64,000 nt of DNA from Gracilariopsis chorda (lineage: Eukaryota; Rhodophyta; Florideophyceae; Gracilariales; Gracilariaceae), in the NCBI GenBank assembly GCA_003194525.1, contig NBIV01000299.1, positions 21,091 through 85,090 on the forward strand. Direction: 5' to 3'. The translations under genes and the position numbers were made by a program. Positions 1 through 64,000 of the stretch are shown here, piece by piece; positions within the stretch are counted from its first letter, which is position 1; each line of letters begins with the position of its first letter. The notes under the pieces are model-generated. The model made no database searches, was not told where the DNA came from, and saw only the letters and a program-made list of their open reading frames with translations.

Positions 1-696
1 AAACTGCCTCTGTCAAAGCCCATCTGCCTGGATGATGTTGACACGCCGTGCGACCAGGGTGAAGTTGTGGCAACCTTGAAAGCAATTGTTGCTTGAGCTG
101 AAGATTTTCTCTTTATACTTCTCGCTGATACTGACCAACAAGTATCAAAATCTCTGTTGTGTGTCAGTTGCTTCGAAAAAAATTCTCAGTATCACCACTG
201 CACCGTCTCTGGCAAGGAAGCATGCGTGGATACGATTTCGTCTCTCTTTCGTCGCCGAGCATCCCAAATTTTACTTTCCGCAAATGCTCATGAGAGCCGT
301 GCTGCAAAACCCTCTGACTTTGATGTATCCAACTTTGTTACACTCATTAACACTATCTTTGCGTTCTCTTCGTACAACGCCACTACCAAACACAATCGCT
401 TCTCATTTGACATACTATGTGATGTCGTCAACTCACCTTCGCCAACGCAAGCAATTACTGATCTAATCTTCATCTCCAGAAACTTGAAAACGCAAGAACA
501 CTCCAACGCAGGCGGGGCTTGTTACACCGGCTGTACCGCCGTAAAGAAACAGCTCATGCACTTGTGCGGATGCATATTGTACAAAACATCTCTAAACAAG
601 TTCGAAATAGGTGGACGATTGACGAGCTTTGGACATTTTCAGCAGTTCCGAATGAACAAGTTGGGGGCTGAGACATCCAAAAGAGAACCAAGGTGA
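1..696 (+). pseudogene. Decayed cysteine-containing coding remnant, unknown family
   Basis: Frame 1 is readable from the first base to a stop at 694-696, about 230 residues, with one in-frame TGA at 94-96. The part after the stop is 179 residues open and has scattered Cys residues (CVSCFEKN, CHC- and CGC-like pairs). I recognise no domain. The frame enters from outside the window, so the 5' end is missing. It could be a host gene remnant next to Harbinger A or an accessory ORF of that element. Confidence 0.3.
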
Positions 697-1119
697 TATT
701 CGGCATGAAAAGTCGGAACCAAGATGATCCACAACAAATCGTTCACGGGCCAGATTTTTTGGATCTTCGATGATGAAAGAAAGTGTTGACAATGCCTCTA
801 ATTCTCCACCTCGGAAAAAGACACCAACTTGTAACTTGGGAGCGTAGAGAGAGGCCAAGGTCTTTCAAGGACGGGATTTCACCAAAATGTACAGGACAGA
901 AAGACAGCAGGTGGTCTGGAGGCTGAAATGGGTGTCTTATCACAAAAGACTTTTGCACGGCTTTGCGAAAGACAACGTATGAATCTGGGGTGACTTAATG
1001 GGAAACGAAAGATCTGATAAGTGGTAAACATATTTTAAAAAAAGAGAACTAAAAGACACGCCGGGACTGTCGAGCGCTTTTTCCACAACACGCTCAAGAC
1101 TGGTGTCTGTGAGCGATCC
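697..1119. other. Unassigned spacer
   Basis: Only short frames in conflicting directions occur here. I see no repeat termini, RNA gene or conserved motif. Confidence 0.4.
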
Positions 1120-1800
1120 TTATTTTTGGCAGACGAACGTGGAGTCGATAAGTTGTCGTGCTAAACGAAGCAAAGAATTCTCTGGGTAAGCATGCGATAC
1201 TAACAGATTTGAGCCGCGCTCAATAAGCCACTCTCTCAGGTTGGCGACGGACTGAAAAAGGAAATTGGCTCGATGACGTTCTATCTTCTCGAAATCAAAG
1301 CTGGTGTTGCCATACAAACGCAGATCACAGATTAAAAACGGTATGACGGAGCCACCAGGACATTTATTCACAGTTTATGACAGAGCAGGATGGTCATGCA
1401 ACCGCAGGTCACTTTGGCCGTGGGTTGCATGCCACATATGCTTTGCAGTACACAGACCTCTACGAATTTCATAGAATGAATCATCTTGATGTCTTTTTCG
1501 TCTCGGGATACGGAGTGCAATCCCATTGGGTCAAATTCAACCAGTTTGGTGAGGCATAGGCTGACCCTTTGGGCCATGATTCACTGGAGATTGTCAAGAT
1601 TCTCAACAAAAACAAGACAAAAGACTTTAGACGCTCGTCCAACGTATTCTTTTGAGATCCCGACTCCAATATTTGCAAAATGAATGTGCTGGACAGATCT
1701 GGATTTGACATACGTGTCAAGGATTCTGATGTCGTGTATAGAGAATATCGTATCTCCATCACGGATTTGGTATCGAACCGCTTTTATGATCATCCAGACG
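1120..1800 (-). pseudogene. Degenerate minus-strand coding remnant, unknown
   Basis: Read on the minus strand, one frame runs from about 1800 to 1368 with a TGA at 1581-1583. It continues in a neighbouring frame (about 4-nt overlap near 1370) to 1120, for about 225 residues. I recognise no family. Its upstream end overlaps sequence that also lies downstream of the transposase in Harbinger B (about 39875). Similarity between the two copies stops at about 1743, so this may be sequence specific to Harbinger A or the host locus it sits in. Confidence 0.3.
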
Positions 1801-1967
1801 CTGAAGCCAAAGTTCTTAAGCATCCTCCACATTTTTCTACTGAATATCTGTGATGGCAAATCTCTAGGCAGGATGGACAAAATGATACGCCTCTGCCACC
1901 ATGCAGAGTCGAATGAGAGTAAGATAATAGTTGTGAGCAAAGCCACAAGCACATATAGAACAATCGC

Positions 1968-3882
1968 TCACGTCACACAGTATATCATCACCCTGCGGGT
2001 CCAATAAGTAGTCAAAGCTATTCTCGTACGCAAACATTGTTCCCACCAATCCTGTGTCTCTGCGTCAAAAACCAAACCAAAGACCGTATTCAATTCCTTC
2101 GGATCTCCACAATTGATGCAAGGGTTCTCCAATCTCATAGCAGTCTTGACAATAATTAAATAAAGCTGTTGGGTACACTGTAAAGGCTTGCAAAGAACTC
2201 CCAATCTTCCCTTCATGAGTCCAAACGCTTGACTAATGTGAATGAGATGAGATGAAAAGCGAACATTAAAAACGCCCTGGTACCTGTTGGCCATGAAACG
2301 TGGAAATGGAGGTACCACAAAGTCAGCGCAGCGATATGCTTCAGTAGCAGCGATTCAAAACCCGTTGGGTAGTACTTGTTCTTGCGGAAGCCTACCAATG
2401 GTGGGAAGAGAAAATGCCACACTACGTAGAGTAGATCCTACAAAAATTGCCGATTGTAGTGCTAACCTCAAAAGAGAGGAGGCACTCAAGATGTTCGAAG
2501 CCTCGCTCCCTGTGTGGATAGCGCAGCTGGCAGAGACCTCCGTATCACACGGTTGTCCAGTGTAAGACGGAAGGTGACTTCGGGAATAGCACTAAAGTGG
2601 GCGTTTCAGTCCAGAAGTGGGTAAGGGTATGGTAAGATTGGCGTGGAAGCCGTAAAAGCAGAAGCCCAGAGAGAAAAAAGGGAAGAAAAAGGTATCGAAC
2701 CCATAAACACGGCGCTGTACAGATTCCAGAAAAGAAGTTCTCGTAGCCACGACAGACACAAAATAACCAAGAAAAAACCCTATACAATGGCAGAGGAATG
2801 TCTTACATATGCATGGAAAACAACAGTAAAAAGAAAGTGATAAAGTGGTACACTTCGGACCAATGCTGCCTGGATGAACCTCAGAGGTTAATACTAACGT
2901 GACTGGCCGTGGGTGCTCCCGAGCGGGATTAAGAAGCTCACGTTGACGGGATGTGTCGGGTCCGACATTCTGCAAACAGTAATCCTGAAGGATAAGCCTC
3001 AGTTCCCTTTACTAGGAGGAGGTGATGGCAAGGAGCCATCACCTACGTTGGCACGACCCCAATGTCTGAAAATGGTATGTGCAGCGCACCACCCGTTGCC
3101 CATCCCGGACCAGGAGGTGCACGAGCCTCCTAATGAGGAAAATAATGTAACAGTAACAACTAAAATAGCCCAAAATACTCGGAACATCCTACGCAACCAT
3201 CCATCCATCCCGATATCATCCGGGTTACCAACTATTTGTACACGTCAGACCCGTATCCACTGCTAACTGGCATCCCAGCAGGGACACTGTATATCATAAC
3301 CACCGTTCCCAACGCGCACGGAATACACGCGGTATATGATCTGCTTCTTCACGACGTCGCGATAAGTGCATCGCACTACACCATTGACGCCACAAATCGG
3401 TATTTAGCGTCAAACATTACCTGCACAGGCACTCTAGAACCTCCCTTATTAGTCTAGAACTGCGGATTTTTAAGTGTTTTTGGCCGTTTCTGTAGTATAA
3501 TTTTAGTACTTTCAACGGCTCCTAGACATCTGGGCAAGATATTGTAGTGTTTTCATGACAGAGAAAACTCCAAGGCGCGCCATTTGTACGCATGAAGCTC
3601 TGAGGTCTTCGGTGGTCCCTCAAATTCAAGAACACTGTCGCAGGCGTTCAGTACGTGATCCAATATTCTTTTGCAAGTGGCTTTGCCAATACCATAGGGA
3701 AATATGAGATCCAAATACCTGGCCACAGCCATGTATCGTGAAAAGATACCGAGTTCGGTGGGTGCCTGCACTGCTTTCCCATTGAGATATTCTTGATCTT
3801 CCAACTCATACTCTGCATCGTTATACTGCAATATAAATGGGTGGATGGCGTTCAACAAACGAGAAAGTGTAGACCATAACAA
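1968..3882 (-). pseudogene. Broken PIF/Harbinger DDE nuclease (HARBI1-like)
   Basis: HARBI1-type nucleases cut and rejoin Harbinger element ends in the nucleus. The N-terminal piece lies at 3553-3882 and aligns with the Harbinger B copy (LNAIHPFI.QY.D.EYELE, YLDL, ALEFSLS). The C-terminal piece lies at 1968-2454 (SQAFGLMKGRLGVL, equivalent to QAFGRVKGRWGAL in copy B). They are separated by the solo LTR plus frameshifts. The usual Glu before the AFG..KGR motif is not present. Clearly non-functional. Confidence 0.7.
2455..3380 (-). repeat. Solo LTR of the gypsy A family, inverted
   Basis: 926 bp with termini TGTAGTGC...GCACTACA. The reverse complement matches both LTRs of gypsy A (4393-5327 and 17878-18809) throughout. 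It sits inside the Harbinger A transposase gene: flanking sequence on both sides matches Harbinger B at 40555-40585. The flanks CCGAT (2450-2454) and CCATT (3381-3385) look like a decayed 5-bp target duplication. A solo LTR is the usual product of LTR-LTR recombination. Confidence 0.85.
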
Positions 3883-4392
3883 AAGATAGCATGATCGAAA
3901 TAGCTCATCACTGAGTCCTATATTGACTTCATGAAAGATCTTCTGTTTCTTTGAAAGTTCTTTGTTCTACGTGATGAAACAAAGAGCATGATAGATTAAT
4001 AAGAAATTTCCTGCTATGATTAACAGGCGATTCGTAGCTATGCGGGCACGCGTTTGGATGCACGAATGGTTCTAATCTGCCAATATGGCAAATTGTGGGT
4101 GAGAGCTCTTGAGGGTTGAAGCTGATCTACATGATTTGTAGTCTCATTTAGTGGGAGTACCATGACTGCGTCATACGTTTCCCTTTCGGATCATAGAGAT
4201 CGGTGGCAGTGGACTAGATCTATTGCATCTTTTCAGTTTTTCAAAATGAATGAAAGATATTTTTAAAAAAATTACTCTATTTTAGCCAAAACAGGTTGTT
4301 TCTATCAGTCTACTGGGGACTGTCCTTTAGTAGAACAATTACATTACGTAAATAATTTTATCTTCTGTGGCATTCAAAATGGGAGAACGTTT

Positions 4393-5327
4393 TGTAGTAC
4401 CCTGCACTTTTTGCAAAGTACCGAATATGTGAGTCATATATTGCATCTCTCCCATATGCATTGAGAAAAGTGGTTATGAGATACAGTGCCCCGCTTAGAA
4501 TGCCACGGGGCTGTGATTGCGGGCCTTACGTGTACCAATACCTGGTAACCCGGAGGATATCGGGATAGATGGATGGTTGCATAGGAGTTTCCGAGTATTT
4601 TGGACTATTTTAAATTTTAATTTTTTTTGATTGTTTTCCTCATTTGGAGGCTTGTGCGCCTCTCGATCTGGGAAGTGCCGCTTGTGGTGCGCTGCACACC
4701 CTAGTTTCAGACATAAGGGTCCTGCCAACTTAGGTGATGGCTACTCGCCTTCACCTTATCCTACTAAAGGTAACTAAGGCTCATCCTTGAGGATTACTCT
4801 TTGCAGTGTGTCGGACCTGATACCTGCCACTTGCGTGAGCTTCCTCATCCCGACCGAAAGGTACCACAGCTGGTCACGGTAGTATGAACCTCTCAGGGTA
4901 ATCCAGGCATTTTGGTTCGAATTGTACCACTTTATTTGCTATGTTTTGTTGCTAGTTTTTCCTGTGTATTTAGGACATTCTTCTGCCCTTGTATAGGGTT
5001 ATTTCTTTGTTATTACATCTCTCTGCTGGCTAAGAGAACCCTTCTTTTCGGATCTGTAAAGCACCATGCTTACGGATTCTTTCCCCTTCTAGTCTCCCTT
5101 TTTCTTTTCTGGACTACTGTTTCTAGGTCTTCTACGCCAAATGCGCCACCCTTTCATGCACCTGGGTACTTAACAACCCCCCCACCTCCGTGGTATCTCT
5201 GCATTCACCGTCCGGTTTACACCAGACACCCGTGTAATACGAAGGGTTTTAGCAGCTAAGCTACCCAGACAGAGAGTAAGGCTTCGAACACCTTGAATGT
5301 CTATTCTCTTCCAAGGTTTGCATTACA
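4393..5327 (+). repeat. Gypsy A 5' LTR
   Basis: 935 bp from TGTAGTAC to GCATTACA, aligning end to end with 17878-18809. It is followed after one base by a decayed copy of the primer-binding site of gypsy B (TGCTCTCACGACTTAGAA against TGGTCTCCCGACCTAGAA). Confidence 0.85.
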
Positions 5328-5632
5328 AGTGCTCTCACGACTTAGAATTGGTTTACTGTCAGCAATCCTAGCGTTTCAGTTACCTTTGAACGCAACTCTC
5401 ACTGTATTGAAGTACTTTAGTGGTTTTTTTGTGCCTAAAGTTGTCCTTAGAAGACAATCACTTTTCTTTAAGTGTTTTGGAAGTTTGGTTATCGAATTCA
5501 TCCATTACAGAGTCAGTCGGTTACCTACCTGCATTGGAATGCCATCTATCCTGAACTAGCAGACGAGTTAGAGTGCATTTCCTGCTTCTGCAGCTCCGCG
5601 TTCGCGGATAGCCATTCTCCACCACGCGACTC

Positions 5633-8231
5633 GTGATGAAGATGTATCAAACCCCCAGAATGCGCCCTCAGTTGTCATGGAACCTCGAGCAGTCACTCAG
5701 GTCAATCCCCTTGTTGCAGAGACGCGGTCAGCGGTTACTCGGGTCTACGATCACCACCTTACTCTATCTTGGAGGCAAAATTGAAAATTATGCAAGTTGC
5801 TCATGGCTCCTTGTTGGAGGATCTACACAGCCTTCGAAGAAAGTTCGATGACACCAAACTCAGGGATGTGTCTGGAGACATTGTCCTCCTTTGTAGTGAT
5901 ATAAATTTCATCTTGGAAATGCTGGGCACGCTCACTGCCTTAGCCGAAGAGTCCAGGGCCCTCCAAGAGAATAACTGTGTGAATACCGGACGTTCAGCTG
6001 CTTGCTTTGAGACTTTAGAAGCGAGAAGCTGCTTGAAAGCGGAAGCCACAGACAAAGATGCAGGTCCACATCATTCCAATCATCACTCGCCGGCTCGTCC
6101 CCGTCACAGGGATAAGAATTAGTTTGATATCCGATCGGATTCATCAGGTTCAGACTCTTCTGATAATGGTTTTTCCGAGGCATCGGAAGGTGTAGACAAT
6201 CACCGAGCATCTCAGAGGACCCCTTCCAAGTCGTCTTTCGCATCTCAGGGTGTTACAAGTACCCTTGAGAAAGGCCTGCGACATCGCGGTTAAAGAAAGA
6301 TCAAATCTACGAACCCAATGTATCAGAAAATTTTATCGTAGCGATACTATCGACTGGACGATTCTTCGTCAGGACGTAGCTCTCGATGAACGGGAAGAGT
6401 TAAGGACTGCATCAAGCGTATGGGTCTCGTTCTCACGACGAAGTTTTTCGGAGAAGATACTATTCTTATATTGGATTTCTTTGCAGAGTATGTTCAGGGG
6501 GCTTATGTTCTCAGAATGAGGGAAGCGTATGCTTATATTGCGCTGCCGTACGTCTTGTCGGGCGTCACCGAAGATCAATTCAATTCCGTACGAGGAATCT
6601 CGAGAGCCTCGGGAGGAGGAGTTAATTGCTGGCCTGAAGGCATTAAGTACCTCCTACGGTCTTGCACTACTAACGACGTGATTCAGGATGCGATTCTCGC
6701 TCTCCGCGATACGAAGAAAAAGTCCGATGAGACGGAGATTGTATATTCAAATCAGTTTAACAAGGCTTTACATCGGTTTGGAAATGTTTACTCGACACAG
6801 TAGCGGTGCACCATGTTCATTGATGGCTTGGATCCTTCTGTTCGAGCGCTAGATGCGCGATGACGTGAAGATATGCGGAAGATTTCCTATCTGGAACTTT
6901 TCCAGTACGCCCAAGCTGAGGGTGAGATTCTTCGTGCTAGACAAGGCCCGAAAGGTTTGGACGAGGACTGCCAGGGCTCTTCTTGTTGACGACTAAACGA
7001 CGTCTTTGTCTATTGGTCACCAAGGTACGGCTCATGCGGGCGGTTACAATATCTAGTTCGTTGGAAGTTGCTCAGATTCCATGGTTACAAGTGCGTTACC
7101 GTCAACTTCGGTTGAAAGTGCTGAAACAGATGGAACGCTATACGTAAAGCACAACAGGATAACTTCTCCTTCTCTCCTATGCGAACAACACTGTTCATGC
7201 CAACCGCCCTGGTTGGACAGACTTACAGCCACATGTTAGGAACCAAGTTGCAGTGGTTGAATTGGTTGGAAGTCAATGATGATGTCCAAGTTTGAAGTTT
7301 CGAACATTCACCGGGGTTTATATAGAGTTTCTAGTCTAGTTCTATCAGTGCCACTAGTCGATGAGAATTCGTCCGAGTTAAACGATATGATGCTTGGTGT
7401 TCGTGGTGGTCTCCGTACGCGAATGATTTACCTGGTTCAGTGCCAGATCTAGTCGTTTAATGACTAGGAAAAATTCCATCAATGCTGATGACTTGTCATC
7501 AGACAAGGTCCTGATGATCTGGCATGGACCCAGGGTGCCAGTGATGACTTGGCACGACTTTCTCGGCAATCTTTCGTGACCGTTCGATCCTGGCTGTACC
7601 ATGTAAAGTGTCTGTAAACTTTGTGGGTAGTAGGCACGTGTAATTTATAGTCAAGATGTCCGCGTGGTCAACCAAGACTTCTTTCACATGAACATGTTGT
7701 CATGTCATATTGAGAGGGTGTCACGAAAATGCCAACTCGGCTTTGAGGCCAGTTTGGCATGGCAAGTAGGTAGCCGACTTCTTCAGCACATCAATTAGAA
7801 TACCAATAGCTGGTTTGTCCTCGTTGAAACTGGTGCTATAGCCAAATAGATCCATAAAAGGTAAATAATAACTAATTCTAACACCCCGTCGTGCGGAATT
7901 CCAAAAAATCGATTCCTTGATAATCTATAATGGATTTTGTCGTTTTGTTCACGTTGCACCACGATTTAATCTGCAAGCCCGTGAGTTCCACAAAGGTCTT
8001 GAGAACTACAAAGCTTTGTCAACCCCTGATAAAAAGCAGATCCCGAGTCTGACGTACGAACGGGCAAGGATGTACTTTGGTTTCCAGCCTTCTGTAACCC
8101 CGGTGCAAACAAATCCAGGACTGACTTCTGGTGCTCAACAAGAGCAGAGCGCACCAGTGCAGGGCAATCAGTCAATATCTCTGAATTTAACTAGTCCACC
8201 AAGTGCTTTGGATAAACCTCCGAAAAACTGA
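5633..8231 (+). pseudogene. Gypsy A gag remnant
   Basis: Capsid-like polyprotein that would assemble the retrotransposon particle. The piece at 5769-5960 matches the coiled N-terminal part of gypsy B Gag (S.LLEDL.SL..., SDINFILEMLG against SDVNSVLESLG). The piece at 6420-6803 matches its core (GVTEDQFNSVRG, GGVNCWPEG, ILALRDT). The piece at 7917-8231 matches the C-terminal end after the zinc knuckle. The pieces are in different frames with intervening stops, and the zinc knuckle itself is lost. Non-functional. Confidence 0.75.
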
Positions 8232-8389
8232 ACTTAGGAGTCTCCCGTACGGGAGGGGCGTCTTCCGAGCCGAAGTTAAAGACGTCTCAAGCGCCTTCGC
8301 CTTGCTCCCCAGTCACTATCCTGAATAGAAACCTGGCTCAAAACGACGCTGACTCGGAACATCTCGAGGTTCTGCATCGTCCGTAGATA

Positions 8390-11300
8390 TGGTCCCGTAA
8401 CCTCCATTTTCCAGATAGAGTTTTCGTGATGGCTAAGGAGAATTATGAGGTATATGCCGACCACGGCCTTTCACACCAGTTCCTGGTTAGACAGTTATCT
8501 ATTTTAGATACGGGGACCGCCCCGAACCTGATCAAGTCAGACTTGATACCCCCCGTTCTTCGGGCTCACAATCAAGAGTGTCTACCATTGGACATAGGTG
8601 CTGCGAATAAATACCTATTGAAAACGGTTGGGAATCTACCTTTGTCAATTCGATTCGGTAACTGTGTTGTCCAATTGAGTTTGTGGTTTGGGACTCACTG
8701 GCTGCTCCAGTGACTCTTAGATGTGATATCTGTCATCGATCCATCAATGCCATTCGCCCCTGTGCGCAATTATTGGAGTTGGAGGATAGATCTTCCGCCC
8801 CTATTGTCAAGGCGCTACTGAAGCGGGCTACGCGCAAGTAAGTTCCGTTGCCTGCTGCCTATGACGTTCCGGATACTTCCCCAGCTTCAAAGAAGATTCG
8901 AATTGCTAAGTGAATTACCGTACCACTGGAATCCCAGATGTGGGTCATAGCCGTGTCTAAACAACATGAAGCTTGCGTTTTGCAGCCAGTACCCTCGCCG
9001 TACGACCAGCGTCAACTTACGTTAGTGAATGGAGTCGTTTCCGTGGAGCCAGATAAACTATTCGAAGTACTGGTGGCTAACATTGTCCAGACTCCGCAAA
9101 GGTTAGTAAAACAACCAATTTTGTTGGAACCGTGCTGCCACATCTAGCCGCTATCGTGCCGACAAAGGTCCCAGTTTCCGAAGTCCTTATCCTCCTTGAT
9201 TCTAAAGAGAAGGAGGAGAGTAACAGTCTGAGCTCGATTCGGATGCCGAACAGTTTGAAACATCGGAAAGGAAGCCATCATCTGTTGATGCAGAACGGAT
9301 TGATCCTGTAGTAGAGAAAAATAGCATTGGGTCTCAGTCATGTCCTAGAATCTCATCGTAAGAGGATGAAGGACATGCTCAGACAGTTCACTCCCATGTA
9401 CGACAGTTCCCTTGGAAATATTGGAATCACCGAACATCGAATGGATTTGCTACCAAACACTTGGCCAATGGCTCAGCACCCTTATCAGGCTGAACCGAAA
9501 GCTGGTGAAGAACAGAAGTCTTAGGTTGAGAAAATGTATGGAGCAGGCGTCATAGAGCCTGGCTCAGTCCTCTTGGGCATTACCAGTAGTGTTGGTGCCT
9601 AAACTGGATGGGTCGTGGCACTTTTGTATCGATTACTACCGCCTTAACGTGGTGATCGTCAAAACGGTTTACCTGATCCCTGGAGTGGACAGATAAATTG
9701 ACTCACTTGGTAATGCGACTGTCTTCACCACTCTGGATGCATATTGGAGAAACTGGCAAGTTTCTATTCGTAAGGGGGACCGCGAAAAAAACTGCTTTGG
9801 TGAGGCACCAAGGACTGTAACGTTCCAAACGGATGCCTTTTGGGTTAACCACTCCCCTGGATACATTTCAACGGCCAATTGATATACTATTAGCTCGATT
9901 AAAATGGAACACGTGTCTCCTGTAACTTGACGACATAATAGTATACTCCAATAACATGGATGATCACTTGGAACACGCGACAGAAGTCACGAGAGTACTG
10001 ACAGACGCAGTCATGATACTGGAGTTGAAGAAATGTGGATTTCGCACTGATATAGTAAAGTATCTTGGCCATATATTCCGCCCAGAACAGCTCTCTATCG
10101 ATGAGGTACGGGTGAAGTCCTTGAAGGTGGCCAAGGACCCCAGGACTCAGGCAGGACTCCGATCTTTCGTCTGCTTGTGCAATACATACCAGCGTTTTGT
10201 ACCACACCTCACTGAGATCGCAACGCTTCTTCACAAGCTCCTTTGCAGATGACAACCAGTTGAACTGGAACCAGTTGGGGACGCCAAAGCGTCCGACAGT
10301 TCGTCCCTTGTGGACTCTGTTACGTGACTGCCAATATTGGTACTTCCCGCTCCGAAACTACCGTTTGAAGAGGATACAGATTATAGGCGCTATCACAAGA
10401 CGGTGACGCAAGGGGCCAAAATAAATGACAAATTAGTCTAAAAAGGGTGTTCCAGGTAGCTCGAAGCCCCAACAAAATGAAACGACACGAAAAAAAGATC
10501 AAACGAACAACCAATGCGGGGACCAAAAGGACTCAACCTGCAACGATAACAACATATAAAAAAGGAGATTACAAGGCTCAATCCAAATACAAACTTCTTG
10601 ATACTTCTTGAAACGGCCCACAACCGAAGAATTATTTCAAGGGTTACAAGGAGTCAGACTCCCGGCTTCCGGTAAGACAATCCGGATGTGAAGTGATTTC
10701 TGCAGCCTACCCACTTCTGCACCAACCACAAGCAGGTGCATACAATCCTTACAGAGCTTCCAAAGGAGAGCTACTAATAGCGGGATATGCTTTCACTCTA
10801 TACCCAATCTGGCCCTTTACAGGAGAGGTTGCGCGGCACGTCGCCTGCGGAAAGCTTCCCGTCAAGCACCTCCGTCCGGAAACAACCAGGTCTTTCGACC
10901 GTTACCGTTATCCGAGCAAAGCTCCGGTGGGGGCCCACAGACGACAGAAGGGCCTTTTGTACACACTACCCGTCTCCCTTCTACGCTAAGGGCGCTTCAA
11001 CCGGTCTCAGCGACGGTAATGCCCCACCCCAAGTATGCGCAAAGCGGAAAGCGCCTCACTAAGTGCGGTTGAGATTGGATGGTTGATATTAGATGTTGAG
11101 ACAGTTTTGGGGGTGAGGAAGTTCAGATGTGATTCTTGAGATGAGTCCAGAACAAAGTCCGGGACTCAACTAGCCCTTTTATAGTGTCAAAAAGGATGCA
11201 AAACAACACAGAAACGCATTACTACTTTCTACTTACTCATGTGTGCGTCTAGGTTACTCCATAGGCTTCCAGAAGTCTCTGGAGCTGCACACTGACCAAT

Positions 11301-13100
11301 ATTAATTTAGCAACTGGCGCCTGCATCACCGAAATACAGTAGTAATGCTGGCCCAGCGAAGCTTAGAATGCTCCAGACACTGCTGGAGCACTCTACACGT
11401 GTGTTCCAGCAGTGCTGGAACATTCTACCAAGTTCGTGACCGACACGGATGTTAGTAACAACCAAGTTAGTTGCGCACTGTTTCAAACCCCAGAAAATAG
11501 AGACCGAAGTCCTATTGGGTACTGTTCCTGATCACTGAACGTGCACGGGCGCAACTACTCGGAACCGGAGAAAGAATGTCTGGCTGTGGTTTGGGCCTTA
11601 ACGATAATCCAACTGTATCTGATGGAAACTCACTTTCGAGTACATACGGACCACGCAGCACTCCGCTGGTTGATGAAGATCACCAAACCATCGGCAAGCC
11701 TTATGCAATGGCACCTGAGGTTGTCGGAATTGGACTTCGAATTCCTGCAAAAGAAAGAAACCCTGAATATGCACGCAGACGCTGTGCCCCGTTTGGGAAC
11801 GGCTGCTGAAGTTGAAACCATCGAGGACCTCTATATCCCATGCTGTACGGTTGAAGGACCAGAACAAGATTTCCTTATCATATCGGATGAAGTGTGCGAC
11901 GATATTCTCGCTGCCGAGACTTCCGAATCTCCGGCATGTTTTTTTGTGCCTAGTACTCTGAAGGAAATGGTAAGGGAACAAAAAGTGGACTCTTTCTTTA
12001 CGCATATTCTTGCCAGCCTTAATGGAGGATTTTAGCCTCCCGTTGGAACGAATGACCAGGCATACTGTGTCAGATTGCTGAGTTCTACGCCACAGTTTGT
12101 GATGCCCCGATCTCTCCAACAACAGGTGCTTCATTTGTCACATCATGGTAAATTGGGTGCTCATCTGGGCGGAAGAGAGTTGTATCTTACCCTGCGTAGG
12201 GATTTCTAGTTGCCCAAAAAGGCATTTGGCTTTTACGCAGTACGCCTTGCTTGTGTGGAATGGGCTGACAATAACGTGAAGCTTCGAAAAGACTCGAAAA
12301 AGATGACCTTACTCCCGGCAATGGCCCCGCTTGAATTGGTGGCAATTGATATCTTAAAAGAGCTGATCAAGACTGCGCGAGGAAATTCGATCTTGCTCGT
12401 TATTATGGACTGGTTTCCCAAGCTGTCCCATTGAAGAGGATAACCGCAGCAGGGGTTGCCCAAGCGCTCCTGACCAACTGGGTATTCTCCTATGGGCCAC
12501 CGATTCAGTTACTCTCGAATAATGGATTGGAGGTTATGTAAAAGGTATTCCAGGATGTCTGCAGACTCTTTGGTATCAGGAACCTGTTTGTCATAACCTA
12601 TCATCTTCAGGGGAACGGCCAGGTAGAGCGATTTAACCGTACACTATTGAACTCACTGCATGCTTATGTTGCAGATCACCCAAAGGAGTGGGACCTCTAT
12701 ACTGAAGTATAGAGAAGCGATCACCTATGCGTATAACTCTCAATTTCATCTAGTCACGTCTCTCTCGCCATTAGCACTCTTCCCGTCAAGGATACCACCC
12801 CCGTGTCCACTGAAGTGCAAGCTATGCTTTCAAACTACCCGTCACCACATCTATACTAGGACGCCTGGAAACAATGGTTCAAAAAGATGGTACCAGTGGC
12901 TCGGAAGGCCATGGTGAATGCTCAATCGAGTAATAAGCGAGATTTTAACGCTCGAGTTATGCGTCCCCTTCTCGAGGTGAACATTAGTGACGACTTCTTC
13001 CTTTGAGAGAAATTCTATAATCCTGAAAAGGAACGTCGTCACAGACTATTTCCTGTCGTGTAACGACCTTATCAGATAGTCTCTACGGACAAAGACACCG
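8390..13100 (+). pseudogene. Gypsy A pol remnant (protease, RT, RNase H, integrase)
   Basis: Order as in gypsy B. Protease is at 8426-8713 with LDTG; RT at about 9480-10250. In the RT active-site box the codon before LDD is TAA (9923-9925), replacing the expected Tyr. RNase H starts before the inserted block (LPAPKLPFE, about 10340) and resumes at 11432 (FVTDTD), continuing to 12035 with SEPEKECLAVVWAL and TDHAALRWLM. Integrase is at about 12130-13050 with ELVAIDIL and a decayed second Asp (LSNNGLE). Many stops and frame changes make it inactive. Confidence 0.8.
10363..11424 (-). mobile_element. 1.06-kb insertion in gypsy A RNase H, LTR-like
   Basis: It interrupts the RNase H reading between LPAPKLPFE and FVTDTD. 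The 5-bp CTACC occurs immediately before (10358-10362) and after (11425-11429), consistent with a target duplication. Within it, 10448-11422 starts TGTTCCAG and ends CTGGAACA, as LTRs do, and on the minus strand there is a TATA-like box (ACTATAAAAG, about 11177-11186). No coding domain is visible. A solo LTR of another retroelement is my best reading. The 85 bp between 10363 and 10447 are not explained by this. Confidence 0.45.
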
Positions 13101-16100
13101 ATGTGTTGGACATTGATGGTCATCATGGATGTATTTCACGTGAAGCCATCACACATGCTCTGCACCCGGACGTTCATCGTGTTTCCTCTGATTCCGAAGG
13201 TACTCCAAAATTGGGAAACAACGTCAGCAGCCACGCACATGTGGAAGTTCTAAACCATGAACGGGGTTTACTAGACCTACCGAAGGACTCGGATTCTCTA
13301 CTGAGATCTGATGGTCCTGTAATAGAACCTTGTAATTCTTCGTTAGAAGTTAGTCCGCCCCGAGGGATATTACATGCCCGCCCCATGGCCCTACCTGAGG
13401 AGGGGAAAGGGAGCAGTGAAGTCTTGTTTGACATTCAGGCGTTGCCCAGGTCTCCTCCTATGGATTTTACTGTACCGATATTCTCAGTAGTTCCGAACGG
13501 AGATTCTGCACTCCCGGTTTTGGTTCAGCACAAAAAGCCAGATGCAAGTACCGTGTCGCCCAGGAAAATTTCAGTTAGAAGTTGGATACTACCCCATTCA
13601 GCTGGGAGGTAACGTCTGATCAGTTATTGAACGTGCCATCCAGCGAGACTTCTCAACCGGAGAAGAGGCACGCTGCAGTTGCCGCAGAATCTCCTCGTGG
13701 ACACTCATTTCGTCTTGCTGCCCGTTTGGCGCCAGGACACGCCAGTCATGTCGCTACGCAACGGTACACTGGCAAATTCGATATGAGTTCTACTATATGA
13801 AAGGATGCTGCAATAGAACGAACCAGGAAGATCGGAAAGTTAGTCAGCTCATCGAGCTATAGCGGGCGCGAACGTACTCTGCAGGGAAATCCAAAAGCTG
13901 TTACCTGTGACCCAGAATTGCCGATTGCAGTTGGTTTTCTCGCTTTTGGGAACACCTAGGATAATCTGGACCCCAAATGGGAAGCAGTACTACTATGGGA
14001 GTTGTTATTACTCGTCAAGTCGAGAAGCCTTGATCAAAGAGTTTTGTGGGGAATTGTAGTCTAGTGGACTGCGTTCGTGGAGATTTTATAGTGGTACACA
14101 AAGATGCATCTGGGTTGCTTGCCGCTTATGCGCTTCACGCAGCTTTGGTTGCCTTTGATTTAAACGGACGGCACGCCTTGAACTTGATGCTGCAAACATG
14201 TCATATTTTGTGAGTGCCAGTGCTATGCGCGCGTCCGCGGATGGCGATTTAAACTCTCTGATTTTTTCAAGTGCCAGCCCTTCCCAATGACCCGCACCGG
14301 TGGATCCAGAATTGGAAATAGGTACAGCGCACTGCGTGGTGCAAATCAATAAACTTGGTTTCTTGAAAAGTGCAAGCGCTTGGCAGCGACCTTTCTTAGG
14401 TGGAAACTATGTTTGCAACTGCGCATCTGTTCCAACGGCGCGTATTACACACTTGTGTCTACCGAGCCGATCGGAACGCTTGGATCTCAAGTGACCAGAG
14501 TAATCTGCTTCCTGGCGCTCAAAGCAGGGTTTCGCCATCGCAACGGGTCTTTTCGCTTGAAAATCTTGCGTACTCCTTGTTAAAGAGCATCCCGATGCTG
14601 AGGAACTTGCCCGTTTGTGAAAGCACGAAAACAATTGACACTCCGCAGGAGAAAAGCTCTCAGATCACCCTCTTGTTCTAGGATTTTGCCGTGTATTGTG
14701 AACGCTACAATATCGCATTTGCAACGCTTCTCTAGAACTGAAAGAGGCAAAATTTACAGGGCGGACTGAAGAGCTTCGTTGTTCGAGAAGATAGAAAGTC
14801 TCCATATGACCGAGAAGTAGAAGGTCTACCCACGCGAGTATCTGGTTGATCATATCGTAACGCATGAATATTGCTCCGAATGACTCTTACTATGCGAGTT
14901 CCACTGGCACGGATACTCCGTTATGGATGATAACATGCAGTCTATCAAACATTGGGCTCGCTCAAAGGTTATATAATACCACCCACGAACTCAGACTGAG
15001 CTCCGATATACAATGGACAGAGCCCAAGTCAGGTATTGCTCCTGTACCCGGATAATTGAAGGGCGCCACGATGCGGAGATCGACAAACTCGAAGAGAGGA
15101 CATCAAGAAGACCGCAAAAGTCTATCAAGTCTACAGGAGGAGAATATCAGGTGTCAGACAATCCACTGTATTAAAACGGAAACCGAAATTAACTCAGAAA
15201 GAAGAAGAATACCGTATATACCCGGGCAAGAAGCTATCATGGTCATGGAGATTCTGGACAAGAGGATCAGAATGAAGGAAGAAGTGTATTGAAAAAGTCT
15301 AGTCATTGATATAGCAAGATGACTGCTTGATCCCAATTACTAGTTTCAGGGGTATTTCGTTAGTGCCACGAATCCTCCATGGGGATTCAAAGAACACCAG
15401 AAGCCCGTTAAATTAGCAGCCGCCTATACGAACATGCCATTCAATGTGGTAGTTTTTGGGGGAGGAGTTGCACCCCAGGATGTGAGCTATCTACGAATGA
15501 TTGCTACTCTCGGGTCTCCTCTGCCCCTCGGGGCTGTGGTGACATTCCACCTCACAGGGACCGCCAAAATTGTATCTAAAATATCCTGGTTGGGATTATT
15601 TGCAGTCCTAGTTGCTAGCATCAGCGCTGCTAACCCCGAAGTTACCATCATCCGTGTTTTGGATCGTCCAGGTCCACTGGAGGGACATAGCCGTCCCTGA
15701 ACATGAACCCGGTCGGGTGACGTCGTGGAACTTGCGCGGAACATATCTCAACGCGTTTGCGTTTGCTACGCTTGTGAGGCCACCGTCCCTCAGGTCATAT
15801 TATACGAATTTCCTGGCCCACGGGTTGCGCCGACCAAGCGAACGGTCAATTGGAGATGTAGTTCCACTATCCTTTTGCGATCCATGCATGTTGGCCCAGT
15901 CTAAATGGTCTATGATATCGAGAAGTTGTTCCAGTTCATCCAAATGTTCCTGGGATCTCAAAGGAATAGAAAGATCCAGACTGGGGATTACTTCTCGTAA
16001 TGGCTAGGGAGATACCAAATTCGATTTTGGTAGTACACCTTCCAAAGGGTTAACGATACTACCCGTGCCGCCCATTTGGAGCTGAACAGGGACCAGCAAT

Positions 16101-17877
16101 CTGACTCAGGATTGCAGATCATTCGTGATCCAATGTAATGGATAGAAAGAGGAAGCTCCGGATAACAGTTTCGAGGCACCTCGAGTTGGGGCCATTCCGA
16201 TGGAAAAGGAACATACTTCCCTTAAAGAGCATTGAGATGGAGACGCCTGACTTCCGCGTTAGAATACGGGACTAGGTACGCATGTAGGGTCCTTGATTTC
16301 CGTTAGAAGCGACTGCGCTTGAAAAAACCCTTCTGAGGGTGACTCCAAACATATCGGAAATCCACCCTCAGTATCGGAGGGTTCCAAAAGAATATGTCCG
16401 GTTGGATATCATTTCTTGGCCCAGCGTACTATTGCTCTGGAAGAGCTGCCAACCAGTCACCGTATACCACTTCCCTGCGAGTGCGGTATCTCGAAACATC
16501 GGAATCGTACTCCGTTCGAATCGGAATGTCGCCGAAAACTGGACTTTGTGACTTGTACGTGATAGCAACCATGCCTGCACGAGCTGCGTCCAGTTTTTTA
16601 TCGTTAGAACGAAGGAGTTCGTGAGGATGTACTGCCATGCGCAGTTGCCAGTCGCGTGTGCGCACAATATCAACCCGAAGACCCCCGGGACGCATACCGT
16701 CCTTCACATAGTAGTTTATGAGACTCGTGTACATTATGGCTGTCGAATGGAAACTGTGGTAGAGCAGCCGTAGAGACTACTACATAAGGGCATAGGGTGG
16801 TGGATGACGGGAAGGTGACGTGGTTGAGGGAGAAAGGAAAGGTGGAAAGGTGACGAGGCTGCATTTGAGGAACGGAGAGCCCAGGAATCTGGAGTAGGTC
16901 ACACGTGTCTGAACAAGAGAAGTGACAAGCGATACGTGGGGGAATATTGGGCAGAATAAAGATGTACTCTTGCTATCTAAGGTGACAACTGCGTAGAGCG
17001 ACACCTAGTTTTTTTATTAAGTCAGAGCACACAGGGTAGCGCATAGCGTACGTCGTGATTCCATTTAACCCACGGAGAGAGCGCCTCCACCCTCATTAAT
17101 TCTAGACGTCATCCCACCAAACGAACTATTATCTGGTCCTAGATGGCAATATAGAATGCCCAGTAGCCTGTTCTACTAACCCGCACGGTAGACCCAAGCT
17201 GAACAAGACCGCCAACGCTCTAGGCATGCTCCCTGACCACGTCGGACGCAGTTGCCCGTCTAGTTCCGCAGCCCTCGACTGGCGTCTCCTGATTTCGACC
17301 GTATGGATCATCGGGCCCATCTTCCGCCCAGGTTTTCTACGAAAATCTTCCACTGACCGCTGAGGTAAATTCGACGGGTCAACACCTCACGTAAAGCAAT
17401 TGCACTTCCCTACAGAACCAGGGAGCTCTGGAGTAAGCAACTCTATCCTGCAAAAGATCTCTCACGCGCAGTGACTCAGATGAGATCCAAACACTTGGAG
17501 TTCCAGAAACTGGCATCGCCACCCCCGAGTTCCATGCGGCAAGACTGAGAGACTCATTGTGAAGAGGATTAGCTGGACCAGCGGTCGATGGTAAAGGTGA
17601 AGTGTTAAAACTGGAGAAGTAGCCGGTAGGCCCCACACTGGGTAATGAGAATAATGAAACGGCGTGGGCTCTCTACGAAGGGTTAGCTCCAATCGGAGGA
17701 TAGAGTGGTGTCGAGGTTTCAAAAGTCGCGATTGCTGGAGACCAAGTTACTTGTGAATTGCGTTTGCAGGGTATTAGAACTTCTACAAAGTTGCTCATCG
17801 TGCGAAGTATTTAGGCTTTTGTTTTGCGCGTTGTATTACCGCTTTGGTGAAATTCTCTGCATCTAAGAAAGAGGATG
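13101..17877. other. Gypsy A 3' internal region, mostly unresolved
   Basis: Gypsy B has about 2 kb between the integrase core and the 3' LTR (linker, chromodomain). Here there are 4.8 kb. The first 700 bp (13100-13800) still read as a Pro/Ser/Arg-rich tail in the right direction. From about 13.9 kb on I cannot find the chromodomain (YRVRW.GY, TWEPIEHL). Short coding-looking stretches occur on both strands (for example minus 16429-16734 and 14086-14349) without a recognisable domain. A further nested, decayed insertion is likely. A purine-rich tract (17865-17877) precedes the 3' LTR. Confidence 0.4.
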
Positions 17878-18809
17878 TGTAGTGCAATGCAATTGTCGCG
17901 ACTTAGCGAAGATGCGGATCATATATTGCATGTATCCCGTGCGCATTGGGAACGGGGGTTATGAGATGCAGTGTCCCTGCTGAGATGCCACGTGGCTGTG
18001 GACAAGGGCCTGACGTGTACCAATACCTGGAAAACTGAAGGATATCGGGATAAATGGATGGTTGCATAGGAGTCTCCCAGTATTTTGAGCTATTTTAGTT
18101 TTTAATTTTTAGATACTTTTCCTCATTAAAAGGCTCGTCCATCTCCCGATCTGGGAACTGCTACGTGTGGTGCGTTGCACACCCTAGTGTCAGACACAGG
18201 GTTCGTGCCTACCTAGATGATGGCTTCTCGCCATGACCTTCTTTTATTAAAGGTAACTGAGGCTCCTACTTGACGATTAATCTTTTCAGAGTGTCAGGCC
18301 TGATATTTGCCATCTACGTAAGACTGCTTATCCTGCTAGAGAAAAACCAAGGCTGTTCACGGTAGTTTCAAACCCACAGGGTCATCCAGGCAGCCTTGTC
18401 CAAAGTGTACCACTTTATTTACTTTCTTTTGTTTCTTGTTTTTCCCGTGTATCTATAACAATCCTACGCCCCTGAATAGGGTTATGTCTTTGTCAGTAAG
18501 TCTCTCTCGTGGCTACGAAAATCCTTCTTATCAGATCTGTACAGCGCCGTGCTTACAAATTTTTTCTCCTTTTGTTTCCCTGTTTCCTTTGTAAACTACC
18601 GTTTCTACAGCTTGTACGCCAAATGCCTTAACACTTCACGCACCTGGTTACTGAACACAGCGTCCACTTCCGTGGTATTTCTGAAGTAACCGCCGGTTTT
18701 ACCCCTGAAAACCGTGTGATACGGAGGGCTCTACAACGTAAGTTACCCACACAGGGAGCAAGGCTTCAAAACTCTTGAGTGTCTATCCTCTGCCGAGGTT
18801 TGCACTACA
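17878..18809 (+). repeat. Gypsy A 3' LTR
   Basis: 932 bp, TGTAGTGC...GCACTACA, matching 4393-5327 and the inverted solo LTR 2455-3380. The three copies differ at many positions, so the family is old. Confidence 0.85.
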
Positions 18810-18990
18810 CGTCTTAAGTTTTCGAAGAAGTTGCTCGGTTTGGTGGTGCTGTTCAGACGTGATGTGCGTAAAACGTCAGAAAAACACCATTTTCGCACGG
18901 GGAACACCTCTAATTTTGGTATCATATCTGTGAGCGTCGCTGTAAAGAGGTCAGCACAAAGCTTAAATGCTGTAACCAAACTATGCATAA

Positions 18991-19762
18991 AGGACAGTCC
19001 CCACTGGATTGACGGCATCCGAAGTTTCTTTTTCACTATGTACAAGGGGGTGCGTCCTGCTCTACTATTCAAGCGATAGATGCGATAGATAAAGTTATCG
19101 AAACTTTTTAAACGTTTCTAAAAAGTTATTGAATGTTGAAAAGAAACGAAATCATGCTACAGTCAATTACAGGAATTTAATCTGAAATGTCGTCACATCG
19201 CGCCTTCTGTCACGCAAAATGCAGTCCTTTGCAGAGGAAGAAAATGGTGTAGTGTACTATCGTTCACGTCAACCTACTTTCCCACACTTGTTGTTCTGCG
19301 CCTCCCTTTCTCCAGTCACTGGCGCACCACCTACAAATCTTTCGTACTCGTATCCTTTCTTGCGCAACATTGCGCATTTCTGAAGATCTCTCGTGCTTGC
19401 GAACCGTTTCCAACACCTCTCTCATGGCTAGCAATCCGTTTTAAAGTTCTAATCCAATCAAAGACTCTGAAATGCACAAAGCGTACGTTTTTTTCTGCAG
19501 TAAATCGGTCAAAACGCTACGTGATATCTTCAAGTTGTGGAGTGTCGGTGACCACTTTCTAACCAGTGTATCCGGCAAACCTTTCCTTATTGAACAAAAA
19601 ATGTGTTTCATCTACGACACATGTGAAACCTAAAACCTTTCTACCGTAACCGAAATAATGAAAGGAATAGATTGGGAGTATACTCCATTCTTGAAGCGAT
19701 GGGTTGTGTTATTATCATATCGTCCAAGCCCTTGCATAGCCGCGTTGCGTGATATTGCTACG
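18991..19762. other. Harbinger B left subterminal region
   Basis: Begins with the terminal inverted repeat. The rest is non-coding on inspection, with only short frames; the accessory gene begins at its right edge. Confidence 0.5.
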
Positions 19763-20879
19763 ATGCCACCAGCAGATGCTACATAGAGAATCAAGCGCTT
19801 CCCGGAATTACTTACGCGTGGAAAAGAAACAACCAGCCAACGCTCCAAGAGAAGGGTTGGTAGTTCTTCAAAAGGTTCTGAAACTCCATGCAAGAAACGA
19901 AAAACCTCAAAGTCTACGGCAATTGACCTTGACACCGATGGAGGAAGTCAGAACAAGCAGGTCGCGAAGAAGGTTAAGCAGAAACCGTTCACGATACCTG
20001 AGTTTGCGCAGTTAATGTTGCTGATTCGGGATGTTTCCCAGTGTCGCCCTGCGGTTCTTAGTGCGTCGAGGACTCTCAATAAGAGAGCCCAGCTGGATAT
20101 GGAGGTGAAACCAACGGACGCATGGGTCAATGTCATTGAGAAGCGTCACAACGAGGATAAAATTCGTCCGAGAGAAGATGTTGAGCATCTTTTCGACGAA
20201 CCATTTTCTCCCGAGGACCCACCAATCTGTTTTTGCCCTGGTGCTTATCTTAGAGCCGTATGGAATGGCTTTCGTACTTTATCGTCGCTTCCAATTGCAA
20301 ACTACACAAGAAGTGGCCAAAGCAATCCCAAATTAAAGGAAGTTATGGATTCGGAGGTTGGACGAAGATGTTTTAAACTTAGAAATCGAGAGAGAAAACG
20401 CTTTATTATCGGAGCGGTAGTGTTTTGGTTTAGGGACTCCCAAGGAGGACGAAGGTGTTTTAACCTGCTCAAGACGGTCTATTGATTATTCTGGAAGCTT
20501 AGGTCATGAAAGAGGAGCTGGGGAGTACGAAAGTGTCGCTCATGATGCTGCACGTGGAGTAACCGGTTCAAAGTCGCAATCCAAGAAGCGTTCCTCTACG
20601 GAATTTCAAGACGCCATTATGAAATTCTTTGAGTCTGTGAGTAGCTATTTCATGCATGCGGAACGGGTGGACGAGGTTGAAGGAGTATTGGAAAGCTCAA
20701 GGGCTGCTGCCGAGCAATCGACGTCTGCTGTTACTCATATTGGGAACAGAAAGAAGCTGTTGAACAAACTTGCGTTTGCGAAAGCAAGAATGAAAGAGGT
20801 AAAGCTTAAAAAGAGTTGGGGGAAACAGATTGAGATGATTAACCGCGCCGTTGGTGACGCTGATGAGAATGAATCCTGA
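19763..20879 (+). pseudogene. Harbinger accessory protein remnant, SANT/Myb-like (tentative)
   Basis: In PIF/Harbinger elements a Myb/SANT-like protein binds the element ends and imports the nuclease. ATG at 19763 (MPPADAT) is followed by TAG at 19784-19786. The same frame then runs to about 20345: a basic Lys/Arg/Ser-rich stretch, KPFTIPEFAQLMLLIRDV, a segment resembling a trihelix (DAWVNVIEKRHNED) and NYTRSGQSNP. A frameshift near 20350 and a TAG near 20420 lead into the C-terminal frame ending at 20879, which is helical and Lys-rich (KKLLNKLAFAKARMKEVKLK). Convergent to the nuclease gene. The SANT assignment rests on pattern only. Confidence 0.45.
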
Positions 20880-21180
20880 TAGTGCAACCGTATACCTTCA
20901 TCCACGCCACCAGCCACTTACTGGCGCGGATAGCGCACCTCGAACTGCACTAAGCACCGCCCTAATCTTCATCAAACCTATCAGGATGCATTGTCGATGA
21001 AACGCAACAGTAGTTTTATCAAATTCAACAGTAGACTGCTATCGCTTTACAGCATCGTCCACGAGCAAGTTTGAATAGATCCATGTGTGCATCGCACACG
21101 CTACAAAGCACAATCACGGAGAGTTTCAGCTACTTTCTGAACCGAAAACAACAACGAGCCCCTTATAGAATCTCGCTACC
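20880..21180. other. Spacer inside Harbinger B
   Basis: No gene or repeat terminus recognised. Confidence 0.4.
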
Positions 21181-22273
21181 TCAATTACCACCCTGTCCAC
21201 CAATGCCAAGACCAAAGTCCCCACCGGGAATGCCAGTGCCACCTTCACCACCCGCTCTGCCCTCGGCGCCAATACCACCATCTCCACCATCCCCACCTTG
21301 GCCACAGAGGCCAAAGTCACTGAACAGCGCGCCAACACCGCCGTTGCCGCCATTGCCACCTAGACCGAGGAAGGTACCGCCACCGGTTCCTCCGTTTATT
21401 CCGAAACCGCACACACCGACGTTGACTTTGAGCAGACCGATTCCTCCATCTCCTCCCGCACCGCAGCTGCCACTGCCGAAGATCAAACCTCGCTCACCAC
21501 CAGTGGAGAAGTGACGGTGGAGGCCGGTACGGAGAATGCAGCCAATGCAAAAAACGCAAACGAGGATATGACAAAAAATACAAATACAAGGAGCGGAGCG
21601 TTCCCGGATGCATTGGCCACACAAAATTTAACATGAACGGGATACGTGGGTGGCAGTTCGACCACCAGGAGCGAAAGAGAACAATGGTGACTGGCTGGGA
21701 GGCGCAAACCGACTCTGGCAGAATGCGGTACAGGACGTGGGTCGACGGCTGCGCGACGCCAAAGAGCGCGTAGAAAGCGCCAATCTGGAGGAGTCTGTAG
21801 GCGCATTACGGCAGCTAGAACTTGGAAAACTCTCAGCCGCATCGCAACGACTGGTGAAACAGGCGAAGACGACGCTGCGCACTAGCCGGGAGAAGGCTAT
21901 GCAAATGTTCGTGGACGAGGATCGCAAGGATGCAGTGGAAGAGAACAATGATCGGCCATCGTGGGAGAAATTGGCGGACGGAGAAGAGCATGTTGCGGGA
22001 GCACTGCAGCACGAAGTACTTCAGATGACGGTGGATTGCGCGTACAGCCAACGGAAGCGGGAGTCGATGTTAGTGACGGTGGACGTGGAGGACGATGGGA
22101 ATGTATTGGATAGACGTGCCGATGAGGCTAAGACGGCGCTGCAGGCTCACGACAGCCTGCAGAGATAACTTGTTACGCTGGTGCCCGTGCGGATGAAGGA
22201 GCAGCGCTTCTGGGCTGTGTACGTTTCGCATGTACGTCGCGTGAGGGAGACTTTGCTCGCGAACGGGGGATAG
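21181..22273 (+). pseudogene. BSD-domain-like gene remnant captured in Harbinger B
   Basis: The plus frame 21650-22168 encodes a helical segment (WQNAVQDVGRRLRDAKERVE, a long Ala/Glu/Arg coil). After a TAA at 22166-22168 the same frame continues with LVPVRMKEQRFWAVYVSHV, resembling the FW..Y core of the BSD domain, a short helical domain of eukaryotic chromatin and transcription proteins. It ends in acidic residues. Upstream (21181-21640) is low-complexity: Pro-rich in one frame, Ala/Thr-rich in another and Gly-rich on the opposite strand. No ATG leads into the frame. Its position between Harbinger ends suggests a captured host gene fragment. Confidence 0.4.
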
Positions 22274-22434
22274 CTGCCAGAGGTAGGTGAGGCGCATGAG
22301 GCGCACGAGGTGCACGAGGTGCACTATGAGGACGATGAGCACGATGAGGACGATGAAGAGTCGCTTTCATGGCAGCGGGGCACATAGGGTGGGCGAGCCA
22401 GGCAGGTGAGCAGGGAGGAGGGGCCACGGAGTGC

Positions 22435-22778
22435 GGCCAGGGGATAATCTACACAGCGTAGCCGGCGTAAAAAATTGATTGAAAAGGAACAGCTCAGCAC
22501 GAGCTCTCCAAAAAAATGGCCCAGCTCAATGACCCGCATATGCACATTCTGCTGTGGCCAATCACAGCCCTCGATTGTCCCAGTAGACCAATAAAACAAA
22601 AATGAGCAACTCGAACCAGCAACAACGTACCCCTAAGCGCCAAGTTTTCATCCTTCTTTGATCCCTGATCGCGCACCTGAAGATACACTCGCAAACCATC
22701 TCTCCCGCCGTCGATGCCGGATCTCTAGCACCACGGCCACACACTACGCCCATCTCCTTCATCCTATCCACATCCCCG
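22435..22778 (+). repeat. MULE left terminal inverted repeat
   Basis: Reverse complement of 38685-39071 with minor substitutions, from GGCCAGGGG to the ATCCTATCCA block near 22775. It holds one copy of the 40-bp unit that is tandemly doubled in the right repeat. Confidence 0.8.
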
Positions 22779-22884
22779 CGTTTTTTGCACGCTTCATGTC
22801 CCTTTACTCGTCCAATGTCATTCTCGTACGTTACTTGGAGGCTCTTGAAACAAGAATTTACTTTGATCCAACTACTAACACCTC

Positions 22885-24292
22885 CTAACCTCTTGAAATG
22901 CTTTCAACTATGCTCAGATTTTTCCGCTGTGCTCTGTCCATATCAGCAGAAGAGGGACTCGAATGCCGTTGCGATGATTCATGAGATACGTCTCGTAGCT
23001 CCCAAGATGAAGAAGATGTACGTTTTTTCTTCGAGTTGAATCTCTCCGTGTATCCTTTGATTCTGCGTTTCATTCTAAAATATCCTTTATTTGGTGGTTT
23101 GATCGCTGTGTGTTCCTTATTTCCAGAAGCGGAAGTCACAAAGTGGTTTCTTTGCAAACCAGGAAGGCTCTCTAAGTCTGAGACTAAAGAAAGTGGTGGC
23201 ACCCATACTTGAGATAACACGTCACGGACTTTTTCCAAGATTTGGTGGACGCGCTCCACCGCATTCATATTCATGCTTGGTGCAAGTTTGTGGCATTGAT
23301 CAAATAGTGCGATTCCAGCTGCTCTCGTCACGTAGTTCTGCACCTCCGCGTCTTCCTTTTTGCACACTATGTCATCGAAATCAATACCCGTCTCTTTTGT
23401 AGCGGATGTGCGCAGCAGCTTTTCTAACTCTTCTTCTTTATACACTCCTTCATGCTTTCGTGCTTCGCTTGTATGTTGAACAGAAATTCCGCGATCAGAT
23501 GCTTTCCAGTATGGATCAAAAAGTTGGTGACTGGGGATGCAGTCGTCCAAAACGTGACTTACATCCGGTAGTCTGAGAAGTTCTTCTGGGTATACATATA
23601 CACATCTCACAATGTGTCTACACAGAAACCCCATTGTTAGGGACATGCGACAGCTGCATGATGCGAGAAGATTGCTCTCTGGGCCATTATCAGTTGAAGT
23701 AACTGTAGTTGCGAACAAGACGACAACTGGTGTAGACTGTGGGTGCAAAATCGTGGATGAAGAGGTCGGAGGTCTTCGCTGCTGCAGTTCAAATAGCACT
23801 ACTGGACCAATTGAGCTCCCGTGTTCTAAAACCAGTCCAGAACAAGTCTCGGTGTCGTAATCGATCACAGATGTTGAGATAACCGCAAAGTGTTTTGCGC
23901 TTTCGATGCTCAGCTCTTTGAACTTCGTGAGAGAGTACGTCGTGTACTCTAGTAGAAGGGAGTTCAGAACTGCGTCAGGTAACGGTAGCTGGCAATCTCG
24001 TAGAGATCGATATCCACTGCTCAAAGAAGATACTGACTTTGTGCGTGCTTCCTGTCGCCTGTCGTTTCTTTTCAACGTTTGTCGACGAATTGCGTAGGGA
24101 ATATGAGCCTTCTTAGACAGAATATAGGCCTTGTACCCAAAGTTGGATGACTCCGTGTAGCCAGTACCTTGGAAAAGGTACCTCTTAGGGACGGCTAGGT
24201 CTTTAAAGCAGCTCACGACCATGTGCGGCTTCTTCAAGTAAAGGTATTGATACCAAACTGGAGGTCTTTCCCCAAAATGTTCAAAGCACTTT
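22885..24292 (-). pseudogene. MULE transposase, C-terminal part (SWIM), truncated by gypsy B
   Basis: The open minus frame runs from the LTR junction at 24292 to a stop at 22885. It begins at FEHFGERPPVWYQYL and shares about 600 bp with the right copy (34103-34718). It continues past the point where that copy ends and includes a SWIM zinc finger, CSCRMSL...FLCRH (plus 23615-23665), which in MULE and FAR1 proteins follows the catalytic domain. The Lys/Arg/Ser-rich C-terminus (RFNSKKKRTSSSSW) could be a nuclear localisation signal. It lacks the DDE residues, which survive only on the other side of the gypsy. Confidence 0.8.
23686..24292 (-). repeat. Left copy of the ~607-bp duplicated MULE segment flanking gypsy B
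   Basis: Aligned with 34103-34718 except for scattered substitutions and one 9-bp indel (right copy longer, VPFS against A). It begins at the ATTATCAG that abuts the 3' LTR on the right, and ends exactly at the 5' LTR. Confidence 0.85.
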
Positions 24293-25117
24293 TGAAGTGC
24301 AACGCCCTCAGGGAGGGATTCTGGGTACTTGATCGTTTTCCCGATATTATCGGTTGTGTAGTGTGTGTATGAACTCCGCCCCACAATGGTGGGTATGGAC
24401 ACGTGGGACACGGTTTTGGGCCAATTGGCGGTTGGCCACAGTAGTGAATGTTGCCACGAAATGTGGAGTATTTTAGTTGATTTTATTTATTATTTCCACA
24501 CCCATTTCTGGGAAGCTAGTACTTAGTGCGACGGCGCACTGCCGTCGCACCAATAAACCTTCCCCAACAAGGGACCCCAACCTGGGGAATTGGCTCTAGT
24601 TGTTGCCGCTTGCGCGCGTACTCTACTCCTCCTTGGAGGGAAACGCCGTGAACCACGGGACATCTAACCCCCTTGCACATCTAAAGGGACCCATCACTCG
24701 GAGTATAATTGTTCCAATTGCATTGGTGTTTCGCTCTGTATAGGGATATTGTTACCGGCATCGCCGTTCGTCCCCGTAGCTCTCGGGACTCACTTCGCCC
24801 TCTCTTCCTCCTCTTCGCCCTTCCTTTTTCCCCTTTTTAGGGTAGCACCTCCCGCTATCCGCGGCTCTGGTGTGCGCATCCGCCCACACACCCCCATTTA
24901 CGTGGAAACATACCTCTACTGAGGATCACACCCCGCTCACGCGGATACCGATTTTTCGTCTTCACCTCCCTGCCCAAGTCGCGACAGGTGTCCCTGGTCT
25001 TACAAACCAGCTTAGCCGTGACACCTCTAGGAGGGCTCTACCCAACTGGGTTCACCTCGTGAGAGGAAGATCCCGAACGTCTTTCGGTGTTTTTCCCCTT
25101 TGGGGCATTGCACCACA
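24293..25117 (+). repeat. Gypsy B 5' LTR (divergent variant)
   Basis: 825 bp, TGAAGTGCAACG...TTGCACCACA. Aligned to the 3' LTR it differs by indels and substitution clusters around 24595-24680 and 24740-24830, whereas the 3' LTR and the gypsy C LTR agree there. Confidence 0.9.
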
Positions 25118-25120
25118 AAG

Positions 25121-25138
25121 TGGTCTCCCGACCTAGAA
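25121..25138 (+). promoter_or_regulatory. Primer-binding site of gypsy B
   Basis: TGGTCTCCCGACCTAGAA starts three bases after the 5' LTR and begins with TGG, the complement of a tRNA CCA end. Its first ten bases would pair with a 3' end CGGGAGACCA. That fits, for example, the yeast tRNA-Tyr acceptor, but I cannot identify the alga's tRNA. Confidence 0.6.
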
Positions 25139-25222
25139 TCGGTTTTTGTTTTCCCTCTTACGAGGTTTGTTTTTATTTACCGGAAGTTCCGTGATCGTTT
25201 CCCGTCGTAACGGTATTTTCTC

Positions 25223-27396
25223 ATGTCGAGAAATCCCTCCGATGCGGAGCCAGTGGTTACGCGTAGTCGCTCCCGCGACAACGCGGACACTTCCGAAGTC
25301 CGGTTCGTACCCCTCATCCGTATACAGACAAGTTCCAGCCGTACTGGCGCCACTTTATCGCGGAATGATACCCCCGACCGAGAACCCCGGAACCTCCTTT
25401 TGCCCTAGTTATCACCCACGCAGGGGAATGCAGCATCGACTCCAGCTGTTGCCGCAGTGCCCCAGGCACACCGGCCTACTCCCGCTGTCGCGGCTTCAAG
25501 CCCCCGTGGAACGGGCGATAACACCCCCAGGGGACTCCCCTGGAATCCCAGGTCCGCGACCTGTGGTCCGCCCATGACACCCTTGTAGGGGAACTAAGAT
25601 CCCTCCAAGAGGTGATCTTGGCAACCCCCGTAAAGGAGGTCGCCGAGGAACTCCGTATTTTACGGTCTGACGTCAACTCCGTGTTGGAGAGTTTGGGACA
25701 ACCCGCCACCTTCATCGAAGGAGTTGAAGCCCGATTTGATCGGATTGGTGGCCGCCTGGAGACGCTGGAGCAGTTCGTCCTCATGGACAAACCATCCCCG
25801 GATGATCCGGTAAACCAGGCATCGCACGACGACCAGCTTGCTGGGAAGAAGAAACGCCGTCATCGACGGAAACACCAACGAAAATATTCGCACTCCGATT
25901 CTTCGACATCGTCGGACTCATCCCGAAACCATTCGGTTAGCTCGAGCTCGTCGGACTCCGACTTGGAGGACGAGAAGCGAGGCTACCCCTCCCGATCGAA
26001 GCGGTCATCGGAAACTGAAGGTGTGGTCCGAAACCGCCAGAAGGGGAGAAGACACCCCGCTCTCCGGGAATTGAAACCGACAAACCCGGATTACCGGAAA
26101 CTTTTATCATACCGGTACTACCGGCTCGAAGATTCGTCACTTGGACGTACGCCCCGTGGTACGGGAAAGGTGCGAGAATGCATTAAGCGAATGCAGCTCT
26201 CGCTCCGCAACCAGTATTTTACTAGAGAGGACCCAGTCCTCGTACTGGATTTCCTATCCCGATTTGTGGCGGAGGCCGATATCCTCGGTATGAATGAGGT
26301 AAAAGCCTATTTAGCTTTACCGTATTTCTTACGAGGAGTGGCGGGGGACCAATACAACTCTGTCAGAGGATCTTCTCGTGCCTCCGAGGGAGGAGTTACT
26401 TGCTGGCCGGAGGCTGTGCAGTATCTACTGCGCTCCTACGCTACAAACACCGCTATTCAGCAGGCTATCCTCGCTTTGCGAGATACACGCCAGCGTGCTG
26501 GAGAGACCGAGACCGATTACTCGGTGCGCCTTAACAAGGCTTTCCACAGATGTGGTAACGTGTACCCCGCTGAGGAGCGCAGTACCATGTTCATCGATGG
26601 TCTTGACCTGGCAATCCGGAGTTTAGTTACCCGTTATCGGGAGGACAAGCGGAGGATCACCTATCTCGAGCTGGTTCAACACGCTCGAGCGGAAGGGGAT
26701 GCACTCCGTGAAAGAACTCCGAACAATCGGTCTAAATCCGCCAAGGCGTTGTTGCTGGAAAGCGAAACTTCTTCTCTCCCGCTCACCGCGGATGAGAACC
26801 CTGGACAGGGATTTGATACCGTGAATTTAGTGCAGGAGGATGGTGTGTCGATACCCACCAGTGATTTACCGTCAACGACGGAGATGATCCGTGATACGGG
26901 AACGGAAGACCCCGTTTTGTACGGTGGTAACAGTCGGGTTCAACCCCAACGAGTCCCGTTTTCAAACGGTCAATCCCGTTATCAACGGCCTGGACGGACT
27001 GACACCCGCCCTGCGGTTCGCTTCTCCGATACTCGGAATAATAACCCGCGTGTCGCGGTATTGGCTCTCATTTGCCACCTGTGCTATGCCCATGGCCATA
27101 CCTCACCTCAGTGTATTTGTTCACTGAAGGATATGGCCAAGATAGGAACAAATTATGAGGCCCTCCCTCCAGAGGAGAAACGTTCCGTCCCGACGGCTTC
27201 CTACCTCCGTGCTAAAACGGACTTTTCCCATGCCCTACCTCAGATCCCGCGTGCGCGGCAAGCTTCATACACCCCGATTCAGGAGATCACGCAACCATCC
27301 GTTGCAACCCTCGCTTATGCGGATAGCAACCCCCGTCAACGGGATGAAGCACTCGTTGTCAAGGAAACCAACCCACCGCCGAAGGCGGAAAAATAA
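25223..27396 (+). pseudogene. Gypsy B gag, N-terminal part broken
   Basis: Gag builds the particle and binds the RNA. ATG at 25223 (MSRNPSDAEPV) opens a frame that meets TAG at 25406-25408 and continues Pro/Ala-rich to about 25587. The main frame (from 25522 to a stop at 27394-27396) is one base offset, so a frameshift lies between about 25520 and 25590, possibly in the C5 run at 25524-25528. The main frame has a coiled region, a Ser/Arg-rich stretch, a capsid-like core (about 26170-26700; GVAGDQYNSVRG, GGVTCWPEAV) and a CCHC zinc knuckle CHLCYAHGHTSPQC (about 27073-27114). Confidence 0.75.
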
Positions 27397-30300
27397 CTGA
27401 GGGAGTCTTCCCTTTGGGAGAGGCGTCCTCAAAAACGAGGCTGTTGGCGCCCGAGGCGTCCTCGCCTCGCTCCCCGGTGAAAGTCCTCTCGAGGAAAGAC
27501 ACCGCTGACGCGGACTCTGCACACCTCGGTGTGTTGCGTCGCCCGTGGATACGGAGTAAAAATCCCCGGATTCCCGGTAGAGTCTTGGTCTTCGCCAAGC
27601 GCAACTATAAAGTCTATGCTGACCTTGGCCTTGATCCCCAGTTTATGGTGAGGTTTCTCACTGTCCTGGATACCGGTGCAGGCCCCAACTTTGTTGTGGA
27701 ATCATTGTTACCCCCGCTTGTGCGGTCTCGTATCCGCTCTGACGCGGTCCCCGACATTTCGGATGCGAACAACAATCCGTTACAAATTGTGGGCACAGTG
27801 GACCTCGTCGTGAGACTTTGTACCTCTGTGGTGAAGTTGGACTTCATCGGTTGCCGTTCATTGGCAGCACCAGTCATACTGGGATGTGATAACTGCGACA
27901 GATTTGTCGACGAAATCAGGCCCCGCCTCAGGCGTGTAGAACTTGACGACGGATCGTCGGTTCCGATTGTTCGCCGCCCGCTAAAGCGGTCCTCTCAGAA
28001 ACAAGTTCCGCTCCCTGCTGCGCAGGAACCACCACCCGCGTCCCGCGAGTCCACCAAGCGCAGCGTCGCTGTCTCGGTTTCTATACCAGCTGAGTCCCAG
28101 GTCTGGGTGCAGGTAAATTCCCGTCAACACGGTCTTCGGGTTATACAACCCCTCGTCTCGTTGTACGAGAAATCCCAGCTGGCGCTGGCTAATGGAATTG
28201 TCTCCATTTCCCCAGATGTTCCTTTCCGGATATTGGTTGCCAACCTTGGCAAACACTCCCAGTATCTGGTAAAACACCAAGTAATTGGGAGTGTAACCCC
28301 CCATCCTATGGGAGTGCTGCCAACAAAGATGACAGCCGCCGATGTAATCGGAGTTACCACCTCTTCTGAGGAGTTCGCCCCGCCGTCCGAAGACGTCAAG
28401 TCTAAGGAGGGGGAGGAAACCGCTACTTTAGCGTTGAACATACCGAGTAACTCGGAATTGCGAACCACACCTGTTCCACAGGACAATGCTCCATCGAGCA
28501 ACGACCGGATTGATCCGGAAAAGGCACTCGAAGCGCTGGACTTTAGCCACGTGCCAGAGTCGCTCCGCGACAAACTCCGTACCATGTTACGGGAATTCAC
28601 CACAATGTGGGATGGCTCGCTTGGCGAGATTAACGCAACGGAACACCGGATCGATTTAATCCCCGGTGCGCGACCGGTTGCACAACCCCCTTACAGGGCA
28701 GGTCCGAAAGCTCGAGAAGAGGAGCAGTCCCAAGTGGACAAGATGCTCCGCGCAGGTGTGATTGAGCCCGCTCAATCACCCTGGGCATCCCCAGTTGTAC
28801 TGGCTTTAAAGGCCGACGGAACCTGGAGGTTCTGTGTCGACTACCGCCGGCTCAATGCCGTGACTGTTAGGGACACGTACCCTATCCCTCGTATGGACGA
28901 GTGCATTGACTCCCTTGGAGACGCCACCGTGTTCAAGGCCCTTGATGCCAATTGGGGATATTGGCAAGTACCTGTCAGACAGGAGGATCGCGACAAAACC
29001 GCATTCACCTGCCATACAGGAACATACCGCTTCAAGCAGATGCCATTTGGGTTAACCAACGCCCCCGCCACCTTTCAGCGTGCAGTAGATATTCTACTCA
29101 ACCGCTTTAAGTGGCGGAGCTGTCTGGTCTACCTTGATGATATTATCATCTTCTCCAACTCGTTGGACGACCATCTCACTCACGTCCGAGACGTGCTGAC
29201 CGTACTCCGCGATGCGGGAATTACCCTCAAGTTGAGGAAATGCGAGTTTTTCACAGATACTGTGAAGTATCTGGGTCACATTATCCGTCCTGGACGGTTA
29301 GCGATCGAGAAAGCTCGAGTCAAATCCCTCGTTAAGGCGAAAGAGCCCCGTACTCAAACGGAACTGCGCTTCTTTTCGGGGCTGGTCAACGTCTATCGAC
29401 GGTTTATCCCGAACTTTTCGGATACCGCGGCGCCCCTGAACGCGTTGTTGCGAAAGGGGAACCCCTCAAAACTGGGAACATTTACGCCCGAGCAATCGGA
29501 AGCTTTTAACTCCTTGAAGGAGGCTGTCTTATCAGCACCAATCCTATATCTCCCAAAACTTGGGCTGCCATACTCCGTAGATACGGACTCGAGCGACTAC
29601 CAAGTCGGGTGTGCTCTTTCTCAAACCACCCCCGAGGGGGAACGACACCCAATTGGTTATTGGTCGCGCTCGCTCAATGTTCATGAGCGCAACTACTCCG
29701 TATCGGAGAAAGAGTGCCTCGCTGTCGTATGGGCGATGACCACTCTGCGCCCCTACCTTATGGGAGTTCACTTCACCGTGTACACGGATCATTCCTCATT
29801 GAGGTGGTTAATGAATATCTCCGACCCGTCGGGACGCCTCATGCGCTGCAGACTCCGCCTCGCGGAATATGAATTTCAAGTCATTTATAAAAAGGGTGCC
29901 CAGAACACCCAAGCCGACGCTCTGTCGCGGTTACCCACAAGTGGGGAGGCACTCCCAACGGAGGATGATGAAGTCCCATGCTTCATGGCTATAGACCCGG
30001 ATGATCCGGAATATGCCGTCGAGGCTAGGCCAGAAACCTGGGACGAGGATGCTGATTTTGACGAACTACTCGCATCGCGAGATAAATCTGAGAACCCGTT
30101 ACCGGGAAACTTTGTACCGGTATCACCGGAAGAAATGATCCGAGAACAATTCGGCGACCCATTCTGTACGAGAATTCGTGCCCGTATCAACGGTGGTGAA
30201 GATCTCCCTTTCGGGGTAAACGACAAAGGCTACCTCGTAAGAAAGGTCGAAGCCCGCCCACAGATTGTGGTACCACATTCCCTGCAATCGCGGGTGTTAC

Positions 30301-32975
30301 ATCTATCACACTACGCCCCCATTGGAGGTCACCCAGGTGGGAGGAAACTCTACCTAACCCTGCGAAGGGATTTCTATTGGCCCGCAATGGCGGTGGATTG
30401 CTACGCAACTGTGCGGTTTTGTAGCGAATGCGCGAAGAATCGCGTCAAACTCCGCAAAAATGCGAAGAAGATGAAACTATTCCCCGCAAGGGCGCCGCTC
30501 GAGTTTATCGCGATCGATATTCTCGGACCATTACTCACCACGAAACGTGGAAACAAGTTTCTACTTGTCATTACCGACCGCTTTTCTAAGCTGGTACGGA
30601 CTGTCCCTCTTCGGAGGATAACCGCTCTCACGGTGGCCCAGGCTCTGGTGACGCACTGGATTTTTGTCTACGGTCCCCCTGTAGAGGTGCTCTCTGACAA
30701 CGGGAAGCAGTTCGTGAGCAAGTTCTTCCAGGATGTTTGTCGCATCCTGGATGTCAAGAACTTGTTCACGACTACCTACCACCCCCAGTGTAATGGGCAA
30801 GTTGAACGGTTTAACCGGACGTTACTCGCGGCGTTACGTTCCTACGTCGCTGACCACCCAACGAATTGGGATCTCTACGCTGATGCGGTAACCTACGCGT
30901 ACAATACGCAGGTACACCGGACTACCGGAGTTTCGCCATTCGAGTTAGTTCTATCTAGAACACCCCCGCCTGTGGCGCTGAAACCCCAAGCTACCTTGGA
31001 CAATTTCCCATCTGTGGGTATCTACCGGCAGCAATGGAAGCAATGGCTTTCAAAGCTGGTCCCCGCTGCGCGGAAGTGTATGGCACGGGCCCAAGCCGCT
31101 TACAAGCGGGATTTTGACGCTCGCGTGCGAGGAAAACCGTCCCCGATTCGGGCAAATAACTACGTCTTCATCAGGAACGAATACTACAACCCGGAACGGG
31201 AGAAGCGTCACAAACTCTCGCCTGTGGCGGATGGACCCTTCAAGGTGATCTCTGTTAACACCGACACTGTCGTGGTAGAGATGGGGGACACGCACGAACG
31301 GATTTCCCGTGATCGTGTTGTCCTTGCCCCTCCTCCCTCGTCAGAGGTAGTCCTGGATCCAGGCAACCCCGTTTCTACGGACTCTGGAACACCGGAACAA
31401 TCCGGGAGTACTAGACCTACGGTACTACCACACCCCAGCCGGGGACTCTCAGACCTACCGACTCTGTCGGACTCACCGGCTCAGCCGGGTAATTCGGGCC
31501 CCTCAGCGCCCGCCCCTACCACGTCTGCCCCACTGGCGCGCATATATACCCGCCAGGCGGGGAATGTTATCCCTTATCCCGCCGCTCCGTCTAAGGAGGG
31601 GGAGGAGAACACTCGTTTTCGAGGAACGATATCACCGTCGCAACGGGAAACACACCGTAACATACGGAACACTGACCGTGGAGCACGGAGTATGTCACGC
31701 GACACTAATCCCCCGTTCCTGGGCAGTGCTGTGCAACAGGAACCAGACGCGCAGGCCCCGCAAAAGCGGCAAATACACCGTTTGTCACGGGAAAACGAGA
31801 AGCCTCACTCCAATACCGCAGCAGCGGAAAGGCAATCGCCCGATGCCTCGAAGCCGCCGTTGGCGGAAGTCCCCGCGGAAGCGGTTCAATCAGGTCGATC
31901 AGACCCGCGCCCTGCGGAGAAGGGGCGCCCAGATACGCCGGCCTCACAGGGGAATACCCACACCCCTCTTGGGGAAAAAGGCGGCCAAGCTGCAGTCGAA
32001 GCTTTAAGCCCTGGCTCGCAAGCACCGGAAACGCCTCCCGTCGTTGACGGAATCAAAGCCCCCGCTACGGGGAATAATTTGCGCCAACCCCCGCATCGCT
32101 GCGGCGAAGAACCGAGGAACTCGGGAATAATGCGCGCCATCGCACGCTCGAAACCGGTCGTACCGGACGCTGCTCCTCCTCACGGAGATGGTGCACTGCG
32201 CTCAGCGGCAATTCCCCTGAAAAGGGTGTCATCGGCACCTGCCCAGAACCCCCCAAAGGGGAATTTTGACCAAAATACCGGTGTACCGGAGTTAGCCCCA
32301 GGCAACCCGTCAGTAGCCGGGGACACCACGGCGTCGCCGGAACGTATGGTGCAGAGCGCTCGTGCGCCTGGCAGGGAGGCGGTTTGCCACCCAATCACCG
32401 TGTCGCACGGGACCCCCCAGGGGATTGTGGAAATGCCAATCCCGCAGGAGCGGTCATCTTCCCGCAAACTCGCGGTTCGTGAGCTCAACCGCGAAGGCGG
32501 AGCCCAAGTCCCCCGCCGACTGGCGGTTCGCCCGGCCTACCGTGAAGACGGGAACAACGACACCCCAATGGGGAATGACTTGCCGGGGAAAACCGTGACA
32601 CCACACACCCTCTTGAGGGATATTTTCCCGCATGAGCAGCGGCCACTAGGACAGCGCACGGCAACGTCGGAGTTATCGCCGAACACCCTGCTAAGGGACA
32701 TTATACCGCACAGCGGGCAGCCCCCGCAGGGAAGTACAACCACCACCCGGCACGGCCGGCAGGTCTACGAACGAGAGTTCGTAGTAGACCGACTTGTCGG
32801 ACACACCTGGGACCAGGATGGTATTCTACAATACCGCGTCCGCTGGTACGGGTATGACCCCAGTGGGGATACGTGGGAGCCAATCGAACACCTCCCACGG
32901 TCGCAGGTCGTGCGATACCACCGTCAAACGGGAACTGCAGCCCCAGCCACGCTGGTTAATGCCCAAGTTGGGTAA
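27348..32975 (+). CDS. Gypsy B pol: protease-RT-RNase H-integrase-chromodomain
   Basis: Frame -1 to gag, overlapping it from 27348 to 27396; no ATG at its start, so expression by -1 frameshifting is likely. About 1870 codons without a stop. Domains: retropepsin with VLDTGAGP (about 27665); RT with CVDYRRLNAV and LVYLDDIIIF (YLDD about 29129); RNase H with DTDSSDY, SEKECLAVVW, TDHSSLRW and QADALSR; integrase HHCC (HYAPIGGHPGG...CSEC, about 30300-30440), Asp in AIDILGPL (30510), Asp in LSDNGKQF (30695), Glu in QVERFNRT (30800); GPF module (DGPFKV, about 31230); a 480-residue Pro/Ser/Arg linker; chromodomain (VYEREFVVDRL...WYGY...TWEPIEHL, about 32760-32930). Longer than usual because of the linker. 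Confidence 0.9.
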   Translation, partial: STRCQGNQPTAEGGKITEGVFPLGEASSKTRLLAPEASSPRSPVKVLSRKDTADADSAHLGVLRRPWIRSKNPRIPGRVLVFAKRNYKVYADLGLDPQFMVRFLTVLDTGAGPNFVVESLLPPLVRSRIRSDAVPDISDANNNPLQIVGTVDLVVRLCTSVVKLDFIGCRSLAAPVILGCDNCDRFVDEIRPRLRRVELDDGSSVPIVRRPLKRSSQKQVPLPAAQEPPPASRESTKRSVAVSVSIPAESQVWVQVNSRQHGLRVIQPLVSLYEKSQLALANGIVSISPDVPFRILVANLGKHSQYLVKHQVIGSVTPHPMGVLPTKMTAADVIGVTTSSEEFAPPSEDVKSKEGEETATLALNIPSNSELRTTPVPQDNAPSSNDRIDPEKALEALDFSHVPESLRDKLRTMLREFTTMWDGSLGEINATEHRIDLIPGARPVAQPPYRAGPKAREEEQSQVDKMLRAGVIEPAQSPWASPVVLALKADGTWRFCVDYRRLNAVTVRDTYPIPRMDECIDSLGDATVFKALDANWGYWQVPVRQEDRDKTAFTCHTGTYRFKQMPFGLTNAPATFQRAVDILLNRFKWRSCLVYLDDIIIFSNSLDDHLTHVRDVLTVLRDAGITLKLRKCEFFTDTVKYLGHIIRPGRLAIEKARVKSLVKAKEPRTQTELRFFSGLVNVYRRFIPNFSDTAAPLNALLRKGNPSKLGTFTPEQSEAFNSLKEAVLSAPILYLPKLGLPYSVDTDSSDYQVGCALSQTTPEGERHPIGYWSRSLNVHERNYSVSEKECLAVVWAMTTLRPYLMGVHFTVYTDHSSLRWLMNISDPSGRLMRCRLRLAEYEFQVIYKKGAQNTQADALSRLPTSGEALPTEDDEVPCFMAIDPDDPEYAVEARPETWDEDADFDELLASRDKSENPLPGNFVPVSPEEMIREQFGDPFCTRIRARINGGEDLPFGVNDKGYLVRKVEARPQIVVPHSLQSRVLHLSHYAPIGGHPGGRKLYLTLRRDFYWPAMAVDCYATVRFCSECAKNRVKLRKNAKKMKLFPARAPLEFIAIDILGPLLTTKRGNKFLLVITDRFSKLVRTVPLRRITALTVAQALVTHWIFVYGPPVEVLSDNGKQFVSKFFQDVCRILDVKNLFTTTYHPQCNGQVERFNRTLLAALRSYVADHPTNWDLYADAVTYAYNTQVHRTTGVSPFELVLSRTPPPVALKPQATLDNFPSVGIYRQQWKQWLSKLVPAARKCMARAQAAYKRDFDARVRGKPSPIRANNYVFIRNEYYNPEREKRHKLSPVADGPFKVISVNTDTVVVEMGDTHERISRDRVVLAPPPSSEVVLDPGNPVSTDSGTPEQSGSTRPTVLPHPSRGLSDLPTLSDSPAQPGNSGPSAPAPTTSAPLARIYTRQAGNVIPYPAAPSKEGEENTRFRGTISPSQRETHRNIRNTDRGARSMSRDTNPPFLGSAVQQEPDAQAPQKRQIHRLSRENEKPHSNTAAAERQSPDASKPPLAEVPAEAVQSGRSDPRPAEKGRPDTPASQGNTHTPLGEKGGQAAVEALSPGSQAPETPPVVDGIKAPATGNNLRQPPHRCGEEPRNSGIMRAIARSKPVVPDAAPPHGDGALRSAAIPLKRVSSAPAQNPPKGNFDQNTGVPELAPGNPSVAGDTTASPERMVQSARAPGREAVCHPITVSHGTPQGIVEMPIPQERSSSRKLAVRELNREGGAQVPRRLAVRPAYREDGNNDTPMGNDLPGKTVTPHTLLRDIFPHEQRPLGQRTATSELSPNTLLRDIIPHSGQPPQGSTTTTRHGRQVYEREFVVDRLVGHTWDQDGILQYRVRWYGYDPSGDTWEPIEHLPRSQVVRYHRQTGTAAPATLVNAQVG

Positions 32976-33152
32976 CGCTGCCGCGCGAACGGAGGGCGAT
33001 AGGAAAGGATAACAAGGCAAGGTCCGTCGAAGACGGGGAATTCAAACGAGAATCACCGTTCTAAACGGGAAAGTTTATTCAAGGGAGCAGCTAGCTCCCC
33101 ACAACACTATACTACACTGCTGGCTATGCCAGGAAAGAAGAACTAGGAAACA
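32976..33152 (+). other. Gypsy B pol-3' spacer
   Basis: Non-coding; contains hairpins such as CCGTC-GAA-GACGG (33024-33036) and CCGTT-CTA-AACGG (33057-33069), both also present in gypsy C. Confidence 0.5.
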
Positions 33153-33284
33153 ATGGCTGCGGTATCAGGGGCTAGTGACTCTGATGCAGAGGAATTTACC
33201 GGAGAACCGGAGACGGCGCACGCGCATTTATCACCCATTTTCGTCTGGGAACCCTCCGCGTCCGCGGTCGTTTTCCCGTCTTAG
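33153..33284 (+). CDS. Small 43-residue ORF ending at the polypurine tract
   Basis: ATG at 33153 (MAAVSGASDSDAEEF), stop TAG 33282-33284 whose last bases start the polypurine tract. In gypsy C the same frame ends identically (SPIFVWE.SASAVVFPS) at 57497 but has a different, longer hydrophobic upstream part. Substitutions between the copies are mixed silent and replacing, with no frame break over the shared 31 codons. Function unknown; it may be a fortuitous frame. Confidence 0.35.
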   Translation: MAAVSGASDSDAEEFTGEPETAHAHLSPIFVWEPSASAVVFPS

Positions 33285-33294
33285 GGGGGGGATA
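33282..33294 (+). promoter_or_regulatory. Polypurine tract, plus-strand primer of gypsy B
   Basis: AGGGGGGGGATA run immediately before the 3' LTR start TGTAGTGC at 33295; its complement precedes the LTR of gypsy C at 57487-57498. Confidence 0.75.
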
Positions 33295-34102
33295 TGTAGT
33301 GCAACGCCCTCAGGGAGGGATTCCGGGTACTTGATCGTTTTCCCGATATTATCGGTTGTGTAGTGTGTATATGAACTACGCCCCACTATGGTGGATATGG
33401 ACACGTGGGACACGGTTTTGGGTCAATTGGCGGTTGGCCACAGTAGTGGATGTTGCCACGGAATGTGGAGTATTTTAGTTAATTTTATTTATTATTTTCA
33501 CACCCATTTCTGGGAAGCTAGTACTTAGTGCGACGGCGCACTGCCGTCGCACCAGTAAACCTTCCCCAACAAGGGACCCCAACCTGGGGAATTGGCTCTG
33601 AGCTTCACCGCCTCCGCGTGTTCTCAACTCCTCCTTGGAGGGAAGCACCGTAGTGTACGGAAGTTCACCCCCCTTGCACATCTAAAGGAGACCCATCATT
33701 GGGGGTACTAATTGTTCCAGTCATATTGGTGTTTCGCCCTGTATAGGGAGTCCTGTCCACTGGCATTGCCGTATCTACTCGTCGCTCTCGCGACCCACTT
33801 CGTCCTTCCTCTTTCCCCTTTTTAGGGTAGCACCTCCCGCTATCCGCGGCCCTCGTGTGCGCATCCGCTCACACGCCCCCACTTACGTGGAAACATACCT
33901 CTACTGAGGATCACACCCCGCTCACGCGGATACCGATTCTTCGCCTTCACCTCCCTGCGCGAGTCGCGACAGGTGTCCCTGGTCTTACAAACCGGCTTCG
34001 CCGTGACACCTCTGGGAGGGCTCTACCCAACTGGGTTCACCTCGTGAGAGGAAGATCCCGAACGTCTTTCGGTGTTTTTCCCCTTTGGGGCATTGCACCA
34101 CA
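33295..34102 (+). repeat. Gypsy B 3' LTR
   Basis: 808 bp, TGTAGTGCAACG...TTGCACCACA, the same length as the gypsy C LTR (56679-57486) and nearly identical to it. Contains a 10-bp stem hairpin at 33528-33552. Confidence 0.92.
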
Positions 34103-34718
34103 ATTATCAGTTGGAGTAACCGTAGTTGCGAACAAGACGACAACTGGTGTAGACTGTGGCTGCAAAATCGTGGATGAAGAGGTCGGAGGTCTTCGCTGCT
34201 GCAGTTCAAATCGCGCTACTGGACCAATTGAGCTCCCGTGTTCTAAAACCAGTCCGGAACAGGTCGCGGTGTCGTACTCGATCACAGATGTTGAGATAAC
34301 CGCAAAGTGTTTTGCGCTTTCGATGCTCAGCTCTTTGAACTTCGTGAGAGAGTACGTCGTGTACTCTAGTAGAAGGGAGTTCAGAACTGCGTCAGGTAAC
34401 GGTAGCTGGCAATCTCGTAGAGATCGATATCTACTGCTCAAAGAAGATACTGACTTTGTGCGTGCTTCCTGTCGCTTGTCGTTTCTTTTCAATGTTTGTC
34501 GACGAATTTCGTAGGGAATATGAGAGAAGGGAACCTTCTTAGACAGAATATAGGCCTTGTACCCAAAGTTGGATGCCTCCGTGTAGCCAATACCTTGGAA
34601 AAGGTACCTCTTAGGGACGGCTAGGTCTTTAAAGCAGCTCACGACCATGTGCGGCTTCTTCAAGTAAAGGTATCGATACCAAACTGGAGGTCTTTCCCCG
34701 AAATGTTCAAAGTACTTT
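34103..34718 (-). repeat. Right copy of the duplicated MULE segment flanking gypsy B
   Basis: 616 bp; equals the 607 bp of 23686-24292 plus a 9-bp indel. Together the two copies show that the gypsy flanks overlap instead of abutting. Confidence 0.85.
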
Positions 34719-36088
34719 CTTTGGAAAGACTCCCTGCGTCTCAAAAAGTTTTGTACCGTTCGTGATCTTCGCATAGCAAACAAGTCCCTCGACATATCGT
34801 CACACCAAGACTGGCGTTTTATATGGGCGCACCATGATGTCACGTTGCGCATTTGGTTCTGGTTAAGATGCCATTCATCTAAAGACACGAATGACCTATC
34901 AAACACTTGCTCCACAGCGTTGATGCATGGAATGCTTTGGTCCATTGTTATCATTGCCGGTGACATTGGAATGATCGACCTAAAGCAGGACAGCACCCCA
35001 GTGAAGTCAGCCGTCGTTTCTCCTGAAATGAAACCCATAAAGAAAGCTAAGGTGAACCCATAGTTTGCTCTTCCATTCACAGTGAAGAGTGGATACCCAT
35101 ATCGATTTGCTATGGCTTTGCAATCAACGGATACACCAGGTACTATCCCAAAATTTTCGTAGTCCTCCAACCACTCTTTCAATGACCAGCAAGCCAGCTT
35201 CATTCGTCCAGCGGAGTCACACTTAAAGAAGAATTTGTTTCTTGGATCCTCTCTATTGAGCTCAATAAGAATCTCGCTCAACCGCATGCACTCCAAGTCT
35301 TTCGGATTACTCACTGAGCCCGCATATCTTAGTTGCTTTCGTGCAGATATAGGAATGATCGGCTTCTTGTACTTGTCTTCGAGGTACCGAATGGTGTCCT
35401 GGAAAGACATGTGTAGCTTTCCTGTCATGTGAATTGCTTCATCTCTCATTTTCGGAGCTAAATACTTCACAGCTCCGTGTTGAGTTGACGGATGTGTATG
35501 CCTCGCCGCTGTGAGGTCAGTGACGTAGCTTCGTCCACTATTACTATCTGAAACCGTCTTGATCGTCATCGAAAACGAACAACGGTCTTTCTTATCGTTG
35601 TACTTCTGGCACTTCAGAATGCTTTTTTGTAGAACTCGCTGATCTCCGGCTACTCCGTTACTTTTCCTTTCCTTCTCCTTAAAACCAACATAGATAGAAG
35701 TTCTCACAAATATGTAGAATCCCATACAGTCGGCAGTATGTTGAACTTCCTTCAGAACATCATGGCCAGGGGAATTCAAAGGAAGCGATTGAAGAAATGC
35801 GAGAACAGCAGCCTTAAAGCACTCTTCTATATCCTCGTTCTGATAGTACTCAACAGTCGAACTGCTGTCGTCATCCTGTTTGCCATCCTCCCCATCAGTT
35901 TCCAGAATCTCAATCTCGCCAGTAGCCCTACTAATGCCTTCCAAGTCCACTATAGAGACGTGAAATAAGTCGAGAGAGCGCTCCTCATCGTCGTCCAGAA
36001 AGCGTTCTATAAGCTCAATTGGATCTTCACCGCCTTCGGAGCTTCGTTCCTTACCCAATTCAATACTGCGTGTGGAAAGCGACCCATC
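34103..36088 (-). pseudogene. MULE transposase, catalytic half, truncated by gypsy B
   Basis: Cut-and-paste transposase. In the minus frame from the amber at 36089: acidic N-terminal stretch, a FAR1-type zinc finger (KCQKYNDKKDRCSF...ARHTHPS, about 35470-35625), then the MULE DDE core with SVDCKAIANRYGYPLF (about 35090-35140), ITMDQSIPC (about 34925-34955) and LDEWHLNQNQ (about 34850-34885). The frame runs into the gypsy 3' LTR at 34102, so the SWIM finger is missing here. It has no ATG near its start and is in frame with the upstream Ulp1 ORF. Confidence 0.85.
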
Positions 36089-38338
36089 CTACTCCATGGC
36101 AGCCTCATCGGTAGAGACTCCAGAGGCCATTGCCACACTCAACTCAAAGTTCTCAAGTGAAGTTTCCGGATATCGTTCTTCACGCTTCTCCAAAAACCCA
36201 GGTCTGTCGTCTGCAGACGATCTTCTGTCAATCTCGAAAGGCTCCTTCCCATTCGTCAAAACAGCAGAGGTATTTTTGGAGCCAGATACGTCCTCTACAA
36301 TGCCTCGATTACGTCCCTGGTCCACTACGTCTCCTACAATGAGAGCATTGTCATCATTCTCTCTCACGTCTCCTACACCGAGCCCGATAGCATCTTCTCC
36401 ACCTTCTCCAATCGCAAGCTTTCTATGCGCAGAGACTGTATTGGTATTCTGGAGCGATGTGCATTGCTCAGAGTCCGGATGAAAGCGGTTGGAATGGGAT
36501 GAAGAAAGTGGCTTTACTGCTATTTTAGACGTCAAACGTTTGTTTGACCCTGGTTCAAGATGTTTTCCATGAGACACTCTTTCCAGTCGTCCATTATCCC
36601 AAAGAAAAGGTCTTTCTGGTAAAAACCCTGTCCTCGGCAGCAAACTGTTTTCCAACATCTTCCAATGCAGTTCATTCATCCCAGGTCCTCCATCCTTTCT
36701 CCAAGTCCTATAGCGCGAGATAAGAGATCGCCTAATAATCTCAATTCGCTTGTCAATCTTCTTTCTGATGCTCGATAGGGGGTCATGGTTGTGATTCAGA
36801 CAATAAGATATCTCCCACTTCTTTGTACGTCTGATGAGGTGGAAAGAGATGTTCGAAGGACAATTCGAATTTATACAGCGCATCCTTCCTGTAGCAGCCC
36901 TATCGTTTCTCTTAACTCTCCTGCAAACTGTTCGAAAGTAGTGGACACCATACATCCAACCATTCTTTGTAGCCAGTGACTTTAGGATTCCTACTAAGTC
37001 GTCCACATGATCCACTTCATTTGGCAGGTGTAGCTGCGGGACACAACCGTTATCCAAACTACTCAAAACGGTGAGAAGTAGGTCTTGAACGACGGAAGAA
37101 GCTACATTGTAGCTATCTTCAAAACGTATCTTTCGAGGTACACGATCCATAGAAACCGTGGAGAGACCTCTATTCAGCAGCTCAATTTTCTCAAGACGAT
37201 CTTCCAGTCTCGGCCGTTTCTCCTCTCTTATTTTTATACATATATCGTCAGATGTCTCGGCGTAAACCTCGTCACTGTCGAATTTACCATTCCCAGTGCC
37301 CGAATCGCTTCCAAGAGATTCCAGTGTCCCCAATTCTGTAGAATCATACCTCTGTTCTACCATTTCTATGCGCTCACAAGTGCCTCCATTGGTTTTTCTC
37401 GGACTGTTGGACTCCTGCACCTTCTCTTCTCGGACGGTGGCGTCTTTATACACCGCCTCGGACCCTGGACTTAGTGTTTGGCCTCGCTGGCTTGCCTGAC
37501 TCTGAATTTCTTTTATTCGCGACAAACCTCGATCCCTAGCCTCAAACATGTGCTCTCGGTGTTGAATTCGGTACTCGCTGACCATTGTTTCCGTCACTTT
37601 TTCAGTTGCAAAATACTGACTTGCCATCAAAGTTTGTACCAACCGGCTCCTTATCGACATCCAATGATATCGCTCGGAGAGCTCAGAACTATACCCCTGT
37701 GCATAGGTTTTGTCCGGAGCGCATCCTCGATCAGACGCAAACTCAGTAAAGAATGAGATTACGTAGCATCCAAAGCTGTAACTGTCCGCTTGGCGGTAGT
37801 AATTCTTGACGTCCAAGACTACATTTTTACGTGAAACGATAGCCTTACTGTTTTCATGAAGAATGCTGTAGTCATATGCTTTCTTAAAAAGCTTCAAGAC
37901 CGGTGGTGGACACTTGAAACGTAGACTATCCCCAAAGTAGACCGTGGGCTTCTCTACCTTGTTTACATCAACATCCATATATCGCGTTCCTAGTAGTATA
38001 CCCCAATGTTCATTGCGCAGGTTCAAGGGAACGATAACTGTGTGAATCTCACCAGAGTGCCCTGATACGTTAACCGAAAACGACTTCTTCATCATGGACA
38101 ATAATGCTTCTTCTTCCTCCTTAGATACCTTCTTTTGCCGCTTCGAGAAGCCAGACAGTGCAACACCTGTATCGGACGGACAGAAACATACACCAGGCTT
38201 TGGTTTCATGTCCATAATCGCGCTTGTGATGAGGTCACTGCAAAGATAAGATCGCATTTTTGAGCTGTGAACGAGAGATATAGGATGTAATTCTTTCTGC
38301 TCTGCATCTACGATAGAGTAAACATGATCATGAATCAA
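36089..38338 (-). CDS. MULE ORF: Ulp1-like C48 protease with FAR1-type zinc finger
   Basis: Counting from 38338: residues about 100-200 form a Ulp1/SENP-like cysteine protease with NEHWG (His111), VYFGDS (Asp137), RQADSYSFGC (Gln183, Cys191), the complete catalytic set. A coiled acidic middle follows, then a zinc finger CINSNC...CLNHNHDP near residues 465-500, and a Ser/Asp-rich tail. The stop is TAG at 36089-36091, and the transposase half continues in the same frame, so the two were probably one protein. The frame is open upstream to about 38455; the first ATG is 27 codons inside. Ulp1 domains in MULEs are known from plants, where their job is unclear. Confidence 0.8.
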   Translation of the reverse strand: MIHDHVYSIVDAEQKELHPISLVHSSKMRSYLCSDLITSAIMDMKPKPGVCFCPSDTGVALSGFSKRQKKVSKEEEEALLSMMKKSFSVNVSGHSGEIHTVIVPLNLRNEHWGILLGTRYMDVDVNKVEKPTVYFGDSLRFKCPPPVLKLFKKAYDYSILHENSKAIVSRKNVVLDVKNYYRQADSYSFGCYVISFFTEFASDRGCAPDKTYAQGYSSELSERYHWMSIRSRLVQTLMASQYFATEKVTETMVSEYRIQHREHMFEARDRGLSRIKEIQSQASQRGQTLSPGSEAVYKDATVREEKVQESNSPRKTNGGTCERIEMVEQRYDSTELGTLESLGSDSGTGNGKFDSDEVYAETSDDICIKIREEKRPRLEDRLEKIELLNRGLSTVSMDRVPRKIRFEDSYNVASSVVQDLLLTVLSSLDNGCVPQLHLPNEVDHVDDLVGILKSLATKNGWMYGVHYFRTVCRRVKRNDRAATGRMRCINSNCPSNISFHLIRRTKKWEISYCLNHNHDPLSSIRKKIDKRIEIIRRSLISRYRTWRKDGGPGMNELHWKMLENSLLPRTGFLPERPFLWDNGRLERVSHGKHLEPGSNKRLTSKIAVKPLSSSHSNRFHPDSEQCTSLQNTNTVSAHRKLAIGEGGEDAIGLGVGDVRENDDNALIVGDVVDQGRNRGIVEDVSGSKNTSAVLTNGKEPFEIDRRSSADDRPGFLEKREERYPETSLENFELSVAMASGVSTDEAAME

Positions 38339-38455
38339 CTTAAGCAGAGGTATGGAAGTTGTGATTCGCAGTCCCGTGTTTCTCTCTACATTTAGAAAAA
38401 AAGATCTACAGATATTGCTTACCAGTTTATCAATATAACTTGTGATTAATATGTA

Positions 38456-38684
38456 TCAAGCTGCGTTCCGAACTTCAAATTGGAGTCGCTACCGAAAACA
38501 GAATTGGAGGAATTTTTTTTTTAGAATGAGACGTGTTTCTTAGGATTGTGTCTAGTGTGCACTTACCAACATGCGCACTGAGGTCTACCATGTCTTTTGA
38601 GGCGAGACATAAAAAAGAAGTGAAGCTATAGTAATCAGAGTATGTGTAAAGCGTAATCGGAGACGCTAGTAATGGATGAAAATG
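38456..38684. other. MULE 5' leader between protease ORF and terminal repeat
   Basis: AT-rich, with a run of about ten T at 38513-38522. Probably the promoter and leader of the minus-strand ORF; no specific site identified. Confidence 0.35.
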
Positions 38685-39071
38685 GGATCTGGATAGGATG
38701 AAGGAGGTGGGAGTGGGAGTAGTGCACGATTGTATTGCTAGAGATAAAGCATCGACGGCGGGTGAGATAGTGTGCAAATGTGTCTTCAGGTACGACGGCG
38801 GGAGAGATGGTGTGCGAATGTATCTTCAGGTGCGCGATCAGGGATCAAAGACGGATGAACACTTGGCGCTTAGAGGTACGTTGTTGCTGGTTTGAATTGC
38901 TCATTTTTGTTTCATTGGTCTACTGGGACAATAGAGGGCTGTGATTGGCCGCAGCAGAATGTGCACATGCGGGTCATTGAGCTGGGTCAGGTTTTTGGAG
39001 AGCTCGTGCTGAGCTGATCCTTTTCAATCAATTTTTTACGCCGGCTACGCTGTGTAGATTATCCCCTGGCC
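38685..39071 (-). repeat. MULE right terminal inverted repeat with doubled 40-bp unit
   Basis: Inverted match to 22435-22778. It contains a 40-bp direct tandem repeat (38753-38792 and 38793-38832, each starting CGACGGCGGG and ending near CTTCAGGT) of which the left end has one copy, explaining the length difference. Confidence 0.8.
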
Positions 39072-39081
39072 CACGGAGTGC

Positions 39082-39874
39082 AGTGCATTACAAAATGTTT
39101 CACAGTAGCCGGCGGATACCGAGCAGAGTGCGCGCCACGCGTCAGCGGTGGACACGCAGCACGTGGTGCAGCAAGGATGTGCGACGTGTGGGGCGGTGAT
39201 TGGGAGGATATAAGCGGCGTGCTGGCAAAAAGGGGCGGCGGGGCCAGCAGGGCCAGTGCCTTGCTGGGCGACGCGAGTGCTACAAAAGGGCCGCGCTGCG
39301 CACAACATCGCTGGCGCCCACGTCGCTGTCCGACCCTTTGACCAAGCCAGCACCACCTCCAACACCGCGTCGTGCTCTCGACAGAACATGTCCGCCATCT
39401 ACACGCCCACCGTCGCCGCCAGCACCGCCGTCGCCAGCGCCGCTGCCTCCGTCATGCGCTAAGCAGCGACTATGACGATACCGGCAACGCATCGGGAGTG
39501 GCGGAAGAAGTATGGGCGCGATGTTGACGTGAAGCACTTATAGAAAGCGTGCTGAAGGATGCCAGTGAGACCAACGCAGGTGGAAGGGAAGCACGCGAGG
39601 CGCGCGTGGGATTGGGGAGACTCGGATGCGAGACGTAGGTGGCACGTCTCATCTGGGCTCGAGGGCGACGTGCGCAGGGCGACAGCAGATGCCTGTAAGA
39701 GCGTTGGGGAATGCCGAAGATGCGGAGAATGCGGCGATGGATCGTGGCAAGATTGCGTTGGGGGCAGGGCGCGATTGCGCTATCTGAGCTCCGGTGGCGG
39801 CCCGTGTGGCGTGTGTGCGGTGCAGCATCGAATGGGGCCTTTTCGTTGACACGCACTGAATTGCTACCAGGGAG
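39082..39874. other. Harbinger B interior right of the MULE, GC-rich, unresolved
   Basis: GC-rich (unlike the AT-richer nuclease gene beside it) with Ala/Thr- or Pro-rich frames at 39200-39475 similar in style to 21181-21640. No domain recognised. Continuous with 22424 before the MULE landed, so it may belong to the same captured host segment as the BSD-like remnant. Confidence 0.35.
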
Positions 39875-40269
39875 GTGGTATCGAACCGCTTTTAAGATCA
39901 ACCTGACGCTATTGCCAAAGTTCTTAAGCGTCCCTCCTATTCTTTCTCCTGAATATCTGAGATCGCAAACCTCTACCCAGGACGAACAAAATGATACGCT
40001 TCTGTAATCATGCAGAGTCGAACGCGAGTAAAAGAATAGTCGTCAACAAAACCCCAAGAACACATAGAAAATTCGCTCACGTCAGACAGCACATCATCAC
40101 CATGCAGATCCAGAAAGTAGTCAAAGCCATTTTTACACCACGCCAGCCATCTTTCCAACCACTCCTGTGCCTCTGCTTCAAAAACCGATCCAGAGGCCAC
40201 ATTCAACTCCTTTGTATCTCCGCAATTGATGCAGAGGTTCTCCAATATCATAACAGTGTTGATGATAAT

Positions 40270-41247
40270 TTAAGAAGTCTGTAGGTTAAACTGTAAAGGC
40301 CTCCAAAGAGCTCCCCATCTTCCCTTTACCCGTCCAAACGCTTGCCCAACCTTAACTCGATGAGATGACAAGTAAAAATTAAAACCGTCCTGATACTTGT
40401 TAGCCATTGAACGCGGATTTGGAGTTACCACAAACTCAGCGCAGCGATAAGCTTCATCGGCAGCGATCAAAAACCCCTTGGCTAGTCCTCCTTCTTGTAG
40501 AAACCTGCCAATATTAGAAAGCGAAATTTCAACACTATCCACAATAGATCCAACATAAACTGCTGATGACGCCACGAATCGGTATTTAGCGTCAAACATT
40601 GCCTGCACAGGCACTCCAAAACCACCCTTACGAGTGTAGAACTGCTGATTATAAAGTTCTCTTGGCGGGTTCTGTAGTAAACGAAGAGTAATTTCAAGTG
40701 CTCTTAAAAACCCTGGCAAGATATGAAATTGTTTTCTTGACAGAGAGAACTCCATGGCGCGCAGTTGGTACGCACGATTATCTGGCTTCTTCGGTAGTCC
40801 CCCAAATTGAAGAACAGTGTCAAAAGTGCTCAATACTTCATTAACGATGCTGCAGCAAGTATTGTTTTCAATAGTATAGGTGATCATAAGATCTAAATAT
40901 GTGGTCCCAGCCATTTAACGTAAAAGGATACCAGGTTTGATAACTGCTTGCAAAGCATTCCTATCCAGCTGTTTTTGCAGTTCCAAATCATACTCTTCAT
41001 CAGTATATTGTGATATAAAAGGGAGGATGGCATTCAATACACAAGAAAATGCAGAACGTGACACACGATAGCAAAATCGAAATTGCGCATCGTTGAGTCC
41101 CATATTGACTTCATAAAAACTTCTTCGGTTTTGTCGAACGTTTTCTGTTCTCGGCGATACAACAAGAGCAAGATGGATTGCTAGAAACGTTACTGCTATA
41201 ATTTGAAAGACTCTTCTTAGCTGCTCGGGCCTGTTTACGGATGACAA
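40270..41247 (-). pseudogene. Harbinger B DDE nuclease, one nonsense codon
   Basis: HARBI1-like nuclease of about 325 residues. The frame is continuous except for TAA at 40915-40917 (LLR*MAGTTYLDL), where Harbinger A has a Tyr codon (SRYMAVARYLDL). Recognisable DDE_Tnp_4 blocks: FYTRKGGFGVPVQAMFDA, VGSIVDSVEISLS, AADEAYRCAEFVVTP, VGQAFGRVKGRWGALWRPL. The first catalytic position seems to be Glu (RALEIT where ALDGTH is usual), and the usual Glu before QAFG is Gly. So it is probably dead beyond the stop codon. Convergent with the accessory gene at 19763-20879. Confidence 0.75.
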
Positions 41248-41513
41248 GCATCGTTTAGTCTGCCGACATCGGTAATCGAACGTGAAAGCTGTTCAGGGTT
41301 GGACCCGATCTACGTGCCTCGTCGTTTCAATTAGTGGAAGTACCTTGATTGCATTATGGTTCTGATTTTCGGATCATAGAGACTGATAGCAGTGGAACAG
41401 CTCTAAAAGATATTGTATTGTTCAGTTTTACAAAATGAATGAAAGCTACTCGAAAAATTACTCTATTATAACCTCTTAGGCTATTTCCGTCAATCCAGTG
41501 GGACTGGCCATAA

Positions 41514-42286
41514 CGGAGTTAGAAAGCTTTTTTCAATTTTCAGATTTAATAGTTCCGTATATATGATCATGAATCAAACAAGTTCATTTGTCCGATTGTA
41601 ATAAATTTAATCTACCACAGTTATCAAAGTTTTTGTAAAATGCTCTGCAAATTTTTGGTTTTTCTTGTGGTCAGTAGACGACAATGTTTCTAAAGTAGAT
41701 TTGATCTGGAGACGTCTGTGCTGCTTCTCGAACGAGAAAGAAGTTGTTAGGGGCACGAAGACGATAAGAAAATAGGAAATGACGCCACCGATGTCATTTG
41801 ACTCCTGGCGTGCGTCGACGTTGTGATGATCAACATATACAACACTAAATCAGTTTTGAAGTGGGAGTTGACTTGTCTGAACGCCATTGGGCTAGAGATC
41901 ATCGATATTGAGGGCTGCAGTGTCACTTGTCGAGAGGCGTAATGGGAAGGGATGATTGGGTTGGGAAGCAATCGTACTCTATGGTGGTATTCTGGCTTGT
42001 GCGAGGTGTTGAGGGCAGCTCCTTTATTGGTTGTCGCTCTTACAGTAACGTCAGCTACGCCGTGTGATTTCACCCTCTCCCCTTTCATTTTTGCGGGGTT
42101 ACAGACGGGACTCTCGTGCCATCTTTTCAAGCTGCCCGACGCGCTGTGCGCACTAAACCTTCGTGACGCGTTTCATTTGTCAACCCTTCATTGCCATATG
42201 CCAGTGTGAACCGGATACACGGCTTTGTGGTTTGTGTCACCGTAATCAGTAGTTTTCCGTTTGGTTGGAAATGAGAGTCTGAGAAC
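41514..42286. other. Upstream region of the SDR gene
   Basis: Non-coding as far as I can see; likely holds the promoter and 5' leader. No clear TATA box or repeat. Confidence 0.4.
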
Positions 42287-43336
42287 ATGGAATTCTCACG
42301 GGAGAAACCAGTGCTTGTCACAGGTGCAACATCCCTTGTAGGATCACATGTGATTGCTGCCCTTCTCGCTCGAAACTTTGTTGTGCGAGGAACGGAGCCT
42401 GAATTTGATTCTGATATTCAAGAGGCTCTGATGTCGTTACCACACTCCGAAAACCTCGCCCTCCATCGTCTGGATCTCAAAGAGCCACAATCCTTTCATC
42501 CAGCATTGTCTGGTTGCTCCGCACTCATTCACACAGCAACTCCTGTTCTGCTAACCCTCGATGGTAGTTTGCCATTCAATACAGAAGACGAAGCAATCCA
42601 AAAGCAGCTCAAGCCAGCAGTGCAAGGCACGGAGGAGTTATTCACCGCAGCAGCCAATGCTGGAGTGAAACGAATCGTGCTAACCTCATCGACAGCCTCG
42701 ATGCGTGCCCAAGGAACATCGCCTACGATATTAGATGAAAGCTGCTGGGGCGACGAAAAGTTCTTCAAGGATACGCTTATGACGCATCCTTACGGAGCAT
42801 ATCGACTAGCAAAGCTTCTGCAAGAGAAGATTGCGTGGAAAGTTGCGGAGGCAACGTCGCTAAAACTTGTAAGCATCCATCCCGGACTTATACTTGGACC
42901 CTCATTGCTTCCCGCTGTGAATGGTAGTGTCGCAATGTTGCTTGAACTCCTGGAAGGACGTGGTTGCGGCGAAGCGCGATGCAAACCTGGAAATATTCCA
43001 AACAACTACTGCTATCTTATCGACGTTCGTGAAGTAGCAGAGGCTCACGTCCTTGCTTTGGAACGAGAGCAAGTAGAGGGTCGAATTTTAGCACTTTCGC
43101 AATCCCCGCTTTACATCGAAATGTACAACAAGCTCCGTGAAAATATTGCTTTCAAACAGTACCCGGAGCGTCCATTGGAAGGCATTGCACCAAGAAGCAA
43201 GCTGTCATACAATAATAGGAAGTTGCGCATGCTGGGCGTTAGGGAAATACCGTGGGAAGATACTCTCAAAGAGAGCGCATATTCTTTGTCGTTATTCGGC
43301 AATGTGGTGCGAGGAATAGATCAGTTGAATGACTAG
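42287..43336 (+). CDS. Extended SDR oxidoreductase, dihydroflavonol/cinnamoyl-reductase-like
   Basis: 349 residues in one exon, ATG at 42287, stop TAG 43334-43336; a normal length for the family. N-terminal Rossmann fold with the NAD(P)-binding motif VTGATSLVGSH (residues 10-20), LDLKEP, a catalytic Ser region LTSSTAS (about 136-142) and the active-site YRLAK (Tyr172, Lys176). The later YLIDVREVAEAHVLAL is typical of dihydroflavonol-4-reductase and cinnamoyl-CoA reductase relatives. Cytosolic, no signal peptide. Family members reduce a ketone or aldehyde with NADPH; the substrate cannot be read from sequence. One of two intact host-like genes here. Confidence 0.9.
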   Translation: MEFSREKPVLVTGATSLVGSHVIAALLARNFVVRGTEPEFDSDIQEALMSLPHSENLALHRLDLKEPQSFHPALSGCSALIHTATPVLLTLDGSLPFNTEDEAIQKQLKPAVQGTEELFTAAANAGVKRIVLTSSTASMRAQGTSPTILDESCWGDEKFFKDTLMTHPYGAYRLAKLLQEKIAWKVAEATSLKLVSIHPGLILGPSLLPAVNGSVAMLLELLEGRGCGEARCKPGNIPNNYCYLIDVREVAEAHVLALEREQVEGRILALSQSPLYIEMYNKLRENIAFKQYPERPLEGIAPRSKLSYNNRKLRMLGVREIPWEDTLKESAYSLSLFGNVVRGIDQLND

Positions 43337-43489
43337 TAGCTTGAAAGTTTAGCCAAAGTTCAACTAAGTGAACTTGTGTTTCAGACAACTTTCTACGAAG
43401 ATCCAATGCCTTGATAGATTTACCTCCTTTGAATTGGTTGCTGCTTCTTTAGTGTTGACATCAGTTTTCTATTTCTAGACTAAAGTAAA

Positions 43490-44560
43490 GCTTAAAATGA
43501 AGCTTTCTCTCTGTAAGAAGCCCAAGAACTTCTCTGGTGCATGTCTATTAATCTAGCAACGTTTTGTCTGGCATAATGCGGAACATTTAACAACAGTTCG
43601 CGTCTCGAAACTATTGTTAAGGGACATCGGAGAACCACGTGTTTCTTTTTCTTCACGTTGGCTGTGCACTCACACAGTAGCACCTGTTTCTAGATGTAGG
43701 AATACCGGATGTAAGGATTCCACGTACGCTGTATAGAGCAACTTCAGCTTTCCATGTAATCCGCTCATCATCAAATATCTCCGAAACCTTTGATAGAACA
43801 GGCTTCGAATTCTGGTTTGACAGTTGATGTCTAAGACAGTGCCCATCGTACATTTAACATATACGGACTCTGGATTCTATAGGTACCTTTGCCTGTTCCG
43901 AAAATGAGTATTTCAACTCCTCTTTTGCAAGCCGATCAACACGCTCGTTTTGCTGTATGCTTTTTGGCGTTTAGCTGGTACACAGCGTATGCAAGGGATT
44001 GCGGGTGGTGGGGTTGACTTCGAAAATTGGTCTGCAGGATCGTCAAGATAGACTGTGAATCTGTGCAGATGCGAACAACATTGTCGTTCTGTAGTCGTAG
44101 CTTCACAATGGCGGCAATCATAGCCACGATCTCTGCCGAATAAGAACAGTTATTGATCCCAGCTGGGACAGTTCCGCAGGTGACTTTTCTAGTGCGTGAG
44201 TCCCATATGTGGTATGCCGCCGCGCCAGAGGTGTTTGACGTGAGAAACCGCATGTTGAGCTTGTGTCCGTCCGTCTGTGCCCGTACCCGATTGACATCTT
44301 TTGTGTTGTTCATACCCCATTCTAAACTCGTCGTCGTATTCTGTCCACAAATATGGCCTATTATGTCGAGCATTGACAAATTGGGACACGCATTGAATGA
44401 ACCTCTGTCATAGCTTCTTCTGTGGCAAAGTAAGCTTTTTCGCAGTACCATCCCTCATCCCATTCCAGTGCAAATCGCGTCGGTTTATCGCGGGTTGGTA
44501 GCTCACTTACCATAACATCGCACCAGATGTCGACATCCGGGTTGGGAGGCTCTTATTTAA
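43490..44560 (-). pseudogene. LINE-like RNase H domain remnant
   Basis: Minus strand. A frame at 43936-44200 reads AAYHIWDSRTRKVTCG, SYSAEIVAMIAAI and ICTDSQSILTIL, the Asp/Glu/Asp layout of the RNase H fold found at the C-terminus of some non-LTR retrotransposon ORF2 proteins. Upstream pieces in other frames (DIWCDVMVSELPTRD, ALEWDEGWYCEKAYF) and a downstream piece (43653-43853) look coding but broken by stops and frame changes. No poly(A) tail or target duplication was identified. It could instead be a host RNase H-like relic. Confidence 0.5.
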
Positions 44561-44645
44561 GCATTTCCATTGCTTCTCTTTGGTTCCAGCAGTTTCTGAA
44601 CAAAACGCGACAGAGGTAGAATGGAATGGTTGTTTTTCTCATACG

Positions 44646-44975
44646 TCACCAATACCTTGTGTAATATCGAAACAAAAGAAAGCTCGCATATGTTTGTTGC
44701 ACTAAACCTGCTGAATTGTGGAAACAGCATGTCCCGGATGGGAGTCTTTCGACGACCATACTCACGCTACGCTCAGAGTACCTGCGTACCACACATACCA
44801 AGGTACCCTTGGAGACGACTGCAATTTTTCTTCTCGTAAATTTGAATTTGGCGCCTTCTTTGTCGCCTTTTTTGCCGTAGGACTTGGCACCAATGGTTGA
44901 GCTTGAATTGTCTCCGAGATAGGGATCTTCAATGATTGGCTGAGCAATTAAGGCTGTTACATGGCGCATTGGCAC
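44646..44975 (-). CDS. Uncharacterised open frame, 109 residues
   Basis: Open on the minus strand with a basic middle (SYGKKGDKEGAKFKFTRRK). No family recognised. It lies just upstream (in minus orientation) of the LINE-like remnant and may be part of that element or chance. Confidence 0.2.
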   Translation of the reverse strand: MPMRHVTALIAQPIIEDPYLGDNSSSTIGAKSYGKKGDKEGAKFKFTRRKIAVVSKGTLVCVVRRYSERSVSMVVERLPSGTCCFHNSAGLVQQTYASFLLFRYYTRYW

Positions 44976-45099
44976 CCGACTCTAGTTGTGTCCCGACCCC
45001 TGATTGGTTGCTATTCAATATATTCTGTACGCTCACTACAACATGTATTTTCGCCTCTGGTCATAGGATACAGGCCTGTATCCTAATCATTCGTTTCAC

Positions 45100-45783
45100 T
45101 AAGTGGAGCCAGAAGGAGGGATAATTGCAACTTATCAATTTTTAATGTACCAGAGTATGATTACTTAAACTAAGTGCTTGACTTTCCAAGAATTCCATTC
45201 TTCGCATGGGGCCTTTCCGAACCGCATTAAGGTAGGAGATGCGAATTCCGAAGGCCAGGCCACGTTGCCCCACTTACTAGTGGAAGAGGCTTCCATTTAG
45301 GGGGTTCAAAAAATTGATTTTTGGGGCTCAAAAATCAGAAAATCGATTTTTGAAAGCCAGAAAATGAAACCGGACCCATAAAAAGGCGGAAGCCGACTAT
45401 TCTAGACGAGAACATGTTGTGATCTAGAAAAAGAAAACGAGCATTGACCAAAGATGATGTAGGTGTCTCGGAGTGGGTCTATGAATCTCGGTATTCATGT
45501 TGAATGTTTATGAGTCAACCTTTAATGTTTTGTATTTGAATTTATAGCGACCGTTTATCGTAAAACCTGTTTGTCTATTTAAGCCTTGAGTTCTATTTGT
45601 TGGTACTGTTGTACTAGAGGTACTCGCGATTGTTGTTGTGCGATTGATACTAAAACTGATTGTACTGTTCTGATTTAAAGGGTCCCTCTGAAATTTCACT
45701 AGGTCCACAAATCACCCTAAGTTTTTCTTAAGTCAACCTTCTATTTTTTTAAAACATCAATGCACCAAAAACTCCCATTAAAC
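45100..45783. other. AT-rich spacer left of the hAT element
   Basis: No gene. Contains a near-palindromic A/T block with repeated GATTTTTGGG and CAAAAATC words at about 45309-45350. Confidence 0.4.
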
Positions 45784-46109
45784 CGTACCACCAGGCCCGT
45801 ACATGTGACTGACTGACTACCACCCAATGTTAGGTGACCAATGACTGACTGACTACAGACCCGGTTTTGAAGTCACTCGATAGTCACATTAGTCTTACAC
45901 GTGTGTAAGTGTATACCTATCACAACCCAAGCGCACGTCCAAGCTGGTCGGCACCGTCGCCGCTGCTCCCTTCCTGTCCCTCAGCAACGGCAACACGCGA
46001 AACCGTCGGCTACATACTGCCGTCATCCGTCCATTGTCGTTGTGAAACCCACCTCCACCCTCTCCCCCTTCCTGTGAGGATCAACAGCTTCCGATTCTCC
46101 ACAATCGCC

Positions 46110-46430
46110 ATGTCCAAAAAGCGTCAGCCCGTATGTGGAGGATGCACAGATGCGCAGCTCGGCGAGATAACTGAACGAGAAGTCACTGCAAAGGAACTTG
46201 TGCAGCAGCAGCATGAAAAACAGAAGAAACGTCGCACTGTAGGCGGCGGTCGTGGGTCAAGTACCAAGACCTCGCTCTGGAGCACCCTTGCTTCTTCGTT
46301 TGAGAACAACGGCAATTGATTTCACTTCTTCTGCAAAGTATGCGATGCTGAGAGAGCCATGAACGGAAATGTCTCGACGAGTAACTGTAGCATTTGGAAT
46401 GCATTGGTATTGGTATGCCGGATCGTGAGC
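46110..46430 (+). pseudogene. hAT N-terminal exon/fragment with BED-type zinc finger, nonsense codon
   Basis: ATG at 46110 (MSKKRQPVCGG) leads to a Lys/Arg-rich region and SLWSTLASSF. TGA at 46317-46319 interrupts just before FHFFCKVCDAERAM and STSN, which resemble the W..F, C..C and STS parts of a BED DNA-binding finger. The expected His pair is not clear. It is either a nonsense mutation or a missed intron; the link to the core at 47308 is also broken. Confidence 0.45.
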
Positions 46431-47307
46431 TGAGTCGAGGACGACATTCATAGTATGGTGCTGCAGTACATGGCTGTCGAACAAGGACTACGAATGTAAC
46501 CCCTTTATGGAGGAATGTGAACCATGGATGGTAATCTGGCACTGCACTGCTGTGCATGGTACTGTAGTGGGCCGTCACTAATTAATTAATTATTTTCTTA
46601 TATTTTATTGTTATAGTTAGTGGAGAGCCACACATTTCGACACTACTGTCAGACTATTGAATGGCTTCGCAGCCTAGTAAAGGGCGACCTGCCCAGGTGA
46701 GGGAGGCGAAGGCCAACGAACAACCAACGCCTTCAGCTCTTGACCCTTTGGCCAGACCGTCAGGAATCCTAAGTCGTTTACGACACAGGGGCACCTATAG
46801 TATCAGTACTTAATCGTTTCTGAGCTATAGCTCTTTGTTCCGAGGATATCCTCACGTGTTTTACAGCTAACTGTTCTCGTTTTGCTCTTTTGTTTATTGA
46901 TATTGTTGTGTTTGCCACAGGACCGTCTGATACTCTTATCTTTTGGCTACGCTGAGTCTCCGCTCTCGGATACGCTGTTCACACACGTGACATTCGTACT
47001 GCTGGTGCTCCCAACTTGGCACTGATCTTCTAGCCCCGTTGCCTGCAAGGCCATACCCACATTCGTGGTTCGTTTGTGGCTTTCCACCCCGCTACCGAGG
47101 CCCTTACAGGCTTTAGTGGAATACCACAGTAACATTGTCAAACACTATCAGACAGCTCATCGCACTCTCTACGATGCGCTCATTACTTTGGAACGATCAA
47201 ATGCGACTGAAGTCACTATTCGATCCCGTATAGAACGTGAGAGAAAGCGAGCCGTATAACGACGCAGCAACACAAGCATCGCTGGTTTTTTTGGCCCGAG
47301 GGCCTGA

Positions 47308-49209
47308 CAAGAAGCACGACACGTTGGAAATGATTCCTCGGGAAGCTCTCAAGATGTACCAAGCGCCGTATTGCAAGCGATCGCCGTTCTTTTGTTCGCC
47401 TACGCTACAAAAATCCCTTTTGAGCGAATGGCTTCCCCTTTGTTGCAGGGTCTGGTCGACATTTTCGGCGGGAGAGCGCAGTTCTCCAGCAAGGATCAGG
47501 TGAACGAAGTACTTTATGACACGTATACCGCTATTTGCTGCATACTGAGGCGTTCTGTAACGAATGCTAAGACGGGATCGATCACGGTGGAAGGCTGGAG
47601 CGCAGCGCTAGAAGCGCCGGTTCTGGGCATGACTTGGCATTTCATCGATAGCAACTGGAAGATACGCTGCGTTCCGATTGCCATTCTTAACATGAGCACT
47701 GCCGTCAAGACTGGCCAGCAAATGAGATGCGTCATCGAAGAAGTGCTGGAACAGAGTCCCATCGTCCGCTCCGACGACATACGTGTGTACGCAGCGACAA
47801 GCGACAACGAAGCGGCAACTGCCCTCGCGGTGGATCTGCTCACTAATTTAGTCGGCTCCGTTCGGTGCGTCGTGCATACTATTGCATTGGCTGTGAATGA
47901 CGTCTTTGAAGACGGAACGGTGTGGAGCAATTACTTGCAGCATTTTAACAAGGTGCCAACCTATTTTAATCATCACCAGAAAGCAGCACAGCTGCTCTCC
48001 CTCAAGCAACTGGATGACAGCAACACTCAGGACCGCATACAGAGGTTGAAGCATGATATACCGACTCGTTGGCGCTCCCGATTAGCAGCCATGTCCGTTT
48101 ATTTGTCTCAAATCGGTACAATCAATGCTGTAGTACATCAGCTAAATATCAGCTCAGAAGACGTTCCCTCACTCACCACCGAACAGCAGGATGTTCTCGC
48201 GGAGTTTATTGCGGTTCTGGCTGAAGTACGACGAGTCGCTCGGCAACTCGAAGCGGACCGAAAGGTAACAATGTCCCGTGCCCTGCGATTGCTACGAGAG
48301 CTGTATGAGACGCTTCTGATCATGGCGGGTGACATGCTGCCAAGTAGTTCTACGGCTGTGGAAGGGTCGCCTGGAGGGGTACTACTGGATGAAGAAGACA
48401 GTATTCTCGATGTTCATGCGTTGCCGTGTCGTCCAAGCTCGGCTCATGCCGACCGTGAGCGTGACGAGGCCGGCCAGATTCGGTTGCGGAAAACGCACCC
48501 GAAAGCCCTGTCCATCAAACTAGCAGATCGCATCGGACATCGCCTTGGCGATCTTTGGAAAAAATTTGATGTTGAGTCGGCAATGTGGGCTCTGATTGAC
48601 GATGAAGCGACTGAACCTGTTTGCGAGATTCATGGCCCGAGACGAGTCTTGCTATTCCACCTCGCAGCTGTTATCGACATTGAAGAATGCTTTCTGGACT
48701 TCATCAAGGCGGACGACTCTGAACGCGAGTCATACATGAAAGTTTTACATGGTGCTGTCGTTTGCGAAGCAACAGAGCCTGACAGCTCTTTGGCAGCCAT
48801 TTTGCACGATCTCGAAGTTGTTTTCGGTCTCTTTCATAAGGGTAGGCGTGATACACTTACTATTACGGGAAGGAGGGAACTGTCTGCAGCACTGTCTTTC
48901 TGGAATGAAGCAAATTACGGGTCCGCTCTCATTAGCCAGGTGCCTTTCAATAAAATCACGATAGCTGCATTGTCCGCCCAGGCCTCCTCCGATCTAGCAG
49001 AACGACTCTTTAGTGATTTTGGTCGTGCCGAAGGCAACCAAGCACAGTCGCTGCGGTCCAGTGCCCTCAAAATGACGGAGATGATACGCGTTTATGTTGC
49101 AAATGAGCTCAAAGACATTTGTCTGCTCCAGAGCGGTCTCCTACATCCCCAAGCCGAGGCGTTCAAGCGTTTGGCACACGTTGTGGAACGTGAGATACGC
49201 AACAATTAG
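47308..49209 (+). CDS. hAT transposase core and dimerisation domain
   Basis: About 630 codons open from 47308 to TAG at 49207-49209, no obvious ATG at the start, so the N-terminus is missing or spliced. hAT features: GSITVEGWS...TWHFID (usual T.DGW; here Glu in the first Asp position), ATSDNEAATA (second Asp), CVVHTIALAVND (C..H block), IPTRWRSR (conserved TRW), and a C-terminal dimerisation region PFNKITIAALSAQASSDLAE then RLFSDFGR (Glu plus hydrophobic pattern). The D-to-E change and broken N-terminus suggest a non-autonomous or dead copy, although the core is uninterrupted. Confidence 0.85.
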   Translation, partial: QEARHVGNDSSGSSQDVPSAVLQAIAVLLFAYATKIPFERMASPLLQGLVDIFGGRAQFSSKDQVNEVLYDTYTAICCILRRSVTNAKTGSITVEGWSAALEAPVLGMTWHFIDSNWKIRCVPIAILNMSTAVKTGQQMRCVIEEVLEQSPIVRSDDIRVYAATSDNEAATALAVDLLTNLVGSVRCVVHTIALAVNDVFEDGTVWSNYLQHFNKVPTYFNHHQKAAQLLSLKQLDDSNTQDRIQRLKHDIPTRWRSRLAAMSVYLSQIGTINAVVHQLNISSEDVPSLTTEQQDVLAEFIAVLAEVRRVARQLEADRKVTMSRALRLLRELYETLLIMAGDMLPSSSTAVEGSPGGVLLDEEDSILDVHALPCRPSSAHADRERDEAGQIRLRKTHPKALSIKLADRIGHRLGDLWKKFDVESAMWALIDDEATEPVCEIHGPRRVLLFHLAAVIDIEECFLDFIKADDSERESYMKVLHGAVVCEATEPDSSLAAILHDLEVVFGLFHKGRRDTLTITGRRELSAALSFWNEANYGSALISQVPFNKITIAALSAQASSDLAERLFSDFGRAEGNQAQSLRSSALKMTEMIRVYVANELKDICLLQSGLLHPQAEAFKRLAHVVEREIRNN

Positions 49210-49317
49210 AGATGACTTTATGGTGACTATAAATGACTGACTACGGGTAAAAAGAGGCTGACTACTGACTTTGACAGCCTTGAAAAAATTAGTCACAAAT
49301 ACGGCCCTGCGTACCAC

Positions 49318-51408
49318 TCCGGCCGTTTTTCTAACTATTGACAGTTGCTTCGCACGTCAGTCAGCGTCTCCCTATCCGCTCCATTCATAAGGATAAATCT
49401 TGGTCAACAAGTTGACATTCCAATCTGTAAGCATCCAGATGGCAAAAAAACTCTGCCGTTAAAAAACACCCCTATTCTGAAGATGGATCTGAAGTTTAAT
49501 TTATTTTTGATTAAAAGAAGCACGGTGCTGGAGATCGACTGTTTCTCAACGTATACGAAGGGAAGAAAGGGTTACCATTTTGCACGTTTCGAACAATGTT
49601 AAGAGAGAAGCCATCACCAAGAAGACCGCAACAATGCATCCAAACGGCGTTGAAAAAGAAGCATTTGTATCGACAAACTTCGGAATGAAATATGTAAGAA
49701 GACGTCAAGGCCAAGCTGAGCGAGAAGTATATATCAACAGGCAAACACAGCTTGCTGCGCAGCACAGAAGAAAGGCGTCCTGGAAATTCCTGCGCAAAAG
49801 AACGATGTCACAGGTCAACTAAGAAGAGCAAGCGGGCGGCTTTGAGGATATATCCAGCACCCCTATATTTTTTCATGATACGCCTGCAGAATAGAAAGAC
49901 GGTGAAGCCGAAAGCCACGAAGAACGTTGGAATGACTGTGTGGTATTCTACAAGCGACTGTAGGGAGCTCTCGGCCAGGACAGAACACACAGAGGAACAA
50001 CACCAGGAGCGGGCGTAGCCTTGCGAGCTACTATCCTAGTTGGGAATCGTGGAACGGAAGTGTACCGGAGCGCGCCACGCGTGGGAGCACAAGGTTGTAC
50101 CTCGCGGGCGTGATCGCGACGGGACGCGGTGAGAATTCACACTGACGCAGTGGAAAGCCACACTTATAGGGTTGCACAGGACAACACACACAAAAACACA
50201 CGGCACAGGCGACGAAGGGGTATTCCTCGAGCACGTTGCAATCCGGGGAGGCATTACCGACGTTCTCTTCTCTTTCACAAACGCCAATATCAAGCAGGAT
50301 GGGCCGCATCCTATTTGGAACTGCAAAGCTAAGTCACTTAGAGCCGGGCTAGTACTGACACGAGTGATTGGTCTAGATTCTAAGGTGTTCAGTGTTTTTT
50401 TGTTTCTTTTACATAGTACGAGAGCCTCATGGTGCTGAAAACAATCCTTGTCCAACCCCACAATGAGCAGGCCTACTTATTCAAGAAGAGACACGCTTTA
50501 CGCAGCCCCGAAACTTTGAGTGCCAAGTACAAGAGGAGCTATATGATAGTAGTTGGGGGCTGTAGTATAGAGGAGTTATTGGATGCTGGGTCTTTAGCAA
50601 ACCCACGCGTACGAGGCATCAACGTACGCGTTTCATAAAGAGAGAGAGAGCTATACGATGTACCATTCGACAAAAGCTTATTACCGTTGTACCTTTGTTT
50701 TGCACACGGATAATTCCCTGATTTAGTTTCTTTGCAGCGAAGCAAACTCATTGCTGCCCTGCGTTTAGTGATATATTAAATAAAATATAAGAGAAATTGA
50801 TCTTTGAGAGATTGTACAGCTTGTAAACAGAAATCTTCCTCTGCACACGGAATCACACGATGTACCGAGGATATTCTTCTTCCTACCTGCGAGGCTCTAA
50901 TGGTACGGTTTGTCGGATTTGCGTCATTTGTATTATATTGTATTCTACATTGTCCTGAGGTTTATGTGGGCTCACAATTCGTACTGCTTTCTTAGGCGGG
51001 TAAGGTAGCACCTACTTGGAATATTTCTCTGCTGACGAGGAGCCAAAAAAAATTGTTAACCACCGTTTGATAATATCTGTGATGGATTTCCTCTTCTTTC
51101 ATCCCTAGCTTCTCACAGAGGCTCAATGCCACTGCGTTATGTGGTTTCTGTTCGTGTTTAAGTGTTTTTAGCTGACGAATACGGCACAAAACAGAGATTC
51201 AAAGCTTTTGCTCTACTGTACCTTATACCTTCATCAACGAATCCTTAAGACATCGTAGCTCCATACATTCGGTATATATGAGAAGCATACTGGTAGTTCG
51301 AGTTAGGTTTATACGTCTATATCGACAAATATCCTAGAATTCGTGTGTGATATGTTCTGCTGTACAGTCCTTTCGTAGCACCCTTCGACAAAAGCTGCAT
51401 TCAAAACT
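49318..51408. other. Intergenic region between hAT and alkaline phosphatase
   Basis: Only short frames on both strands, none with a recognisable domain. An AG microsatellite (about 50640-50650) is present. The phosphatase 3' untranslated region and polyadenylation signals should lie at its right edge on the minus strand. Confidence 0.4.
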
Positions 51409-53616
51409 TTACATCGGCGTGACGTATCCGCCCTTCACAGTGCAGAGCATGGTGGTAGGCATCACAAAAACGGTGGGACCATTTCTGGCACAAGCGCAAA
51501 CATAACCTTTACCCTCTTCACCACAGTGACAGGACTCATCATCGCGTTTGCACTTGATTACATCACTGAATAGATGATCATCAGTATCTATTTCACCGTC
51601 AGTACCGAATCCAAGAGCCGAGGACATGATATGGAAAACCTCAGTATTATCGACGTTGCCACCAACTTTCTCAGCACCCGGCCCATAAGCAAAAAGACCA
51701 ACATCCTGCATGGTGTGCACACCAGTAGAGCCAGCTGGCCCGATGTTACCAGAAAGGAAGATACCGTTCGGGTCATCCTCTGGGTTGCTAAAGTATCCAC
51801 GAGAAGTACGAACACCAGGTCTCTTGATGGACAGAGAGACCTTGTAGTCTTCAGTATGATCTGGGAAGTTGTTCATCCCAGCAGCAAGAGTAGTACGTAC
51901 ATCCCAAGTATCTGGGAAACCATCTCCGTCGCTGTCCATATAATCCGGATAACCGGCGTTACTGTATGTACCGATAGCGGTTCGGCGCGCGCGGTTCGAA
52001 GCGCGAAGGGGCATGCCAGTGGTGGTTTCAGTTGATATGTTGAACACTGTACCAGCGTTGTCAGTGACAGCTGAGCAGTAGTTGTCAACATCAGACACTG
52101 GTTGCTCCTCACTGGCGACAACAGCGTCGTCCCAGATTTTAGTATCAACAGTTCCAAAGACATCGAATCCATGTCCATGATCAGCAGTAGCAAGGATAAG
52201 AGTATCATCTCCATTTTCCTTGGCCCAGGTTTGAACCTTGCCGACGGTGTTGTCCAATTCAATCAAGTCAGAGAGTGTGCGCGGAACGTCAAGCGGATGA
52301 GCAGACTTGTCAATAGATGCGGCCTCAACCATGAGGTAGAAACCTTTCTCGTTCTTTGAAAGGATTTTGATAGCGGACATAACCATTTCGTCGAGGTTGG
52401 GTTGGTCGGTAGGAGCAGGTCCGTCAACCGTAGGGGAATTGGAGGTATCGTTCATGTTGTCAGTATAGACGTTTCGGTCGAGCCATACTTCCATGTTTCC
52501 ATGATGAGATACGGTTAAAAGCTTTTTAGTGCTGTCATCATTAGCAGCAGCGACCATCTCAGCACGGGTATGAGTAACAGTGTAGCCCTTTGCCGAGTAG
52601 TTAAAATACATGTCAGACCCGTCTATAGAGTCTTTCGGCTTAAAATACTTGCCGCCGCCGCCCATAATAACGTCGGGTTGTACGGCCAGTACGCAGTCCT
52701 GGCAGCCGTTGATAGCTTGGGAAGTTATAGCAGCCTTCTCGGCACGACGGCGCACGTGAGACCAGACCGCAGCCGGAGTGGCGTCTTGAATCTCCGCGGT
52801 AGTGACAACACCAACGGACATACCGAACTTGCGTTTGATGTGTTCTGCAATGGTCTCTTGCTTCGGGTGAGCGAAGACATCGTCACCAGAATCAGCGTAC
52901 ACACCCAAAGCATTGACGGAGGACTTCTGTCCAGTATTGAAAGAGGTAGCAGAGTTAGCTGAATCAGTAATGATGGAGTCAACGCCAGCCGGGTTTTGCA
53001 GGGCGTGATACGGGAACTTTTCCATATTCAACTTGTCGTTGTACTTGCCGTGGTACATACCACGGGAGACAAGACGAGCCGCGGCCATCATCGGAAGAGC
53101 CATACCGTCCCCAACAAATAGAACGACATTCCTTGCCCGTCTCTTGGTGGGTTCGCGCAAAACGTATGAAACCTCTGTGGTGACACCACGCGCAAGTACA
53201 GTAACCCTAACAGGACCCTTTCCATACTTCTTGTCAATAACAACGTTACGATACATGAAAGCGTAAGATTTGAATCCCTCGGGGGTTTGATCAGCCTGAT
53301 CCTCAAAAGCCTCCAACGTCCAGTTTCTAAGGTGTGGTTCCTTTCCAAAAAGCGACTCTGGAGTGAGCACATCACCTGATGGAAGAGATAGTTTGATGTC
53401 CATCAAATGACGGAACTGAGTCTGAATAGTTTGGTTTTCTGGGATGTGGAGGGCAACTTGGAAATCGAAAATGGTCTCACATTGGAGATTGGTATCGTCA
53501 ATGGGATAAATGCAGACGTTCTTCCCTAGTGGGCAGCCGAAATGACGCTCCGGTTTCTGCAAGGCGAATGCGGAGAGTGCGAAAAGGGCGGTGAGGAAGA
53601 CGAACGAGATTTTCAT
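51409..53616 (-). CDS. Secreted alkaline phosphatase, PhoA-type
   Basis: Hydrolyses phosphate monoesters outside the cell using two Zn and one Mg, releasing phosphate. 735 residues in one exon, starting at the first ATG, 53616, with a signal peptide MKISFVFLTALFALSAFA. Family motifs in order: VLFVGDGM (metal Asp, about 169), TDSANSATSF (phosphorylated Ser, about 218), QDATPAAVWSH, FYLMVEAASIDKSAHP (about 425), LATADHGHGFD (about 478), GVHTMQDVGLFAYGPGAE (metal His, about 633). An insertion near residue 560 has DSDGDGFPD, a calcium-binding loop pattern. The C-terminal tail is Cys-rich (CHCGEEGKGYVCACA). No membrane anchor is obvious. Confidence 0.92.
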   Translation of the reverse strand: MKISFVFLTALFALSAFALQKPERHFGCPLGKNVCIYPIDDTNLQCETIFDFQVALHIPENQTIQTQFRHLMDIKLSLPSGDVLTPESLFGKEPHLRNWTLEAFEDQADQTPEGFKSYAFMYRNVVIDKKYGKGPVRVTVLARGVTTEVSYVLREPTKRRARNVVLFVGDGMALPMMAAARLVSRGMYHGKYNDKLNMEKFPYHALQNPAGVDSIITDSANSATSFNTGQKSSVNALGVYADSGDDVFAHPKQETIAEHIKRKFGMSVGVVTTAEIQDATPAAVWSHVRRRAEKAAITSQAINGCQDCVLAVQPDVIMGGGGKYFKPKDSIDGSDMYFNYSAKGYTVTHTRAEMVAAANDDSTKKLLTVSHHGNMEVWLDRNVYTDNMNDTSNSPTVDGPAPTDQPNLDEMVMSAIKILSKNEKGFYLMVEAASIDKSAHPLDVPRTLSDLIELDNTVGKVQTWAKENGDDTLILATADHGHGFDVFGTVDTKIWDDAVVASEEQPVSDVDNYCSAVTDNAGTVFNISTETTTGMPLRASNRARRTAIGTYSNAGYPDYMDSDGDGFPDTWDVRTTLAAGMNNFPDHTEDYKVSLSIKRPGVRTSRGYFSNPEDDPNGIFLSGNIGPAGSTGVHTMQDVGLFAYGPGAEKVGGNVDNTEVFHIMSSALGFGTDGEIDTDDHLFSDVIKCKRDDESCHCGEEGKGYVCACARNGPTVFVMPTTMLCTVKGGYVTPM

Positions 53617-54637
53617 GTTTCTGGGAGGAGCCGTGCTCTCCAGGCAGGGCAGAAGAAGGTACCGTCGGAACAAGTCGCATATGGAGATGAGCACATGTTC
53701 ATGTGCGGAGGTGCTGGGGCGGTTTAAAAAGGCTGCGGTGACGAAACGGTACCATTGGCAGCGGGGGACTATTGAGATCTGCTGTTGGCCGTGTTGGGGG
53801 CTCGCTACTGGATGCGGTTTAGAATGCCACGCGGAAGATGCGGAGAATATTCGGCGTCTGGTGAGCCGTTATCTCGAAGACGCCACGCATGCACATGCCA
53901 AGTTGGCGCCCATGCCAAGTGAGTTGTTATGGGCATGCGTATTGGCACGGCACGAAGGGAGCACACGCGCGACACCTGGGCGAAGCACAAACGCCCTCAC
54001 AACTTCCGTTCATTTTTCATAACATTTCACAACTTGAGCTCCACTCCGCAACAACTCACCTTCACCTACGTCACCGGTACCTTTGCAGCGGATCGAAGCA
54101 TGCTCCCTCACCTGTGTGGAAGTTGGCTTTTGAGATATTAGCGTTCTACCCCTTAGAACATGCGACCTCTCAATGGCACAAGAGTGCGACCAAAGAACTT
54201 CCTATACCCTTATGCGATTCTATTGAAGAAGAATCTCATGAATATGTGTTTCGCAGACATCAGTGCTTTAAGCACCCACCCAATTTCGTCCTGGCCAAGC
54301 ACAATTCAATAGGAAAGAGTGTACAATGCACTTTATAACACGGGCATGAAGATTCCTCTTTATCCTCTCTGAGCTCCTCTTGTACCGAACGGAGACATGT
54401 ACAGTGCGCGAACTCTTTTAAGCACACCCACCCGACTGCCCATAAAGGCGTTTCAAAGGTGCAAGCATGACACTAGTCACGCTTGCATAAGGGCAAAACG
54501 GGTGCCCAAAACGACAGTGGTATGCATATGACGCAGTTCTGTTTCATACAGAGTACAAAATAAATCATACAGCGAAATAGGTTTAAACACGCGAAACAAG
54601 TTATGACATATCTAATAAAAATTAAGGTCCTTATTGT
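53617..54637. other. Upstream region of the phosphatase gene
   Basis: The minus-strand TTTTTAAA at about 53723-53730, some 110 bp before the ATG, could be a TATA-like element. Short direct repeats of CATGCCAAGT at 53893-53925. No gene recognised. Confidence 0.35.
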
Positions 54638-55640
54638 TCTAGTACTTTGTAGTACCATCGAGCTTGTCCATCACAGCTAACAAGCGTCTAGGAAAGAATT
54701 GATACAGTTTCTGCATGTAGTCTGCAGTGACACTGCGCCATACATTAAGAATAGAGTGCTTAAGATACCTGAAATTCTCGAACTGCTTACGGTTTGTGTA
54801 AACCTTCCTACCCATTAGTCCCCGGACGTTCTCAATTATGTTGAGATCTGAAGACTTAGCAGGCTAAGATAAAAGCAGAACCTGATGTTGGAGTAAACAG
54901 TTTTTTTGTTAAAATAGAACAATGAACTGATGCCCCGTCCTCTTGCTACACTCAAGTGACAGAAGTCCAAATATTTTTGCAGTCCAGAACAGTACTCCAC
55001 GCTATAGCACATCGCAATACTTCTTAGAATCCTGAGTGTCCAATAAAAATAATGAGTCACTGACATTATACAATAATAGCACCTCAAACCATGAACGATT
55101 TATCACTTTCAAGACGAGAGAATAGACGTCGCATATCAAATCATGCCATTAATATAGAAGACCATCTGCACCGTCAAGTTCGAATTTTTTATCATCTGCG
55201 AACACAACTTTATTCCGAAGAAATATCCCTAAGATATGTTGCGTCGTGCCCATTGTAGCTGTGCTATGTTATGATGGTCGGTCATTCATAGCTCCTGCAT
55301 CATTTTCGAATATTTAAGGTTTTTACCATCTCTGAGTAGCTACTGCACCCTAAGAACAGATAAAATGAAATTGAGGTCACTTTTCAAATCAGATGCACTT
55401 GAGTTGCCCTTACATGTCTCCCGTATCAAAGCGCGATGTTGCTGTAGAGACAGTTTTCAAAAACTGTTTGGCGATAGTCGGCTGATTCGGCTTTGTTTTT
55501 GAAATTAAAAAGCTTCTCACAGCCCCAACGGGGCTTGTATGTGCTCTGCAATTTATCGTAAAGATAGTCCTTAATGGCGGAGTGCGGATATCCTTTCTTT
55601 CTCAAATTAAGACAAGTACCTTCCCCTCGCCATATTTGGG
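54638..55640 (-). pseudogene. Tc1/mariner-like transposase remnant
   Basis: The minus strand carries the Tc1 catalytic landmarks in broken frames: KVVFADDKKFELDGADG (first Asp block, about 55165-55215) and AKSSDLNIIENVRGLMGRKV (equivalent to SPDLNPIEN, third catalytic residue Glu, about 54785-54855). The end is ...MDKLDGTTKY followed by TAG near 54640. A helix-turn-helix-like stretch lies upstream (about 55540-55610). Several in-frame stops. Terminal repeats and TA target sites not identified. Confidence 0.7.
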
Positions 55641-56678
55641 GCCATAGTTGGGATAGACAAGCAACGCAGGGTTTGGTGTCACTAGTACTAAAAAGTGTTA
55701 GAAAAGAGGTTTGAAGTGGCGGAAAGCTCTGCCATTTTTGTGAAGTATGTCATATAGTATTTTGTGGGTTTAAAGAAGTTTTATTAGGTGTTTTAATGAC
55801 AACAGAGCTGTAGTTTTTATCTATGACAAAAATAGTCTACGAATTTTATTAACTAACCAAATTGCAGCGTGCACGACATCGCTATACCGCCAAAGCATGC
55901 TGATCACTACAATAGAAGCTTGTGGCTGGGTGTTCTTACCAGCCTTTCGCGCATTGTATGATTTTTGATCTTTGCGCTGCGGTGTTGAACTCATGGCCGC
56001 AGACAATGACCAAATAGCCATGCATCCTTTCAAGAACTACAGCGCTGTTCATTGATACCACTTTAGCATTTCTAACTCTTGCGCATTGGATTCAGAAGTG
56101 CAACATATACCTGCAAAGGTACAGAATTTAAAACATTTCTTCTACCCTTGTACTATTGATCAATAGTACCAATGGTATACGGGTAAACCGAACATGGTCA
56201 CATCACATTTTTAGCCCTTTCAAGAGATTCTGCATGCCACAAAAAAGTCACCACAAGAAAACTGACATCTCCATTTACAAGTACCCGTGCAGGCTTGATA
56301 TTTCTATGACGAAAAGACGAAAATAGCTATCCATCTCTCGCAGCACCGCGTACGCATCGCATTTAAATATTTTGTAGTACGAGCACGTATGGCACAGGAC
56401 TTAGCAGCATGAATGTGAGGATTGTAATTTGGTAAACTGCAGTAGTCGATCGTCCGAAAAAGATAAGGTTTAACGCCATTCCGTTTCTGAGGGGTTGATC
56501 TATCATGCCTTAGGCGAGTGAACGGGTAACCAAAAAGATCTTTCCCTACAACTGCTTCGATATACGCAGTGATTTGGACATATATTGTCTTCGATTTGCA
56601 GCTCGCTGACACTACATAGCGAGCTGCTGATCTAAGACAATACGGAACAGCAGGAACCCTTTTTCCGCTTTCGGCATC
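55641..56678. other. Spacer left of gypsy C
   Basis: No gene recognised; a short palindrome GGTACTATTGATCAATAGTACC-like sits at about 56150-56172. Confidence 0.4.
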
Positions 56679-57486
56679 TGTGGTGCAATGCCCCAAAGGG
56701 GAAAAACACCGAAAGACGTCCGGGATCTTCCTCTCACGAGGTGAACCCAGTTGGGTAGAGCCCTCCCAGAGGTGTCACGGCGAAGCCGGTTTGTAAGACC
56801 AGGGACACCTGTCGCGACTCGCGCAGGGAGGTGAAGGCGAAGAATCGGTATCCGCGTGAGCGGGGTGTGATCCTCAGTAGAGGTATGTTTCCACGTAAGT
56901 GGGGGTGTGTGAGCGGATGCGCACACGAGGGCCGCGGATAGCGGGAGGTGCTACCCTAAAAAGGGGAAAGAGGAAGGACGAGGTGGGTCGCGAGAGCGAC
57001 GAGTAGATACGGCAATGCCGGTGGACAGGGCTCCCTATACAGGGCGAAACACCAATATGATTGGAACAATTAGTACTCCCAATGATGGGTCTCCTTTAGA
57101 TGTGCAAGGGGGGTGAACTTCCGTACACTACGGTGCTTCCCTCCAAGGAGGAGTTGAGAACACGCGGAGGCGGTAAAGCTCAGAGCCAATTCCCCAGGTT
57201 GGGGTCCCTTGTTGGGGAAGGTTTACTGGTGCGACGGCAGTGCGCCGTCGCACTAAGTACTAGCTTCCCAGAAATGGGTGTGAAAATAATAAATAAAATT
57301 AACTAAAATACTCCACATTCCGTGGCAACATCCACTACTGTGGCCAACCGCCAATTGACCCAAAACCGTGTCCCACGTGTCCATATCCACCATAGTGGGG
57401 CGTAGTTCATATACACACTACACAACCGATAATATCGGGAAAACGATCAAGTACCCGGAATCCCTCCCTGAGGGCGTTGCACTTCA
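56679..57486 (-). repeat. Gypsy C 3' LTR
   Basis: 808 bp; on the minus strand TGAAGTGCAACG...TTGCACCACA. Closely matches 33295-34102, including CCGTA-CAC-TACGG (57121-57133). Confidence 0.92.
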
Positions 57487-58144
57487 TATCCCCCCCTTAA
57501 GACGGGAAAACGACCGCGGACGCGGAGGATTCCCAGACGAAAATGGGTGATAAAAGCGCATGCTTTGTCTCCGGTTCTCCGGTAAATCCCTCTGCACCAG
57601 AGTCATCAAGCACACAAACGACAACAACAGCCACCCTCCAAAAGGGAAAAATGAACGACGACAACAATATTAACAACCACAGCCAGCCGCCGAGACTTCT
57701 CGGGCGATACACCACCGGTTTCCGGTCAGTTCCCCTGCCTCAGGGCGATCGAAATCCGGTACAACCGGGGAATATGGCTGCGGCAGCCGACCATCCCTTC
57801 GCACTACCACCTTCGGTGGTGTCCTCCGGAACCACTCCGGTGTCCAACTGGCCAACTTACAACACCCTGGTGGGCCTCAACCCGATGAATCGGAATCACG
57901 CGTCGTGCCTGCGCCTTGCTGGGGGTTACGCCCCGGACGATGGGGGTGAGTGAAACCTCTGGTCCAGTTTCCTGGTTCTTCTTTCCCTGGCTATGCCAGT
58001 TAGTGTAGTGTAGTATTGTGGGGAGCTAGCTGCTCCCCTGAATAAACTTTCCCGTTTAGAACGGTGCTTCTCGGTTGAGTTCCCCGTCTTCGACGGACTT
58101 TGCCTTGTTATCCTTTCCTTTCGCTCTCCGCTCGCGCGGCAACG
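57487..58144 (-). other. Gypsy C pol-LTR region with ~340 bp more than gypsy B
   Basis: 659 bp against 320 bp in gypsy B. The edges match (polypurine side and the CCGTC-GAA-GACGG hairpin side); the middle (about 57605-57955) does not align. A minus frame ends at 57497 with the same residues as the gypsy B small ORF (VFPS) and has a hydrophobic stretch (WLWLLILLSSFIFPFW, VAVVVVCVL). It is open from about 57740 without an ATG. The extra segment is itself full of perfect hairpins. Confidence 0.6.
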
Positions 58145-61100
58145 TTACCCAACTTGGGCATTAACCAGCGTGGCTGGGGCTGCGGTTCCCGTTTGACGGT
58201 GGTATCGCAGGACCTGCGACCGCGGGAGGTGTTCAATTGGCTCCCACGTATCCCCACTGGGGTCGTACCCGTACCAGCGGACGCGGTATTGTAGAATACC
58301 ATCCTGGTCCCAGGTGTGTCCGACAAGTCGGTCTACTACGAACTCTCGTTCGTAGACCTGCCGGCCGTGCCAGGTGGTGGTTGTACTTCCCTGCGGGGGC
58401 TGCCCGCTGTGCGGTATAATGTCCCTTAGCAGGGTGTTCGGCGATAACTCCGACGTTGCCGTGCGCTGTCCTAGTGGCCGCTGCTCATGCGGGAAAATAT
58501 CCCTCAAGAGGGTGTGTGGTGTCACGGTTTTCCCCGGCAAGTCATTCCCCATTGGGGTGTCGTTGTTCCCGTCTTCACGGTAGGCCAGGCGAACCGCCAG
58601 TCGGCGGGGGACTTGGGCTCCGCCTTCGCGGTTGAGCTCACGAACCGCGAGTTTGCGGGAAGATGACCGCTCCTGCGGGATCGTCATTTCCACAATCCCC
58701 TGGGGGGTCCCGTGCGACACGGTGATTGGGTGGCAAACCGCCTCCCTGCCAGGCGCACGAGCGCTCTGCACCATACGTTCCGGCGACGCCGTGGTGTCCC
58801 CGGCTACTGACGTGTTGCCTGGGGCTAACTCCGGTACACCGGTATTTTGGTCAAAATTCCCCTTTGGGGGGTTCTGGGCAGGTGCCGATGACACCCTTTT
58901 CAGGGGAATTGCCGCTGAGCGCAGTGCACCATCTCCATGAGGAGGAGCAGCGTCCGGTACGACCGGTTTCGAGCGTGCGATGGCGCGCGTTATTCCCGAG
59001 TTTCTCGGTTCTTCGCCGCAGCGATGCGGGGGTTGGCGCAAATTATTCCCCGTAGCGGGGGCTTTGATTCCGTCAACGACGGGAGGCGTTTCCGGTGCTT
59101 GCGAGCCAGGGCTTAAAGCTTCGACTGCAGCTTGGCCGCCTTTTTCCCCAAGAGGGGTGTGGGTATTCCCCTGTGAGGCCGGCGTATCTGGGCGCCCCTT
59201 CTCCGCAGGGCGCGGGTCTGATCGACCTGACTGAACCGCTTCCGCGGGGACTTCCGCCAACGGCGGCTTCGAGGAATCGGGCGATTGCCTTTCCGCTGCT
59301 GCGGTATTGGAGTGAGGCTTCTCGTTTTCCCGTGACAAACGGTGTATTTGCCGCTTTTGCGGGGCCTGTGCGTCTGGTTCCTGTTGCACAGCACTGCCCG
59401 GGAACGGGGGATTAGTGTCGCGTGACATACTCCGTGCTCCACGGTCAGTGTTCCGTATGTTACGGTGTGTTTCCCGTTGCGACGGTGATATCGTTCCTCG
59501 AAAACGAGTGTTCTCTTCCCCCTCCTTAGACAGAGCGGCGGGATAAGGGATAACATTCCCCGCCTGGCGGGTATATATGCGCGCCAGTGGGGCAGACGTG
59601 GTAGGGGCGGGCGCTGAGGGGCCCGAATTACCCGGCTGAGCCGGTGAGTCCGACAGAGTCGGTAGGTCTGAGAGTCCCCGGCTGGGGTGTGGTAGTACCG
59701 TAGGTCTAGTACTCCCGGATTGTTCCGGTGTAGCGGAGTCCGTAGAAACGGGGTTGCCTGGATCCAGGATTACCTCTGACGAGGGAGGAGGGGCAAGGAC
59801 AACACGATCACGGGAAATCCGTTCGTGCGTGTCCCCCATCTCTACCACGACAGTGTCGGTGTTAACAGAGATCACCTTGAAGGGTCCATCCGCCACAGGC
59901 GAGAGTTTGTGACGCTTCTCCCGTTCCGGGTTGTAGTATTCCTTCCTGATGAAGACGTAGTTATTTGCCCGAATCGGGGACGGTTTTCCTCGCACGCGAG
60001 CGTCAAAATCCCGCTTGTAAGCGGCTTGGGCCCGTGCCATAGACTTCCGCGCCGCGGGGACCAGCTTGGAAAGCCATTGCTTCCATTGCTGCCGGTAGAT
60101 ACCCACAGATGGGAAATTGTCCAAGGTAGCTTGGGGTTCCAGCGCCACAGGCGGGGGTGTTCTAGATAGAACTAACTCGAATGGCGAAACTCCGGTAGTC
60201 CGGTGTACCTGCGTATTGTACGCGTAGGTTACCGCATCAGCGTAGAGATCCCAATTCGTTGGGTGGTCAGCGACGTAGGAACGTAACGCCGCGAGTAACG
60301 TCCGGTTAAACCGTTCAACTTGCCCATTACACTGGGGGTGGTAGGTAGTCGTGAACAAGTTCTTGACATCCAGGATGCGACAAACATCCTGGAAGAACTT
60401 GCTCACGAACTGCTTCCCGTTGTCAGAGAGCACCTCTACAGGGGGACCGTAGACAAAAATCCAGTGCGTCACCAGAGCCTGGGCCACCGTGAGAGCGGTT
60501 ATCCTCCGAAGAGGGACAGTCCGTACCAGCTTAGAAAAGCGGTCGGTAATGACAAGTAGAAACTTGTTTCCACGTTTCGTGGTGAGTAATGGTCCGAGAA
60601 TATCGATCGCGATAAACTCGAGCGGCGCCCTTGCGGGGAATAGTTTCATCTTCTTCGCATTTTTGCGGAGTTTGACGCGATTCTTCGCGCATTCGCTACA
60701 AAACCGCACAGTTGCGTAGCAATCCACCGCCATTGCGGGCCAATAGAAATCCCTTCGCAGGGTTAGGTAGAGTTTCCTCCCACCTGGGTGACCTCCAATG
60801 GGGGCGTAGTGTGATAGATGTAACACCCGCGATTGCAGGGAATGTGGTACCACAATCTGTGGGCGGGCTTCGACCTTTCTTACGAGGTAGCCTTTGTCGT
60901 TTACCCGAAAGGGAGATCTTCACCACCGTTGATACGGGCACGAATTCTCGTACAGAATGGGTCGCCGAATTGTTCTCGGATCATTTCTTCCGGTGATACC
61001 GGTACAAAGTTTCCCGGTAACGGGTTCTCAGATTTATCTCGCGATGCGAGTAGTTCGTCAAAATCAGCATCCTCGTCCCAGGTTTCTGGCGTAGCCTCGA

Positions 61101-63670
61101 CGGCATATTCCGGATCATCCGGGTCTATAGCCATGAAGCATGGGACGTCATCATCCTCTGTTGGGAGTGCTTCCCCACTTGTGGGTAACCGCGATAAAGC
61201 GTCGGCCTGGGTGTTCTGCGCACCCTTTTTATAAATGACTTGAAAGTCATATTCCGCAAGGCGGAGTCTCCAGCGCATGAGGCGTCCCGACGGGTCGGAG
61301 ATATTCATCAACCACCTCAATGAGGAATGATCCGTGTACACGGTGAAGTGAATTCCCATAAGGTAGGGGCGCAGAGTGGTCATCGCCCATACGACGGCGA
61401 GGCACTCTTTCTCCGATACGGAGTAGTTCCGCTCATGAACATTGAGCGAACGTGACCAATAACCAATTGGATGCCGTTCCCCTCGGGGGTGGTTTGAAAA
61501 AGAGCACACCCGACTTGGTAGTCGCTCGAGTCCGTATCTACGGAGTATGGCAACCCAAGTTTTGGGAGATGTAGGATTGGTGCTGATGTGACAGCCTCCT
61601 TTAAGGAGTTAAAGGCTTCCGATTGCTCGGGCGTAAATGTTCCCAGTTTTGGGGGGTTCCCCTTTCGCAACAACGCGTTCAGGGGCGCTGCAGTATCCGA
61701 AAAGTTCGGGATAAACCGTCGATAGACGTTGACCAGTCCCAGAAAGGAGCGCAGTTCCGTTTGAGTACGGGGTTCTTTCGCCTCAAAGAGGGATTTGACT
61801 CGAGCTTTCTCGATCGCTAACCGTCCAGGACGGATAATGTGACCCAGATACTTCACAGTATCTGTGAAAAACTCGCATTTCCTCAACTTGAGGGTAATTC
61901 CCGCATCGCGGAGTACGGTGAGCACGTCTCGGACGTGAGTGAGATGGTCGTCCAACGAGTTGGAGAAGATGATAATATCATCAAGGTAGACCAGACAACT
62001 CCGCCACTTAAAGCGGTTGAGTAGGATATCTACTGCACGCTGAAAGGTGGCGGGGGCGTTGGTTAACCCAAATGGCATCCGCTTGAAGCGGTACGTTCCT
62101 GCATGGCAGGTGAATGCGGTTTTGTCGCGATCCTCCTGTCTGACAGGTACTTGCCAATATCCCCAATTGGCATCAAGGGCCGTGAACACGGTGGCGTCTC
62201 CAAGGGAGTCAATGCACTCGTCCATACGAGGGATGGGGTACGTGTCCCTAACAGTCACGGCATTGAGCCGGCGGTAGTCGACACAGAACCTCCAGGTTCC
62301 GTCAGCCTTTAAAGCCAGTACAACTGGGGATGCCCAGGGCGATTGAGCGGGCTCAATCACACCTGCGCGGAGCATCTTGTCCACCTGGGACTGCTCCTCT
62401 TCCCGAGCTTTCGGACCTGCCCTGTAAGGGGGTTGTGCAACCGGTCGCGCACCGGGGATTAAATCGATCCGGTGTTCCGTTGCATCAATCTCGCCAAGCG
62501 AGCCATCCCACATTGTGGTGAATTCCCGTAACATAGTACGGAGTTTGTCGCGGTGCGACTCTGGCACGTGGCTGAAGTCCAGCGCTTCAAGTGCTTTTTC
62601 CGGATCAATCCGGTCATTGCTCGATGGAGCATTGTCCTGTGGAACAGGTGTGGTTCGCAATTCCGAGTTACTCGGTATGTTCGACGCTGAAGTAGCGGTT
62701 TCCTCCCCCTCCTTAGACTTGACGTCTTCGGACGGCGGGGTGAACTCCTCAGAAGAGGTGGTAACTCCGAGTACATCGGCGGCTGTCATCTTCGTTGGCA
62801 GCATTCCCATAGGATGGGGGGTTACACTCCCAATTACTTGGTGTTTGACCAGATACTGGGGGTGTTTGCCAAGGTTGGCAACCAATATCCGGAAAGGAAC
62901 ATCCGGGGAAATGGAGACAATTCCATTAGCCAGCGCCAGCTGGGATTTCTCGTACAACGAGGCGAGGGGTTGTATAACCCGAAGACCGTGTTGACGGGAA
63001 TTTACCTGTACCCAGACTTGGGACTCAGCCGGTATAGAAACCGAGGCAGCGACGCGGAGCTTGGTGGACTCGCGGAACGCGGGCGGTGGTTCCTGCGCAG
63101 CAGGGAGCGGAACTTGTTTCCGAGAGGACCGCTTTAGCGGGCGGCGAACAATCGGAACCGACGATCCGTCGTCAAGTTCTACACGCCTGAGGCGGGGCCT
63201 GATTGCGTCGACAAATCTGTCGCAGTAATCACATCCCAGTATGACTGGTGCTGCCAGTGAACGGCAAACGATGAAGTCCAACTTCACCACGGAGGTACCA
63301 AGTCTCACGACGAGGTCCACTGTGCCCACCGTTTGTAACGGGTTGTTATTCGCATCCGAAATGTCGGGGACCGCGTCAGAGCGGATACGAGACCGCACAA
63401 GCGGGGGTAACAATGATTCCACAACGAAGTTGGGGCCTGCACCTGTATCCAGGACGGTGAGAAACCTCACCATAAACTGGGGGTCAAGGCCAAGGTCGGC
63501 ATAGACCTTATAATTGCGCCTTGGCCAAGACCAAGACTCTACCGGGAATCCGGGGATTTTTACTCCGTATCCACGGGCGACGCAACACACCGAGGTGCGC
63601 AGAGTCCGCGTCAGCGGTGTCTTTCCTCGAGAGGACTTTCACCGGGGAGCGAGGCGAGGACGCCTCGGGC
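58145..63670 (-). pseudogene. Gypsy C pol, two single-base deletions
   Basis: Same domain order as gypsy B pol: LDTG protease, RT with LVYLDDIIIF, RNase H, integrase with AIDILGPL, LSDNGKQF and VERFNRT, linker and chromodomain. Frame breaks relative to gypsy B: a missing base in the G/C run at 61479-61482 (after QTTPEG, in RNase H), and a missing base at 60904-60906 creating a stop just before the integrase zinc finger (DLPFG*). Otherwise uninterrupted. Recently inactivated, or assembly errors in homopolymers. Confidence 0.88.
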
Positions 63671-63717
63671 GCCAACAGCCTCGTTCTTGAGGACGCCTCT
63701 CCCAAAGGGAGACTCCC

Positions 63718-64000
63718 TCAGTTAGTTTTCCGCCTTCGGCGGTGGGTTGGTTTCCTCGACAAGGAGTGCTTCATCCCGTTGACGGGGGTTTCTATCCGCA
63801 TAAGCGGGGTTGCAACGGATGGTTGCGTGATTTCCCGAATCGGGGTGTATGAAGCTTGCCGCGCACGCGGGGTCTGTGGTAGGGCGTGGGAAAAGTCCGT
63901 TTTAGCACGGAGGTAGGAAGCCGTCGGGACGGAACGTTTCTCCTCTGGAGTGAGGGCCTCATAATTTGCCACCACCTTGGCCATATCCTTCAGTGAACAA
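63718..64000 (-). pseudogene. Gypsy C gag C-terminal part, frameshifted
   Basis: Matches gypsy B Gag from MAK..NYEAL.PEEKRSVPTA on. After QPSVAT one base is missing (near 63804-63808) so the frame leaves Gag. The zinc knuckle and N-terminus lie outside the window. Confidence 0.8.

Follow-up and report, generated by a model that had tools for sequence, protein, structure and literature searches.

Elements in the Window

The window, i.e., the whole 64,000-nucleotide stretch of red alga DNA analysed here, holds the element gypsy B at 24293-34102 on the + strand, as delimited by self-alignment, open reading frames (ORFs) and a Pfam scan. Self-alignment places its 5′ LTR at 24293..25118 and its 3′ LTR at 33295..34102 (both +), with TG...CA ends. 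The 3′ LTR is 88.8% identical to its own 5′ LTR and 98.1% identical to the LTR of gypsy C. A matching short target-site duplication was sought at the ends of gypsy B and not found, which, together with the 11% divergence of its two LTRs, points to later recombination. Between the LTRs lie a non-coding leader (25119..25611, +; used as a unit in the hairpin counts), a gag-like ORF of 594 aa (25612..27396, +) and a pol ORF of 1853 aa (27414..32975, +). The gag-like ORF has no Pfam match; by eye, it contains one CX2CX4HX4C zinc knuckle and a basic stretch rich in Lys/Arg/Ser. In pol, the Pfam scan gives the order RT, RNase H, integrase, long low-complexity linker and chromodomain. With this RT-RNaseH-integrase order and a chromodomain, gypsy B is a chromovirus-like Ty3/gypsy element, and it shares with the chromodomain lineage of Ty3/gypsy (Metaviridae) the TG...CA LTRs, gag, RT, RNase H, integrase and chromodomain.

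Gypsy C (56679..64000, - strand; self-alignment) belongs to the same family as B and is cut by the window end. It carries an extra ~340 bp (57606..57966, -), in place of which gypsy B has 24 bases. The old gypsy A (6303..11706, +) shares 64-67% identity with B where the two align.

Excess of Short Perfect Hairpins

An earlier note, made by eye on this DNA, described gypsy B as packed with short perfect hairpins, and counting bears this out. With a stem of at least 5 pairs and a loop of 1-6 nt, gypsy B (24293-34102) contains 201 perfect hairpins compared with 50.8 (sd 7.6) in dinucleotide shuffles, and gypsy C (57487-64000) contains 145 compared with 34.8. This amounts to one tiny hairpin per ~50 bases along gypsy B, with about a quarter of the element lying within hairpins. 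Codon-preserving shuffles give the same picture: gag of B has 32 hairpins vs 7.3 in synonymous shuffles and pol has 109 vs 21.3. Since the synonymous shuffles remove the excess, the excess in coding sequence depends on codon choice. The array spans the LTRs, leader, gag and pol, with 10 hairpins vs 2.7 expected in the 5′ LTR (stem at least 5, loop 1-4), 11 vs 1.1 in the leader and 9 vs 2.7 in the 3′ LTR. The seven + strand examples listed in the earlier note are all found at the positions given there, and the pair it cites from gypsy C, being on the - strand, occurs in reverse complement at 57806 and 57690 within the extra ~340 bp. Where it estimated about fifteen hairpins, in 28150-28630, 16 are counted vs 2.4 expected (stem at least 5, loop 1-6). 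The hairpins also ignore the reading frame, as had been claimed: the three phases are evenly used in gag (10/9/13) and in pol (36/36/37). Regular spacing in B can likewise be set aside (CV 1.08, with no clear period by eye).

General repeat richness is not the cause, as mirror repeats of hairpin size show no increase (45 vs 49.9) and direct repeats are raised only slightly (73 vs 50.9, sd 7.5). Elsewhere in the window, four other blocks give 67 hairpins vs 50.3 (z 2.6; this block holds gypsy A), 68 vs 56.5 (z 1.6), 57 vs 54.9 (z 0.3) and 86 vs 60.7 (z 3.5; this block holds an LTR of C), and the interval 38400-56600 gives 68 vs 61.9. In synonymous shuffles, five other ORFs (three host genes and two from the MULE region) range from z 0.0 to 1.7 for stems of at least 5, with a maximum of 2.4 when every stem length and shuffle is considered; the three host genes are thus unlike gypsy B, as stated earlier. 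Gypsy A had been contrasted with B in the same way. It nevertheless retains a residual 1.8-fold excess (31 vs 17.3).

Preferred Hairpin Form

In B and C, the excess falls at loops of 1-4 nt and peaks at 3; of the 1-5 nt originally proposed, a loop of 5 reaches only ~2-fold, and a loop of 6 is near chance. The commonest form has a 5 bp stem and a 3-nt loop (for example CCGTT-ATC-AACGG at 26976..26988, +), followed by a 4 bp stem with a 4-nt loop; the commonest span, 13 nt, is also seen in CCGAGT-A-ACTCGG (28443..28455, +). Gypsy B has 85 of the 5+3 sites vs 11.3 expected, and such sites are raised 3.3- to 8.4-fold in 10 of 10 representatives of six families. A sixth pair is under-formed (19 of 170 sites vs 38.6 expected, p=1.6e-4), and at the second pair C-G is the most frequent choice in all 10 representatives of the six families. 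Outer pairs may differ between families, with small counts behind these differences. The 3-nt loops of B have no motif, their bases being near even (n=69), and no clear strand bias. On the sense strand, B hairpins are flanked by A (73 A, 24 T, p=2e-6); these A-rich flanks are strand-specific in B and C but reach significance in B only, with p between 0.06 and 0.85 for the six further representatives.

Spread among Families

The earlier note described the packing for the young gypsy family. It is not confined to B and C: at least six related gypsy families of the red alga genome, grouped by DNA similarity, carry the hairpin excess, in pieces of ~2-4 kb. The hairpin ratio is at least 2.4 in 66 of 68 loci, which are redundant copies of a few families. 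In the same genome, the excess is absent from two copia elements and from a further gypsy lineage (1.30, 1.41 and 0.79), which rules out a property common to all its LTR elements. Of 4349 protein matches, the best 120 include many at 51-66% identity. No relative was confirmed in IMG/VR. GTDB contigs yielded four distant gypsy pieces (L089, L090, L091 and L092): the excess is absent from L090 as a whole and, in L089 and L091, from the region that matched, the matched region of L092 has a 2.1-fold excess (z 3.5), and L091 and L092 taken whole have 1.5-fold each (z 2.9 and 2.7).

Variation within and between Families

Is the hairpin layer maintained by selection? The region 28000..30000 (+), with 46 majority hairpins, was compared across 28 genomic copies of B, with coverage limited to 1244 of 2001 bases in L008 and L069; columns of the alignment in which fewer than 80% of copies have a letter were omitted from the variant counts. 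Singletons fall evenly, with 86 in the 500 stem positions and 253 in the remaining 1500 (ratio 1.02), and variants in exactly two copies show no stem depletion either (16 and 49, ratio 0.98). Variants present in at least three copies avoid the stems, with 2 in stems and 44 elsewhere (ratio 0.14, p=6e-4), or 1 and 35 at third codon positions (p=1.6e-4). Chance long-loop hairpins, processed identically, predict 16.2, 10.6 and 5.4 shared stem variants at thresholds of 0.3, 0.5 and 0.7, where the short-loop stems of B have 2, 2 and 1 (p=2e-5, 0.003 and 0.05). For the other families, loci of 3300 bases or less were left out of the alignments (D from 23 to 19, E from 18 to 17). Shared variants are few in families D, E and F, with no stem deficit at threshold 0.5 (2/13, 3/27 and 0/2) or 0.25 (3/12, 7/23 and 0/2), and the deficit in G does not exceed its controls (10 vs 15.9, p=0.15).

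Between families, with family A and G-G pairs excluded, pairs in which both bases have changed are Watson-Crick in 719 of 1596 cells (45%; cells not independent), compared with 633 of 1897 (33%) in chance long-loop hairpins. Slid partners are unfit as a control for covariation, because pairs that start Watson-Crick are likelier to be Watson-Crick again. Hairpins are kept with changed pairs in 82 of 2060 cases vs 24 of 2509 in the chance long-loop set, or 29 vs 7 distinct hairpins. Hairpin centres coincide between families in 69 of 758 cases vs 7.6 expected, partly through shared descent, and most individual hairpins turn over between families.

As shared variants avoid the stems and pairs covary beyond chance hairpins, the hairpins look like a selected nucleic-acid layer and not a mutational scar, in one family. 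Selection on this layer is very probable, the selection test being that of the B family.

Possible Readers of the Array

The best overall explanation, to which we give a probability of roughly 0.45, is a selected array of Watson-Crick hairpins that would serve as docking sites for a protein of the element. The hairpins may act as many weak, redundant sites. Gag/nucleocapsid is tentatively put forward as their reader, the likeliest one, and the zinc knuckle and basic stretch seen by eye in gag point in this direction. It would sense hairpin shape and the foot of the stem, and the particle could thereby select and compact its own genome. Docking on RNA should tolerate G-U, but among broken pairs G-U is about as frequent as A-C.

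Alternatively, the hairpins may act in DNA, whether in the single-stranded cDNA that the particle contains, on both strands, or through arms extruded from double-stranded DNA; we consider this rather unlikely. Little or no G-U use is expected if the pair forms on both strands or in DNA. With hairpins touching gaps excluded from the broken-pair and double-change counts, single broken pairs are G-U in 48 and A-C in 40 cases between families, and G-U in 38 and A-C in 43 in the 28 B copies, so the hairpins show little or none of the G-U acceptance expected of conserved RNA helices. RNA folding energy is also similar on the two strands, with a mean z of -1.02 for sense and -1.15 for antisense (41 windows each; -0.38 for positions 1-22000, 37 windows), and the 3-nt loops of B lack a clear strand bias. 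Sense-strand RNA stability is disfavoured as an explanation, both strands folding alike. Against DNA action stand a slight hint of G-U use in the exceptional internal G-U count (153 vs 128.7 expected, with A-C at 132 vs 129.3, summed over six representatives), the lack of special G-U avoidance where both sides have changed (5.6% vs 6.7% in chance long-loop hairpins) and the strand-specific A-rich flanks of B and C. In addition, five pairs are short for extrusion out of double-stranded DNA.

The array might even constitute a second genome-long code laid over the genes, in which perfect hairpins of fixed size would be recognised on either strand (probably in single-stranded DNA, or in both RNA and cDNA) and family-specific foot pairs would allow each family to mark its own genome; this seems unlikely.

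It is improbable that the hairpins form genome-scale RNA structure shielding transcripts from host silencing, decay or translation, with no specific protein reader. Their distribution over the whole length of B, the quarter of the element that they occupy and the turnover of single hairpins between families would all suit such a role, but the geometry is narrower than stability needs (in B and C, loops of 6 nt hardly exceed chance), the sixth pair is avoided, G-U is little used and folding energy is only a little below that of shuffles. Genome-scale ordered RNA structure (GORS) likewise constrains structure across a whole genome, but the array differs from it in its folding energy near shuffles, its sparse G-U and the likeness of its two strands. 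A generally folded RNA genome, one of three origins offered in the earlier note, fits poorly, given the scarce or absent G-U, strands that fold alike and the small energy drop; a selected structure that a protein may bind fits better, protein-binding structure also being on that list.

The third origin, template switching, is disfavoured. Here, template switching or quasi-palindrome correction during reverse transcription would make and repair functionless hairpins, which is very improbable. It would yield perfect, strand-symmetric Watson-Crick arms and compensatory changes, and template-switch mutations with perfect stems and compensatory changes, features the array shares, are described for RNA genes in the cited account (PMC8794818). 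Two or more changes are commoner in the hairpin variants of B, D and E than in controls, and in E two changes fall in one arm in 15% of variants vs 5% of controls. Family E leans toward template switching, with 57% single changes vs 84% in controls. Single point changes are nevertheless the majority in all three families (78% in B, with 84% in its control, and 82% in D), and three or more changes in one arm make up 1% in B, as in controls. Only one compensatory double change occurs in the 28 B copies, present in two of them. Within the RT-integrase stretch of pol, residues encoded beneath the stems match the rest in conservation, and hairpins are no sparser in the first half of pol (22.1 per kb) than in the disordered linker (15.0 per kb); judged from sequence, the hairpins appear to carry no visible protein cost. 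The point changes in B, the residue conservation, the density in pol and the single compensatory change together argue against this source. Template switching predicts neither a five-pair ceiling nor a C-G second pair, and alone it leaves unexplained the avoidance of stems by shared variants and not by single ones, except where correction is confined to reverse transcription. The array thus departs from template-switch hairpins in its stem deficit among shared variants, its apparent freedom from protein-level cost and its fixed geometry.

An artefact of base composition, codon usage or low complexity has a negligible chance: the G+C content of gypsy B exceeds that of most of the window, but dinucleotide and synonymous shuffles refute this account, and mirror repeats and long-loop controls also speak against it.

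Relation to Known Systems

Titles and abstracts of the literature surveyed contain no hairpin array like that of B for Ty3/gypsy. For Ty3 RNA, the SHAPE account cited gives a well-folded core of ~20% (PMC11381356). The proposed array of docking sites resembles the packaging signals of RNA viruses such as MS2, in which, as outlined in the source, many redundant stem-loops are dispersed over the genome and, according to the model, recognised by coat protein (PMC6281560); gypsy B also has many stem-loops over its genome. In MS2, that account places the motif in the apical loop together with a bulge (PMC6281560), whereas in B no apical-loop recognition motif is found in the 3-nt loops (n=69), and stem length and foot recur.

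The hairpin layer can be seen by eye across a whole element, and the same genome supplies natural negative controls. It bears on how LTR elements recognise their own genomes and on selection that acts on nucleic acid beyond the proteins, and it makes the reader of the array, whether of RNA or DNA, directly testable. In elements of this kind, neutral-clock behaviour should not be taken for granted at synonymous sites.

Hairpin density in the gypsy elements

The young Ty3/gypsy element at 24293-34102 (gypsy B, plus strand) had been described in an earlier note as packed with short perfect inverted repeats, and dinucleotide shuffles confirm the excess. Counting perfect stems of at least 5 bp with loops of 1-6 nt, gypsy B (9810 bases) carries 201 hairpins, compared with 50.8 (sd 7.6) in the shuffles. 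Gypsy C, a copy of the same family on the minus strand (56679-64000, cut by the window end), carries 145 in the 6514 bases of 57487-64000, compared with 34.8. The seven plus-strand examples cited are exact, as are the two cited for gypsy C, which lie on the minus strand. Hairpin density climbs close to the start of gypsy B and drops shortly past its end; four other blocks (within 1-22000 and 34103-57486) show 1.04- to 1.42-fold ratios (z 0.3 to 3.5).

The packing was said to extend over LTRs, gag, pol and non-coding parts, and an excess is indeed present in each part of B measured: 3.7- and 3.3-fold in the LTRs (24293-25118 and 33295-34102), 9.7-fold in the leader, 5.2-fold in gag (25612-27396), 6.8-fold in the 27414-30400 part of pol, 3.7-fold in the disordered linker of pol and, from five hairpins, 5.4-fold in the stretch 3' of pol. 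Synonymous-codon shuffles, which hold protein and codon usage constant, give the same answer for pol (109 hairpins vs 21.3) and gag (32 vs 7.3); holding codon junctions as well brings the expectations to 23.0 and 10.9. Host genes were said to lack such packing, and against codon shuffles the alkaline phosphatase and SDR genes are not clearly enriched (z up to 2.4 over the five ORFs compared); nor are two MULE-region ORFs or the one at 47371. The host is a red alga close to Gracilaria, its SDR protein being 72% identical to a Gracilaria domingensis entry and 71% to an Agarophyton chilense entry.

Apart from the hairpins, gypsy B is a standard chromodomain gypsy element. Between integrase and chromodomain (about 31400-32700), its pol has a low-complexity linker, several hundred residues long and rich in Pro, Ser, Arg and Glu, in which a TLLRDI(F/I)PH motif is repeated (by eye). 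With LTRs that differ by 11% and a 3' LTR that matches the LTR of C at 98% identity, gypsy B appears to be a recombinant between two subfamilies. A direct repeat of 607-616 bp (95.6% identical) adjoins it on both sides (23686-24292 and 34103-34718), and the ends of the element show no short target-site duplication. The repeat is much too long for an integration duplication, which suggests recombination or insertion beside a duplicated stretch; it is somewhat dense in hairpins (5 vs 2.4 expected). Elsewhere, repeats of 0.7-0.95 kb with 73-78% identity, some inverted (1760-5330, 17877-18812 and 39868-41473), are perhaps an old DNA transposon family; a DDE_Tnp_4 ORF (40270-40914) lies near them.

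Form of the hairpins

Loops of 1-4 nt are enriched in B and C, loop 5 weakly and loop 0 not at all, with a peak at 3 nt (69 vs 8.2 in B). The strongest geometry is 5 bp with a 3-nt loop (85 vs 11.3 in B), followed by 4 bp with 4 nt; hairpins that measure 13 nt overall are the most frequent (76 of 193 in B). Half of the hairpins start with CC and end with GG (98/193 in B, 70/136 in C). Across six family representatives, which contribute 170 five-pair sites (85 from B), a sixth pair is present in 19, whereas the flanking bases would predict 38.6 (p=1.6e-4) and shuffled sequences give 33 of 147. In B and C, one-mismatch stems with internal G-U or A-C occur about as often as chance predicts; summed over the six representatives, G-U is slightly up (153 vs 128.7) and A-C is not (132 vs 129.3). 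Base use in the 3-nt loops of B is almost even, without a motif. C-G is the commonest second pair in ten of ten representatives. The outer pair appears to differ, a description based on few counts: B and F mainly have C, one representative of G has T and H has A, and the other families are mixed.

Spread among families

Further loci, in pieces of 2.2-4 kb, were retrieved from the same 91-Mb assembly with the PF00078 profile and, at the DNA level, with a segment of gypsy A, an old element at 6303-11706; whole-length packing is thus visible solely in B, plus C within the window. Among the matches listed, 66 of the first 68 loci have hairpin ratios of at least 2.4, the other two being A-type copies (2.05 and 1.45). 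DNA similarity sorts the matches listed into six hairpin-rich families (B, D, E, F, G and H, the last a single locus), 65-72% identical to one another over the longest alignable stretches, plus A. Density outside B is about 9-15 per kb, compared with 18-21. The hairpin-poor comparison set is three elements of this genome: two copia elements (ratios 1.30 and 1.41) and one of another gypsy lineage (0.79), whose open frame includes RT, RNase H and an integrase zinc domain, show no excess.

This assembly seems very rich in gypsy and copia elements (at least 150 matches each for PF00078 and PF07727; 3380 and 2239 first-look candidates). In a GTDB MAG contig (BQJT01000212.1), a gypsy-like piece, probably eukaryotic contamination of a bacterial MAG, has a 2.1-fold hairpin excess in the matched region (z 3.5).

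Selection and turnover

Retrotransposon copies gather neutral changes after insertion, and variants common to several copies have mostly passed through active elements. The same logic has been applied to nonsynonymous changes (PMC9073684). Over 28000-30000 in 28 B-family copies, singletons are almost even across codon positions (102, 112, 125) and equal on stems and elsewhere (86 on 500 stem sites, 253 on 1500 others). Nor is there a stem deficit among variants found in just two copies (16 on stems, 49 elsewhere). Those in at least three copies favour third positions (7, 3, 36), which selection on the protein would predict, and only two fall on stem sites against 44 elsewhere (p=6e-4); at third positions the figures are 1 and 35 (p=1.6e-4). 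Because stems were defined from the copies themselves, chance long-loop hairpins were put through the identical procedure. Their shared-variant ratios are 1.11, 0.71 and 0.37 at thresholds 0.3, 0.5 and 0.7, and short-loop stems lie below them (p=2e-5, 0.003 and 0.05). In two additional stretches from eight B copies, none of 26 variants shared by at least two copies is in stems (199 of 1151 sites). Families D, E and F give no support for a stem deficit (2/13, 3/27 and 0/2 at threshold 0.5; 3/12, 7/23 and 0/2 at 0.25), and that of G is within its controls. The layer, made of hairpins of preferred size, bears a mark of selection in one family, B.

Between families (eight representatives: B, D, E, F, three of G, and H), stem pairs with both bases differing are Watson-Crick in 719 of 1596 cells (45%) against 633 of 1897 (33%) in long-loop controls, these cells being comparisons rather than independent events. 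G-U makes up 5.6% of doubly changed pairs in hairpins and 6.7% in controls. Hairpins are retained with altered pairs in 82 of 2060 directed comparisons vs 24 of 2509 in controls, corresponding to 29 distinct changes at 19 columns vs 7 at 6. One column holds three versions: CTCCG-tat-CGGAG, CTCGG-tgt-CCGAG and CTCTG-tgt-CAGAG. The 5' LTR of B has CCGTG-aac-CACGG at 24646, where the 3' LTR and C have CCGTA-gtg-TACGG: the innermost pair and the loop are altered jointly and the stem is retained. Between families, 69 of 758 hairpin centres match to within half a base (7.6 under rotation), a count that partly reflects shared descent; so few coincidences indicate that most single hairpins turn over while the excess persists. 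Residues under stems are conserved like others (28764-30800, 17 relatives): 0.572 with no stem base in the codon, 0.507 with one, 0.577 with two and 0.575 with three.

What might read the hairpins?

The narrow geometry and the five-pair ceiling favour recognition over stability. The natural candidate reader would be a protein of the element; Gag, with a basic stretch and zinc knuckle (by eye), is the one that coats the genome and may dock on the hairpins. We tentatively infer such docking sites for Gag/nucleocapsid, with a probability of about 0.4. Alternatively, the hairpins may act at the DNA level, in single-stranded cDNA or on both strands. Among broken pairs G-U is about as frequent as A-C, and the two strands are alike, which argues against a plain RNA reading and would be accounted for by a DNA-level function; the sole strand-specific sign is an A-rich flank in B and C (p=2e-6 in B), absent from the other families examined. 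We consider this alternative unlikely, if a serious one. Generic shielding of the RNA, set beside the same narrow geometry, appears improbable, and template switching as the source of the hairpins, set beside the deficit of shared variants in B, equally so.

Among the listed titles and abstract openings of the open-access literature, no hairpin array of this kind is mentioned for LTR elements. Mapping of Ty3 RNA has described a folded core of about 20% (PMC11381356). Functionally, dispersed packaging signals come closest, but the gypsy hairpins lack the apical-loop motif described for MS2 (PMC6281560). The layer thus departs in one tested feature from dispersed packaging signals, and in another from ordinary RNA helices. 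If a Gag binds the hairpins, the layer would join dispersed packaging signals as a new variant.
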